From Eutypella sp. D-1 (taxonomy: Eukaryota > Ascomycota > Sordariomycetes > Xylariales > Diatrypaceae), in contig JAJTTP010000009.1 in NCBI GenBank assembly GCA_023313575.1, positions 1,116,001 to 1,180,000 of the forward strand: a stretch of DNA of 64,000 nucleotides, written 5' to 3'. This document shows positions 1 through 64,000 of the stretch, in pieces. Below the pieces are notes generated by a model. The model saw only the letters and a list, made by a program, of their open reading frames with translations, had not been told where the DNA came from and did not search any database. Every line of letters begins with the position of its first letter. Position 1 is the first letter of the stretch. The translations under genes and the position numbers were made by a program.

Positions 1-244
1 AGGTAATAAACGTAGTTATATACTATTTATATCCTTTGTTCCTAACACTGGAATATGTAATTATGTTAAATCCTTAGATCGTAACGGATCTAACTGATAC
101 CTTTAGATCTATGGATTATGACGGATCCATGTATGGCTTTTCTTATGGCTTATTAAGTGTGGCTGGCTTACGTCTTTATTCTTCCGGCAGTACCGCCAAC
201 GAATAGGGTTACCAGCCCCCACTTGGCCTAGTCAGGCCATAACA
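1..244 (+). mobile_element. LTR fragment, family L, cut by the window edge
   Basis: This is the 3' part of a long terminal repeat ending in CATAACA. It matches 63696-63939 along its full length, including the shared stretch from CTTACGTCTTTATT to the CA end. It is less RIP-mutated than the right-hand copy: many CpA/TpG sites kept here are TpA there. Its 5' half lies outside the window, so whether it is solo or part of an element cannot be told. Confidence 0.85.
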
Positions 245-587
245 TAAATATTTTTATAAAAAATTAACAGTAAAAAAATAACCGTACGTATAAAAAGAAT
301 TTAGTAAAAAAAAACATTACGATAACCCGTATAACGTTATATAAATTTACGGTAAGGATTTAAAAAAATAAAACCGTTTATATTAAGGCTATAAAACGGT
401 ATTATAAAGTTTAAAAACGTAATACGATATTTATAAGCTATTTTAAAAACTTAAAAACAATACGGATATATTATAATATAAATAAAGGTTAAAAATAACT
501 AATATACCGTTATAATAAATAACGGAGCCAAAAATAATTATATAACTTTAAAATTATATAATAAATTATAATTATTATAAAAAAAGA
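245..587. repeat. AT-rich RIP-mutated sequence, unidentified
   Basis: This AT-rich stretch has no usable reading frame and lies between the LTR fragment and the first SINE. TpA dinucleotides dominate and CpA is nearly absent, the RIP signature. It may belong to the body of the gypsy element recognisable from about 2.6 kb, but I see no motif that proves it. Confidence 0.5.
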
Positions 588-601
588 AATAATACTTTTA
601 T

Positions 602-1395
602 GATGATAATAATGATAATGATTTATTTTACGTCCAGGGTGGACCAGTTATCTAAGTATAGGTACAAGCTTACTATATAAATTAATATGGTCCGTACTGT
701 ATAATATATGGGACGGCGGGAGTAAGGCCCGGCAGCTGCTAGGGCCCGTACCAGCGTGTTACGGCTAATAAAGGAGAAGGGTTATCTAAGGTATGGCCGC
801 ATAGCTTGTAGCGGCGGCACCTGCCAGATCAGGGTGGCGCGAGGGGAAATCGTGGCAGGGCGGGGCTTGGTTAAGGCGCCAGCTGGCAAACTGGGGTTGC
901 GTACCAGCATATGCCAGGATCTTATTTGCGGCCGCGTGGCTCCAGTAGGTGGCTGGCAGCTGCGGCCAGGTGGCGCGGTACGATGGGCGCGTATCGCGGT
1001 CGTGGCTTGGCTGCGGGGTATCGGCCCGGTAAGCCGGGCGCACCCAGGTGGCAGGGCCGATATCGTAACGGGGTCGAGGCCTTAGCGCCGCCGCGGGGGG
1101 GAAAGCGGGGTAACGGCGGGGGGCGTCGGTTAGTCGGGCCGCTGCCGGACCGGAGAAATGGGTCGGCAGCTGGCGGCAGCTGGCGGAGCTGCGTTAGTTT
1201 TGCGCCGGCCGGAAAGGGGGGGGTGGTTTCGGTAAGGCCGGAAAGGTGGGTCCGAAAAATAGGCCCGATTTGTTGCCCGCGGGAAAAAGCGGGGCTGGCG
1301 GCAAAACCGCCTTGGTCACTGGGGGATTCGAACCCCCTTTCCTTTTTTCCCATAGGAGGAGCAGCTTAAGTGCGTAGCCACTGCACCAGGTGGCT
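602..1395 (-). mobile_element. SINE copy 1: tRNA-derived head, GC-rich body, LINE-like tail
   Basis: On the minus strand the 794-bp unit starts at 1395 with a tRNA-like head. It has a D-arm-like box (TGGTGCAGTGGCTACGCAC), a perfect B-box (GGTTCGAATCC) inside a GGGGG/CCCCC T-stem, and a weak acceptor stem, so it should drive RNA polymerase III. The body (about 780-1250) is strikingly GC-rich. The last 180 bp, ending in a (CAT)n-type tail at 602-630, match the 3' end of the LINE copies (4719-4905, 22331-22520). A 14-bp target-site duplication flanks it: AATAATACTTTTAT at 588-601 and AATAACACTTTTAT at 1396-1409. The only difference is a CpA-to-TpA change. It is far less mutated than its flanks, so it is younger. 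Overlapping ORFs here are not genes. Confidence 0.85.
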
Positions 1396-1409
1396 AATAA
1401 CACTTTTAT

Positions 1410-1621
1410 AACATATTAAAAGCCGAAAGTTATATTTTTTTAATATAACGAAAAAAAAGTATTATAAGAAACCGATTAACTTAATATATATATCGAAAAA
1501 TAAAAATAAAACGTTATTTTTAACGTTATACCTTTAAAAAGATACGATATAATTTTTAAGTAATTATAATTGCATTAATATAATTTATCGATTAATTAAA
1601 AAAAAACTGGTTAAATAATAT
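1410..1621. repeat. AT-rich RIP-mutated sequence between SINE 1 and a solo LTR
   Basis: No gene is visible. The sequence has the same RIP composition as the region after 2050 and is probably an upstream (gag-side) part of the gypsy element into which the SINE and LTR inserted. That continuity is inferred from position only. Confidence 0.4.
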
Positions 1622-2049
1622 TATGACGGCTGGTCTATTCCTAATTATTAGTCCAGTCGAGGGGTCTATGTTAATAGGAGTGCTAGGGTTTTAAATAATG
1701 TGTAATCACGTTTAGTAATAGTAAAGAAAAAGGTGCTTTAAGTAACTAAGTTATATTATAAGTTAATAAGCTTAAAGATTATTTAAAAAAAAGGTAATAA
1801 ATATAGCTATATATTATTTATATCCTTTATTCTTAATATTAAAATATAATGTTAAATGTGGGATTATTAAGATAACTAAGCTATCCAGGCTATTTAGGAT
1901 TATTAGGATAGCTGGGCTATCCAGGCTATCCTTTTTATTACGTGATTTAAGTATGGCTTATTTTATCGTGTCTGTCCCTTCCAGTGCCATGGTTAGGGAT
2001 TGTTTATGCCAATCCTATTTGGGCCCAATGACCTAGCCAGGTCATAACA
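1622..2049 (+). mobile_element. Solo LTR, family L, 5-bp TSD
   Basis: This 428-bp LTR starts TATGACGGCTGGTC (TGTGACGGC in the better copy at 63526) and ends CATAACA. It is flanked by the 5-bp direct repeat AATAT at 1617-1621 and 2050-2054. The duplication shows it is an independent solo LTR, not the 5' LTR of the gypsy pol sequence that follows. Its central 130 bp (about 1855-1990) differ from the terminal copies and contain CTATCCAGGCTAT-type short repeats, so it is a subfamily variant. The reverse copy at 13026-13455 shares that variant centre. Confidence 0.85.
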
Positions 2050-2054
2050 AATAT

Positions 2055-3881
2055 TTCTTTAATTGTTAAAAACCGATAATAACTTAAAAAAAAGATTTTA
2101 ATTTTTAACCGAAAGTAAATATAAGCATAAGGATATAATAAAAACTTTATTAAAAAAAATACAACAAATTAAAAAAAAAAGATACGAAAAAAAAGCCGAT
2201 AAATTATCGTATTTATCCGATAATGATTCCGCTTTTTTAATAGCATTTTAAAAAAGGAAATAACCACATTATTATAAATATAACAAAATATTTCGTAAAG
2301 AATTTAAAAAAGGATTATTATAATATAATAAATAAAATTACGAGATTATTTTAATAAACAAAAAACGTTACGATTTTATAAAATTTATAACTTTAACGAA
2401 ATTAAATTTAAAAAATTACGGGAATACCTCGAAAATAAGTTAACAAAAAAATATATTCGACGATTAAAATTATTAGCCGGATATGTAATTATATTTATAT
2501 TAAAAAAAACAGCAAATTACGATTAATAATCGATTACCGATAATTAAACGAAATTATTATAAAAACCCGGATACCGTTATTATTTATTATTAAAATAAAA
2601 AACCGTTTATACGGAGCTAAATAATTTATTACTTTAAATTTTTAAAACAGGTATTATTATATTAAGATAAAACCCGGAAATAAAAAAAATAGCTTTTAAA
2701 ACGAAATATAGCTTATTTAAATATTTAATTATGCCTTTCGGATTAATTAACGTATTAATATCGTTTTAACGTATAATTAACCATATTTTATAAAAATATT
2801 TTAATGTTTTCGTTATTTACTATTTTAATGATATCTTTATTTACTTAAATTTAAAAAAATAACACGAAATATATATATATATAATATTATAAACATTATA
2901 AAACGTTAACTTATTAATAAAACCCGAAAAAAGTATATTTTATATATAAAAAATAGAATTTTTCGGACATATTATTACCCCCGAACATATTAAAATAGAC
3001 CTTAAAAAAATCGCAATTATTAAAGATTAAAAAATGCTTATTAATATAAAAAGAATATAAGTTTTTCTCGGTTTAATAAATTATTATCGGAAGTTTATAT
3101 AACGATTTAAACATATTATAACACCTTTTACGGAATTAATAAAAAAGGATAAACGGTTTATATAAATTAATAAAGTAAACGAACTTTTTAAAAAGTTAAA
3201 AAACGTTATTATTAACGAACCAGTACTTATTATATACGATTTTAAAAAACCTGTTAAGTTAAAAACCGACGCTTCGGATTATGCCTTTAAAGCATAAATT
3301 AAATAACGAGATAAAAAAAAATATTTTATCGCATTTTACTTTTATAAATTTATTAAAACCGAATTTAATTATTTAATTTACGATAAAATTTTTTTTATTA
3401 TTATTAACGTATTTAAAAAATTTAAATATTATTTTATAAAAAATATGCATTAAATTAAAATTTATACGGACCATAAAAATATTATATACTTTTTAATCAT
3501 TTAAGCTTTTAACGGAAAATAATTACGATATATTAAATATTTCGCGGAATTCGATTATATTATTATTTATAAAAAAGGATTAAAAAACGGATAAGCAAAT
3601 GTTATTAATAAATAACCTGTTATAAAAAAATACATATTAATTAAATATACGGTATTCCAATAAACGTTAAAAGGATATTTAAAATAACGATAAATTATTA
3701 CTATTAAAATCACTTAAAATAATTTATATAAATAAATCGAATAATATAATAATAAATTACTTATAAAAAATAAATAAAAAAGCTATAAATATTATAAAGA
3801 CTATAAAAACAGTTAATACAGGAAATTTATAAACATCTTTTATACGGATACCTAAAAAATTATAAAATCTTTAAACGGTTA
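2055..3881 (+). pseudogene. Gypsy-1, Ty3/gypsy pol (RT and RNase H), RIP-destroyed, first part
   Basis: Conceptual translation with stops ignored shows Ty3/gypsy reverse transcriptase. A segment like KYSLFKYLIMPFGLINV lies near 2700-2760 (family KYGLFEYLVMPFGLTNAP). YFNDIFIY at about 2820-2845 corresponds to the catalytic YLDDILIY, where Asp-to-Asn is the expected RIP change. RNase H follows with LKTDASDYAFKA at about 3256-3300, and the C-terminal element FAEFDYIIIY...NG.ANVINK near 3540-3620 matches the family pattern NG.ADALSR. Many codons are now stops. The element is interrupted at 3881 by a LINE insertion with TSD and resumes at 11227 with the integrase. No functional protein is possible. 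Confidence 0.85.
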
Positions 3882-3895
3882 TAACGGATTTACGT
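3882..3895 (+). repeat. 14-bp target-site duplication, left copy
   Basis: TAACGGATTTACGT here is repeated exactly at 11213-11226. The pair brackets the whole compound LINE insertion (3896-11212) in the gypsy integrase region. A 14-bp duplication fits target-primed reverse transcription. Confidence 0.85.
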
Positions 3896-4718
3896 TATCC
3901 TTTTTCCTTTTACTTTTTTTACCTTAACCATTATTAAAATTTTTACATGCATATAATTTATTTACATTATAAGCCTTACTTACCCCGTGCTTTTAAATCA
4001 GGCACACCCGTAAATATTAAAAATAATAAAACCGCCGCCTTTTTAACCTTAAACCCTTTTTCGGTAAAACGTTAAACGCTTTATTTTTAAAACGCCCGTA
4101 ATAACCATCCGCATTTACGATATCGCCGTTACGATAGTATTACTTTTATAACCCGTGCCCATCTTTAGCTTAAAAAAAAAACGGGCATAAGTATTTATAA
4201 ACTTAAAGTTTTACTTAAAAGATATAAAATTAACAGGCCTTTATAACCGGTCCTTTTTATATTAAGAATCCCGAAAAATACGTTAAATAATTTCATACTT
4301 TTTTTAGTCCGTGCTTTACGGGAAAAAAAAAAGTAATAATAAAAACAAAATTTAACGTATTATTTAACTTATTTATTTATTTAAATACTGGCTTTAAAAA
4401 ATACGATATAAAAGTATACGTAACGTAAATTATAATATCCCGTAAATTAATAAAAAAAATAGTGGCTAAAATCGTAAATAATTTAAACCCAGAGTCCGTT
4501 AATTACGTTATTATTATTATTATTATTAATATTAATATTATTAACATTAAAAGGTAAAAAAGGTAAAAGCTTAACGGTTTTGCTTAATTTTAATACGCCT
4601 TATTTTTTACCCCTTTTACGGATACCCCCCGATTAAAATTACCTGTTAAGGCCTTAGCTAATAACGGTAATAAGCTAATACGTTCGGTTTAATTAATTTA
4701 ATTAGCATTACGTATATT
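3896..4718 (+). mobile_element. LINE-A, plus-strand 5' head piece (RIP-mutated)
   Basis: This 823-bp stretch is the inverse complement of the 5' region of LINE-B (about 10220-11045). Shared landmarks are the TATCCTTTTTCCTTTTAC start and the GTATTACGTATATTATAT end. It begins directly after the 14-bp TSD, so it is a genuine 5' end. The copy stops at 4718, where the 3' tail of the oppositely oriented LINE-B begins. Its own 3' tail is found only at 11046-11212. It contains the ORF1-side of the LINE, but no protein domain can be recognised after RIP. Confidence 0.75.
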
Positions 4719-7700
4719 ATATGCAATTGATGATGATGATGTATTTTGCGTCCGGGTGGACCATACTATCTAAGGCTATTTACATGTAAGCTTACAGGCA
4801 GGGCTACATTTAGCTAGCTGGGTGCCGATACTATATAGTGTATAGGACGGCTGGAGTAAGTCTGTTTAAAGACGGGCCGTACCAGCGTGTTACGGTTAAC
4901 ATAGGAAATCCTCCGCCCGTTATCTACTTACGGTTATCCTTTTTTAAAGCCTTACCGTTTATTTTTAAATCTTTTAAATCATACCTCGGTTATTTTACCC
5001 GTTACCTGTTATAAATAATTTTAAAACTTACCGTATTTTATTACGCGCCTGGTTTTTAATCCGTTATTAAATAAGGTTTAACCTTATTAAAAAGGGTTAA
5101 AAAAATAAAATAACTTTTATTGTTAAAGAATTAAGTTATTTTATAACCGGGTTAAATTAAAAAATAAAAAGTATTTTTCGTAATATCGTAATCGAAAACG
5201 TAATTAGCGGTTTTTTTTTTTATACCGGTAAAAATAAAACGTGTTATATTTAAAACGTTAATAATATTCGGTAAAGTTATTATGGCCCGATCGTTTTATA
5301 AAAAGGTAATATAATGTTAAACGTGGAAAAAAAAGCTTAAAAGGAGGTTTTTTATACGGGAGGTTTTATTATATATATAATAAAAAGGTATTTCGGAGTT
5401 ATTATTTAACGAAAAAAAGTTTATACCTTTTTTTTATAATACGTTTAAAATAAATAAAAGTTATTATTTTAATATTTAAATATTAAGCAATTTCGAGCTT
5501 AATTTAAACGTTTATAACCTTATTACCGGCGATATTTTTATATCCCGGCGTTTATTAAATAAACGTAATAAACAGCCGGATATAATGGATTATATTATAA
5601 AAAGTTAAAAAATTAGCTTAAAAGTTATCGAACGGGTAGCCGAATAAGTTATATATAACCGCTATATTATCGATATAAAAATGCAAACCGGTTACCGGGG
5701 GGTTAAAATTATATTAATTTTTTTCTATTTATTATGCCGTTTTATGCGCGGTTATTATTTTTTTATCGAAAACTTTTATTTAAGTTAAAGGTTTATAAGC
5801 GGCGTAAAAAAATTTACGTCCGTTATTTTAATAAGATATAAAACTTTAGTTTATACGGTTAATTTTAAAGTTATTAAAATAAATAATTAAGTCCGTCGGT
5901 AAAAAAGAAAATAACCATTTTTTATACATTTTAATACCTTTATTTTTATTAAAAAAAAAGGTATAAATAATAATGGTTAACGTTTTGTAAAAAGGAGTAA
6001 ATGCGGGTAAGCTAAGGTTATATCGGTTAGTTATAAACGTATCGGCCATTTTTTTTTTAAAATAAAATAATCGGGTAATTACGGGGTAATCCGTATTTAA
6101 CGTCCGAAAACGTACCGAATATCTTATTTTAATTTACGTAAAAAGTATTTCCGTTAATAATATCCCTAATTTTTTATAAAAAATAATAATATAAGTAATA
6201 CGTTAAACGGATATTACGGCTTTAACGGCGATTTTAAGTAATTTATTTAATTTATTTATAAGTAGGTTTATTTTAATATCGGCCGGTTTAAACATGTTTT
6301 TAACCGAAAGGCGTTAAAAGTTTAATTATTAAGTTTTTATAACATATATTACGATCGGTATTACGTAAGTTTTAACGGCTTTAATAATTTTATTTAAAAA
6401 GAAGCTATATACGATTTTATTAAAATATTATATATAATTGGTTATTTATAACGTTTTATTATTTTATTTAATAATATTTTTTTAAAATTAAATTATAAAT
6501 TAAAAAAAATATTAAATTATCGGACCGTTTTTATCGAAGTTTTTATTTTAAACGTGCCGTTAATAACCGCGTCGGTTTTAAATGTTTTATTTTTATAAAA
6601 GTGTTTAAATTTATATTTTATTAAATCGAAAAATAAGGCGTTATTTCTTTTTTAACCGAGTACGTTTTTTATATTAATGGTTAAAGTTATAGCCGTATAA
6701 AAAGTTATTAAGTTAATACGTAAAATAACGATATCGTTTACGTATTTAAACTTAGTATTAAGTATCGGTTTTTTCCGTAATATTAGCTCGATATATAATA
6801 TAAAAAAAATAAAAGATATAAGGGAATTTTATAATATACCGTAAAATAAAAGGATCGGGTCGATAATAATGTTTTTTATATAAATAATAATTTACCGATT
6901 TATTATAAAGAAATTTATTTATTATATAAGTTTTATATTTTACTTTTATTATTTTAACCGGAAAATAAGGCGGTTATATAAAATTATATTAAAAGCTTTT
7001 AATATATTTATAATTAATAACGATATAACTTTTCCGCAGGTAAACGTTTACTCGATATTATAAATAACGTACGTAATTAAATTAATTATTAATTTTTTAA
7101 AAAAGGCGCCAAATTGTTATAAGTAAAATATTTTATAATATAAAGTTTATACCGTTATACGCTTAATTATTAGCTTTTTTAACCTTTTATTTAAGTACGA
7201 AAATAAAGATATAAATTTTTAAGTTTTAAATTTAATAAAATCAGATTTATTTATTTTTAAAAACATAATTATTTCCGTTATTTTAAAAATTTATAAATAA
7301 TAATTATAGCTTAAATATACCTTATATAATATGCGTACCGTTTTATTAATTACCGGCTAAATTAGTTATAATAATATAAAATTATTAGCCCGTTTTTATT
7401 ATTAATATTTAAAGCTTTTATAAAAGGTTAAAGTAAATTTATTTTAATTTTATGGTTATAATAGCTGTTAAGGATTTATAATATCCTTACCGGTAACTTA
7501 AAGGATTAATATTTTATAACGTAATAAATTGATTTTTTTTTCCGTATCGGTAATTATTTTATTTCCGTTTTTTATCGGTAATAAACGGAAATTATTTTTA
7601 AATTTATATTAACCGACGATTTTAAAAATATTTTTATCGTTTTTAATTTCGGCGATAAATTTATTTTAATATTATTTTTTAATTCGGCGTACCGTTTTTT

Positions 7701-10700
7701 TTTAAACTTTAATTAATTTTTAAGTTTTTTTAATATCGCCCGTTTAATAAATACGGCGTAAATAAGTAATAGCTTTTTTATAATCCTTATTTTATTAAGT
7801 AATATCCCGGCCGCGGTTATATTTTAACTTATTTATAATTTTTATAACCTGTTTTAATATTTTTAATAAAACGTTAATTAATATTTCCGTTTTTACTTTT
7901 AATATCGGGTTTATTAAAAAAAGGGTTATTTAGGTTTTACTTTTAATATATATATACTAGCTAAGAAAAACGTAAATAGGCTTTTTCGGGAAAACTTAAT
8001 TTAACGTATAAAGGTTTTTCCGGGGAACTTGTTAATATTTTAACTATTATAATATAATGGTCGGAGCCGGTATATAAAATGTTATTAACCGTTACCGTTA
8101 TTTTTAAAACGTTTAATAAAGTTAGGTTTAACGTATTATTTATTATATATATAAAAGCTTTTAAGTTAAAAACGTTTAATAATTATATTTTTATTTATTT
8201 TATTATTTTAATACTTAATCCTTTATAACGTCGATAGCTTAATTATTACGTTTAATATATTATATTAAAGTTTTTTCCGACGTACCGTTTATTAATTAAT
8301 TTTTAGTTTTTAAAAAACGTAAAAAATAAATAAAGGTTTATTTAATTGATATAAATATTAATTAATTTAACGTTATTAATTTTTATTACGTAAATATTTA
8401 AAAAAATAAAAAGGTAAAATTATATAGTTTATAAATTAAGGTTTTACCGTATATATATAAATATTTACGGTATTTAAAAAATTTAATTTTTTATAAAAAA
8501 GAAAACGTTATATTTTAAATAGGTTTTAATTAAACGTTTATTATTTATTACTTTAATTTATGTTTATAGTTTTTATATTAATATAACGTTGGCTTTAATT
8601 TTAATTGCCGTATTTAAAATAATATTATATATTACCGGTTTTTTACGGACGTTTATTTAAATAATGCGTAAGTATTTTCTTTATCCGTATATATTACGCC
8701 GTAAGTTATAATTTATAATTTTTATTAATTTTTAAGTTTTTTTTATTTTATAAACCGGGGTAAACGTAAGTATTAAAAGGTGTAACTAATTCGGACCGTA
8801 AATTTATCGTATTTATTTTCTTTAATATTTATTTTATAAAAGTTATTTTCCGTGTCCCGAAAATATATACGGCCGTACCGGGTTATTAATTTTTATCCCG
8901 GTAAGGGATCGTTTTTACGTTATGTTATAAACTTTTCCGTTATCCGTATAAACGTTTTCGAGTTATGGCTGGATTTTAAGCTTTTTATTTTATCTTTATT
9001 TTTATAATTTAATTCGGATTTATATTCGGATTAACCGATATCTGGGTAATAATCCTTCTGATCCGTATTTATCGGGTTATCGTTTATAAAATATAACGGG
9101 AAATGGGATTTTGATCGTTATAAAAAGGGTGGTTAAAGTTAAGGTTAAAGTTAAGGTTAAAAGGCGCGGGGTTTTAAGGTCGGGGTGGTAATAATTATTT
9201 TAAATCCTTTAAGTATTTACGTAAATGCCTCGGGAATTCCTTAAACCCGTTAAGTTATTATAACCCGGTCCTTTACTAAGGTTATTATTTATATAACCTT
9301 TAAATATTATCGTTTATTTAATTACTTAATAAATAAAAAGTAAACACGGGTAAATTTAATAATCTGCCTGTTTTTTTTAATAAGTCGGGTAAGGCACGAT
9401 AAATTATATATATAAGGGCCTTTATAATTAAAGCATTTAATATAGGCTTAATATATTCCCGGGTTATTATAAACTTTTCGGTTATACCGTTTATACCGTT
9501 TAAACCTATCGTAATTACATCCGTCGTAAAAATCCAGGTAACGATTATATTATATAATTTTCGGGGCTTTTTTTTATAATTTAACCGGTTTAAAGTTAAA
9601 AATTTTAAAACTTTTAACTTTATAAAAAAAGGTTATTATTTATTTTTAAAATAAAGATTTTAATACGATATGGTTAATTTTATAATAATTAATAAGTTTT
9701 AAACCAGTTTATATAATAATTTTATATTAAATAATTTTATTAACCGATTTCGATCCGTTACCGGTATAAAAGGTCTCCGATACTTTTTATAAAATATATA
9801 AAAATTATTATTTAAATTTTTCGAAACGTATATTTATTTCGCTTAAAGTAATAAAATAATCTTATATATATTAATAAACTATTTTATTTTTTATAATATA
9901 CGTTTAATTTATTTTAATTTTTTACGTTTTTATAATCTCCGTTAAATTAAAGCCTAAAAGTTTTATTATGATTATTTTAACGTTAATTAGCCTAAGGTTT
10001 ATTTATTCGTGGTTATTTTCTAATTTAAAAAAAGGTAACGGTTTAAATGCTGGCCGGGGTTTTTTTAATTTAAATTTTTTAATTAAAAAGGGGTAAAATT
10101 ATTTTTACCTTTATTTAATACGTTAATTATTATTATTATTATTTTTAACGTTATTTCGTTTTTTATAACTATATTAAAATATAATCTTTTTTTATTAGCC
10201 CCGCCGTTACCGTTACGTTTATATATAATATACGTAATACCGGTTAAATTAATTAGGCCGGGCGTGTTAGTTTATTACCGTTATTATTATTAATTAAAAC
10301 CTTAATAAATAATTTTTATCGAAAAGTGTTAATAAAGGAGGTAAAAAGTAAAACGTATTAAAATTAAATAAAGCCGTTAAGTTTTTATATTTTATACTTT
10401 CCGGCGTTAATAATATTAATATTAATAATAATAATAGTTACGTAATTAATAAATTCGGGGTTTAGGTTATTTATAATTTTAGCCATTATTCTTTTTACCA
10501 GTTTACGTAATATTTTTATTTACGTTACGTATATTTTTATATTATATTTTTTAAAGCCAGTATCGAAATAAGCAGATAAAATAAATAATACGTTAAACTT
10601 TATTTTTATTGCTATTTTTTTTTTCCCGTAATGCGCGGATTAAAAAAAGTATAAAATCGTTTAACGTACTTTTCGGGGTTTTTAAAATAAAAAGGACCGG

Positions 10701-11045
10701 TTATAAAGGCTTATTAATTTTATACCGGTTAAATAAAGCTTTTAATTCGTATATGCCCGTGCCAGTTTTTTTATTAAAGCTTAACGTAAATTATAATAAT
10801 ATTATTGCCGTAAAAATAGTATTACGGGTACGGATAATTATTACAGGTATTTCGGGGGTAAAGCGTTTAATGTTTTACCGTAAAAGAGTTTAAAGTTAAA
10901 AAGGCAACGGTTTTACCATTTTTAATGTTTACGGGTATATTTAATTTAAAGGCATAAAATAAATAAGGCTTATAATATAAGGGTTTTATATGCAAATAAA
11001 AATCTTAATAAAGGTTAAGGTAAGAAAAATGAAAAGGAGAAGGAT
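4719..11045 (-). mobile_element. LINE-B, non-LTR retrotransposon, nearly full length, RIP-mutated
   Basis: The element is read on the minus strand from about 11045 (5') to a (CAT)n-type tail at 4719-4736 (3'), 6.3 kb. Reverse transcriptase is recognisable on the minus strand. A block corresponding to GxLQGSPISPILFxLYI lies at about 6795-6850, and FKYVNDIVIL at about 6735-6765 corresponds to the catalytic FKYVDDI, with Asp-to-Asn as expected from RIP. Order and motifs suit a Tad1-like fungal LINE, an assignment I infer. The last 190 bp are the tail shared with the SINEs. It lies head-on against LINE-A pieces on both sides. All frames are broken; the short minus-strand ORF at 5846-6049 is part of the decayed pol. 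Confidence 0.8.
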
Positions 11046-11212
11046 GATTTTCTATATTAACCGCAATACGCTGGTACGGTCCGGACGGCCCTCGGGCAGG
11101 TCAGACTTACTCCAGCCGTCCTATATATTACACAGTGTCGGCACCTAGCTACCTTAGGTATAGCCTTAAATAGTATGGTCCACCCGGACGTAAAATACAT
11201 CATCATCATCAT
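11046..11212 (+). mobile_element. LINE-A, plus-strand 3' tail piece
   Basis: This 167-bp segment reads GATTTTCTATATTAACCGC... and ends in a CATCATCATCATCAT tail. It is the inverse complement of 4721-4905 and is followed at once by the right copy of the 14-bp TSD. It is the 3' end of the plus-strand LINE whose head lies at 3896-4718; the middle of that LINE is missing and LINE-B occupies the place. It starts close to the same point as the tail-only unit at 23664. Confidence 0.8.
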
Positions 11213-11226
11213 TAACGGATTTACGT
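11213..11226 (+). repeat. 14-bp target-site duplication, right copy
   Basis: TAACGGATTTACGT is identical to 3882-3895. After it the gypsy-1 integrase sequence resumes. Confidence 0.85.
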
Positions 11227-12200
11227 ATTCGATAAAATAAAATCAATAATATAATAAGTACGATAACGATATAACATATACGGAAAAACCAAAATAAAAC
11301 GATATAAACTTTACGGAAAACTGTAATTATTACCAGTTAATAAATAATTATAAAAGTTTATTATATTTAATTTTATTACTAAATTACCGATATTAAAAAT
11401 TTTAATAACATGTAATAACTATAATAGCATATTTATAATTGTTAACCGATTTATAAAGTTTTTTTACTTTATTTTATATAACGAAAACACCGACGTAAAA
11501 TAAAAAGTATATATTTTTTTATAATATATTATAATAATATATAGCTTTATATTCGAAATTTTAATAAAGTTTTATAATAAGATTAAAATTAAATTTTAAA
11601 TTTACGATAATTTTTAAACCTTAAATAAATAAATAAATAAAACGAATTAACTAAATATTAAAAACTTATTTTCGATAATATATTAATTATAAATAAAATA
11701 ACTAAATAAAATAATTACTTATCGTATAATTAGCTTATAACATAGCTTATTATAAAAATATACGAATAATATTTATTAAGATTAATTTCGGATTTATTTT
11801 AAACGCTTACTAAAATGCTTATAAAAAAGGATTAAATAATATTAAGCAATATTAATATTAAAATAATTTAAATAATTATATAAAAAAATAAAGGTAAAAC
11901 TTAAACTCGTACGTTAATAAATAAGTAAATATTATAATTAAAAAAGGTTAAAAGGATTAACCTTTTCGGAAAAAAATATGGTTTATTTAATTATAAAAAA
12001 CATTACGATAAAACGACTTAATAAAAAACTCGATTATAAGTATATCGGACCGTACTTAGTTATTAAAAAAAATATTAAAAGATAATTACGAATTAAATTT
12101 ATTACTAAAAATTAAAATTTATTTAATTTTTTATATCTTTTTACTTAAGGATATAACGGATATAAACGTTATAAAAACGAGACGAAATAACGTCGAAATA
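11227..12200 (+). pseudogene. Gypsy-1 pol, second part: integrase core and C-terminal region
   Basis: This continues the element interrupted at 3881. Around 11365-11600 the plus strand reads FITKLPILK...IFIIVNRFIKFFYF, the RIP-altered form of the integrase core pattern DFITxLP...xVIVDRxxK. Around 12030-12140 a segment DYKYIGPYLVIKK...LRIKF corresponds to the C-terminal integrase region (KYIGPFxV...YRLxLP). Stops are frequent. Sequence to about 12480 may be the end of the element. Confidence 0.8.
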
Positions 12201-13025
12201 AAAACAAATAAATACGAAGTAAACAAAATCCTAAACGTACGAATAAAAAAAAACGAATAAAATATAAGGTTAAATAAAAAAATATAATAACTCCGAAAAC
12301 ATATAAAAACCCGTTAATTATTTAATAAACGCTTAACGTTTTTTAAAAAATTTTTATTAACGTTAATAAAAGCGTTAATAAAAATAGTATCTTAATTAAA
12401 ATTACCTAATATATTTATTTTAAACTAATTAAAATCCGAAATAACCTTAAAATTTATAAACGTTTTAACGGACCCCGTAAAACGCGTATTTTCTGCCCGA
12501 CGTTTTTCCTTTTTTAACTTTTTTAAGTTATCGATATTACGGGATACCGTTTTTATTATCTTTTTATACTATATACGTTTTTAATAACGAAAACGGTAAA
12601 GTTTCGCGTTAACCGCGTTAATTTCCTTTTTTATAGCTTTAAGTTTTAATTCCAGTTTTCGATATTAAAATATAACTTTTTATAATTACTCCGGATTAAG
12701 CTTAAATACGTTACATTAACTCCGGTTATAACGAATACACGATAAATAATAAAAAAAATCCGAGTTAAAAACTTTATATTTTAATTAATAACGTTCGTAA
12801 TAAAAATAAAGTGCTATATTAACCGGATCGGATAATAAAACTGCCGTAAAAAAGGAATCGTATTAAAAAGTTTTACGTTAAAATAAAAATATTACGCGTT
12901 TAAAAATCGATTTATTAACACGATTAAATATAATAAAAAGGATAAAAAATAAAAAAATACTTATAACAAAAAAGGAATAAAAATAATAAGTTTTAAGGAT
13001 AAAAACTTCAAAAAAGGAAAAATCG
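12201..13025. repeat. AT-rich RIP-mutated sequence, unidentified
   Basis: No domain is recognised on either strand. It probably includes the 3' end of gypsy-1 and older repeat sequence. No gene is supported. Confidence 0.4.
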
Positions 13026-13455
13026 TGTTATAACTTAATTAAGTTATTAAGCTTTAATAGGATTGGTATAAACATAATCCTTAACCGTAACACTAAAAAA
13101 GATAGTTACGATAAAATAAGCCATATTTAAATTACGTAATAAAAAGTATAATTAAAATAGTTAACTATCCCAGTAATCCAGGATAATTAGGATAACTAGT
13201 TATCTTAACGATTTAATAATAACTATATATTCCAATGTTAAAAATAAAGGATATAAAATGATATATAGTTACGTTTATTACCTTTTTTTTAAAATAATCT
13301 TTAAGCTTATTAATTTATAATATAACTTAATTACTTAAAGCACCCTTTTTTTTATTATCACTAAACGTAACTATTTAGTACTTAAAAACCCCAGCCCTCT
13401 TATTAATATAAACCCCTTAACTGGACTAATAGTTAGGAAAAGACCTGCCGTTATA
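13026..13455 (-). mobile_element. LTR, family L, reverse orientation
   Basis: The reverse complement runs from TATAACGGC...GGTCT (family start TGTGACGGCTGGTCT) to the GTTATAACA-like end. It aligns over its length with 1622-2049, including the variant centre with repeated CTATCC/GGATAA motifs. The 5-bp flanks (AATCG and TAAAT) do not match, so either a TSD was mutated or an end was rearranged. It cannot pair with the plus-oriented LTR at 1622 as one element. Confidence 0.8.
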
Positions 13456-13709
13456 TAAATACATTTATTAAATTAAATACTTATAATACCTTAATTATCG
13501 ACCGATCGATTTAACGATATCGTTATTTTAATTAATTATTTTAAAAGTTTAATAACGGTTAAGAATTAATTAAGCAGTTATTATAAATTAAACGGTTTTT
13601 TAATAAAACGCTTAAGTTAAGTACTTTTTTTTACGAAACTTTTTTTCTTAAAGTTAAATATTTTTATTTATTTATTTTACGAATTTATTAATTTACGCAG
13701 CACCGTTTT

Positions 13710-13870
13710 TTTTTTACTTTTTCCCCGTAAAAATTAGTCCGGTTAATTATAAAAATAATCCTATTTTATTTTTATAATTACACCCCCGAATCTTAATTTT
13801 TAATTAAATTTAGGTTAAATATTAAAAAACCTTTACCCGTATTAAGTCTTTATATAATACGCGAAATATC
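13710..13870 (+). repeat. Gypsy-2 5' LTR portion (direct repeat)
   Basis: The stretch from TTTTTCCCCGTAAAAATTA (13719) to AATACGC (13862) recurs in the same orientation at 29687-29834. The pair is about 16 kb apart and brackets gypsy-2, so these are its LTRs. Exact LTR ends are not resolvable after RIP; similarity may begin near 13,610. Confidence 0.65.
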
Positions 13871-13879
13871 GCTTTTATA

Positions 13880-16800
13880 ACTTTATAAAAGGTTATAAAT
13901 TTTTTTTAAATCGTAACTAATATAATAAATTATATCGGTAAAAAGCTTTATTATGATTTTTTAATTTACGTTTATTTTTTTAATTTATTTTATACGCGCA
14001 AGCGAAAAGTCTTTCGGTATTTATATTTGTTACGGGAAGTACGTACTATAATAATAAACGAAAATAGTTTATTACTTAATTTAATATTAAATTAATATAA
14101 AAACTTATTATAAAGATTTTATTCGGATATAAACATTTAAAAATTTAATAATAAATAAATAAATCGTAAAGATTAACATTTCCGAAAAATAAATAAAGTA
14201 TAAAAAGTAAATTAACGCCATACTTTTATAAATAATACGTATTTATATATATAAAGCCGGGTATCGGAATTACATACGGTAAATACCGATTTAAAATAAA
14301 AGTTTATAACTTTAAAGCCCGACGTATTAAACGGTAATAAATAATCCGTTTTATAAATTAAAAACCGAGTTTTTAAATTAAAATATCGATAAAAAGCGTA
14401 ATTTAAAAAATACGGAATAACGTTTAATAATATAAATAATAATGTTATAAAAGTTAATAATTTATTTAAAAAATTTCGTATAATAATAAACAGTTTTATT
14501 AAAAGAATTAATTTAAAAATAAATTTATTAATTAAAAAAATAAGTTATAACTTTTTTAATTAAAATATATTTATACGGAACCTAATTAATACAAACGCTT
14601 TTATTTAAAATACAGGATTTAATACGTATAAAATAAATACACGATTTACGGATTATTTTAAACAGAATATAAATGGTCCGGGTAATAATAAAGCTTTAAA
14701 AAGCATAAAAAATACGGCTTATTTCGGTGCTAATAGCAGCAGCGGTAATCCCGATTTTAACGGTTTTAATTTTAAGTTTTATTATTTACGTTAAATAAAC
14801 CCGTTTCGTCGCGATTACGACAAACGTAATAATTATAAGGTTTACGGGTATTTTTTTAAAACCTATTTAAATTTAATTAAACTTTTTTAACCGGACCATT
14901 TTCCGATCCGTTTAAAAACTTATACGTTAATATAAAGTTTACCGGCCGGGATAATACCCCGAAGTTTAAATAAAAGGATATCGGTATTTTTAATTTATAT
15001 AAAAAAACTTTATAGATATAAATATAATAATTATAAAAACTCCGGTTATTTTTACCGATCCGATATTATATCGGGACAAATTTAAAACTTTTTTAAAAAT
15101 CTTTTTTCTTATAAATTTTATAAAAAATAACTATTAACGATATAGTTAACCTTTTTAAATAAGGCCGTTTTTATCTAATAAAATAACGAGATTTTAAAAT
15201 ATTAAGGGTAAAGTTTCCGTTATTCGGGTTTTAACGTAATAACCGATACTTTTATATAAAGATTTAAACCCGATCCGGCGATAATTATAACGAAATTTAT
15301 TACTTTTTATTATAACTTTAAAAAACATTTTAAAATTTTTAATTTATTTATTACGTATTTTTATAAAAAGTTATAATAAACGCGTTATATAAATAGTTTA
15401 ACAAAAAATGACCAGAATTAATATAAAGTAACGGTTTAAATTTAAATTAATATTATACTTAATATAAAGCAGTATTTATATTTATTTCGATTTAATAAAA
15501 CTTTAAAAATATATAAATTATAAATAAAAAAAATAAATGCTATTTTAATTTTAATTATTATATAACTTTTTAAATTATAAAGCTTATATAAAAAAATAAA
15601 TATAAACTTTATAACCTTTTTTATAAAGGTAATAAAAAGCTTTATAATAAACCGCGTAATAATAAATTTTACGATAATAAAAATTTAAAATTTAAAAATA
15701 AAAATTAATTTAATCGTTTTAAATAAAATAATTTTTACGAAATTAATAAAACGCGTTATGTTAATAAATACCGCTTTAACCGTAATAATAATTATAACGA
15801 TAACCGTAACCGCGATCGTAATCGTAAAAATAAAAAAAAGGCTTATTATATTAATAACGTTAATAACAGTAAATCGTTTATAAAATCGGTTTTTGAAATT
15901 TCGGAAACTGCTTTAAACGATCTCGTTTATATAATAATAAACGTAACAATTATTTATAATAAATATTACGTAACTTTTTTATCGTTTACGGAAAAACGGT
16001 AATATATTTATTATTATGTTTTAAAACCCGTTTATAACTTTAAAACCTTATTACCCGTAAAAATAATAAAATATATTTATTATTAATATTAATTTTAATT
16101 CGGTTTTTATAATTTAATATTTTAACATATTTAAGTAAAGGAATATAAAAAAGTAAAATTTATACTTTAATTAAAAATTAAACGGTTAAAAGTTAAATAA
16201 TTTATTTTTAAAAAAGCGCCGTTTTTAATATCGGAAAGTGTAACGGTTTTAAGTTTTCATATTTACTTAAAGGTTAAAACGTAAATTATTAAAAAGGTTA
16301 ATAAAAATATTAAAATCTGTTTTAATTTTAATATAAAACTAATTATAATTAATAAGTTATTTTTATAAAAGTTATAATATACTGTAATCGAAAAACCGGG
16401 GCAAATTAAAAAAATCGGTAATAAAATATTTAAAATTTCCGAATAAGCCATTTTTACGGTTTATATTTTTAGTTATAATAAAGATAATAATTTTATATTA
16501 ATAAAAACTTTTAAAAAAAGATAAATTATTAACGATACGTTTTAATTTAATATTTTTATTAATAACAATATATTATACTTATATAAAGCTAATATTTTAT
16601 ATATAAATTTATAAAAAACGTTTAACGTATTTAAAAATTTTACTATTACGTTTAACGTATTATTAAATAATAAAATTATTACCCGTAAAATAATATATTT
16701 TAAAAAGCTTTTTATTTTTACCGGATAAATTTTATATATCGGTATAAAATATAAACCTTTACCCGATAATTATAGCTTTTTTTCCCGAATCACGTATTTA

Positions 16801-19800
16801 TTAATAATATATACCGTAATTAATATTATAAGCTTATACGTAATAATTATAAAAGATATTACGAAATTTACCGTAATTATTATTAAAAATATACGTTTTA
16901 ATATAATTAAAAAAAGCACCGATATTAAATATTACGTAATTAATTAAGGTATAAGTATAAAAGTTTTAGTTTTAAACGTTACCGTAACTTTAATAATTTT
17001 AATACTTTTTTTATTTAATAAGGATATGTATTTACCGATTTTTTATAACATTATATCGGTTTTTATCTTTATTAATACCGAATTCGATATAAATCTTAAT
17101 ATAATAGCTTTAATTATAAACGTTTTATTTATAATGCCGGACTTTATAACGTTACGTATAAATATTATAACCTTTATTATAAATACGGTATATAATAATT
17201 TATTTACATTAAATAATTACGATATCCCCGAGATATTTTTTAATAAATCAATTCCCGATAAATTAATTTTTAACAAGTTTAAAATAACGGATAAATTTTT
17301 AATTACCAGTACCGTTATATTATATAAAGAAATTATTATTAAAAACGGTTTATAATTAAACCTCGAGTTAAATTTTAATAAGTTAAAAATAACCGAAATT
17401 TATTTAATATTTAATATTAAAAAGTTTATTAATTTTTTTAAATACGTTACCGATAAAAACGTTTACATATATATTAAAAACGTTACTTTCGTTAATAAGT
17501 TAATAAACTTTATTACCGTATACTTTAACTTATAAATTAATAAAAGTATTATTAAGATATTAAAAAAAGATTAAATAAAGGTTTTTTTTATTAAAAGATA
17601 ATAAAATTAAAAATTAAGTTTTAAATTATACCTTTTTAATCCTAAAGATAAAAAAGTCCTTAATATAATTTTTAACCGGTTATATAATTTAAGTTATTAT
17701 AAATAAGTTACGAAGCTTTTTTTATTCGCGTATTTTATTTTTATCGTTTAAAAATATATTTACAGTAAAAAGAAAAAATAAATTATAATAAATTTATAAC
17801 CGTTTAATAAAATAATTATACCCGATAATTATTTATTATTTTTATAAACCGACGTTATCGCTTTTATCCGTAATAAACGGTATATTACCGTAATAAACGT
17901 TATAACGTTTTTTTATTAATTTACGGTATATTTAAATTATTACGATCGTTTTATAATAATTAGCCCCCGAAATATTAAGCGTTTTACCGTAATATTTATA
18001 AAATTTCGTAATTTTTTAATTTACGTATAAAAATATATAAATAAATTATTAAAAAGTTATACGTATTACCGAGTTTTTATTAACGATATTATTATTTTTT
18101 CCGATAACGAAAAAAATTATTTATTATATTTTAAAAAATCTTTTAAGCTTTTTATTTCGAAAAATATTTCGATTTTATTTAAAAGATTATTCTTCGGGTA
18201 TTTTTCGGTAAAATTGCTAAAGTTTTAAATAAACGTATTAAATATATTTACGATAATAAAACGTATTAAAACGTTTAAGGCTTTAATATTTTTTAAATAG
18301 CTTAAAACGTTAAAGTAATATTTTAAAATTAACGGTTTTTTACGATATTTATTATTATATTACGTATAATGCATAAAACTTTTATTAAAAAAATGGTATT
18401 ATTAACCGAAAGCCGTAAAACGGGATAAATAATTACCGGTAACACGGGGAAATAATAAATTTATTACCGTTTTATTTATTACGATTTAATTTTTATTAAA
18501 CTTAAGTTTTTTATAACGGTTTAAAGTTTTATATATAATAAGATTACTTTTTTTTATTAAAATCCCGATTACTGCTTTTTTATTTAAATCGACGGATTTT
18601 TTAAAACGGGGTTTCGGGGTTATAATCTTTTATTTTAAAATAAATAAATAGATTTCGGGTATAAATATCCCGGTATTATAAATATAATTAATTATATACC
18701 TAAATCGATACTTTTTAATAACGGAAACCCGTTACGGCCTTTTAAAGCTTAAGGTTATTTATTTAATATAAACAGTTAAACAAAATTTATACAATAATTT
18801 AATCGGTTAATTTCCCCGTCGTTATATTAACCGATTATTTAGTTACGAAAAATATTATCGAATAAATTAATTTTAATATTTCCGGGATAAATAAAAATAA
18901 CCGTTACTTAATTACTATTTTAATATATTTTTTTAATACAATTTACGTATTTATTACGTCCCGGGATAATTAAATTTTATTTTAAACGCTGTTAACCGTT
19001 TATGTAATATGTTTAATTAAAAAAAGGGTAACGATATTAAGCGATTTACGGAGGTACCGGTTTTTAATAAAGTATAAAATAACGATAATAATAATAACGA
19101 CGATACGGCTTTTTTCTTCGAATTTATAAAAGCGATTTTATTTAACGATATAAGGGTTAAATTTAAAATAGGTTACGATAATAATATTCGATATTCCGTT
19201 ATTATATAAAACGTACGGGATAATTATAATAAAGTTATTACAGGAAACCTTTTACGTGCCGGTTATTTATTCGAAATTGTTAACGGATTACTTTAAAATA
19301 TTATACAAATAAAAAAACATAACTTTTATATTTTTTATAATTTAGTTTTAACGTTTATAGTTATAGTTTATAATAATAAATATTATTTTAAATAAGATCG
19401 AATATTATAAAAGTTTAAATTTTACGTTATTCGTAATAAAATTTATTTCGTTAAAAATATATATAAATTATTATATTAGTTATAACTTTAACCGAACGGA
19501 TAAGTAATTTTTTTACGGCAATTATTAACTTATTTATTTTAAAACTTTTTTATTAATATAAATTATTACGAAAACTTTTATAAAAACTATACAGCGGATC
19601 TCTGCAGGGTAAGTTGTCTCAAAGTGGGTCCAAGTTAAGATAACTTCTCTTTAAGTGTTAGAGTGCTAGGTCGATGTTAGGTAAATAAAAGTGGGTCCAC
19701 TACAGGGCAAGTCTCTGTAGGGCAAGTCGGCTCAAAGTGGGTCACTGGTGCGAAGACGAATATTTAATAGTATCTGTAATCGTTATATTCTTTAAATCTA

Positions 19801-22330
19801 TTAAAACTACAAAAGGTGAAATACCTTATATTTATAAACTTATTTATTATAAAGAATCGCTGTTTACGGTGTATAGTAACCGTTTTCGTCGCTATAAAGA
19901 ACCTTATTTCCTTTGTTTATTATTTCCTTTGTTTGTTATTTTCTTTGTTTTATTATAACAAAGGATTATAGTAATAGTATTATAATAATAGTATTATTAT
20001 AATCTAATTCTTATAAATATTATAACAGATTTACCCGATATACCGATTACAAGTATATTTTAATAATTAAACGGTAATAAAACGTATTACGATACGTATA
20101 ACGTTTTTATAATAATCAATTACGTTATATTTAAACGTTTAACGTTTATCCCGGGGTACCGTAAATATACGGTAAAAAATTAAGTTACTGTTTTAATAAA
20201 AGTTTTTTTTTAACCGATTAAAAAATATTTAAAGTTATTATATTAAATCGGGACCGTAAATTTATATCCGCTTTTTAAATGGGTATATAAAAAGCGTTAA
20301 AAATAAAGGCGTTAATAATTATTATTTATTACTTTTAAAAGGATAGTTTTTCCGAGCGAAAAAGTTAAACGGTCGAAATCGTTATTTATTATTATTATTA
20401 TATATATTTTAAGTCGAATTAGGTTAAGTTTCTTTTTTTAAATAAGATTTTAATAACGTATATTTAAAAATTATTTATTTATTTCCGTACAAATAATTAT
20501 TTAAGTTTAAAATATTAAGCTTTATCGATATATTAACGGATATTAACGACGTTAATAAATACGGTTTTTTTTAAATTTATTTTTTTCGAAAATATTTACA
20601 AAAATACGTTTATTTTATTTTCGATTTCGCGGTAAATTACGTAAAATACCGTTACGATTAAAGCTATAAAGTAGTAAAATTTAACGAGGGCGATAACGTG
20701 TATTTACGGCTTTACGACGGATATTATTTACCCGGGAAACCTTTTAAAAAATACTTTTAATAAAAAGTTAGCTTACAAAAGGTTTTACGACGGATCGGAC
20801 GATTAGTTTATAAAATTAATTTGTTATTTACTTTTAAAATTTATCCCGTTATTTCCGTTACTTACTTTTTAATAAAAAAAAATAACGATTTTTTTTAACG
20901 ATAATAGCTTTTACCGGGATTTATCGAGGCCGATTAAAATGTTAACTCGGACGGCGACCGAAATAATATATATAAAATAAAGGTTATTATAAGTTATCGT
21001 TTTAACCCTTATCGAACAGGTTATAAATACTTAATTAAATAAAAAGGGTACAGGTATAAAAAAAGCAAATAACTATTAAAAAAAAGTTACGTTATTCGGC
21101 CGACCTGATTAAGGAATATTAAAATTATAAAAGTAATCGATTTTTTTTATTAACCGACGCTTAAGGCGTTTAAATTAAGACGTAACTTAAAAGGAAAAAA
21201 GGTTGCTTTTGTAAAAATTAGTGATATTGTTAATATTATTATTTTTTAAATATTTAAGCATTTTATTAAAGTTAATAAGTCTTTTTTATAAGGCCCGGTA
21301 TTTTAATATAGTTTTTAAAAAAGGCTGTTTAAATAATAAATAAATAAGTACGTAAGTATATAAATAAAGTATTATATTTAATATAAATAGGTTAAAATAA
21401 CTTACCGGCCGTTATTAACCGGTAACGGGCTGGTGCTTATTTAACAGTTATTAAAGGGCTTTTATTATTTAGTTTTTAAAAGCTTTTTACTTTTTACCTA
21501 GGATCTTAAGATTTCTTCTTAATATATCTTCGATTTTATTACTTTATTAAACCTTATAGTGACTTTATCAGGTTCGAATTTTTTAATAACTTTTTAATTT
21601 TTATTCTGATTATTAATATTTTAATTTATTTATTAATTAAAAAAAGGTGTTAACGGCCGTATTATTCGGTTACGTAAATGCCGTTATTTAATTTTATTAT
21701 TTTTAAATTTAATTATATAAAACGATCGTTACCGCCCCGTATTAGCCGCGGTTTTACCAAGATATTTTTATTTTTATTTTAAAGTTTTTAAATAAATAAT
21801 CCCGCTTTTAATAATTAGTTAATTATATAACGACGATAAAACCATAACGCCGCGCCCGAATAATAATTAATTATATATTAAAACCGAACCGATAAATTAA
21901 AAACGTGTTTTTTTATTTATATAATTATAAAAGCCTTATTACAGATAAAATATATAATAAAAAACGTTACGTATTAATATCGAGATCGTGCCGATATTAA
22001 TTAAAAAAAGGGTTTTTTTAAGTACGAAAACGGTTATATTACCTTAATAAAAGCGCTTAATTACCGGGGTATATTTACCGATTACATTATGGTTTTTTTT
22101 TCGTTTATACCTAACCGAAGCTATATACTCGAAAATGTTTATATACCCGGCTTATATTATTAATGCCGATATTATTATAATAACGCGGTAAAAACAAAAC
22201 GATTTATATAAAAAAAGGTTAAAGCTAATTAATTTATTACAGTTACCGGGTTAAGGCAGCCTGGTTATAAGTGGTTTATTATATTTACGGCTAAGTATTA
22301 AAGACGTTACGGAATAACGGCGGGGATATA
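13880..22330 (+). pseudogene. Gypsy-2, Ty3/gypsy element body, RIP-destroyed
   Basis: Plus-strand translation with stops ignored shows reverse transcriptase at about 18010-18420: RVFINDIIIFSDNEKNYLL (family FIDDIIIFSD), then KNISILFKRLFFGY and NGFLRYLLLYY. Near 20690-20900 a segment YLRLYDGYYLPGKPFKKY...VGRLxY-like...FKIYPVISV is the integrase C-terminal region. The region 14,700-17,900 should hold gag and protease. The open stretch 17026-17355 lies upstream of RT and is a chance survivor. LINE-C interrupts the element at 22331; the remainder and 3' LTR follow 28856. Nothing here can encode a working protein. Confidence 0.8.
19593..19758. repeat. Low-RIP island with 34-bp tandem-type direct repeats
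   Basis: A 165-bp patch of ordinary base composition lies inside gypsy-2. A unit of the form TCTCTGYAGGGYAAGT...CTCAAAGTGGGTC occurs at about 19600-19631 and again at 19712-19744, and GTGGGTCCA recurs between them. No terminal inverted repeat or TSD is evident. It looks like a small, younger insertion or a conserved control segment of the element. The short ORF 19737-19958 starting in it is not convincing as a gene. Confidence 0.5.
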
Positions 22331-25300
22331 ATGATAATGATAATAATGATTTATTTTACGTCCGGGTAAACTATATTATTTAAGGCTGTTTATATATAAG
22401 CTTATAAGCAGGGTTACGTTTAAGTAATTAAGTGCCGATATTATATAATGTATAAAACGGCTGGAGTAAGTTTATCCGGGGATAAGCCGTATTAACGTGT
22501 TACGGTTAATATAAAAAATCCTTTATTAATTATTTACTTACGGTTATCCTTTTTTAAAGCTTTGCTATTTATTTTCGAATCTTCCGATTTTATTTCGGTT
22601 ATTTTACCCGTTATTTAAAATAAATAGTTTTAAAACTTATTGTATTTTATTACGCGCCTGGTTTTTAATCCGACGTCGAATAAGGTTTAATTTTATCGAG
22701 GAAGGTTAAAAAAGCGAAATGGTTTTTATAGCTAAGGAATTAAGTCGTTTTATAGCCGGGTTAGGTTAAAAAATAAAAGGTACTTTTTATAATGTTATAA
22801 TCGAAAACGTGGCCGGCGGTCTTTTTTTTTTTATATCGGTAAAGGTAAAACGTATTATATTTAAAACGTTAATAGTATTCGGTAAAATCGTTATAACCCG
22901 ATCGTTTTATAAAAAGGTGGTATAATATTAAACGTAAAAAAAAAAAAAAACTTAAAAAAAGGTTTTTTTATATAAAAGGTTTTATCGTATATACGATAAA
23001 GGGGTATTTCGAAATTATTATTCGGTAAAAAAGAATTTACGCTTTTTTTTTTTATAATACGTTTAAAATGGGTTAAAGTTATAATACCGTTAGGGTCGGA
23101 ATATTAAATAATTTTAAATTTAATTTAAACGTTTACGGTTTTATTACCGTCGATATTTTTATGCCCTGGTGCTTATTAAATAAAGGAAGTAAATAAGCGT
23201 ATACGGGAAACCGTTTCGTAAAAAGTTAAAAAAAAAATCGGTTTATAAGTTATCGGACGGGTAATTAAATAAGTTTCGAATAACCGCCGTATTATCGATA
23301 TAAAGGTATAAACCGGTTACCGGGGGGTTAAAGTTATATTAGTTTTCTTTTGCTTATTATACCGTTTTATGCGCGGTTATTATTTCTTTATCGAAAACTT
23401 TTATTTAGGTTAAAGGTTTATAAATGGCGTAAAAAAGTTTATATTTATTATTTTAATAAAATATAAATCTTTAGCTTATATGATTAATTTTAAAGCTATT
23501 AAAATAAATAATTAAGTCCGTTAATAAAAAAAAAAAGATAATTATTTTTTTTATATATTTTAATATTTTCGTTTTTATTTAAAAAAAAAAGGTATAAATA
23601 ATAATAATTAACGTTTTATAAAAAAAAAATAAACGCGGGCAGGCCGGGGTTATATCGGTAAGTGGATTTCCTATGTCAACCGCAACACGCTGGTACGGCC
23701 TGTCCCTGGACAGACCTACTCCAGCCGTCCCATACACTACACAGTGTCGGCACCCAGCTAGTACTTAGGTGTAGCCCTGCCTGTAGGCTTACATGTAGAT
23801 AGCCCTAGATAGTATGGTCCACCCGGACGTAAAATTCATCATCATCATCATTATATCGGTAAGTTATAAGCGCGTTAATTATTTTCCTTTAAAATAAGAT
23901 AAACGGGTAATTACGGGATAATTTTTATTTAGCGTTTAAAAGCGTACCGAATATTTTAATTTAATTTACGTAAAAAGTATTTTTATTAATAATATCCCCG
24001 ATTTTTTATAAAAGATAATAATACGAGTAGTACGTTAAATAAGTAACGCGGTTTTAGCGGCGATTTTAAATGGTTTATCCAATTTATTTATAAATAAGCT
24101 TATTTTAATATCGGCTGGTTTAAACGCGTTTTTAATTAAAAGGCGTTAAAATTTTAATTATTAAGTTTTTACGGTATATATTACGATCGGTACCACGTAA
24201 GTTTTAACGGCTTTAACGGTTTTATTTAAAAAAAACCCGTATATAACTTTATAAAAGTGTTATATATAACTAGTTATTTATAACATTTTATTACTTTATT
24301 CGGCGACGTATTTTTTAAAATTAAGTTATAAGTTAAAAAAAACGTTAAATTACCGGATTACCTCCGTTAAGGCCTTAATTTCGAAAACGCCGCCGATAAT
24401 AATAATTACGTTAATTTTAAAGGTTTTATTTTTATAAAAATATTTAAGTTTATATTTTATTAAATTAAAAAATAAAATATTATCTTTTTTTTATTTAAAT
24501 ACGTTTTTTATATCGGTAATTAAAACGGCGGTTATATAAAAAGTTATCGGGCCGGTATATAAAATAACGATATCGTTTATATATTTAAACTTAATATTAA
24601 ATATCGGTTTTTTTTATAACATTAATTCGATATATAGCATGAAAAAAATAAAAGATATTAAAAATTTTTAAGGCATATTATAAAATAAAAAAAATAAGGT
24701 TAATAATAATATTTTTTATATATATAGCCGCCCGCCGATCCGTTATAAAAAAGTCCATTTATCGTATAAGCTTTATATTTTATTTTTATTATTTTAAATA
24801 AAAAATAAAGCGATTACGTAAAACGGCGTTAAAAACATTTAATATATTTATTATTAATAATAAAGTAACGTTTTTACGGGTAAACGTTTATTCGACGTTA
24901 TAAATAACGTAAATAATTAAATCGATTATTAATTTTTTAAAAAAAGCGCCGAATTATTACGGGTAAAATATTTTATAACGTAATGTTTATATTATTATAC
25001 GTTTAATTATTAACTTTTCCAATTTTTTACTTAAATAAAAAAGTAATAATATAAGTTTTTATAATTTAAATTTAATAAAATCGGATTTACCCACTTTCCG
25101 GAGTATAATAATTTTTATTATTTTAAAAACTTAAAAGTAATAATTATAACGGAAGCACGTTTTATATAATATGCGTATTATTTTATTTATTACTAATTAA
25201 GCTAATTATAATAACATAATTATTAATCCGTTTTTACCAGGTGTTATAAATAATATTTATATATACGCGTTTTCCGTTTCCGTTATTAATACCCGAAAGT

Positions 25301-28300
25301 ATTATAAAAGGTTAAGATAAATTTATTACGAGCTTTCGTAATTAAGTTTATTTTAATTTTATAACTGTAATAACTGTTAAGGATTTATAATATCCCCGCC
25401 GGCGGTTTAAAAAACCAGTATTTTATAACGTAACAGATTAATTTTTTTTTCCGTATCGGTAATTACTTTATTTTTATCCTTTATTAATAATAAACGGAAG
25501 TTATTTTTAAATTTATACCAGCCGATAATTTTAAAAATATTTTTATCGTTTTTAGCTTCGGCGATAAGTTTATTTTAATATTCTTTTTTAACTCGGCGTA
25601 CCGGTTTTTTTTAAACCTTAATTAATTTTTAAGTTTTTTTAATATCGCTTATTCGGTTAATACGGTATAAATAAGTAATAGCTTTTTTATAGTTTTTATT
25701 TTATTAAGTAATATCCCGACCGCGGTTATATTTTAATTTACCCGTAACTTTTATAACCCGTTTTAACATTTTTAATAAAATGTTAATAAATGCCTCCGTT
25801 TTTGCTTTAAAAATCGGGTTCGTTAAAAAAAAAAAGGTTATTAAGGTTTTATTTTTAATATAAATGTATTAGTTAAAAAAAACGTAACCGGGCTTTTTCG
25901 GAAAAGCTTAATTTAATACGTAAAAGTTTTTTAAAAAGGTTTACCGGTATTTCGGTTATTATAATATAATAATCGGAGCCGGTATATAAAATATTATCGA
26001 TTACTGCCGTTACCCGTAAAACGTTTAATAAAGTTAAATTTAATATGTTATTTACCGTATAAATAAAAGCTTTTAAATTAAAAACGTTTAATAATTATAC
26101 TTTTATTTATTTTATTATTTTAATACTTGGTTTTTTATAACGGCGATAGCTTAGTTATTACGTTTAATATACCGTATTAAATTTTTTTTTACCGTACCGC
26201 TTATTAAATAACTTTTAATTTTTAAAAAGCGTAAAAAATAAATATTAATTAATTTAACGTTATTAATTTTTATTACGTATGTATTTAAAAAAATAAAGAG
26301 GTAAAATTACGTAATTTATAAATTAAGGTTTTATCGTACGTACGTAAGCATTCGTAATATTTAAAAAACCTAGTTTTCCGTAAAAAAGAAAACGTTATAT
26401 TTTAAATAAGTTTTAATCAGTTTTTTATTATCGGTTATTTTAACTTATGCTTATAGCTTTTATATTAAAATAATATCGGTTTTAATTTTAATTACCGTAT
26501 TTAAAACGGTATTATATATTACCGGTTTTTTACGGATATTTATTTAAATAATGCGTAAGTATTTTCCTTATCCTCGTATATCGCGCTATAAGTTATAACT
26601 TATAAAAAAAAGGGTTTTAATTAACGCCGTTTTATATAACTTTTATCTTTATTTCGTTCCCGGAAAGTCGTAAAGGGCGGGGGTAATAAAAGGTTTTATT
26701 AATATTAATAACTAATTTATCGTATTTATTGTTATCGGCTTTAAGTTTTATCGGGTATTATTATTTTTCGAAGTTTTTAAAAAAATATCTTTTTATTTAT
26801 TACGTATTTATTAACTTAATAAAAAGCTTTTAATTTAGCATTAATATTTTTATACTTTTTATTTTTTAAAACGTTAAAAGTTAACGATATTATCCGTGTA
26901 AACTTAATTAATATTTATTAGTTTTATAAAAACGTTTATAATAAAGGCTTTTTTATTTAATAATTACGCTTCCGTTTTTTTATATTTTTTATTTTTTTAT
27001 TTTAAAGCGGGTAAAAAAATATTAATATTTAGTTTTAAGTTTAAAGTTAAGGTTAAAATACGCGTAAGCCCGGCGTTAAAGTGGTAATTATTACTTTTAA
27101 GGCTTAAAGTGTTAACGTTATTATATTAAAGGTTAAAGATTTTACCGTTACTTTAAGTTTATTTTTATTAAACAAGCAGGGTATAAAAAGTTATTATAAA
27201 TATAAAGGCTTTTTATAATTAAAGCATTTAAAGTTTGCTTAATATATTTTTAAATTTCCGTAAACCTTCCGGTTATACCGTTTATATCGTTTTAACTTAT
27301 CGTAATTCCGACCGTCGTAAAAATTTAAATAGCGGTTATATTACGTAATTTTCGGGGTTTTTTTTTATAACCTGGTTAATTTAAAGTCGAAAACCTTAAA
27401 GCTTTTAACTTTACGTAAAAAATTATTATTTATTTTTATTATAAGGATTTTAAAACGTAACGGCTGGTTTTATAAAAATTAATAAGTTTTAATTTTATTT
27501 AAGTAACGATTTTGTATTAAATAACCTCGTTTACGGGCTTTATGCCGTTATTTATACGGAGTTTTTTTAATACTTTTTATAAAATATACGAAAACTATTA
27601 TTTAACCTTTTTTAAACGTATGCCGGTTTTATTTATAACGGTAAAGCGGTTTTATATATATTAACGGGATATTTCGTTTTTAATTAAAAATGTTTAGCCC
27701 GTTTTAATACGTTAAATTTTAATAACTTTAAATAAGTTTAGGTTTAATAATTCCATTAACGCTATTTTAACGTTTATAAGTTTAAATATTGCTTATTCGT
27801 GGTTCTTTTTTAATTTAAAAAAAAGGTGGCGGTTTAAATATTGGCTTAGGCTTTTTTTTATTTAAATTTTTTATCCGGGGGGGGATAGGGCCATTTTTAT
27901 TTTTACTTAAGTTAATCGAAAGCGTTATTTTTACCGCGTTTTACGCGATAAAACTTAGGTTTAATTTTTTTTATTAATTTTCTTTTACCGTTACGTTTAT
28001 ATACGATATTTACAAAGCCTGTTAAAATAATTATATAAGCTTTAGCTTACCGTCGTTATTATTAGCTAAGCCTTTATCCGGTAATCTTTATCGAAAAGTG
28101 TTAATAAAAAGGGTAAAAAATAAAACGTATTAAGATTAAATAAAGCCGTTAAGCTTTTATTTTTTTATTTTTTTAATATTAATGTTAACAGTAAAAGTGG
28201 TAATAACTGTGGTAACAATAATAACGTGTTTTATAACGTTTATATCTAAGTTATTAATAATTTTAATTATTACCTTTTTTATTAATTAACGGGAAAAGTT

Positions 28301-28855
28301 TATTTATATTATATATGTATTTAACTTAAAGCTTAAAAAAACCGAATCGAAATAAACGGAAAATGCGATTAAAATATTAAACTTTATTTTTATTACGGCT
28401 TTTATTTTTTCCTGTAATATTTATACGGAAAAAAGGATAAAGTTATTTAACGCATTTTTCGGGGCTTTTAAAATAAAAAAAACCGGTTATATAAGCCTTA
28501 AAATTTTACGCTTTTTAAGTTAAGCTTTAAGGTTATAAATACCCGTGCTTACTTTTTTAATTTTAACGTTTTTTAAGTTATTAAAAATAGGCACGGGTTT
28601 TTATAAAAAAAATATTATTGCCGCGGCGATATCGTAAATACGGATAATTATCGCGGGTGTTTTAAAAGCAGGCCGTTTAACATTTTGCCCCGGGGGGGTT
28701 TAAAGTTAAAAAGGCGGCGGTTTTATTATTTTTAATATTTATAGGTATACTTAATCTAAAGGCATAAGGTAAATAAAGCTTACGATATAAATAAGATGTG
28801 TATGCGTTAAAGTTTTAATAATGGTTAAGGTAAAGAAAGTAAAAGGAAAAAGGAT
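22331..28855 (-). mobile_element. LINE-C, second near-full-length LINE, RIP-mutated
   Basis: This copy is collinear with LINE-B over about 6.3 kb plus a 187-bp nested insertion. It runs on the minus strand from GGAAAAAGGAT at 28855 (5' end) to an ATG-repeat (CAT)n tail at 22331-22350. RT motifs are at the equivalent place: KFKYINDI (catalytic YVDD block) at about 24560-24590 and the QGSP block at about 24625-24690, both RIP-altered. It interrupts gypsy-2 and so is younger than it. A TSD could not be read. Confidence 0.8.
23664..23850 (+). mobile_element. 187-bp LINE-tail unit nested in LINE-C, 14-bp TSD
   Basis: The unit reads GGATTTCCTATGTCAACCGC to a (TCA)n tail and equals the 3' terminal segment of the LINEs. 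It is flanked by TTATATCGGTAAGT at 23650-23663 and 23851-23864, an exact 14-bp duplication. LINE-B at about 6015-6028 has the same target once (TTATATCGGTTAGT). It keeps normal composition (GTGTCGG, GTCCACCC intact) while its host is heavily RIP-mutated, so it inserted later. It begins within a base or two of where the piece at 11046 begins. Confidence 0.9.
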
Positions 28856-29514
28856 ATTAAATACTTCTTAGCTTTTATCGGTCGCTGTTATAAATACTTT
28901 TACGGATATTTATTTATACGTAATTAATTTTTAAAAAAAAACTTTATATATAAAATAAAAACCCCTTGCTGTATATTTTATTATAACCTAATGCTTTTAT
29001 ATACCATTTATTCTTTCCATTATTATTTAGCGTTAATACGATTATAACGTATACGTATACGTAACTCGTAAACCCGTAAACGTTATTAAAAAATTCGGGG
29101 CAATTACGGTTTCGCCCCGATTTCGGTACTTTTAAAATAAAGGGTTTTATCGTATACGGTTAAGCCTGGTTTTAATAAATGCCGGTAAGTAACCGTATTG
29201 TTTTTATTATATACGTGGCTTATACGTAACGGGGTATTTTCGGCACGTAATCGGTATCGGTATAAAAGTATATTTTATTTTAATCGGGTAAACTGCGGTT
29301 AATTAATAAATAAGGTAAAGTTTATTAATAATTAAATCGGTTATAAACCATAAAACTTTTATATTCGACGAAAACCCCGAATTTTTATTATTAAATATTT
29401 TTTAAAGTTAAAATGTTAATTTTCGTTTTTTTTTAAATAATAAATATACCGTAAGCTAATTATTAACGTTAAGCCTTTACTTTAATGTGTTAAAATAAGC
29501 CGTTAAAGTGGCAG
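28856..29514. repeat. AT-rich sequence, probable gypsy-2 3' portion
   Basis: There are no recognisable domains. The sequence lies between LINE-C and the tRNA-like head and 3' LTR, so it should include the distal part of gypsy-2. RIP composition throughout. Confidence 0.4.
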
Positions 29515-29592
29515 TTATTAAAGGATTCGAACCTTTTTTCTTACGAAAGGGAATAACTAAGTATGTAGCCATTACACCAGGTAACCGTTAAA
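29515..29592 (-). mobile_element. tRNA-like SINE head, copy 3 (partial)
   Basis: On the minus strand GGTTACCTGGTGTAATGGCTAC (D-arm-like) is followed by a perfect B-box GGTTCGAATCC within AAAGG/CCTTT. The acceptor strands GGTTACC and AATAACT pair at five of seven positions, counting one G-T pair, and the two mismatches are C-A, as expected if G was turned to A by RIP. It resembles the heads of SINE copies 1 and 2. The anticodon stem does not fold, so it is a SINE head or tRNA relic, not a working tRNA gene. No LINE-type tail was found downstream. Confidence 0.6.
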
Positions 29593-29679
29593 ATTAAATA
29601 ATTTTTATAAATTAAATAATTTTTTAATAAAGTATTTAAGTTAAATATCGTTTTACGATATTTTTTAAGCTTAAGTATT

Positions 29680-29850
29680 TTCCTTTTTTTCCCCGTAAAA
29701 ATTAATTTAATAAAACGTAATAATAAGTTTATTTTAACCTACCGATTTATACCCCCGAATTTTAATTTTTAATTAAATTTAAATTAAATATAAAGGATTT
29801 ATTACCGGTATTAAACCGTTTTTAACATAATACGTAAAGCTTTTTATTAA
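29680..29850 (+). repeat. Gypsy-2 3' LTR portion (direct repeat)
   Basis: This is the same-orientation match to 13710-13870, including CCCCGTAAAAATTA, ACCCCCGAAT and TTTTTAATTAAATTTA landmarks. It closes gypsy-2. Confidence 0.65.
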
Positions 29851-29859
29851 AATCATGTT

Positions 29860-31837
29860 AATAATTACCGCACGATAATAGCCTATATCGTTATATAATA
29901 AAATCTCGGATTTTATCGTGTATAATATAAGTTAAAGAAAATTAGATTTTTTTTAAGTAAATAAAATACGATATTTATTTCAACCTTTATATAAAAGATT
30001 ATATATAATATAATTATATATATAACGATTTAAAGTTATTTAATATTAATTAATAATTACCGGTTTATTAATTATGCGATTATAAATTAATAAAAGTGAT
30101 GCGGTCATTATAGGTGGACTTAAAAGAATAGAATTTATTAATAATGTTATAAATAAAAAAGATCCCAGGCTAAGTGGGTGGCTTTAAGCCACTTACTTAA
30201 TGGTGGCCTTAGTGGGGCACCTATTTAAGTAAGCTATTTATTTATTTTATTTATTTATTAACAGCCTTTTAAAGATCTTATATTATAATTTTTATACAAA
30301 ATACGGTAAAAAATAATATATTTTATATTATATTTTTTTAATAATATTTTATTTTTTTATTTAATAAAAATTGAAATAAATCGAAATAAATATTTAAATT
30401 TAATATTATTATATAAATTAAATTCGAAAAGCTTTAATTACGTACGGTAGTATTAAATAAAAAGTATATAATTATATATTTATTTTTATTTTTCCTTTTT
30501 CTTTTAATATTATGTACGAAAATAGCTTTTTAAAACATTTTAAAAAAGTAATTTTAACGGGAGGTAAATACGGTATAAAATCTTATAAATCCCGGCGGAG
30601 CCGGAAATAATAATAATAAATTATCGTACGATAAAATATAATAATTAAATTTATAACTAATTAAAATATTATTTTAAATATAAACGAAATAAACGAAATT
30701 TTAATATTACACAAATATAATTAATTTCGAATAATAACTATTTAATATAATATTTAATATTTATTTCGTATAAGTTATAATAAATATTATATAATTTAAA
30801 TACGAATTAAACATAATTAAAAATATTTTAATAAATAATTTTTACGGATAAAACAAAAAGTATTTTTACGTAATTACGAAATTTTTTATAATTAAGATAT
30901 AAAAGTTATTATAGAAAAAAAATCGAAATGTTTTAAATTAATAAAGCCGTATAATTTTAATTTTAAACCGATAAGTTATTATATTTAATAATAAAAAAGT
31001 AATTTCGTACGATAAATTTAAAATAATTTTATACGATAAAACTTTTATGAAATAAATATAACCCGTATAACCAGTTTTAATACGTAAGATAAATATTAAT
31101 ATACGATAAAATATTATTAATATATAACCGATACGATACGTTTTAACTTTAATATTTAAAACCGTACCGATTTTATTTTTAATAAAAAGGAAAAATACGT
31201 ACGATATACTTTATTACCGGAAAAGGAAAATTATTAAAAAAGTATTTTTATACGATATAAAAAATTAATAATAAATATTACCGTACGATAATAATTACCC
31301 GGAATATAATCAACGTAAAAAGTTAATAATCTTTTTAACTTTACATAAATATTTTTATTTAAATTATTACGTTTATAATTAAAACGTATAATTTATTATA
31401 ATAATAATATATCGAAAACGGACCGATTAATATTATAATAATATTAATATTTTAAAAACGTTAAAAAAAGGACCGGAATTATACCGGAAAACAGTACGAT
31501 ATTTTATATAATAAAGTACGAATTTTTGTTAATTATTACCGACGGTTAAAAATTATAAAAAATTAATATTATACCGTATTCCCGGATATTTTATTTAATC
31601 GTGCGGGAAATTTTTATATTAATTATATTAATTTAAATCTGATTTAAAAATATATATACGAAATATTTAATATATATTTTAATATAAATATTAATTATAA
31701 TATTTATTACACCGATTAATTAATATTAGTTTTCTTACGAAATAAGTAAAATAACCCGGATAAAAATATAATAAAAGTTTTAAAATTATTATTTAATAAA
31801 TTATAATTTATATAATATATTTTTTATACGGTAATAA
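29860..31837. repeat. AT-rich RIP-mutated block with one preserved 130-bp patch
   Basis: No gene is visible. About 30108-30240 is less mutated and carries a short hairpin, AAGTGGGTGGC/GCCACTTACTT, near 30165-30200. It might be the end of another LTR or DNA element. The rest (30,420-31,837) is a decayed repeat in which I could not name a domain. Confidence 0.45.
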
Positions 31838-32726
31838 TTAATAATAATAATAATGATTTATTTTACGTTTAAAATGGACCAGTTATTTAAATATAAATAT
31901 AAGCTTATTATATAAATTAATATGGTCCGTATTATATAATATATAAAACGGTAAAAATAAAATTTTATAATTAATAATTAGTTATAACCGGTAAAACCCG
32001 TATTAACGTATTACAGTTAATAAAAAAAAAGCTATTTAAATAAGCCGTATAATTTATAACGGCGGTATTTATTAAATTAAAATAACGTAAAAAGGAAAAT
32101 CGTAATAAAGCGGGTAATTTAATTAAAACGTTAATTAACCGGGGTTATTAATTAACGTTAATTAATAAATTAAAATTACGTATTAATATATATTAAAATT
32201 TTATTTACGGCCGTATAGCTTTAATAAATATTAACAGTTACGGTTAAACAATACGGTACGATAAATACGTATTGCGGTTATGGTTTAATTATAAAATATC
32301 GGCCCGGTAAATTAAACGTATTTAAATAATAAAGCCGATATTATAATAAGGTTAAAGCTTTAATATTATAAAAAGAAAACGGGGGCGTTAATTAATTAAG
32401 CCATTACCGGACCGGAAAAATAAGTCGGTAACTAACAGTAATTAACGGAGTTACGTTAATTTTACGCCGGCCGGAAAAGCCGGAAGGTTAAAATTTATTT
32501 AAAAAATAAATTTTAATTAATTATGCCGGCCCGGTAAGGCCGGAAAAAAAGGGGTGGTTTCGGTAAAGCCGGAAAAGTAAACCCGAAAAGTGGGTCCGAT
32601 TTATTACCTGCGGGAAAAAGCGGGACTGGCGGTAAAACCGTTTTAATTATTAAAAGATTTAAACCTTTTTTCCTTTTTTTATATAAAAGGAGCAGCCTAA
32701 GTGCGTAGTTATTATACCAGGTGGCC
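31838..32726 (-). mobile_element. SINE copy 2, heavily RIP-mutated, inserted in the TPR-MYND gene
   Basis: It aligns with SINE copy 1 from the ATG-repeat tail (31838-31855) through the shared body (for example CGGACCGGAAAAATAAGTCGG near 32405) to the tRNA-like head. The head reads GGCCACCTGGTATAATAACTAC on the minus strand from 32726. The B-box is mutated to GGTTTAAATCT. GC-rich blocks of copy 1 appear here with C-to-T and G-to-A changes on both strands, typical RIP. The head end abuts coding sequence of the TPR-MYND gene. The flanks could form a RIP-eroded TSD (ATTAATAGCGGC right, ATTAATAATAAT left), but the simple repeat makes this uncertain. Confidence 0.8.
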
Positions 32727-33406
32727 ATTAATAGCGGCTAAAGCAATACGGGCGTTATAAAGTGGTTTGTGTCTTTTGCGCCAGTCTTGACCCTGGCATT
32801 TCTTAGAGTAATACCAAACCGAGCGGCAAGCAGAGTAAGCCGAGAGTTGATTAAGAGCAACCATTTCATTCGCGGGACACTAAACCGTAGCAATTAATAC
32901 TCGTATGGTCACAGTAGTCAAGCATCACTTATTACACTCACGTGATAGTTGCCACACAGGACCTCATGTTTCTTGTCCCCTTTCATCCGCGTGGCCCTGG
33001 CATCCTCGAAGTTGCCCTGCGCCTCTCGCAGCCTAGCGAGATTGTCCCTGGTAACGGCGGCGTCGAGCCTGGGACCCATACCCAGACCGTTTGGTTTCCC
33101 CTCGCGGACGTTGAAGGCCTTCAGGAGCGCGTCCTCGGCCTCGGGAAGGCGGCCGGCCTTGAGGTAGGCCTCTCCGAGCGCGTTGAAGCTGATGGCGGCC
33201 TGGACGGATGACTCGGAGAAGGCACGGATTTTCAAGGCTAGTGCTTCGCGGTGGAGGGCAATAGCTTCATCTAGTTGACCGGCTTGGTCCAATAGGTTGG
33301 CGCAACTGTTCTTGTCGACGGCTACGGTGTTAGCTTCCATGATTGCGGATACAATGTCCGGATCGGTGTTGTCGTCAACGCCGGTAAGGTTAAGAAACGG
33401 CTCCAT
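32712..33406 (-). pseudogene. TPR protein with C-terminal MYND zinc finger, damaged by SINE and RIP
   Basis: Model: exon 1 33406-32942 (155 codons), intron 32941-32880 (62 nt, GTGAGT...TTTAG), exon 2 32879-32712. The first ATG is 33406 (MEPFLNLTGVDD); upstream in-frame codons have no ATG. Exon 1 encodes TPR pairs (NLLDQAGQLDEAIALHREAL; ALGEAYLKAGRLPEAEDALL; NLARLREAQGNFEDA), as in kinesin-light-chain-type repeats. Across the splice the frame reads LCGNYHCP and then a MYND-like series AYSACRSVWYYSKKCQ, QDWRKRHKPLY. Three positions that are Cys in MYND fingers are Tyr here, each by a TGY-to-TAY change. The SINE begins 15 residues after the finger and supplies the stop. The finger can hardly bind zinc normally. 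Without splicing the ORF would end at 32918. TPR-MYND proteins are common fungal proteins of unclear function. Confidence 0.75.
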
Positions 33407-33493
33407 GGTTGCTGTAGGGTCAGTGCCTTTATCTGATGAGGCAATGGATAGACCGTGAATGGATGGAAAAGAAGGAGAGGTAAAAGGGATCAA

Positions 33494-34255
33494 ATGTTAA
33501 GGTCCGAGGCAGCTATAAGGACTAAATAAAAAGCAGTACTGTATAATAAGGGGAAAGGGGGAAAAGGAGGTGTGACAATTACAATCGGCCTTGCCAGGCA
33601 GGCATTGAATGTGGGTCAGAAAAATGGGACCGTTTGCCTATGCCAGCTATAGTGGCCGTGCTGCAAGCCATGAAGGCCATTGTGGGCATTATCCCATTGT
33701 GGGTGTCACATTGCGGATGGAAGATGTGGAAGATGTTGTTGTTATTTTGTCTTTTTGAATATGGAAAGGGGAAGCAATGCTACAGTGATACGAGAACCTA
33801 ACAAGACAAGCTATATATATAGGGCGGGATAAGCGTTGCGAACCGTTATAAACGGTCACAAACCAAGGTACAGTAAAGTAAGTACATGGTAGGCTGTAGA
33901 CCCTACCTAGCTGCAGGCTCCACCTAAAATGAGTGAAATAACGGTACGTACCTGATAACCCGTCTGTATAAAGAAAAGACCCACCTTACCCTACTTTCTG
34001 GACTTTGTACCTGGTACCTTGCCTCAACCCCGCAACCCAGGTAGGTACCTGGTAATTCGATTTAGTCATACTTACCCGGACTTGACCCTAAAGAAGAAGA
34101 AAAAGAAAAAGAAGATGAAGAAGAAGTAGAAGAAAATTCATGGGTGCTTCACTTCTACTACCACTTCTACTACCACTCGTCACCACCAACCATCAATCAT
34201 CTCACCACTCTAGCCGGTGGCAATAACAACAACAACAGCAACAACAACAACTGCG
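33494..34255. promoter_or_regulatory. Intergenic region between divergent TPR-MYND and TrpRS genes
   Basis: This shared upstream region serves two divergent genes. It contains a purine tract of GAA/AAG units at about 34090-34133 just before the TrpRS leader, and TACCTAGGTA-like motifs at about 33905 and 34035. No ORF is convincing. Confidence 0.5.
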
Positions 34256-35685
34256 ATGGCAGACAACAACAACAACAGCAACAACCAAACACCCGTTGCT
34301 GCGGAGGCATCGCAGCCACCGCAGGCACAGGAACAAGATATCAACCCCTGGTCGGTTGGCGGTGCGCAGGATGCGGAAGGAAACGTAGCCGCAATCAACT
34401 ACGATGCCATAGTAGAGTAAGTCCAGAAGTGTATATACCGTGTCTGTCTCTGTGTGTTCTCTCTCTCTCTGTGTGTGTGTCTGATCGATCGATAAACCAA
34501 CCAATCTACAGCAAATGGAAGACGCAACGGGTCGATGAAGCCCTCCTCGAACGCTTCGAGCGGGTCACTGGCCGAAAGCCTCATCGATGGTTGCGTCGTG
34601 GCCTTTTCTTCAGTCACCGCGACTTTGACAAGATTCTCGACTGCTATGAGCGCGGCGAACCCTTCTTCCTCTACACCGGAAGAGGCCCCAGTACCGGTAG
34701 CCTGCACCTGGGACACACCATCCCTATGCAATTCACCCAATGGCTCCAGGAATGCTTCGACGTCCCTCTCGTCTTCATGTTGACCGATGACGAGAAGGCC
34801 ATTTTCAATGAAGGCCTCACCTGCGAAGACACCATGAAATACGCCCTAGACAACGCCCGCGACATCATCGCCCTGGGCTTCGACGTGAAGAAGACTTTCA
34901 TCTACAGTGACTTGAAGTATCTGGGCAATCACTTTCTTATGAATGCCTGGGAGTTCTCCAAGTTAGTCACCTTCAACCAGGTCCGCGGTGCATTTGGCTT
35001 CGATGCGAGCACCAACATCGGCCGCGTCTTTTTCCCCTCTATCCAGTGTGTCGCCGCTTTCGCCACCTCCTACCCCGAACTTTGGGCCGACGAACCACTA
35101 CCGTCCCGCCTGCCCTCCATCGCCAAGATCCCCTGTCTCATCCCCATGGGCATCGACCAAGATCCTTACTTCCGCCTAGTTCGAGATAATGCCCACCGGA
35201 TGAGCAACCCTTCGCCGAAGCCGGCCTTGATCCACTCGAAATTTCTCACGGCGCTACAAGGAGCTGGGGGTAAGATGTCTTCATCGAATCCCAACTCGGC
35301 CATCTTCATGACGGATACGCCCAAACAAATCAAGACCAAGATGAACCGGCACGCGTTCAGCGGGGGTCAAGAAACCCTCGAGGAGCACCGCCGCTTGGGC
35401 GGTAACCCTGATGTCGATGTATCGTACATCTACTTGACGTATTTCGAAGAGGACGACGAGAAGCTGGTTGAGGTCTACAACAACTACAAGGCGGGCACTT
35501 TGTTGACGGGGGAGCTCAAGAAGATGGCTATCGATTTGTTGCAGGAATACGTGCAACAGTTCCAGACGAGGAGGGCTGCTGTTGATGATCAGGTGCTGGA
35601 ACAGTTTATGCGTCCTAGGAAGCTGGAATGGAGAGGAAACCCGCAGCATCCTCCAGCAAATGTGTTAGGAACCAAGAAGAAGTAG
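34256..35685 (+). CDS. WRS1: Cytoplasmic tryptophanyl-tRNA synthetase
   Basis: Model: join 34256-34416 and 34512-35685, 444 aa, one 95-nt intron (GTAAGT...CTACAG). It charges tRNA-Trp with tryptophan in the cytosol, as a class I synthetase. The start is the ATG of MADNNNN; the intron removes an in-frame stop and joins INYDAIV-D-KWKTQRVDEALLERF, like other eukaryotic TrpRS. Signature 1 (HIGH) is LHLGH at about residues 118-122 within YTGRGPSTGSLHLGH. Signature 2 is KMSSS at about 308-312, the eukaryotic KMSAS-type variant. TDDEK and GRGPS blocks are typical of the eukaryotic and archaeal branch. The N-terminus is Asn/Gln-rich and low-complexity. The lysine-rich end (GTKKK) is normal. Length fits the family and no defects are seen. 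Confidence 0.95.
34417..34511 (+). other. Intron of the TrpRS gene
   Basis: GTAAGT donor and CTACAG acceptor, with a TC/TG microsatellite at about 34440-34480 inside the intron. Splicing preserves the frame between two conserved exon segments. Confidence 0.85.
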
Positions 35686-36123
35686 TTACATAGTTGTAGT
35701 AAACAATAAGCACTACTTGACTACCTACGTAGTGGGAAGAAAAGAAAAGAAAAGAAAAGAAAAACCATTGCCTCTATTCCAAGCCCGGTTGTTAAACACG
35801 AACCTTGAAGTAATGCCATCTGTGGATATATATATATTAAAAGTAAATTTGTTAATATTTATTATGTAAGACATGGGCACTAGATGTACATAGCACAACT
35901 ACATAGTAATATGGACGGACTAATTGGATGTACATACTTATCGGTACTTTAGGTAAGTAAATACCTAGAGCTAGGTACATAGGTCGGTAGGTATACAACC
36001 AGACACCTGCTCTTGGACATTTTTGGAACTTCCCCATCTACAACTTCCCTCATCAGGCATTTTTCCAGCCTCCAGCCTCCAGCCTCCATATGTATATGTA
36101 TATGTATATATGCGCAACAGAAG
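35686..36123. promoter_or_regulatory. Intergenic region upstream of the LRR gene
   Basis: It holds an (AAAAG)n tract at about 35740-35765, TACCTAGAGCTAGGTA-like motifs at 35950-35995, a (CCAGCCT)n tract at 36065-36087 and (TATATG)n at 36088-36111 just before the ATG. No gene is seen. Confidence 0.5.
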
Positions 36124-39100
36124 ATGGCAGATGACAGGCCTGTTACGGCGTCAGGCTCGGGTGTCACTGCCAGTAATTCAAGTAAAGCCGCGAGACTGAG
36201 CAGCATCCCGAGAGCCTCGGCGCCACTATCAGTGTCGTCGTCTCGTCTTCCTGTTCCTCGCTCGTCATCCACGACAACGGCAACGGCGTCGTCGGCTTTA
36301 ACTTCGAAATCCCAGCTGCAGTCCCAGCTGCAGCCGAATACGACACCGAATGCGACGACGACACCTTCGCGGCGTATACGATCCACACCCTCCCGCGATC
36401 ACTTGGCGTCCAATAACAATAACAACAATAACAATACCAAAACGACCTCGACTATACCAGGGACTCCGACCGCATCGGCACGTGGAACGGCGACTAGGAA
36501 GAGAGGGCCACCTCCTTTAAGCTCTCAGATCACTTCACAAGTCGCATCACAGGTCGCATCACAAGTCTCGCGATCCAGTAGAGATAGAAGCAGGAGTACA
36601 AGTGGGAGTACGTCGCGCGAGCCCTCCCTGAATCCAAGGAGGCTTTCTACTTCGAGATCCCAGACGAGATCCCAGACGAGATCCCAAGCTCATCCTCAAG
36701 ACCCTCCTTCGACTCCTTCTGGTGACCAAAGTGAGCGGCGTATTTCCAAGCGTCCATCCCTGTCTGGGCTTGGAAACGGCCTCGGAAACGGCCTCGGAAA
36801 TGGGAGGCGTCCGTCAAGCCATCTCGCGTCCACCCCTTCGAGGGAATGGTTACCGGGACACGATGAAATCTCTAGTCATAGCTTTGAACCCCAAGGTGAT
36901 TCTATCTCTAGCCTGAGGAAGCCGGCGTCATCTCTGGCCTCACGGAAGTCCTCTCAATCGTCCCTTGCTGAGAGGACCATCGAGACCCTCGCACGCTTGC
37001 CCTCCTCTCCAGCCATCAAGAGAGGAGGCAGCAATTTCTTCGATACCGATGCGCCCGCGTCCAGGAGACCTTCTCATTCCCATTCTTATTCTCATTCTCG
37101 ATGTCATTCTCGATCTCAGTCTCAGTCTCAGTCACAATCCCAATCGCGAGGCTGTTCCCGGTCGAGGTCCCCTTCTAGGCCTGACTCGAGTTATCGATCG
37201 GATGGTTCCGCCACTACTACTCCCAGCCGTCCAGGTTCCAGTCTAGGACATGATCTAGTAGTACATGGCAATACCGACAATGCCGACAATGCCGACATTT
37301 TCAGTGCCTCTTCCTCCGACTTGACGCCCAAAGCTATACCCTTACCCACTGTATACGACAGCCCAACCCGACGCGTCTCTACATCGTCTACCACCTTGAC
37401 ACCACGTCCTAAACTCGCCAAGGTGTCTTCACGGTCTTCACTGTCCACTTCGCATGGCCCTGGCCCTTCCTCTAATGCCCCGCGCCTGGAGATCAAGCAG
37501 GGCACGACCCCTCGCGCCAATCGATCTTTGAAGTCGCGGTCTTCCGTGAATAGTCTTTCCAAGCAGTCGACTGACGGCCGCGCTTCCCCTGAGCATCCTA
37601 GCCGAACCCGCCCACTCCGTAAAACCTCCATTGCATCCCTTAAGTCCTCGGTCCACTCTAGCGGCGCATACCGAAACCCATCCATCGCGTCGACTGCCTC
37701 CACCGGAACTACCACGGACCCCGCCGAAGATGGCGTTGCCTCTTCTGCCATCTCAAGCGCAAAATCTTCAGCAGCTCTACGGGAACAGATCGCCAAAGCG
37801 AAGGCTGCAAAACGCGCCACATCCCGACAACCACCACCAGAGAAGGCTGCCGATGCAACGGCGCGGAACCTTGACCAAGCGCCCGTCATCCCTACCGACC
37901 CGACCTTCGACTTCGGTCTCCCCGACGACCCGTTTGGCCAGAAGAAGTTCGAGAGTTCCAACCGGAAAGTGATGCAGTCGCGCATCGAGACGGCCCGCAC
38001 TACTGGTAGGCTCAACATATCAGCCATGGGGCTCCGACAGGTACCTGCGGAGGTATTGAAGATGTATGACCTCGAGTCGATTGGAGGAGCCGATGGGTCA
38101 TGGGCCGAGAGCGTCGATCTTACAAGATTCGTTGCTGCAGATAATGACTTCGAGACAGTCGACGACACCATATTTCCCGACTACGACCCAGCCGATCCCG
38201 CAGCCGACGATGATCTGGAAGAAGCTGGGGGCCACTTGTTTGCCGGGCTCGAGTTGCTCGATTTTCACAACAACTCTCTTATTGCTCTACCCGTAGGACT
38301 CCGTCGCCTGCATTTCCTCACTTCGTTGAACTTGGTAGGCCAACCCTCCCCATTCCCCATTCCCCATGCCTCCTTCCTCCTTATAACGCCTGCGACTATA
38401 TATATATATATATATAACTCTTTCTAACTTTTCTTATGGCGGCAATAGGCACATAACAAACTCACGAATAACTGCCTGGAGACCATATCCCAAGTGAATA
38501 CACTGAGGGACCTCAAGCTGGGGTTCAACCTTCTGTATGGAGCGATGGATGAATGTTTCAGCAAGCTGGAGAACTTAGAGATCCTGGACGTTCAGAATAA
38601 TAACATTTCGGCGCTACCTAGCGGACTCGAGAGGTTGTCGAGGCTCCGTATCCTGAATCTCAATGAAAATGCATTCGAATCATTACCCTTTGAAAGTCTC
38701 TCAGAGTTGCCAATCACGGATTTACAGGCGCGCAAGAATAAACTGTCCGGCACCTTGATAGATGGCACTGGCGTCAATCAGCTTACCTACCTGCAGACAC
38801 TTGATGTTGCCAACAATCGATTGACAATGCTGGTGCCCGCAGCGCAGTCGCTTGATCTGCCTTCGCTTCATCAGCTGAGTGTATCTATGAACCGCATCCA
38901 GTCGCTGCCCTGCATGACCACTTGGACTCGCCTGCTTACCATCGCTGCGGACGAAAACAGCATCACGTCGTTCCCTGAAGGGTTGACGAGCCTGGGGGTC
39001 CGCAGTATTGACTTTGGGAGCAACGACATCCGGGTACTCCCACCGGAAATTTCTCGGATGGAGAGCTTAGCTATGCTTCGAATCAGTGGAAACCCCCTCC

Positions 39101-40098
39101 GAGATAAGAAATTCTCGTCGCTTACTACGGAAGAGGTAAAGGCGACATTAGCGGCAAGGCTGGAACCACCATTGCCCAGTGATGATGGGCCGCCTCCCGA
39201 GCCGCAATCCGCACGCAAGTCTGAGGAGACAAATCCTGCGAACAGCGCACCTCGGGATATGGAGCGCGGTCACTTGGGGGACAGCGACGAAAGCCAGTCC
39301 GACGACGATGATCCTGGTACGCCACGTAGTTCGACGGCTAACGATGCCCCGGGGGGGCCGAGGTCGCGAGCCGCGAGCACTCAGACCTGGCCGGTCAAGG
39401 CGGGCGGCATACTCGACCGATCTAACACGCAGTCGTCGTCGCTCCATCCGGTGGTATGTTCGCGACTGGCGGCGAGCCACGGCATCCGAGAAGTGCGACT
39501 TCAGCACAATACATTCACGAATATTCCGGAGTCACTCTCCTTCTTTGGGGATACGCTTACGACGGTCTCGATGGCGCATAACCAGCTGGTCGGGGAGAGC
39601 TACTTTGCAGGGGATGAGCTGGACCTCACAGCACTGAAGGAGTTGAATCTCTCGTCGAATCGGATCACGAGTCTAGTACCGTTGACGATGCGGCTCCGGG
39701 CGCCGAACCTGGAGAAGATGGATGTCTCGTTCAATAGGATCGTGTCGGTTCCGGTGTTGCGGGACTTCTTTCCGAGCCTCACGGTTCTGCAGATCTCGAA
39801 CAATCACCTGGAGCAGCTGGAATTCGAGTCGATTGCAGGGATGAAGTCGGTTGATGCGAACAACAATGACATTACGCATCTCAACCCTCGAATCGGACTG
39901 CTCGGGGGTAGTGGGGGTCTTGTGATGCTGGACGTAAAAGGGAACCGATTCAGAGTACCGAGGTGGAACGTGCTGGAACGTGGCACGGAGGCGACTTTGC
40001 GGTGGCTCAGGGGGCGAGTGCCAGTAGCGGAGATGGCGGAATGGAGGGCTCAGTCGGGGGAAGTCGAGGAGGAGGAGGACCTTAACGACTTCGATTAG
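36124..40098 (+). CDS. Large leucine-rich repeat protein with Ser-rich disordered N-terminus
   Basis: Model: join 36124-38334 and 38449-40098, 1286 aa. The 114-nt intron (GTAGGC...CAATAG) splits an LRR and splicing restores LTSLNL-AHNKLTNNCLE. Residues 1 to about 600 are Ser/Thr/Arg-rich and disordered, with short tandem motifs (SQVASQVASQV, RSQTRSQTRSQ, GLGNGLGNGLGNG, SHSYSHS/SQSQSQ). After RKVMQSRIETARTTGRLNISAMGL, LRRs of the LxxLxLxxN type run to about residue 960. A linker of about 100 residues with an acidic SDESQSDDDDPGTP stretch follows, then a second LRR array (LKELNLSSNRITSL, LEKMDVSFNRIVSVP, LTVLQISNNHLEQL) to the end. The array and the cap GNRFRVPRWNVLERGTEATL resemble LRRC40-type proteins. 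The role is unknown; it is likely a cytosolic protein-interaction scaffold. Confidence 0.85.
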
Positions 40099-40111
40099 TG
40101 ATATATATGCA

Positions 40112-40150
40112 GGGGGGAGGGGGGGGACGGAGGGGGGGGGGACTGGGCCC
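40112..40150 (+). repeat. G-run tract with quadruplex potential behind the LRR gene
   Basis: Runs of 6, 8 and 10 Gs are separated by A, ACGGA and ACT and followed by GGG. The tract begins about 14 nt after the stop codon of the LRR gene, on the coding strand, so it would lie in the 3' UTR. It meets the pattern of a G-quadruplex motif. Effect unknown. Confidence 0.7.
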
Positions 40151-40663
40151 CACGATGGGCTGCTAGCATTATGTACGGATGGACGGCTGGGTGGTTGGAT
40201 GGCTGGACGGATGGGGATTTTTTGGCATGCCCCCCTTTCTCTCGATCTGTTGATCTGTTGATCTACACTATTTCCATTCTTGGTGGGATATATTTACGCC
40301 GGTATTGAAGACGGCACCAAGGTAATGTATATATTATATATACCTACCTAAGTAGGTATATAAGGATGTACCTGACGGGCTGGGTAAGTATGGGGGCAGA
40401 ACATATCATCTTGGTTTGGCGATGTCACTTGGAACATTATATACAAATTATTCTAGCTGCTACGTAGGTACTTAAGTAGATACCACCACTAAGTCTTAAT
40501 ATGTAATGGACAGGATAACGGGCAGGATAACAGACAGGATAACGGACAGAAGTGCTATCCATGATGAATTCGATAGGTTTTCATGGATGGATTAGTTGGT
40601 ATGTCACTTTCAATGTGGCTGATATATTGGTTTGTGGCTGAGATACCATCTTTTACGTTTTAA

Positions 40664-41154
40664 CTGGTAACATTATTTATTAGGTTTTAGGCCATGCAAG
40701 GTTTTAAGCCACCTTAAGTTTAATTTATTTCCTTTTTTTTTTTTTTCCTTTTTTTATTAAAATAACTATTAAAATAATAATAAACCATTAGTAATAACCA
40801 AGCTATATAATACCTAACCGCAATATAACTTCGAAATAAAATTATATATAACCGATTATATACATATATTAATTTTTACGGCTTAAATTTAACCCGCGGT
40901 ACTAATATATATTTATATTATATATAATATATATATATATTTGGTATTATACCTGTATATCTTTTAATACCCGACCGATTTTTTTTTAATTTTTTATTAT
41001 AATCGAGATTATATAATTAGCTATTAAATAAATTTATAAAAGACTTAAGACAGTTTTAATAGCGTAGCGAATTTTTAAAAAATAAAAAATTTATATAAGA
41101 AAATAAGGTGGCTTAAAACCTTATGTGGCCCAAAACCTAGTGAATAACGTTACT
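40664..41154. mobile_element. RIP-eroded DNA element with about 50-bp terminal inverted repeats
   Basis: The left end reads GTAACATTATTTATTAGG...TTTTAAGCCACCTTA and the reverse complement of the right end reads GTAACGTTATTCACTAGG...TTTTAAGCCACCTTA. That is an imperfect inverted repeat of about 50 bp around 490 bp of AT-rich, RIP-like sequence (ATATAT-rich core near 40905-40940). Size and structure suit a non-autonomous DNA transposon (MITE or hAT-like remnant). It has no coding capacity. It is the only strongly AT-rich patch inside the gene island. Confidence 0.75.
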
Positions 41155-41975
41155 TAGGTACATGTACCTGTCCAACCCCCCAAAATGTCCCGCTCTATGG
41201 TTGCCCCGCCCCATGGTTGCCCCCCCAGCCCCCGTTATTTTAACAGTTGGCCTGCCTTGACTTGTACTAGAAGTACTCTTTTAGAAAGATGAAGAGCTTG
41301 GATAAGTACTTAGGTACATTTTGATAGATAGTTACTAGCCAACAGAAAGCGCTATAAGCAGCGGAGTCAGATGTATTCAGTACATATGTTGCAAGCAATA
41401 CAGTACATACAGCGCCAAGTACAACTTACTGGGGACCTAGGTACCTAAGGAGGGAAATCAAACTCTGCCCGCCTACACGAAGAAAGTACATACATATGTA
41501 TTTAGGTAGGTATGTAAGTATGTATGTAAGTATGTATGTGTTGTAGCTATCCGCTGTCTACCTTCATCCATTCATCCATCCATTCATTCATTATACATTA
41601 CTTCACATTCACATTGACTATCAGGTCACTATCAGGTGGATTTTGTGGATTGTGTTGGTATAATCCAATGTATGTATAATTATAATTCTATCATAAATTT
41701 TATCTGATATCCCCCCCTCACCGACACATCAAACATCATATCATCATCATCGTCGTCGTCGTCGTCGTCGTCATCGTCATCATCATCTTCATTATCATCG
41801 ATTCTGTCTATTCGTATCGCCATCATTATCTTCTTCGTCTCGTCTTCGCTATTCCAGTTGAAAGTTTCCCTCACGCCCCGATCCCTACGGATCGGAAACC
41901 TCCCGAAGAGTCCTAGGATCCAACGTACGGAACGAACGAACGAACGAGAGAGCGAGCGAACGAAGTTGATGAGCC
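41155..41975. promoter_or_regulatory. Intergenic and leader region of the coiled-coil gene
   Basis: It contains several CTTAGGTACAT / CCTAGGTACCTAAG motifs (41155, 41305, 41435), GTAAGTATGTATGTAAGTATG repeats (41500-41540), a (CGT)/(CAT) trinucleotide tract at 41735-41790 and (CGAA)n/(CGAG)n at 41930-41963 just before the ATG. The minus-strand ORF over the trinucleotide tract (a poly-Asp run) is an artefact. Confidence 0.55.
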
Positions 41976-43925
41976 ATGGCGAATAGGGAAAACATGGCAA
42001 GCATGGCCAATATGTCCTCGGCCGGTCCAGAGAGTCCAGATACTCCAGTGATTTCAGAGAGGCCAGAGATATCTTCAGCAGCGAGGGTGCCCCCTACCAC
42101 CACTCCTATCACCACTCCCACCACCATGGACATTGACGGAGTTGCTTCTGCTTCTGCTTCCTCTCAGCAGTCTATTCCTTCTACTGAGGGTCCAGCTTCC
42201 CCTGCCGACTTGGACGACGTCGAGTCTCAAAGGGTTATAATCCCCTCGTCTTTGACGCCCCCGCCATCGTCCCAATTTCCCCCTTCACAACAACAGCAGC
42301 AGGCTCATGGTGAGATCAACAGCACCGACGACCACAACAACAACAACAACAATAGAAACAGCAATAGCAACAGTGCCGGTGCCAATGCCAATGACATCGA
42401 CAACGACCTGGACACCAACAACTCCCAGCAGGCTGCTCATCACCCCGCCAGTCAACCCTCCTCCTCCTCCCCTTCCCCTCACCGTGCATCCATCCCACCA
42501 TCTTCTACTAGTATTACTGGTATTCCTGGTATCACTGGTGTCACCGGTACTACTGGTACGACGTCGGACTACATCCCCCCTACCACCCTCGAAATTTCCA
42601 ATGCCCCAGTCGATCGAGTTCGCCATATGCTCCATGCCAGTCTTGCCGAGAACGCCAGACTCAAGATGGAGACCGCTCATCACAAGCTTCAGTACAACCT
42701 GCTCAGCATGCAGGCCGAGGAGGATGCCAAGAGAGCCGCCGTCGAGCATGATATGACCCGTCGAGAAGTTCAGGCTCTACGCGTCGCCGAGGATTCACGT
42801 CTCACTCGACGCGAGCTCGACGCTGCTGCCCAGACGAGCCATGCCAAGTATCTGCAGCTCAAGGCCTGGTATGACGCTGCTATAGAAGAAAATGACGGTC
42901 TACACAAGCGTCTCAGGCTCTGCAAGAAGGTCATACAACAAAAGGAGGACGACATTCTGAGTCTGGCTGATGAACGTGACATGTTGCTCAACCGCATTCG
43001 TGAGAACCGCGAACATTTCCACATGCTTTGCAGTCCCGGCGGTGCTTTTCACGGCGCCCTGACTCCCAAGAGCCCGCCCGCTTCCACCCCTCAGCAGCAG
43101 TATCGCACCACCCCGCGCCAGACCCCCAAGTCTCTCTATCCCCGCGATAGTCGCGATAGCCGCCACGAGAACGATCCTGATCAGGCTGGCGTCGCCGTGC
43201 TTCTGCAGGCCCTGAGCCACGATAACAATAGTGCTCCCTCCACCCCCCTCACTACAAGCCGCCCCGCCCCTCGAATGCCCCCGAAGCATACCCGTGGCGT
43301 CCAATCACTATCCTCCCTTCCCACCACCCCAGCTTCACATCCTCATGGTACCGACCATTCCGGTCTACTTCCTTCGGTCCATCTTGTTCCTCAATCTGAA
43401 CCCCTTCACCGCTACGGCGGGAGCAGAGCCGCCCCCGAGACGCCTACGAGGGCGGCAAGACGCAAGAGCCGAGAGAGTACCATCTCCGCAGATGACAACG
43501 AAGAGCTAGCCCGCGCCGCGTTGGAATCCGTGGCCGCCGCTACGCAATCCTTCATGTCGCATGGTTCGCGGAGGTCGCAACGCCGCGGTGAGGACGAAGA
43601 GGAAGTATCGGAGAGCCAGGCCAGTCAGGCGGCGTCGGAGATGCTACGCCGGGACCCACGCGAGACACACTTCGAAGTGGCCAGTTCTGTAGGGTCTCGC
43701 GACGGCACCCCAGCCCCGGCGGAGAAGACGGCTAAGCTCCAGTCGAAGCTGTTTGCGGGAGTGAACAAGGCTGTGTCGGCATCGGAGAAGAGAAAGTTGA
43801 GTAATAGCACCGGAGTCGGAAGGGATAGTCTGGCAAGCCCAACAAAGAAGATGAGACATGGGAATAACAACGAAACGGTCTCTCAAAGGGTTGGCTTGGG
43901 GATTCGGTATAGCCAGGAAGCATAG
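41976..43925 (+). CDS. Coiled-coil protein with low-complexity flanks, function unknown
   Basis: A single-exon ORF of 649 aa with start CCATGGCG, a good Kozak context. Residues 1 to about 205 are Ser/Pro/Thr/Asn-rich (poly-Q, poly-N, ITGIPGITGVTGTTGTT). Residues of roughly 210-345 form a long charged coiled coil (RHMLHASLAENARLKMETAH, RREVQALRVAEDSRLTRREL, KRLRLCKKVIQQKEDDILSL, DERDMLLNRIRENREHF). The remainder is disordered, with TP/SP motifs (ALTPKSPPASTP, SAPSTPLTTS, ETPTRAARRKSRES) that suggest proline-directed phosphorylation. A basic stretch SPTKKMRHG lies near the end. I do not recognise a named family. Composition suggests a scaffold or nuclear/cytoskeletal protein, which is inference only. 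Confidence 0.8.
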   Translation: MANRENMASMANMSSAGPESPDTPVISERPEISSAARVPPTTTPITTPTTMDIDGVASASASSQQSIPSTEGPASPADLDDVESQRVIIPSSLTPPPSSQFPPSQQQQQAHGEINSTDDHNNNNNNRNSNSNSAGANANDIDNDLDTNNSQQAAHHPASQPSSSSPSPHRASIPPSSTSITGIPGITGVTGTTGTTSDYIPPTTLEISNAPVDRVRHMLHASLAENARLKMETAHHKLQYNLLSMQAEEDAKRAAVEHDMTRREVQALRVAEDSRLTRRELDAAAQTSHAKYLQLKAWYDAAIEENDGLHKRLRLCKKVIQQKEDDILSLADERDMLLNRIRENREHFHMLCSPGGAFHGALTPKSPPASTPQQQYRTTPRQTPKSLYPRDSRDSRHENDPDQAGVAVLLQALSHDNNSAPSTPLTTSRPAPRMPPKHTRGVQSLSSLPTTPASHPHGTDHSGLLPSVHLVPQSEPLHRYGGSRAAPETPTRAARRKSRESTISADDNEELARAALESVAAATQSFMSHGSRRSQRRGEDEEEVSESQASQAASEMLRRDPRETHFEVASSVGSRDGTPAPAEKTAKLQSKLFAGVNKAVSASEKRKLSNSTGVGRDSLASPTKKMRHGNNNETVSQRVGLGIRYSQEA

Positions 43926-44772
43926 TCAGGATGCGTGGGCAGCACAAAAATACAAGCTAGAAAGGAAATCGGGATCGGACGAATTTACAATTATCAATTG
44001 CCTGACTATAGTTGGTATCTATAGTTGGTATCTATCTGATTCATCTTGGTCATCCCATAGCTCAAGTCCTTCTGTTCGGAATTATTAGTGCTACAAATAA
44101 TCACTGGAGACTACTATTAAGTGCGCACATAACTATATCGTAGTTTATGCATCAACCTATCTACCTTATGCCTGCCTCATAATGGCCTATCAGCGAGATC
44201 ATACTGGCGGCGGACTTGGTCGCACTCACTGCCGGGATCCGATCCCGGTAGTTATTAGGAGACTTGGAGGGGGAACTGGGGAAACTGGGATTTCGGGGGT
44301 TTATTTAACCATCTAGCCCTAGGAGCTGCCGGGTCACACACTAGAGAAGACTACTTAGGTAGAGTTGGTTCAGGCCGGACAGGTTCCACACTGGTCAATA
44401 CGCTGGTCAAATACGCTCCTATCCCCAAATACAAGAACCCGTATAAGAATCCGGAGAAGAATAGATCGAAACATTCCAGGTAAAGTGAGGAAGTTAACGC
44501 AAATGTATACTGCTTGTCTATATAGGTAGATAGGGTGGATGTACGAGGGAGACCACTATTATCCCTAATTTATTCTACTACCACAATTACTCCTACGTGA
44601 CTCACCTCACTAGGAATGATTTAGTAACTGTTCCCGTCACCAATCGTGGTCAGTCGTGGTCATTGTCTAGTCCGGCCATTCCTTCTTCGCGGCTCACTCG
44701 GCTATACGAGGCAGATAGGCAGACGAAGAGATAAATCTGTCTATCGCCAACCTTATCATAACTATTACCATC
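43926..44772. promoter_or_regulatory. Intergenic region upstream of the thiolase gene
   Basis: No gene is seen. A near-perfect palindrome CCGGGATCCGATCCCGG lies at 44232-44248, 525 bp before the thiolase ATG, and a tandem TATAGTTGGTATC repeat at about 44009-44034. Other motifs are not distinctive. Confidence 0.5.
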
Positions 44773-46029
44773 ATGGTCCTTCCAAAGGGGTTGTCGTCGA
44801 TCCTAGCCAAGGCGCCGTCTGATACGGTGATCTTGTCGGCGATCCGTACCCCGATCTGTCGATCTTATCGTGGTCAGCTCAAAGACGCATATCCCGAAGA
44901 GTTACTGTCTGTTGTTCTACGCGCCACTCTCGAAGCCAATCCCAGTCTCCCACCCGAACGCATTGACGATGTCGCAGTCGGCGTCGTGCTCTCTGAATTG
45001 GGTGGGAGCAAGGCCGCCCGCATGGCTTTAAACCACGTCGGTTTCCCTCACACCACCAGTTTATACACCGTCAACCGCGCCTGCAGCAGCAGTCTACAGA
45101 GCATAACCACCGTCGCCGCTCAGATTCGCGCTGGCATGATCACCACCGGAATAGCTGCCGGCATGGAGAGCATGACCCGCAACTATGCCAGCAGGGCCAT
45201 CCCCGTTGACCTATGGCCCGAGCTCAAGGAGAGCTCCGTCCAGGATGCCCGTGATTGCATCATGCCAATGGGCCTCACGAGCGAAAACGTTGCCTCGCGC
45301 TACAGCGTTGGTCGTCGCGAGCAGGACGAGTTTGCCGTCGAGTCTCACCGCCGGGCTGCTAAGGCCCAGGCGGACGGCCTTTTCGACCAGGAAATCGTGC
45401 CGGTGCATACGAGATTCCAGGAGGTTGACAAAGAGGGGAACAAGATCGGCGACGAGAAGCGCATCGAGGTTACCAAGGATGACGGCATCCGCGCGAATGC
45501 TACACTCGACGCCCTCACCAAATTGAAGCCGGCCTTCAAGAGCGACGGTTCCAGCACGGCAGGCAATTCCAGTCAGGTCAGCGACGGGGCCGCCGCGGCG
45601 CTGTTGATGAGCAGAAGCACCGCCACCGAGCTCGGTCTGACCTCGAACATCATCGGCAAGTTCGTAGCCGCTACCGTTGTTGGCTGCGCCCCCGACGAGA
45701 TGGGAATTGGGCCCGCCCTAGCGATTCCCAAGCTACTCGGTCAACTCGATATCGAGGCCAAGGATGTTGATAGGTGGGAGATAAACGAGGCTTTCGCGAG
45801 TCAAGCCATACACTGCGTAAGGGAACTTGGCCTGGAAAAGGATTGGGAGCAGGGCAAAGTCAACCCTGACGGGGGTGCCATTGCTCTTGGCCACCCCTTG
45901 GGCGCTACCGGCGCGAGGATGACGAGCACATTGCTGCATGGTCTACGGCGAAGCGACGGCCAGCTGGGCGTCGTAAGTATGTGTGTGGGCACGGGAATGG
46001 GAATGGCTGGTCTCTTTGTGAGGGAATAG
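44773..46029 (+). CDS. 3-ketoacyl-CoA thiolase (acetyl-CoA C-acyltransferase), peroxisomal type
   Basis: 418 aa, single exon. It cleaves 3-ketoacyl-CoA with CoA to acetyl-CoA and a shortened acyl-CoA, the last step of beta-oxidation. Catalytic residues are present: Cys104 in VNRACSSSLQ, NEAF at 338-341, His374 in GHPLGATGAR and Cys404 in CVGTGMG. KPAFKSDGSSTAGNSSQVSDGAAA matches the ACAA1/POT1-type enzymes closely. Such enzymes usually carry an N-terminal PTS2 signal, R-L-x5-H-L. Here the matching stretch is KGLSSILAKA, without the Arg and His. The C-terminus FVRE is not a PTS1. So it looks like a thiolase paralogue with altered targeting, or an import signal that has drifted. Length fits the family. 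Confidence 0.92.
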   Translation: MVLPKGLSSILAKAPSDTVILSAIRTPICRSYRGQLKDAYPEELLSVVLRATLEANPSLPPERIDDVAVGVVLSELGGSKAARMALNHVGFPHTTSLYTVNRACSSSLQSITTVAAQIRAGMITTGIAAGMESMTRNYASRAIPVDLWPELKESSVQDARDCIMPMGLTSENVASRYSVGRREQDEFAVESHRRAAKAQADGLFDQEIVPVHTRFQEVDKEGNKIGDEKRIEVTKDDGIRANATLDALTKLKPAFKSDGSSTAGNSSQVSDGAAAALLMSRSTATELGLTSNIIGKFVAATVVGCAPDEMGIGPALAIPKLLGQLDIEAKDVDRWEINEAFASQAIHCVRELGLEKDWEQGKVNPDGGAIALGHPLGATGARMTSTLLHGLRRSDGQLGVVSMCVGTGMGMAGLFVRE

Positions 46030-46540
46030 ACAAGTGGTCGTGGCTTGCAACGCTCGGAATTAGCTACAGAATCAAGCGCAGGGGATATGTATAGCGGTCA
46101 AAGGCTATTATGTTTTGCCCACACGCCAGAGTACAACATCCCTACGATTCCCCTGCTGAAGTCGCGAATGGTTCGAAGTTTCCTTTGTTTCGTCCGTGAA
46201 AACGTTGTCAATAGGCGAGTTAGACCTCTCCTATTTGCAGAGTGTGTGAGACATAACGAACAAAGCAACTGGTTTTTTTGCGTGCGGCCACAACCATCTC
46301 GATGAAAACATCAGGCCCACTTCCAGTCTTATATACCTTATTCCACGCTAATCTCTAAGTCGACGGCCGTGAAAGAAGCGATATGGCGGCGCGCGACTCC
46401 AGGGAAAAGCCATTGGACCGAGATGGGAAACAATTGCTGGGCTAGTAAAATTCCTTGTCAGAGAACTGTCATTATTGTTGTCATATTGTCGCCGAACAAA
46501 TCTCCATCTATCTGATAATACCAAAGGCCGGGTCTTCGCC
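46030..46540. promoter_or_regulatory. Intergenic region between thiolase and membrane protein
   Basis: There is no convincing gene. It contains the thiolase 3' UTR and the leader of the membrane-protein gene. A small 5' exon of the next gene could hide here but none is evident. Confidence 0.4.
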
Positions 46541-47149
46541 ATGCTTATCGTTCTGCTTAGCGCATTCCTCGTCTGGTCCTCGGTACTGACCTTCTTCGTC
46601 ATCAAAGACTATCGACTCCTCGCCAAGGTCATCCGGTGGTCGACTACTCTATACTTGATTGGCTTTGGCCTCGTGATACCTGAGATCCTCAGAGTCGGCT
46701 TGGTTGTCAGTGGACAGGATCGCCTCCAATGGAACACCCTTGTAGCCTGGGCCATCTGGTATAGCCTCACAGTCCTTACCCTGATCGACTGGCGATTTCT
46801 AGTCCCGGCTGTCGTCATACCAATCTGGCTTTTAAGTCTTACCGAGACGAGAATATTGTTAAACTATGGCCTTGTCCGACTAGGTTGGCTCGATGCGTTC
46901 TACAACCCCGTTTGGTGGATGATGACGGCCCGGCGTGGCGTGCTGGACCCTTGGTTGAAGACAGGGTACTCAGGGACGAGACTATTCGGCTCTACTATGA
47001 AGTTCGGCGGCCGCGCGATTCAATACTTGACAGGAGCGTCATCACCCCAGACAGAGGTCGGAAATATGAAGTCGGACGAAACGATGACTGGGATAACCAA
47101 TGGATTCCCGTCTAATATGTTTTCTTTTGGCCGGCCATTTCGCGTATAG
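46541..47149 (+). CDS. Small multi-pass membrane protein, unknown
   Basis: The ORF from the first ATG (46541) encodes 202 aa; upstream in-frame codons have no ATG, so the start could also be in an upstream exon. Hydrophobic segments suggest about four membrane spans: residues 1-20 (MLIVLLSAFLVWSSVLTFFV), about 34-57 (STTLYLIGFGLVIPEILRVG), 67-84 (LVAWAIWYSLTVLTLIDW) and 85-102 (RFLVPAVVIPIWLLSL). The tail from about 125 is polar with Trp-rich NPVWWMM and a Gly/Ser-rich end. No family is recognised. It could be a fungus-specific endomembrane protein. Confidence 0.6.
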   Translation: MLIVLLSAFLVWSSVLTFFVIKDYRLLAKVIRWSTTLYLIGFGLVIPEILRVGLVVSGQDRLQWNTLVAWAIWYSLTVLTLIDWRFLVPAVVIPIWLLSLTETRILLNYGLVRLGWLDAFYNPVWWMMTARRGVLDPWLKTGYSGTRLFGSTMKFGGRAIQYLTGASSPQTEVGNMKSDETMTGITNGFPSNMFSFGRPFRV

Positions 47150-47422
47150 GTGGATAATAGGGAAAGGATGAGAAAGGATATAGATGTACATCACGGTACC
47201 GATGGGGGGAAGGGTCTCTCCCAACATACGGTTGATTTCATCTCTGGATTTTAGTGGACTAGGAGAGTTTCGGCGAGAGGTCACCAATAAATTGCCCGAA
47301 GCAACCTATGGCATGTAATTCACCATAATGCTACAACACTTTTCTATGTGGGTAGTGAGACACCTGCTACTTGAGAACATGCCATCTCGACTTTTATATT
47401 TCTGGACCAACCTACATCCATC

Positions 47423-47515
47423 ATGAAATATATTCGAGCTCTTGTTACCGCAGCCAGCCTTCTTAGCCAACCATTATTGGACGTTAATGCGAGGGATAGG
47501 GAAGACTATAGTTAA
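47423..47515 (+). other. Short ORF with signal-peptide-like start
   Basis: ATG at 47423 opens a 30-codon frame beginning MKYIRALVTAASLLSQPLL that looks like a secretory signal, then stops at 47513-47515. It could be the remnant or first exon of a small secreted protein gene, or chance. Downstream sequence to 47722 shows no continuation that I can support. The rest of 47150-47722 is without features. Confidence 0.25.
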
Positions 47516-47722
47516 ATAATGGTATATCTCTGTACAGTGGTACAGAGCAGTGAGCACGAGTTTTTACGGTATGGCTGTGAGTGTCATATAGAGCATGGAT
47601 TTTGTATATGAAAGTCTTATATTCAACCCAGCAAGCTTTCCTGTCACGGCAAAAATATATGCACCCTAAATCAGACCCCTGCCAACCCAAGTCCAAGATG
47701 ATGCTAATAATGCAGGACAGAA

Positions 47723-48781
47723 TTACAGATTCTTCGCCCTAGCGGACCACACTTTTCGGATGTTCCGCCACGAGTCGTCATCAACCTCCAGCTGTTTTTC
47801 CGTATTTTCTAACGCCACCTGGAACTGGCCATTCTTATGCTTGTGTTCAAGGTCAGATAGCCACGCTTCCAAGCTAAGTGAAGGTGGAGGTACGCCTCCC
47901 CTTAAATCCCGATCAAGGAAGCGCCACGCGAGGTTAAGTAGTTTTTGGTCATCTGCGTCGGTGGATTTAAACCCGCAAGAACCCCTGAGGTACCCAAGCC
48001 AATCCCTAAATGTTCTACCATCAGAGAGGTTCTTCACGGTGAAGTAACAAGGGTCCTGGCTTGAAATGTGGTTGTTTGTAGTCTCGACGTTCCACCAAGA
48101 TTTAACACTGGACTCTCGTAATAGGGAGATAGGTTGATCTGATGGCGTCCGGGAACACTGTCGCCTGAAGTGTTTATCTATGAGAGCCATGCGCCGCGAA
48201 GTCTCTTCACTAAGCCGGGAAATGCGCTCCACTAGCTCCTCTTGAGTAAGACGGTCGATGGTTGTTTCGTCGGCTGTATCGTCAAGGGTTTGACGAATGG
48301 CCTCCTTTGTAGTCTTACCGGCACGTACTTCCAGCTTAAGCATATGCTGCGAAAGCCTCGTGAGATTCCGGACTGTTGATTCCAGTGCTTTTTGCCCAAG
48401 TTGTATTACATCCTTATCATGGGGCTGTGGCGACGCCTTGGAGCGGTGTACGGTATTCGTCGAGTCACGATCAGCACCGTTCCCCGTGTGCTGTTTTGCG
48501 ATTGAGTTGATGTTGGATGACGATGGGGCGCCCTGCGGTATCGATGAGGAAGACTGGGCGATGGGGTGCTTCGTAATGCTGCTTGATTTCCCCTTACCAT
48601 GTGATTTCGGCTTAAAAAGTCTATCGTCATCGCTGTCGTCGGTATGTTTCCATACACATAAGTCATCATCGTCTTCATCAAATAGCTCAGCTATTTCGTA
48701 AGGGATGGTCGTATATTGGAGTTTGCCGTATTTGTCGTAGTTGCTCTTGACAGTTATCATCGTGGATGCTTCCCGTCCCAT
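47723..48781 (-). CDS. Hypothetical protein, possibly gag-like
   Basis: 352 aa, single exon, ATG at 48781 (a second Met, MITVKSNYDKYG, is at residue 8). The N-terminus has an acidic cluster (ELFDEDDDDLCVW), then a Ser-rich linker (about 60-115), a charged helical region (about 125-205) and a C-terminal globular part. The segment FTVKNLSDGRTFRDWLGYLR...DQKLLNLAWRFLDRDLRGG...LSLEAWLSDLEHKH recalls the dG-x-x-FxxWxxxLxxK pattern of fungal LTR-retrotransposon gag proteins. There is no zinc knuckle, protease or pol, and codon quality is normal, unlike the RIP-mutated elements. It may be a domesticated gag-derived gene or an unrelated lineage-specific protein. I cannot decide. Confidence 0.6.
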   Translation of the reverse strand: MGREASTMITVKSNYDKYGKLQYTTIPYEIAELFDEDDDDLCVWKHTDDSDDDRLFKPKSHGKGKSSSITKHPIAQSSSSIPQGAPSSSNINSIAKQHTGNGADRDSTNTVHRSKASPQPHDKDVIQLGQKALESTVRNLTRLSQHMLKLEVRAGKTTKEAIRQTLDDTADETTIDRLTQEELVERISRLSEETSRRMALIDKHFRRQCSRTPSDQPISLLRESSVKSWWNVETTNNHISSQDPCYFTVKNLSDGRTFRDWLGYLRGSCGFKSTDADDQKLLNLAWRFLDRDLRGGVPPPSLSLEAWLSDLEHKHKNGQFQVALENTEKQLEVDDDSWRNIRKVWSARAKNL

Positions 48782-49994
48782 CGTGGATGAGCTAGTGAGG
48801 ATAAGTTTATTATACTGATACTGATACAGAGACGATTACGTGGCATGTGCCTGATTCGTAACCTGTGCATATGCAACAGCATATATACGTCAGGTTACCG
48901 GAACAATCTTGACGTGTTGCTTTGTCTGCCGGTGGTACATGCTCTTTGTCACTGGAGTGCAAGACTTCACCCATTGATCGATTTTTTTTTGACGATATCA
49001 CTAAAGCAAGCAAAGACTAACATAGAACAAAGCAACGACCAGACCCACGAGGCGTCAAGTCCATCCATGATGGCGCTTGGACAAACACGAGGACCTCCCT
49101 ACAATGGAATAATGTAATACTCCATAAGTTATCATGTGATATTCAGGATGTTAAAGAATCTTGTAATTGGTTATAGGTAATGCCAGTCAAACATGCATAC
49201 GCTCGGCAGGCCCAGGAGGTAGGCCGTTGAAAATATCGGACAGTTCATACTCAGGGTACCTAAGTAGTCAGAAACTCTAGAGCCGAGGTCGACATGCCAG
49301 TAACTAACTATAGGTTAGCTTCCATGTTAGCATGGCAGCATGTCTAGTACTAGGAGATAGATAGATATCACGTCCTGTCCCGTCCCGTCCCGTCCCGTCC
49401 CGTCTTGTCTACCCACCTAGGTACCTACCTTAGGTAGTCCATGCGTGGTACCAACTTAGGTACTTGAGATTTCACATCAGGTGGACATTCATTACAGGTA
49501 CCCAGGTAGGTATGTGAGCAATATTATTAAGCCAATGAGAGCACCAGAAAACGTGACGCGATTTCAATTTCATCTCGAGTATGACAAACTTGGCAAATCC
49601 GGATGGTGTAATTTCCCTACATATGTAGGTACCTAAGTACCTAGGGTAACCGACCCCCCTGGCCCCCCACAACCCCAGACAGATCGGATCGATCGATATC
49701 TAAGTACTATTGATATGTACTTAGGTAGACTACGTCATATATAAAACCACCTACAGGTAGAGAGAGCTATTAACCACATGTGCACCCTGCTACCTTATAG
49801 GTGTCTGGGTGTGTACTTGAGTACATAAACCTAAACACAAGAAACACACAAACAGAGACGGAATATTAAATCACTGCGTCATAACGTGCAATTATGCTGA
49901 TGTGGAGAGATCTTTACTGAACTGCAATATACCTAAGTACTGTCAAAAGGAGATCGTTCTATCGTTTACTTAACCAAACAGTTCGTGAGAAGAT
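48782..49994. promoter_or_regulatory. Gene-free region with TAGGTACCTA motifs and a (CCCGT)n repeat
   Basis: 1.2 kb without a supported gene. It has (CCCGT)n at 49377-49403 and a dense set of ACCTAGGTACCTACCTTAGGTA-type motifs at 49250-49265, 49413-49440, 49453-49465, 49494-49510, 49624-49645, 49710-49730 and 49930-49940. It precedes the kelch gene. Confidence 0.5.
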
Positions 49995-51507
49995 ATGGCA
50001 GAGGTCGTCGCAGCTGCGGTACGTTATTTGATTCACCCACGCGGTACCGCAATGGCAAGTGCTAAACCTCTATCTACAGTGGGCCACCGAGGAGGTCCTT
50101 TCAACTGGTCTCCAGTTGGGTGTGGCAACCTATGCGGTTGGTATGTGTCTAGGAATTATATCTGTATTTTGGAAAGGTCATGGAAGGGTTAGCATGCTAA
50201 ACAACAGTTACAGCAAATCCCACCACGCCCGTTCGGGCAACGTGGTCCCAGATAGCCACGACCGAGGACGATGTCTCTGAGTGTGTTCTCCCATCAGATG
50301 ATTATTTCCGGGGGGCCATTGAGGTCATTCAAAGATCACTGACTGACAACGATTGCCAAGGTCATCTTTAACGAGATCGCACCATTCTATCACCACAGTT
50401 GACAAGAAAGCCTACATCTTTGGCGGTCTTACCAGCCAGGGCCGTCTCGCTTCGGCTGACTTGCACTCCATCGCACTAGAAGGACCAACCGCTGGGCCGG
50501 CCGCTTCCCAATACCAACTACTTCCAGCAATCCCTGCAGAAAAAGGAGGCCCGATCCCCTCACCGCGCCATAGCCATGCTGCATGTGCCCTCGGCAACAG
50601 TATCGCCATAATAGGTGGCCGTGATGAGAATGGACGCTTACTTGACGATGGCCCTCAAGTTTGGGTGTATGACACGGAAAAATTAGCATGGGACACTCTC
50701 GAACCAACTAGTCATCTAGAGAGGCTTCCACCCCCACGGAGTGAAGCCAAGCTATTCCACTATGACAGCAATCTGGTCTTGTATGGCGGCAAAGGCGAGC
50801 ATGGTTCGTCCTTAGCCGACGCCTGGCATTTCGACTCGTCTGCCAAAACCTGGAATCAACTACCCACCGCTCCTGTCGCCACCACTAGCGCCGCCTTGTT
50901 TGGGAACATCCTCTACTTGATCTCTGGCTCCGACGACCTGAGTAGCCAGGTACATATCCTAGAGATCAAACTCTATTCGGAACAGCCATCAAATTGGAAG
51001 ACGTTGTCCTTCCCAACCAATCCCCTGGTTCCGGGTCCTCGGCCACGTGAGAACGGTGGTCTCCTCCCGGTCACTACAGGATATGGACGAAACTTCCTTC
51101 TTTACTTCCTGGGTGCCCGTCGAGAACCCACAAAACTGGATCAGGAGGGAGCCTCCTTGACAGGTGACGGAATCCTGTCCAAATGGGATGACGTGTGGAC
51201 CTTTCAACTGCCATCTGGCAACGTTGAGTTCAAGACCACAAACACCATTAGCGAGGCCGTAAAGCCGGCAAAGATCAAAGATCAAATTCGATTGAAGCTT
51301 GGAATCGACACAGGCAATTCCAGTTGGGCCGAGGTCGACATACATCCCCCAGAGAAAGACCAAAGGCACGAAGGCAAGATCAACCCAGGGCCCCGATCTC
51401 ATTTCGGCTGTTGTCTGACAACAGACGGGCGAGGTGTGGTGGTCTGGGGTGGATTAGATGCTGAGGGTCGACGATGTGGTGATGGATGGATCATTCAACT
51501 TCATTGA
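49995..51507 (+). CDS. Kelch-repeat beta-propeller protein
   Basis: Model: join 49995-50018, 50080-50140, 50214-50280 and 50376-51507, 427 aa. Introns are 61, 73 and 95 nt, all GT-AG; the first two have a GCTAAAC branch-like site, the third CTGAC. The spliced N-terminus reads MAEVVAAA-WATEEVLSTGLQLGVATYAV-ANPTTPVRATWSQIATTEDDVS and joins ESHHSITTVDKKAYIFGG in the first kelch blade. Kelch di-glycine strands are YIFGG, AIIGGRDENGR, LVLYGGKGEHG, YLISGSDD, FLGARRE and VVWGGLDAEGRR, so about six blades fill the protein. No other domain is seen. Such fungal kelch proteins probably bind a protein partner; a link to nitrile-specifier-like families is only by fold. Starting at the first ORF Met (50353) would lose the conserved N-terminus. 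Confidence 0.8.
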
Positions 51508-51592
51508 AAAGGCCCAGCTTGTTAAGAGGGTAGTAAAATGTGCCGCTTGTCCTAGCCATCAGGTTTCCTGACTGTACCGGCATCCATTCGAA

Positions 51593-51955
51593 TTATCGCC
51601 CCATCAATGCTCCACCATCCAGATATCCCTTTCGGTAGCTGCACCCTTCCCCCTCTCGCTCGAAGTACTCAATGGCCATATCCTTCTCCCAAGTCGGTTT
51701 TGATCTCTGCCATAGTGTCGCATAGTAAGGCTTGGTCAGTTGCTTTGTCTCGAACCACTCGCGCGTCGCATCCCACACCTCGACCAGGCGGAACCGACCC
51801 GGTTGCTCCGGATCTTGGAAGACGTCAAACAGGACGCACTCTGGCTCGGCTGCGCACGCCGCCCAGACGGGTCTGTGAGCCGCCTTGAATTCTTCGATCA
51901 TGGATGCCTTAACATGGAAGGTCACAAACAAGATCAATTGTTTTCTTGCTGGCAT
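51593..51955 (-). CDS. ABM-domain (antibiotic biosynthesis monooxygenase-like) protein
   Basis: 120 aa from the ATG at 51955; an upstream GTG is not a start in fungi. The fold signature is that of dimeric alpha/beta-barrel ABM proteins. LILFVTFHVKASMIEEFKAAHRPVWAACAAEPECVLFDVFQDPEQPGRFRLVEVWDATREWFETKQLTKPYY follows the order strand, helix, strand (EPECxxFDVFxDPxxPGxFxLVEVW) and helix ending TKPYY. Members act in quinone or polyketide oxidation, heme degradation or as small stress enzymes. The substrate cannot be inferred. It lies tail to tail with the kelch gene, only 85 bp apart. Confidence 0.85.
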   Translation of the reverse strand: MPARKQLILFVTFHVKASMIEEFKAAHRPVWAACAAEPECVLFDVFQDPEQPGRFRLVEVWDATREWFETKQLTKPYYATLWQRSKPTWEKDMAIEYFEREGEGCSYRKGYLDGGALMGR

Positions 51956-52615
51956 GTTTCGTGTCACTGCTCTTTAACGGCGATTATCTGTAAAGAGACA
52001 AATTTGAAGGGCGGTTGCCTGAGGTCTTGTTGAAGATGCTGAGAAATGAGCCTAGTACGTCGAGATGGTCGAATTTTTCAGTCTTCTTACTTTCACGCGG
52101 AGTTTATATAGATTTATATAGATGGACATAACACCGAGAACTTTCCTGGTCTTCCAAACGGACATAGGATTTATAAGCCACCAATGATGACTGTATAGTG
52201 AACTCTAACCCCGTTCGAAATTCCGGGTTCCAGGTAGCCACGCCCTTAACGAGATAGGCAAACGACATTTCCATACACCCATGGAAAATCTTGACGATAT
52301 GTATTATACTACGAAGTGAGCAACCCTTTTTTTTTTCTTAAGCGGCTCCAACAATTCTGTCGGCAACGCTAGAAAGAGAGAGACCCGAGCGCTTTATGTC
52401 CTGGCCTACATATAAGTACCGCGACGGTACGCATTTAGTTTCTAGGCTGGGTGTAATCATTGAAACACCCCATATCTCCCCGGTACGAGCTCTGTTGACA
52501 AAATGAACAATCCTTTGCCGCATCGAATCCGGTCTTCTCATCCTTGAAAAATGATTGAGATATCAATATTGAATGTAACCGAAATTGTTGCTCACCGGTC
52601 ATCTGAGCACTTTAC
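51956..52615. promoter_or_regulatory. Intergenic region between the ABM gene and the MetE-like gene
   Basis: No gene is supported. It contains the upstream region of the ABM gene and the 3' region of the MetE-like gene. A poly-T run is at 52327-52336. Confidence 0.4.
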
Positions 52616-54182
52616 TCATGGCTCACCCCAGATCTCATCAGCGACCTGCCGAACAAGCCCGACTGTACATCTCTAGTTAGCCACGCAGATCAAGTTCGAA
52701 GAGATAGGACAGTCCCCGAAATATGCACGGCGCCTACGATCTTCTGTTGCACTGAATAGAAAAAAAAGAAAAAGAGAGGCGGGGGGAGGAGGTTGGGTAG
52801 ACACAACGCAAAAGAAAATCCGAGTCACTCACGCTTGTTCTTTTCATCCTCCAGCGTAAGAGGATACCCACTTTCATGAGTGCTGAACCCGCACTGCGGA
52901 CTGACGCTGATTTGCTTCAATGCCTCATCACGGGATTGTCCAGTCCCTTCCGCCACAAATTCGGCAGCGCTGTAGATGCGCCGTTTCATCGCCTCCTTAT
53001 CCTCCAGCTGAGGGAGCTTCGTGCTGATGACACCAACGACGACGTTCTTATTCTTGGGCAGGTACTTGAGCGGCTCGAAGCCGCCTGCCCTTTCCGTGTC
53101 GTACTCCAGGTAGAAGGTGTTGACGTTAAGATTCTGGAAAAGCTTGCTCGCAATTTTGTCATACGCCCCCTCAGCGAAGTGTCTGCCACCAATGAAGTTG
53201 CCTCTACAGAGGTGAATTCCGGTGTGCAGATCCGGGGGGCATTTGCTTATGGAGTCATTGTATAACTCGATATAGGCGTCCAGAAGGTCTTCCACGCTAC
53301 CTATGTTGTCCTTATCCTCTTCCCATCCTTTGCGGAACTTCTCAGAACAGAAGTCTACGGACTGTGGTCAATTGTCTGGCGCCATCATAAGCTACTAAGG
53401 GAATCGACTTACAGGCCATCCCGGGGTCGTCGAACTGCACATTCCTGAGCCCCGCCTCGTACAGCATAGCAAGCTCATCCTGTCACAGGCTTAATTCAGT
53501 CATGATTCGTGACAAACTTGGTAGCATATAGGAAGGTGTTGCTATAGGCGACATGTATACGCTAATGGAGGGATGATGGAAGGGAAGCTAGGAGAATTGA
53601 TGCGCTCACCTGATAGACCTTGGCAACGTCCTTGAAGTATTCCTGATCATTCGCGTAGGCCTCCTTGGTATAAGCTCGGCCTTGCTTATAGCGCATATGA
53701 AACCAGGCTGGCGTGATCATAGTGAGTTTGATGTTAGCCCATTCACTCTCGGGGAGAGCTGATTGGACTAGGCGAAGCTCGTGGAGATTCGACGTTGATT
53801 TGGAGCGGTCATGCGACAGCTTCTGGGCGGCGATTACCGAGTCTCCAGGCATGACGTGCCTGTCTTGCTCGATTAAACTGACCACATCGGGATGATACAA
53901 GCGAAACATGCCAGCGTCGGCCTCCTGGAGAGCAATAGTCCCCACGAACTCATCCCACATCAGCCCCCAAAAGCGGGTACGAACAAATTCTCCCGAGGTA
54001 ACAGCCTTGAAGCCAAGATCTTGCTGTATCTTGACTACGTCGGCGATGGCTTTCTCCTCGACAGCCTGAAGCCCGGCCTCTTCCGGAGACAGACCTTTCT
54101 CCCGGATAAGCGAGCGTACATCCAAGAGAGCCTGGGGACGTAGCAAGGAACCAAGATGTTCCGCACGAAATGGGGGCGCCAT
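52616..54182 (-). CDS. Cobalamin-independent methionine synthase-like methyltransferase (MetE C-terminal domain only)
   Basis: Model on the minus strand: exons 54182-53610, 53479-53413, 53354-52833 and 52662-52616, 402 aa. Introns are 130, 58 and 170 nt with GTGAGC, GTAAGT and GTGAGT donors. Splicing gives VYQ-DELAMLYEAGLRNVQFDDPGMA-YFCSEKF and a terminal DEKNK-LGLVRQVADEIWGEP, typical of this family. Zinc-site residues of MetE are recognisable: His261 and Cys263 (IHLCRGNF), Glu297 (FYLEYDTERAGGFEPL) and Cys368 (VSPQCGFST). Only the catalytic half of MetE is present (full MetE is about 760 aa), as in the small MetE-like proteins of fungi and bacteria. It probably moves a methyl group to a thiol; the donor and acceptor are unknown. 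It is unlikely to be the main methionine synthase. Confidence 0.88.
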
Positions 54183-55012
54183 CGGAATAAATTTATATCG
54201 TATGACGATTTGAAAAGGGCACTACAAGTCGGGCTGGCTATTTCCTAGCTGTCGAGTATAGATTGATCGAGTGATTGAGTGATTGTAGCTAGTGAGATGC
54301 TAGAGTCAAAAAAGGGGGAAAGGGGACTTCAATGTTTCCAAAGATAACGTTTGCCACTTAGGTTAGGGGTGTTGGGTGAGTATGAAAGTGAATAAATAGC
54401 TCACGGATCGCGGGGTCAATGCGGGCACAATTCCTATTCCAAGGTTTTCCTATTTGAAGCGGGGAAGAAGCCAGGTGCTTTTAGTGTTGGCTGGTTAGTA
54501 GGTGGTAGATTAGTTGTTAGCTTACCGCGAAGGATTGCATATCAGCGTATGTAATACCTACTAAGTAAGCATGGAGAATCGGGTGGTTTCTCCACCTGCT
54601 GGGAAGACAAGACTGACTAGACGTCACAGGAAACATCCATTCAGTTTTCAGCACCACCGTGATAGGCTAGAAGATGTAATGTGACAAGGCCTCACCTATC
54701 TTGCACATAAGCCATTGCTCGGAGTAACTGCCTATAGGGGACATGGTCGATGCAAGTTTTCCGAACGTCTAAGTACACTCAGGAAACCACGAGATTCAGA
54801 CCAAAAAGATGCTTTCAATGGCTGAAGGGCACCAAGACAGACATGACACGGCCGTGCAACTATTTGCTACAAAAGCAGACAAGGCTATCACAAAATCTGG
54901 ATGACTTAGAGCCAATTGGTGGAAATCAATGCTTTCATATTATATATTAAGTAAACTCTACGCTAACATTATGGAGAAGGCACCAAGCCAAAATGCATGG
55001 CTCCCGACACCC
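54183..55012. promoter_or_regulatory. Intergenic region between the MetE-like and secreted-protein genes
   Basis: No supported gene. It holds the MetE-like gene leader (with GATTGATCGAGTGATTGAGTGATTG repeats at 54260-54285) and the 3' flank of the secreted protein. Short plus-strand ORFs near 54750 and 54929 look like chance. Confidence 0.4.
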
Positions 55013-56834
55013 TTACGCACAACTTTGCAGCGGAGCAATGAAGGCGATAGCAGCAACACCGGGAACATCGGTGGCCACATGACGACCAACACCAGCAATG
55101 GCGGTCGGCGACTGGCCGACAACGGGCTATCTGGTTAGGATAAGAGGGTCGTTGTCGAGGAGCAGGGTAGCCCTACTCTAGGGTCGCGCCGCTGCCAAAG
55201 CTGGTAGTAGGCACCGCAGCTAACGGAGGGTTATCGCAAGGGTAGTCGGGTAAGGGATAACCACCGGTCAGAACAGGCGGTACATTAGTTCTAGAGGGCA
55301 GAAGGTTAGCACATATTCATGTATCTAGACTGAGTTTATGACTTACGGTAGGGTACCCGGTCGGGGGGACGAAGGTCTCCTCGCAAGAAGTCGGCGTGAG
55401 AGTGGTCGTAGGCTTGGGCTTCGACACGGTCTGGACAGTGCTCGCCGCAGGCGGGGGCAGGTCGGTGATGACAGCGGTGGCCGGGCAGACGGTGGTATAG
55501 ACGATCTCGTGGATCACGGTCTTGTCCTCCTGGTACTCAGCCGGGCAGTTGGGCACGTGGGCGGCGCACTTGGTGATGGTGTACGTTTGCGGGACAGTCA
55601 CGACGGAAGTAACCTCATCGCCAGTGGGAGCAGGGGGCTGGGCAGTGATGGGGCCGGTGGTGGTGGCCTGGGGAATATCACCGGTGGGGTACGCGCCAGT
55701 ACCAGTAATGGGAACACCATCATCGCCAGTTGGGACCGAGGGAGCGTCACCAGGAACGCCGGCGGTGACGGAGGGAGCGTCAGTGGGGACAGTGGCGATA
55801 GGGCCGGTAGGCTGACCCGGGATACCAGTGGGGATGGAGACAGTCTGGCTACCGCTCGGACGGGGGCCGTGGTCGCAGATGGAGGCGGTCGGCAGGGTGA
55901 GCACGGTGGTGGAGAGGGTAGGAGCCAGGCGGAGAGTGGCAATATCCTCAACCTCGACATCCAGACCAACAGCGGCACCGATGTTGAGACCGTAGGACTC
56001 CTCGGACAGAGGGCACTTAGGAGTGTCACAGAAGAGACCGACGTACTCGACAAGGTTAGCCCAGACGGCGACCTCGAGGCCAGCACCAATGTCAGGGACG
56101 ATGTCAAGGAGGGGCAGGATCTCGTCAACCTCGAGGTCGAGAGCAGCGGCAGCCTGGACACGGAGACGGAGATCGGCCTGGAGCTCGGTGCAGCCAATAC
56201 GGACGGTCACGGGCAGGGTGACAACGGAGAGGCCGGTGAAGGAAGCCTCCAGGATCTTGCCAGCGAGGATATCGGTGTTAATGTGGGCCTCATCGACAAG
56301 CTCGACGTAGATACCGGCGGACAGATCGATGGCGGCGCTGACGTCCAAGACAAGGTCGAGGAAGACCATCGCCTCAACGTTGAGGCCAGGTAACGCCAGC
56401 TTAATCAGGTCCTCGGGCGTGAAGAGGTTCACGGCGATGGTGGCAGCAGCACCAATCTGGATATCGAGGTCGAGGTACGCCTCGATGTCGTTGAGGGACA
56501 GGCTCAGGGCGGGCACAACCTTCTCGAGAGAAATGCTGGCATCAACGGAACCATGGACATAGCAGTTCCTGCAAAGAACGGCGACAGCGGCGGCGGCGTC
56601 GACGTCCAGAATGGGGTCGACGGCAACATCAGCGATGACGCCAGCCACGAGGAGCTCCTCCTGCAGCTGCACATCGAGCTCAACGCTAGCGTGGATGCCA
56701 GCGCCGTCGGCACTGGCATCAGCGTCAAGGAGGGGGAGGGGCGCTCTCCGGGACAGCGACATATCCACAGGAGAGGCACAGGCCAGACCGGCCATGAGGG
56801 CAACGGCCATGGGGCCGCGGTTGGTGAAGTGCAT
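55013..56834 (-). CDS. Secreted, possibly GPI-anchored cell-wall protein
   Basis: The main exon is 56834-55347 (496 codons). An N-terminal signal peptide is evident (MHFTNRGPMAVALMAGLACA, cleavage near ASP). Residues of about 30-310 are rich in Asp, Leu, Ala and Val with alternating patterns (LDVDAAAAVAVL, DLDIQIGAAATIAV, LDLEVDEILPLLDI) and Cys pairs (CRNC, CDTPKC). Then comes a Pro/Thr/Ser/Gly-rich region (330-420) and a tail with Cys and VTVPQTYTITKC / VIHEIVYTTVC motifs like fungal cell-wall proteins. A strong donor GTAAGT (55346-55341) interrupts the frame. A 220-nt intron to the acceptor CAGATAG would join, in phase, a 38-codon exon (55126-55013) ending VAAIAFIAPLQSCA, a GPI-signal-like tail. 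An alternative exon at 55290-55180 is also open, so the 3' end is uncertain. Confidence 0.7.
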
Positions 56835-58699
56835 GGTGACTTAAAGAATGACTATGCGGTTTGCAAAGAGAGTGGACTGGAGCAGCAAAATTTACTGCTT
56901 CCCAAAGACTAGGGCTAAAGAACGACACTCTATTCACCGTTGATGCAGGGGATGAGGGTAAAAGGACGGAATCAAGATCGAGAACCAGCGGCACTCGGCT
57001 GCTTTTGAACTTGTCGACACCACACTCATCTTGCTGTAGCCAAGGATAGGGGGAGATGAGCAATGTGGGCAAAGCATGAAGCAGATCCAATTGCCTGATC
57101 CCTATGGAGTCCAAGCGTTACCACGCTGCCTTCGCGAACATCGTAGGAGCCTCGTCTCGTCAGGCTCCTATGCGGTGAATACAAAATATGCGGAATCCTC
57201 CATTAAGCTAGTCCAAACTCGACGTGACCAAACGAATATTAGCCCCGAATGGGACAAATATCAGCCTCTGCCATGACGCTCATCATTTTGTTTTGCGGAG
57301 TGGACAGGGGTACACCTCATGGCTCGTGTCCACTCCAGCCCTGCCAGTCCCCGTCGCGTGCAAATAAACCTAATATCGGCGACTCGGTTTCCCACCCGAA
57401 AGACCTAGGCAACTAGGCTAACCAGACTTTACATACTGAGTAATAGCCCCTGAAAATACAACATAACTTGTTATCGGTGGGTACCATTGCATCTGCGAGA
57501 GCGATTTGACAGGGGGGCCTCTTCTACCATTGGTCGCTCGTCAATTTTCGTTGACCGTCCCTCACTCGTCTTGCTCGTCTGCCCCTCAATCACGGTGTCA
57601 GTCAATAATTTAAAGATGCGCATATACGAACTTGATCACAGATATGTCCATTCACATTTCACATCCACCATATTTGTTCAAGCCAAGCCAAGCCTATCAA
57701 GCCATATGTATGTCCTCCTTAGACGCCGAGAACCTTTTGTGCCACTTGCGACGGGCGAATGGGCGAATGGGCGAATGGGCGCACATCAATCAACATACAT
57801 ACGAAGTACAGTGTGGCTGAACAGTTCTGCGCGCTCCACCGTGTACACCCGGGCTGGCGATGCTACCACTACTATGTTACTACAACCAGCGTACTATATA
57901 GTGTAAAGTGAGTACTATTGGTTCCAATGTTATTCCGGCTCCTCCGCTGGATGTTGGAGCTAGTTGCGGGCTGGTGGCAGATGAAATAAGCCCCGCGCCT
58001 CCTTACTGATTTCCTAGGCCCCTTGTCTCCTTTTAGCGGCATATCACCGTCCCCTGCCATTTAGCAGTACCGAGGAAGGAGGAGAGATACCAGGGCCATG
58101 CTACATTTCCTTGCAGCGTTTATAATGGAATCGGCAGTTGTCCCATGGAATTGCTTGCCAGTGTACCGGTATCCTGGGATCAGGGTTACATCTCGCAATA
58201 TACACTCCTTATGCTATTCTCACGGCTTCAACAATTTCACCTGGAATTCGCCTAGCATTGCCCAGCTCAAATGAACCTGTCCTTCATTCGAGCTACCCTG
58301 CGAAGAAAAGTTTCAAGACCAGTAATAAAACCGTAAAACACCCATCAGGCCACAAATTCCTATAGGATTATACAGTCCCTAGCCTCAAATTAGTACATAG
58401 TATAAGCGGACAGGCGGATGGGGGACTCGGGAGTTCGCTATCTAGTTAGTATACTACCGCTACTGCGCACCTGCGTATGTACATACATAGTAGGTTCTTG
58501 GTATGGTCTGTATTTACGTGGTTGGGTGGATCCTGTTGTTGTTTTCACTCAGCTCGTTGACAACAAATTTACAGTCCACTTTATACGAGGAGTAGCGGAT
58601 ACGCGACCCAGCCTTCCAGAAAACTCTGTGAAGCTAGGCATAGTTATCCGGAGCTCAGGCAGACTAGGCTTCTACTCGTTCGATGTCTAGCATACCGCA
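56835..58699. other. Gene-poor stretch, nothing convincing
   Basis: Several ORFs of 60-140 codons occur (for example 57487-57906), but they lack domain content, coding bias or conserved splice patterns. A short tandem GGGCGAATG repeat is at 57758-57781. The region contains the upstream region of the secreted-protein gene. Confidence 0.45.
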
Positions 58700-58701
58700 T
58701 G

Positions 58702-58851
58702 TTATCTGACAGGAATCTAGAAGAGCTCGGGTACATCAACGTCGAAGATCGTGTGGATCTGACCGCGTCAGGAGTGATTGGGGTGCTTTTCTTTGATTGG
58801 TGAACTTTTCGGCTTGATCTACCTGAGTTCTTCTAGATTCCTATCAGATAC
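58702..58851. repeat. 150-bp inverted-repeat element (hairpin or MITE)
   Basis: The left arm TTATCTGACAGGAATCTAGA... (58702-58733) and the reverse complement of the right arm (58820-58851), TATCTGATAGGAATCTAGA..., match at about 27 of 31 positions. They enclose about 86 bp of ordinary composition. The unit is not RIP-mutated. It could be a MITE or a transcribed hairpin. No TSD is readable. Confidence 0.7.
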
Positions 58852-59582
58852 CATCGACCTTGAGGATTGACAAAGAACCAAACAGCCTTACGTTTCAAGA
58901 CTATGTTTTGAACGAGTTCGTCGCTGTCCAACTCTGCAGCTCCACACGTTGTAGGCACAACCCTCTCATTCGAAGGACATTCCACTCACAGAATAGATCT
59001 CCCCACGCTTCCGCATCCATATAGGCTGTGACTGACCCTAGGGTTCAGAAATGAGCATCTCCTAATGCTTTCGTCGATGTGGTGGCGTTCCTAGTCGACA
59101 CAATATAGACATAGACAAAGTTCGATACCTATTGTCGTATATTACGTTTGACCGTCAACTGGGTTGTACCACAGTAATTCTCAAGGTTTAGCATTTGCCT
59201 GATGTGATGACTACTATTATCCCCATAATGGGTAAGGATGGCTTATTTCTGGTGTGTACGTGCCCAGGAATTGGAACTACGGTGTGTGAGGGACCGACTC
59301 GCAGATTTATCAAATGTATACAATGGTCCGCAGTAAGCCACTAATGTATATACCTCAGTAGAGTAACTCCATGCTTCACCAATACTCATGGCAATATGGC
59401 TTGAATATTGCACCTCAGAAAATCCAAGCGTCGATGTAGTACGGCCATTATGTCTCACTGACGGCAGGACTACCCTTTTCCAAACCATCTTCTACCCAGA
59501 AATACCGCCTACCCCTTTCCCCCCATCTATACACCCAGGGCTTATCATATCTTCCCTCGATAAAAGCAAAGTTTGATCGCCA
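58852..59582. other. Intergenic sequence downstream of the methyltransferase
   Basis: No supported gene or element; it includes the 3' flank of the methyltransferase gene. Confidence 0.4.
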
Positions 59583-61772
59583 CTAGTCCGCCACTGAGTC
59601 TCCTGTGAGATCGATAGGCCCGGTCAGGTCAATGCAGAGGGTAGATGCACCAGATTGCTGGTTTACATCAATGCATGGCATAGTGACTGTGCTTCCGTGC
59701 CCCTGCGTGTCAAAATCCACTTCCTTTGACCGTTCATAAGTCTCGCCCGAGTTTGAGGTAGTGAATGACAAGCTACGCTCTCCCAGATATTCCAGTTGAT
59801 CGTCGTCGTCGTCGTTACCCACAAGTGCTTCGTCGGGCTCACCGAATTCGTCCTCGTCGTTCGGAATTACGTGATCCTTCTCCCAAAGCCACCTCTTTAT
59901 GTGTTTGTATATTGTCTTTACCACACATGGAGGAAACGCGTTACCGATCTGCCTTTTCACATTTGACGATCGGAACTCGTAGTTGGCAGGGAAACCCTGG
60001 AGAGTTGCCAACTCACGCCAGTAAAAATATCGATGCCCTGAGTAGTGGTAGTTACCAATCCCACCGGAGCATGTGATGGTACGTTGCAAAGGAACGTTAG
60101 GGTCCCAGGCTGGCTTCTGGCATAGTTGAAGCGGGTACATCATTGTAGTTGTTGAAGTGATCTTGCGCAGAGCTTGTCTGACTGTCACGTATGGTTTCGT
60201 CTGGCTCCCGGCTTGTGGGTCTTCCGAGTGCGTAGGTAGAGGAAAAGGCGGGAGCGATTCACCAGGACACGAGCCCAGCATGATCAAGCGTCTACGCCTC
60301 GAGGGCGAGCCCCAGATCACCAAGTTGACGATCTTCCACCTCACGGAATATCCATACTGCGTGAAGCCATGGATGAGGGCATTGAAGTAATGCTCAAAGC
60401 GCGGGTCAAGAATTCCGAATGTTTGCTCGAGCGTGAAGATCCGAGGTCGTAGCAGCTTTACCAATTCATGGCAAGAGAATAGGCTGGCAATGTTTGCATC
60501 GTCGTTCACGCCGGGAACAGTATGAGCTGGTGACCAGAACTGGCATGGGGGTGAGATATGCATGACGTCAACTCGCCGGCTGGTGTTCTTCTCTTGTAGG
60601 ATGAAGTCAAAGATGTCCATCTCTCGAAGATCCGAATGGGGGAATCTATGTCGGTAGGTCTCGCAGGCGTGCTGGGAATTGTCACAACTTAGCTGGACAA
60701 GGAAACCGGCCATCTCTGCACCACATGAGGCACCACCTGCCCCGCAAAACATATCTGCAAAGGTGTACTGTTGCCCGGGCTCGCTCTCTGCCCATTGATC
60801 TTCAGAATCGGATTCCACTACAACATCATAAGCTGTCTCAACGTCCACGGTGAATTCCCTACTAGTTGATTGACTCGGAACAAAGGCGCCACCTCTGGTT
60901 CTCCCTCCTCTCCAAGTATTGCGTCGCTGTACGTCAGATACCCGGTAAGATGCCCTTGAAGCATCTTTTCGGGCAAGATGCTCAATGCTGAATTCCTCCG
61001 GGGGATGCTTCTTGACACGGGCCTGGCGGTTCCTCCATGAAAGCCTGTATCTCCAGCGGCACACCAGTATTCCCTTTTCCTCGATGTCGGCCACGGTCTC
61101 GTAGACCCCGTCAGGATATCTCCTCGAGGGGAAATCGGCATTAGTGAAATATAGTGCTCGGATAGCTAGCGCTTTTGGTAGCTCGAGTTCGATGAGAGCT
61201 TGTTCTTCGTCTGGTCTTGTATCATCGCGGGTTGCTTGTAGAATCAGGCAGAGTTCATTACGCAGCCGTGGAACCCTGCCCCGAAGATTCCTCGTTCTTG
61301 TCAACGGAAGACCCCTGATAAAAATCCCGCGATGAGGATGATGTATGATTGACTTAATGTATAGGAATGACGCCTGGTGCAGCTCTGGAATGGCGGGCAT
61401 TTCGACCGTTACACCATCTTTCAGAAGCCCATTACAATACTGGTACTCGCTTAGCATCTCTCCCGGGTGTAGCGAGGTTAGGGGAGTTGGAAGAGCAGTG
61501 ACAGAAGTTTGTTCTCTAGACCTTGGCCCTTCTTCGGTCAAATCAATCACTGTTATTATGCCAGGAGTCAGTTCTTCCTCTGGGTCTTCTTCTTCTCTCT
61601 CATATGTGCTCGGTTCAAGTTCGATATGCATTTCATCAAGATTGTTCGGCAAATTGTGGAAGCGAGTTTCCATGAAGGCCTGACTAATATCGCCTGCTGG
61701 CTCCATGTCGTCATCGCCATTGACTTTATGGATTTGTGTGCCATGATAACGATCTTGGGTAACTGAGTCCAT
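59583..61772 (-). CDS. rid: RID/Masc1-type DNA (cytosine-5) methyltransferase
   Basis: 729 aa from the ATG at 61772 (MDSVTQDRYHG); an in-frame ATG at 61823 would add 17 residues. The catalytic domain has all key motifs: I FADMFCGAGG (about 338-347), IV HISPPCQFWSPAHT with nucleophile Cys410, VI TLEQTFGI (EQT at about 449-451 in place of the usual ENV), VIII SRRRRL (about 491-496), a short target-recognition region, IX ELATLQGFP (about 587-595) and X RQIGNAFPP (about 607-615). The EQT variant and short recognition region fit the RID/Masc1 group, required for RIP (Neurospora) or MIP (Ascobolus) in the sexual phase. Residues of about 135-270 may be a BAH-like module. VIDLT (75-79), CIDLT (713-717) and PIDLT (719-723) resemble SUMO-interacting motifs. 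One exon, no internal stops: apparently intact. It is too short for a DIM-2-type enzyme. Confidence 0.93.
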   Translation of the reverse strand: MDSVTQDRYHGTQIHKVNGDDDMEPAGDISQAFMETRFHNLPNNLDEMHIELEPSTYEREEEDPEEELTPGIITVIDLTEEGPRSREQTSVTALPTPLTSLHPGEMLSEYQYCNGLLKDGVTVEMPAIPELHQASFLYIKSIIHHPHRGIFIRGLPLTRTRNLRGRVPRLRNELCLILQATRDDTRPDEEQALIELELPKALAIRALYFTNADFPSRRYPDGVYETVADIEEKGILVCRWRYRLSWRNRQARVKKHPPEEFSIEHLARKDASRASYRVSDVQRRNTWRGGRTRGGAFVPSQSTSREFTVDVETAYDVVVESDSEDQWAESEPGQQYTFADMFCGAGGASCGAEMAGFLVQLSCDNSQHACETYRHRFPHSDLREMDIFDFILQEKNTSRRVDVMHISPPCQFWSPAHTVPGVNDDANIASLFSCHELVKLLRPRIFTLEQTFGILDPRFEHYFNALIHGFTQYGYSVRWKIVNLVIWGSPSRRRRLIMLGSCPGESLPPFPLPTHSEDPQAGSQTKPYVTVRQALRKITSTTTMMYPLQLCQKPAWDPNVPLQRTITCSGGIGNYHYSGHRYFYWRELATLQGFPANYEFRSSNVKRQIGNAFPPCVVKTIYKHIKRWLWEKDHVIPNDEDEFGEPDEALVGNDDDDDQLEYLGERSLSFTTSNSGETYERSKEVDFDTQGHGSTVTMPCIDVNQQSGASTLCIDLTGPIDLTGDSVAD

Positions 61773-61823
61773 GGCTAAGTGGGCTGGTCTGTATGTGTTC
61801 GAAGTTAAAATGTAGCATAGCAT

Positions 61824-62760
61824 GAGCTGGATTTATTTCGGGCTCCTGTATACACATCAACGTGAATTAGAGCCAAATGAGTGGGTGGAAAGAATGATGG
61901 ATAAGGGGGTTATAGGAACTATAGCCCATGGTAAAGACTAGATTGACTTGGTAGCCAGGGACGAGGGAATTCAAAAATAGAGACAAAAAGACAAAAAGAG
62001 TTTGCTCAGGGACCAATTTGATCCTCAGAAACACAGGTATAGGCACACATGTCGGCACCCGTTCTTGCCAACAGGTTCACAAAGTCACAAAGAGACCTGA
62101 CGGTCACTCTTTACTTGCTATTAGCCTACGTCTCTTTATATATTTAGGATGCGCTTTAGGCTGCGACTACCATTCCCTTGAGCCAGGGAATAGAGTAACT
62201 CAATACAACAACCAGAGGAGTGCATAACATCCACCTTCAAAGGCCATAGCAGGTAGGGGTAGAACGTTGCGTTGAGACATGTAATATGGCACGATACAAC
62301 CAAACATCACATCTCAACATCAGGAACAGTTAAACAGTGGTCCTTGATCAATTACATCACAGAACGACTTCAGCCGAGTTGAGGAATCCGGAGAGACTCA
62401 GAGAGATGCAAGGCTTATAAATCAGACAGGACGGTTTCATTCAGAATAGTCCTTTTCGAATTTTCAAGTTATTATAGAACATGTTGAATGAATATAGAGC
62501 TTTCTAGTAGTAGATGGATAACATTTACCGCCCTTTAATATTGTCATTCATATCAGTGTCGTCTTTGGAGAAAGCTGCAACCTGCTCTAATTTCATGTAA
62601 GAACATCATAGATTACGATCCTATGAGATATAAAGTAGCAATGAGACTTTAGGGGGAGGGCAGGGGTACATAGACACAGGCTGTTATAACGTCTATAAAT
62701 GACATACTAAACAACCCAATCACAAAGCCCCTATTTTCGGTTGCATCTTCTTAATATACC
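61824..62760. promoter_or_regulatory. Upstream region of the methyltransferase gene
   Basis: No supported gene. The base composition is normal up to about 62.75 kb, where the AT-rich block begins. Short ORFs here are chance. Confidence 0.45.
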
Positions 62761-63520
62761 TAAGTACTGGATAGTTTTTATTTAAACACTATACTACACA
62801 GGTAATGCACCTGCAGAATAACCTAAAGGCTAACAAATATATAATTACATATATCTTACTACTTATAAAGGATGTTAATGTCTTTTATCACTTATAACTG
62901 GTAAATGATTACTTAATAACTTATATAACAACTTTAAAAGTCTTTTTATTATTTATAACGGATTAAAATAATAAATTAAATATATTAAGCAGTGAAAGGA
63001 TATAATTAAAAGATAAAGTGGTTTTATTTTTAATAAATTAATAAAACTTATAATATATTTATTTTATATTATAAATACAATTAAGTATAATATTAATAAT
63101 AAGTATTTTTAAAGGTTTTTATTAAAAACGTTTTATTAACGTTTTTAACCCGGTTTTAAGTTATAATAAGTTTTAAGTTATTTTTTAATTAAAATAATTA
63201 ATTTTTACTTATTATTTAAATATATTAAATCTTTTATAATAGCTTTTTATAATTTAACTTTATATTTATTAAATATAACGTTTAAGCCGTTATTTTAATT
63301 ATTAAAAATTATTTAAACGTTTTAAGTTATTATAAATTATTATAATAATATCGTAAACGGTTTTAAAATATTTTAAATAATTATTATAAATATTTATTAT
63401 AAACGGCTTTAAAGCATTTTAAATAATTATTATAATAATAATTATAATAATAATTATAATGTAACAGCCGGTTTATTTTTAATTATTAATTTAATTAAGG
63501 GGTTTATATTAATAAAAGTG
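62761..63520. repeat. AT-rich RIP-mutated sequence
   Basis: Composition switches to TpA-rich sequence with tandem-like ATTATAATAATAATTATAATAATAATTATAATG near 63425-63460. No protein or terminal structure is recognised. It marks the right edge of the gene island. Confidence 0.6.
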
Positions 63521-63525
63521 TTATA

Positions 63526-63939
63526 TGTGACGGCTGGTCTATTCCTAACTATTAGTCCAGTCAAGGGGTCTATGTTAACAGGAGTGCTGGGGTTTTAAGC
63601 AATAAGTAATCACGTTTAATAATAATAAAAAAAAAGGTGTTTTAAGTAATTAAGTTATATTATAAGCTAATAAACTTAAAAATTATTTAAAAAAAAGGTA
63701 ATAAACGTAATTATATATTATTTATATCCTTTATTCTTAATATTAAAATATATAATTATGTTAAATCTTTAAATCGTAACGGATTTAATTAATACTTTTA
63801 AATCTATGGATTATAACGGATCCATATATGGCTTTTTTTATAACTTATTAAATATGGCTGGCTTACGTCTTTATTTTTCCGGCAGTACCGCTAACGAATA
63901 GGGTTACCAGCCCCCACTTGGCCTAGTCAGGCCATAACA
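63526..63939 (+). mobile_element. Solo LTR, family L, 5-bp TSD
   Basis: A 414-bp LTR from TGTGACGGCTGGTCTATTCC to CAGGCCATAACA (TG...CA ends), flanked by TTATA at 63521-63525 and 63940-63944. It is the most complete copy of the family and defines the ends used for 1-244, 1622-2049 and 13026-13455. No internal element is attached, so it is a product of LTR-LTR recombination. RIP changes are present relative to the copy at 1-244. Confidence 0.9.
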
Positions 63940-64000
63940 TTATAACCTGGCTAAGTTATTAAGCTTAAATAAGATTAATATAAATAATCTTTAACCATGG

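What the first reader, a model, noticed from the sequence alone, without database searches (positions are those of the whole stretch)
32712..32879. RIP appears to have leaked from a SINE into the MYND zinc finger of a single-copy gene
The last exon of the TPR-MYND gene ends where SINE copy 2 begins (32726). In the finger, three positions expected to be Cys in MYND domains are Tyr: SAYSAC, WYYSKKC and HKPLY. Each is TGC/TGT read as TAC/TAT, which on the other strand is CpA to TpA, the RIP transition. All lie within about 110 bp of the SINE, and exon 1 further away looks clean. This suggests mutation spreading out of a repeat, with a defined functional consequence (lost zinc ligands).
Basis: partly seen in the sequence, partly recalled or inferred. 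Interest (0 to 1): 0.9.

Follow-up and report, generated by a model that had tools for sequence, protein, structure and literature searches.

The report
Transposon-edge mutations in a zinc-finger gene
A small fungal gene beside a block of mutated transposons has lost three of the eight amino acids that should hold zinc in its finger, by changes of the type the fungus uses against transposons; spill-over of that defence is the likeliest cause, but the decisive comparison with an allele lacking the transposon could not be made.

Summary
A minus-strand TPR-MYND gene (exon 1 33406-32942, exon 2 32879-32712) encodes Tyr at finger positions 170, 179 and 196, where 30 of 30 aligned homologues have Cys. 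Its ligand pattern is CCYCYCHY, against CCCCCCHC in 49 of 53 finger-spanning relatives. Each Tyr is one CpA-to-TpA step from Cys, 32, 83 and 110 bp from a SINE ending at 32726. The SINE is about 890 bp and is the outermost repeat of a 65-kb AT-rich block. It is clearly RIPed: 35 of 100 C:G sites, 1 other substitution. Exon 2 is single-copy as far as the search reaches; RID-like genes are present. Against leakage: exon 2 indices are ordinary, conserved CpA targets hit are 3 of 9 in exon 2 and 0 of 6 in exon 1 (p 0.23), and no other allele of exon 2 was found. Light RIP leakage is the best explanation (0.6), a new instance of a published phenomenon.

The parts
32942..33406 (-). Exon 1 of the TPR-MYND gene (155 codons, TPR repeats, first zinc ligand Cys151)
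   Evidence: 0 of 13 invariant columns deviate
32880..32941 (-). Intron (GT at 32941, AG at 32880); two TGA codons in the exon 1 frame where the near-identical allele P0001 has Trp
32712..32879 (-). Exon 2: rest of the MYND finger; last four residues and the stop codon are read from the SINE
   Evidence: zf-MYND 21.6 bits, below the cut-off 22.7, against 39.9, 40.4 and 40.1 in the three homologues scanned
32836..32836 (+). Changed base at ligand position 170 (Tyr; Cys in 30 of 30 aligned homologues), CpA-to-TpA type, 110 bp from the SINE
32809..32809 (+). Changed base at ligand position 179 (Tyr; Cys in 30 of 30), CpA-to-TpA type, 83 bp from the SINE
32758..32758 (+). Changed base at ligand position 196 (Tyr; Cys in 30 of 30), CpA-to-TpA type, 32 bp from the SINE
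31840..32726 (-). tRNA-headed SINE of about 890 bp, head at 32726, ATT-repeat tail near 31840, strongly RIPed
   Evidence: copy boundaries; tRNA-Ser called in copy L023, an undetermined tRNA in L013, none in the window; RIP-type changes
31837..31843 (+). Possible target-site duplication ATTAATA, left copy (low complexity, overlaps the tail)
   Evidence: chance about 0.014 within 7 start positions
32727..32733 (+). Possible target-site duplication ATTAATA, right copy, inside exon 2
1..32524 (.). In-window part of a 65-kb AT-rich RIPed block (C72 1083074-1148524), with GC-rich islands at 710-1394 and 23634-23829. The composition edge falls at 32524, inside the SINE, because the SINE head is less AT-rich

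Best explanation
The MYND exon of a single-copy TPR-MYND gene was cut near its 3' end by a SINE at the edge of a 65-kb RIPed block. During one or a few sexual cycles RIP acted on the repeat and, lightly, on the first 100-odd bases of adjoining single-copy DNA. Three template-strand CpA sites became TpA. A Cys codon is always TGY and so always offers a TpG/CpA target whose RIP product is Tyr, so the hits removed three of eight zinc ligands and probably the fold of the finger. Splice sites, frame and the TPR exon are intact, so a TPR protein with a dead finger may still be made. Shown: the Tyr residues, their mutation type, the RIPed neighbour, no second copy found, RID-like genes. Inferred: that RIP rather than ordinary transition mutation made them, that they post-date the insertion, and that the finger no longer binds zinc.
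For: Tyr at three positions that are Cys in 30 of 30 aligned homologues. The ligand pattern is intact in 49 of 53 finger-spanning relatives; of the other four, P0005 and P0062 differ at one ligand, P0071 at one plus a gap, and P0051 at three. All three deviations at invariant exon 2 columns are CpA-to-TpA, about 0.002-0.01 by chance at transition bias 2-8. Residues seen in no homologue and reversible by one CpA step: 4 of 9 in exon 2, 0 of 11 in exon 1 (the fourth, L202, lies where the alignment is loose). The adjoining SINE end is RIPed: 35 of 100 C:G sites against 1 other substitution; pairwise against copy L020, 23 of 57 in the first 100 bases, 1 other change at C:G and none at A:T. Exon 2 has no second copy found. 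Two RID-like ORFs have the EQT triad (triad as in PMC6709928, passages seen). Leakage over such distances is published: PMC2973834, passages seen.
Against: RIP indices in exon 2 are ordinary: (CpA+TpG)/(ApC+GpT) 1.13 and TpA/ApT 1.22. The first 200 bp outside the SINE lie within the 5-95% range of background windows; one of the other three edges examined (C72 1188226) does show a RIP-like first 200 bp (3.4 and 0.41), but that edge was set by composition and may lie inside a repeat. Conserved CpA targets hit: 3 of 9 in exon 2 and 0 of 6 in exon 1, p 0.23. CpT is hit as often as CpA in the SINE copies, but 0 of 3 conserved CpT targets in exon 2 were hit. W177, another exon 2 deviation (Phe in 27 of 30), is not RIP-type. 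The two intron differences from P0001 are CpC. Five CpA sites that would give stops (Q166, W177, Q184, Q186, W188) are unhit. No sister exon 2 was found.
Confidence: 0.6

Rival explanations
1. Relaxed selection. The insertion removed the native 3' end and terminator, or the finger was already dispensable, and ordinary C-to-T transitions (possibly raised by cytosine methylation at the heterochromatin edge) then accumulated. No RIP outside the repeat is needed.
For: Transitions are the commonest mutations and Cys codons become Tyr by one (general knowledge). Dinucleotide indices in exon 2 are normal. Some relatives are annotated as ending within or before the finger (P0008 Diatrype stigma; P0050 and P0053), though P0053 looks like intron read-through and these may be annotation errors. 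P0071 has Tyr at another ligand position, 183.
Against: All three deviations at invariant exon 2 columns are CpA-to-TpA. There is no frameshift, stop or splice-site loss, and exon 1 is intact at all 13 invariant columns.
Confidence: 0.25
2. Direct RIP of a once-duplicated exon or gene whose other copy has been lost; exon 2 was itself a repeat when it was mutated.
For: The mutation type is RIP-like, and RIP normally requires a duplicate.
Against: No second copy was found: 1 DNA match, itself; none of the 28 other SINE matches runs more than 7 bases past the SINE end; the protein finds only its own two exons and one match at E 0.07. By composition exon 2 is far less mutated than the repeats here.
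Confidence: 0.1
3. The finger works in a changed form, or the Tyr codons are read as Cys in sexual-stage mRNA because Sordariomycete A-to-I editing prefers UpA.
For: All three changed A bases follow U, the preferred -1 base (PMC11156358, passages seen). Reading frame and splice sites are kept.
Against: 1 of 3 sites lies in a predicted hairpin loop, against 12 of 27 for all UpA sites of the CDS. The +1 base is C, C and U, not the favoured A or G. No RNA data.
Confidence: 0.04

Closest known systems
RIP leakage at AvrLm6 and LmCys1, Leptosphaeria maculans (PMC2973834; abstract and passages seen)
   Same: Single-copy genes close to RIPed, AT-rich transposon blocks; RIP-type changes near the repeat; no duplicate of AvrLm6 found
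   Different: There 295 isolates gave seven RIP alleles of AvrLm6, each with 4-6 stop codons, and a gradient; here one genome, three detected changes, no stops, no shown gradient, and a zinc-finger gene rather than an effector
RIP leakage in Cladosporium fulvum (PMC9453070; abstract and passages seen)
   Same: RIP signature in single-copy DNA
   Different: Called there by a composition index, which exon 2 here does not show
Dim2-dependent RIP of single-copy regions flanked by repeats in Neurospora (as described in PMC12543289; passages seen)
   Same: A route by which unique DNA beside repeats is mutated
   Different: Flanked by repeats; here a repeat is known on one side only; not tested
TPR-MYND protein MGN70_003392 of Eutypa lata and its Xylariales relatives
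   Same: 70% identity over 93% of the query, 212 against 210 residues, same intron position
   Different: Three of eight zinc-ligand positions are Tyr here

Membership tests
RIP leakage | Mutated sequence is single-copy | tested here: met
   (searches that score best candidates only)
RIP leakage | Adjacent repeat is RIPed | tested here: met
   RIP-type at 35 of 100 C:G sites in the last 167 bp, 1 other substitution; pairwise counts agree
RIP leakage | Changes in the unique DNA are C:G-to-T:A in the species' RIP contexts | tested here: met
   3 of 3 at invariant exon 2 columns are CpA-to-TpA; but W177 at a 90% column is not, and the two intron differences from P0001 are CpC
RIP leakage | Density of changes falls with distance from the repeat | tested here: inconclusive
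   3 of 9 (exon 2) vs 0 of 6 (exon 1) conserved CpA targets, p 0.23; composition within background
RIP leakage | Alleles without the repeat lack the changes | not testable with these tools
   no exon 2 of a near relative in the protein database; P0001 ends in the intron
RIP leakage | RIP machinery present | tested here: met
   two RID-like ORFs with the EQT triad; activity not tested
zf-MYND (PF01753) | Eight zinc ligands CCCCCCHC | tested here: not met
   CCYCYCHY
zf-MYND (PF01753) | Score above the Pfam gathering cut-off 22.7 | tested here: not met
   21.6 bits; three homologues 39.9-40.4
TPR-MYND family of Xylariales | Full-length similarity and shared intron position | tested here: met
tRNA-derived SINE | tRNA-like head | tested here: met
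   tRNA-Ser in copy L023 and an undetermined tRNA in L013, 2 of 5 copies scanned; none in the window copy and no Rfam match there
tRNA-derived SINE | Dispersed copies with common ends | tested here: met
   13 of 28 other matches end at 32725-32726; 20 of 51 other matches start at 31839-31841 and 13 at 31831-31834
tRNA-derived SINE | Target-site duplication | tested here: inconclusive
   ATTAATA on both sides, low complexity

The most novel reading that the evidence does not exclude
RIP and Sordariomycete A-to-I mRNA editing are mirror images at one dinucleotide: RIP on the template strand turns TpG into TpA, and sexual-stage editing prefers UpA and reads it as UpG. The three Tyr codons may be tolerated because sexual-stage mRNA is edited back to Cys, so a finger damaged by RIP leakage would work only in fruiting bodies.
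Probability: 0.03. Interest if true: 0.85.

Novelty: new member of a known kind. Interest (0 to 1): 0.36.

Why it matters
If the leak is real, it is a compact example of collateral damage by a transposon defence: a small, countable set of changes in a conserved domain, with the rest of the gene intact. It points to a rule that can be tested across fungi: Cys codons (TGY) always carry a RIP target whose product is Tyr, so zinc fingers and disulphide-rich proteins next to repeats should be especially exposed. It also suggests that leaks too light for composition indices could be found by looking at invariant residues.

Tried and rejected
Exon 2 as a separate protein query: no candidate, hence no other allele. 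RIP indices by window: no signal in exon 2. A decline of RIP along the SINE towards the gene (44-68% of C:G sites 300-799 bp from the head, 13-42% in the first 200 bp, with references L010, L013, L020, L023; lower with L012, whose own body is AT-rich) was rejected as edge decay, because copies with AT-rich DNA around them (L006, L008, L011) show the same kind of GC profile; sequence context is a likelier cause. A strand bias of RIP in the SINE end was looked for and not found (19 of 46 and 16 of 54). Editing in hairpin loops: not favoured. Paper searches on a TPR-MYND family in fungi, on RIP with zinc finger, cysteine, tyrosine and leak, on Eutypa lata genomes and on restorative editing were seen as listings only; none named this case.

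Rows and results set aside; 26 of 82 rows did not span the finger, and 3 of the 56 that did (P0079, P0080, P0081, long TPR proteins without the finger) were left out, leaving 53; columns with fewer than 20 homologue letters were skipped; conserved columns with a deviation other than Cys-to-Tyr (S34, W177 at the 90% level) were left out of the target tally. One search placed the start codon one base off, so its codon-level list is out of frame and was replaced; its column counts do not depend on codons. One search calls a site C (or G) if at least three copies have it, which by construction cannot count T-to-C changes; the pairwise counts do not share that bias. One search used 4 of 8 private residues for exon 2 (p 0.018); the right count is 4 of 9, by hand p about 0.026. 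Its last printed line was typed, not computed. The alignment has four copies in the wrong orientation and was not used.

Full report
What is there. The window is C72:1116001-1180000 of a 48.5-Mb, 72-contig genome. The gene's closest named relative is Eutypa lata (P0002, 70% identity), and most of the named hits are fungi that I place in the Xylariales from memory, so the species is probably in or near the Diatrypaceae (inference). On the minus strand lies a 210-codon gene: ATG at 33406, exon 1 to 32942, a 62-bp intron with GT and AG, exon 2 to a TAA ending at 32712. It carries TPR repeats and a degenerate MYND finger. The junction is supported by homologues: P0002 runs on into the finger, and P0003, an unnamed ENA ORF matching P0002 over exon 1, diverges right there.

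The Tyr residues. Among 30 homologues, 13 exon 2 columns and 13 exon 1 columns (of those with 20 or more letters) are invariant. The window protein deviates at three in exon 2, all Cys to Tyr (170, 179, 196), and at none in exon 1. At columns conserved in 90% or more, exon 1 deviates at 1 of 34 (S34) and exon 2 at 4 of 16, the fourth being W177, where 27 of 30 have Phe; neither S34 nor W177 is RIP-type. A wider search gave a base rate. Of 53 related proteins that span the finger, 49 have the full CCCCCCHC pattern, P0005 and P0062 differ at one ligand, P0071 at one plus a gap, and P0051 at three (probably misannotated). The window has CCYCYCHY. By recall of the MYND cross-brace (ligands 1, 2, 5, 6 hold one zinc; 3, 4, 7, 8 the other), one site keeps three of four ligands and the other two of four. 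Pfam zf-MYND falls to 21.6 bits, under the 22.7 cut-off, against 39.9, 40.4 and 40.1 in three homologues. Solved MYND fingers match the E. lata protein (DEAF1 2jw6, SMYD3).

The repeat. Of 28 other matches to the last 167 bp of the element, 13 end at window 32725-32726, 3 run 5-7 bases further and 12 stop earlier; none enters exon 2 beyond that. Further left, 20 of 51 other matches start at 31839-31841 and 13 at 31831-31834, so the element is about 890 bp, with its head on the gene side. ARAGORN finds a tRNA-Ser in copy L023 and an undetermined tRNA in L013, 2 of 5 copies scanned, and none in the window. Rfam gives a sub-threshold tRNA match at 29512-29586, where I see the related copy, and none at this copy. 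I take it as a long tRNA-derived SINE. A possible 7-bp target-site duplication, ATTAATA, brackets it (chance about 0.014; low complexity). The gene's last four residues and stop codon come from the SINE. Segmentation puts a 65-kb AT-rich block at C72 1083074-1148524, with two GC-rich islands. Its composition edge (window 32524) falls inside the SINE, whose head is less AT-rich.

RIP in this genome. In 20 aligned SINE ends the fraction of sites changed C-to-T is CpA 128 of 285, CpT 176 of 381, CpC 143 of 743, CpG 47 of 406; in the window copy 10 of 16, 11 of 21, 11 of 40 and 3 of 22, with one other substitution. The way the unmutated state was set there cannot count reverse changes. Pairwise against copy L020, without that bias, the first 100 bases have 23 RIP-type changes at 57 C:G sites, 1 other change at C:G and 0 at A:T. 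RIP here therefore hits CpA and CpT alike. In the AT block CpG is 3.95 times expected and CpA 0.22. DNA methylase matches include two ORFs with the EQT triad of RID/Masc1 proteins, one in this window at 59583-61832 (triad per passages of PMC6709928).

Is it leakage? For: all three deviations at invariant exon 2 columns are CpA-to-TpA, expected for any one with probability 0.12-0.22 at transition bias 2-8, hence about 0.002-0.01 for three of three. Residues found in no homologue and reversible by one CpA step are 4 of 9 in exon 2 and 0 of 11 in exon 1 (p about 0.026 by hand; one of the four, L202, is in a loosely aligned stretch). No second copy of exon 2 was found. Against: RIP indices of exon 2 are ordinary (1.13 and 1.22), and the first 200 bp beyond the SINE lie inside the 5-95% background range. 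Of three other edges on C72, one (1188226) has a RIP-like first 200 bp (3.4 and 0.41), but those edges were set by composition. At conserved codons CpA targets were hit at 3 of 9 in exon 2 and 0 of 6 in exon 1, p 0.23; CpT 0 of 3 and CpC 0 of 3 in exon 2. So if RIP leaked, it leaked lightly, and its fall-off with distance is not shown. The only near-identical allele, P0001 (99% over 74% of the query), covers exon 1 and about 48 intron bases. One exon 1 residue differs (S34 in the window, not RIP-type), and two intron codons read Trp where the window has TGA, C-to-T-type on the same strand as the Cys changes but in CpC context (direction inferred). Its exon 2 was not found in the protein database.

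Why Cys to Tyr. A Cys codon is TGY, so it always contains TpG, CpA on the other strand, and the RIP product is always TAY, Tyr. Of the nine conserved CpA targets in exon 2 six are in Cys codons (my reading); three of these six were hit and none of the other three (Q184, W188, H192). That fits chance among targets (20 of 84, by hand), so no special targeting of the finger is needed.

Known kind. RIP leakage into single-copy genes next to RIPed transposons is published. In L. maculans the degree of RIP in single-copy DNA follows proximity to repeats, and that paper cites a Neurospora leak of at least 930 bp (PMC2973834, abstract and passages). In C. fulvum single-copy RIPed DNA is reported on all chromosomes (PMC9453070, abstract and passages). 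A Dim2-dependent route to single-copy DNA flanked by repeats is described in PMC12543289 (passages). My listings on RIP leakage, RIP with leakage, cysteine and effector and RIP with zinc finger, cysteine, tyrosine and leak named no Cys-to-Tyr zinc-finger case, which is weak evidence because only open-licence papers are held and listings are capped.

Novel reading. Sexual-stage A-to-I editing in Sordariomycetes prefers U at -1 (PMC11156358, passages), so it would read the RIP product TpA back as TpG. The three sites fit at -1, but only one lies in a predicted loop and none has A or G at +1. Nine held papers contain both 'A-to-I RNA editing' and 'repeat-induced point mutation'. In the passages I saw of three of them the links made are editing of RIP genes and RIP as a mutagenesis tool, not repair of RIP hits. 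I give it 0.03.

Verdict.

Noticed in passing
window 59583-61832 (minus); L027 976-2805: A 749-aa stop-to-stop ORF with a C5-cytosine methylase domain and the EQT triad of RID/Masc1 proteins lies in this very window, about 26 kb from the gene; a second EQT ORF (609 aa) is on contig C67.
   Followed up: partly
SINE copies L006-L024 and window 32560-32726: RIP in this genome hits CpT as often as CpA (46% and 45%), CpC 19%, CpG 12%, unlike the CpA-dominated picture I recall for Neurospora.
   Followed up: partly
window 710-1394: A 685-bp island of 65% GC inside the AT block, overlapping a SINE-head match at window 1229-1400: probably a copy that has largely escaped RIP, like L010, L013, L020 and L023.
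   Followed up: no
window 31100-31643: AT-rich (19% GC) yet without any match elsewhere: either an old repeat beyond recognition or single-copy DNA fully RIPed on the other side of the SINE.
   Followed up: no
window 32880-32941; P0001: The near-identical allele P0001 has Trp at two intron codons where the window has TGA, both CpC context on the + strand.
   Followed up: partly
P0005 (Mycena amicta): A basidiomycete protein 59% identical to this one, ranking above many Xylariales hits: horizontal transfer or contamination.
   Followed up: no
P0008, P0050, P0053: Homologues annotated as ending within or before the finger (Diatrype stigma, two Xylaria): annotation errors or independent losses.
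   Followed up: no
SINE copies, 0-199 bp from the head: The head is less AT-rich than the body in most of the RIPed copies profiled, also in copies with AT-rich DNA around them.
   Followed up: partly
C72 1188226 onwards (L044): At another AT-block edge the first 200 bp outside the composition edge have RIP-like indices (TpA/ApT 3.4, CpA index 0.41).
   Followed up: no
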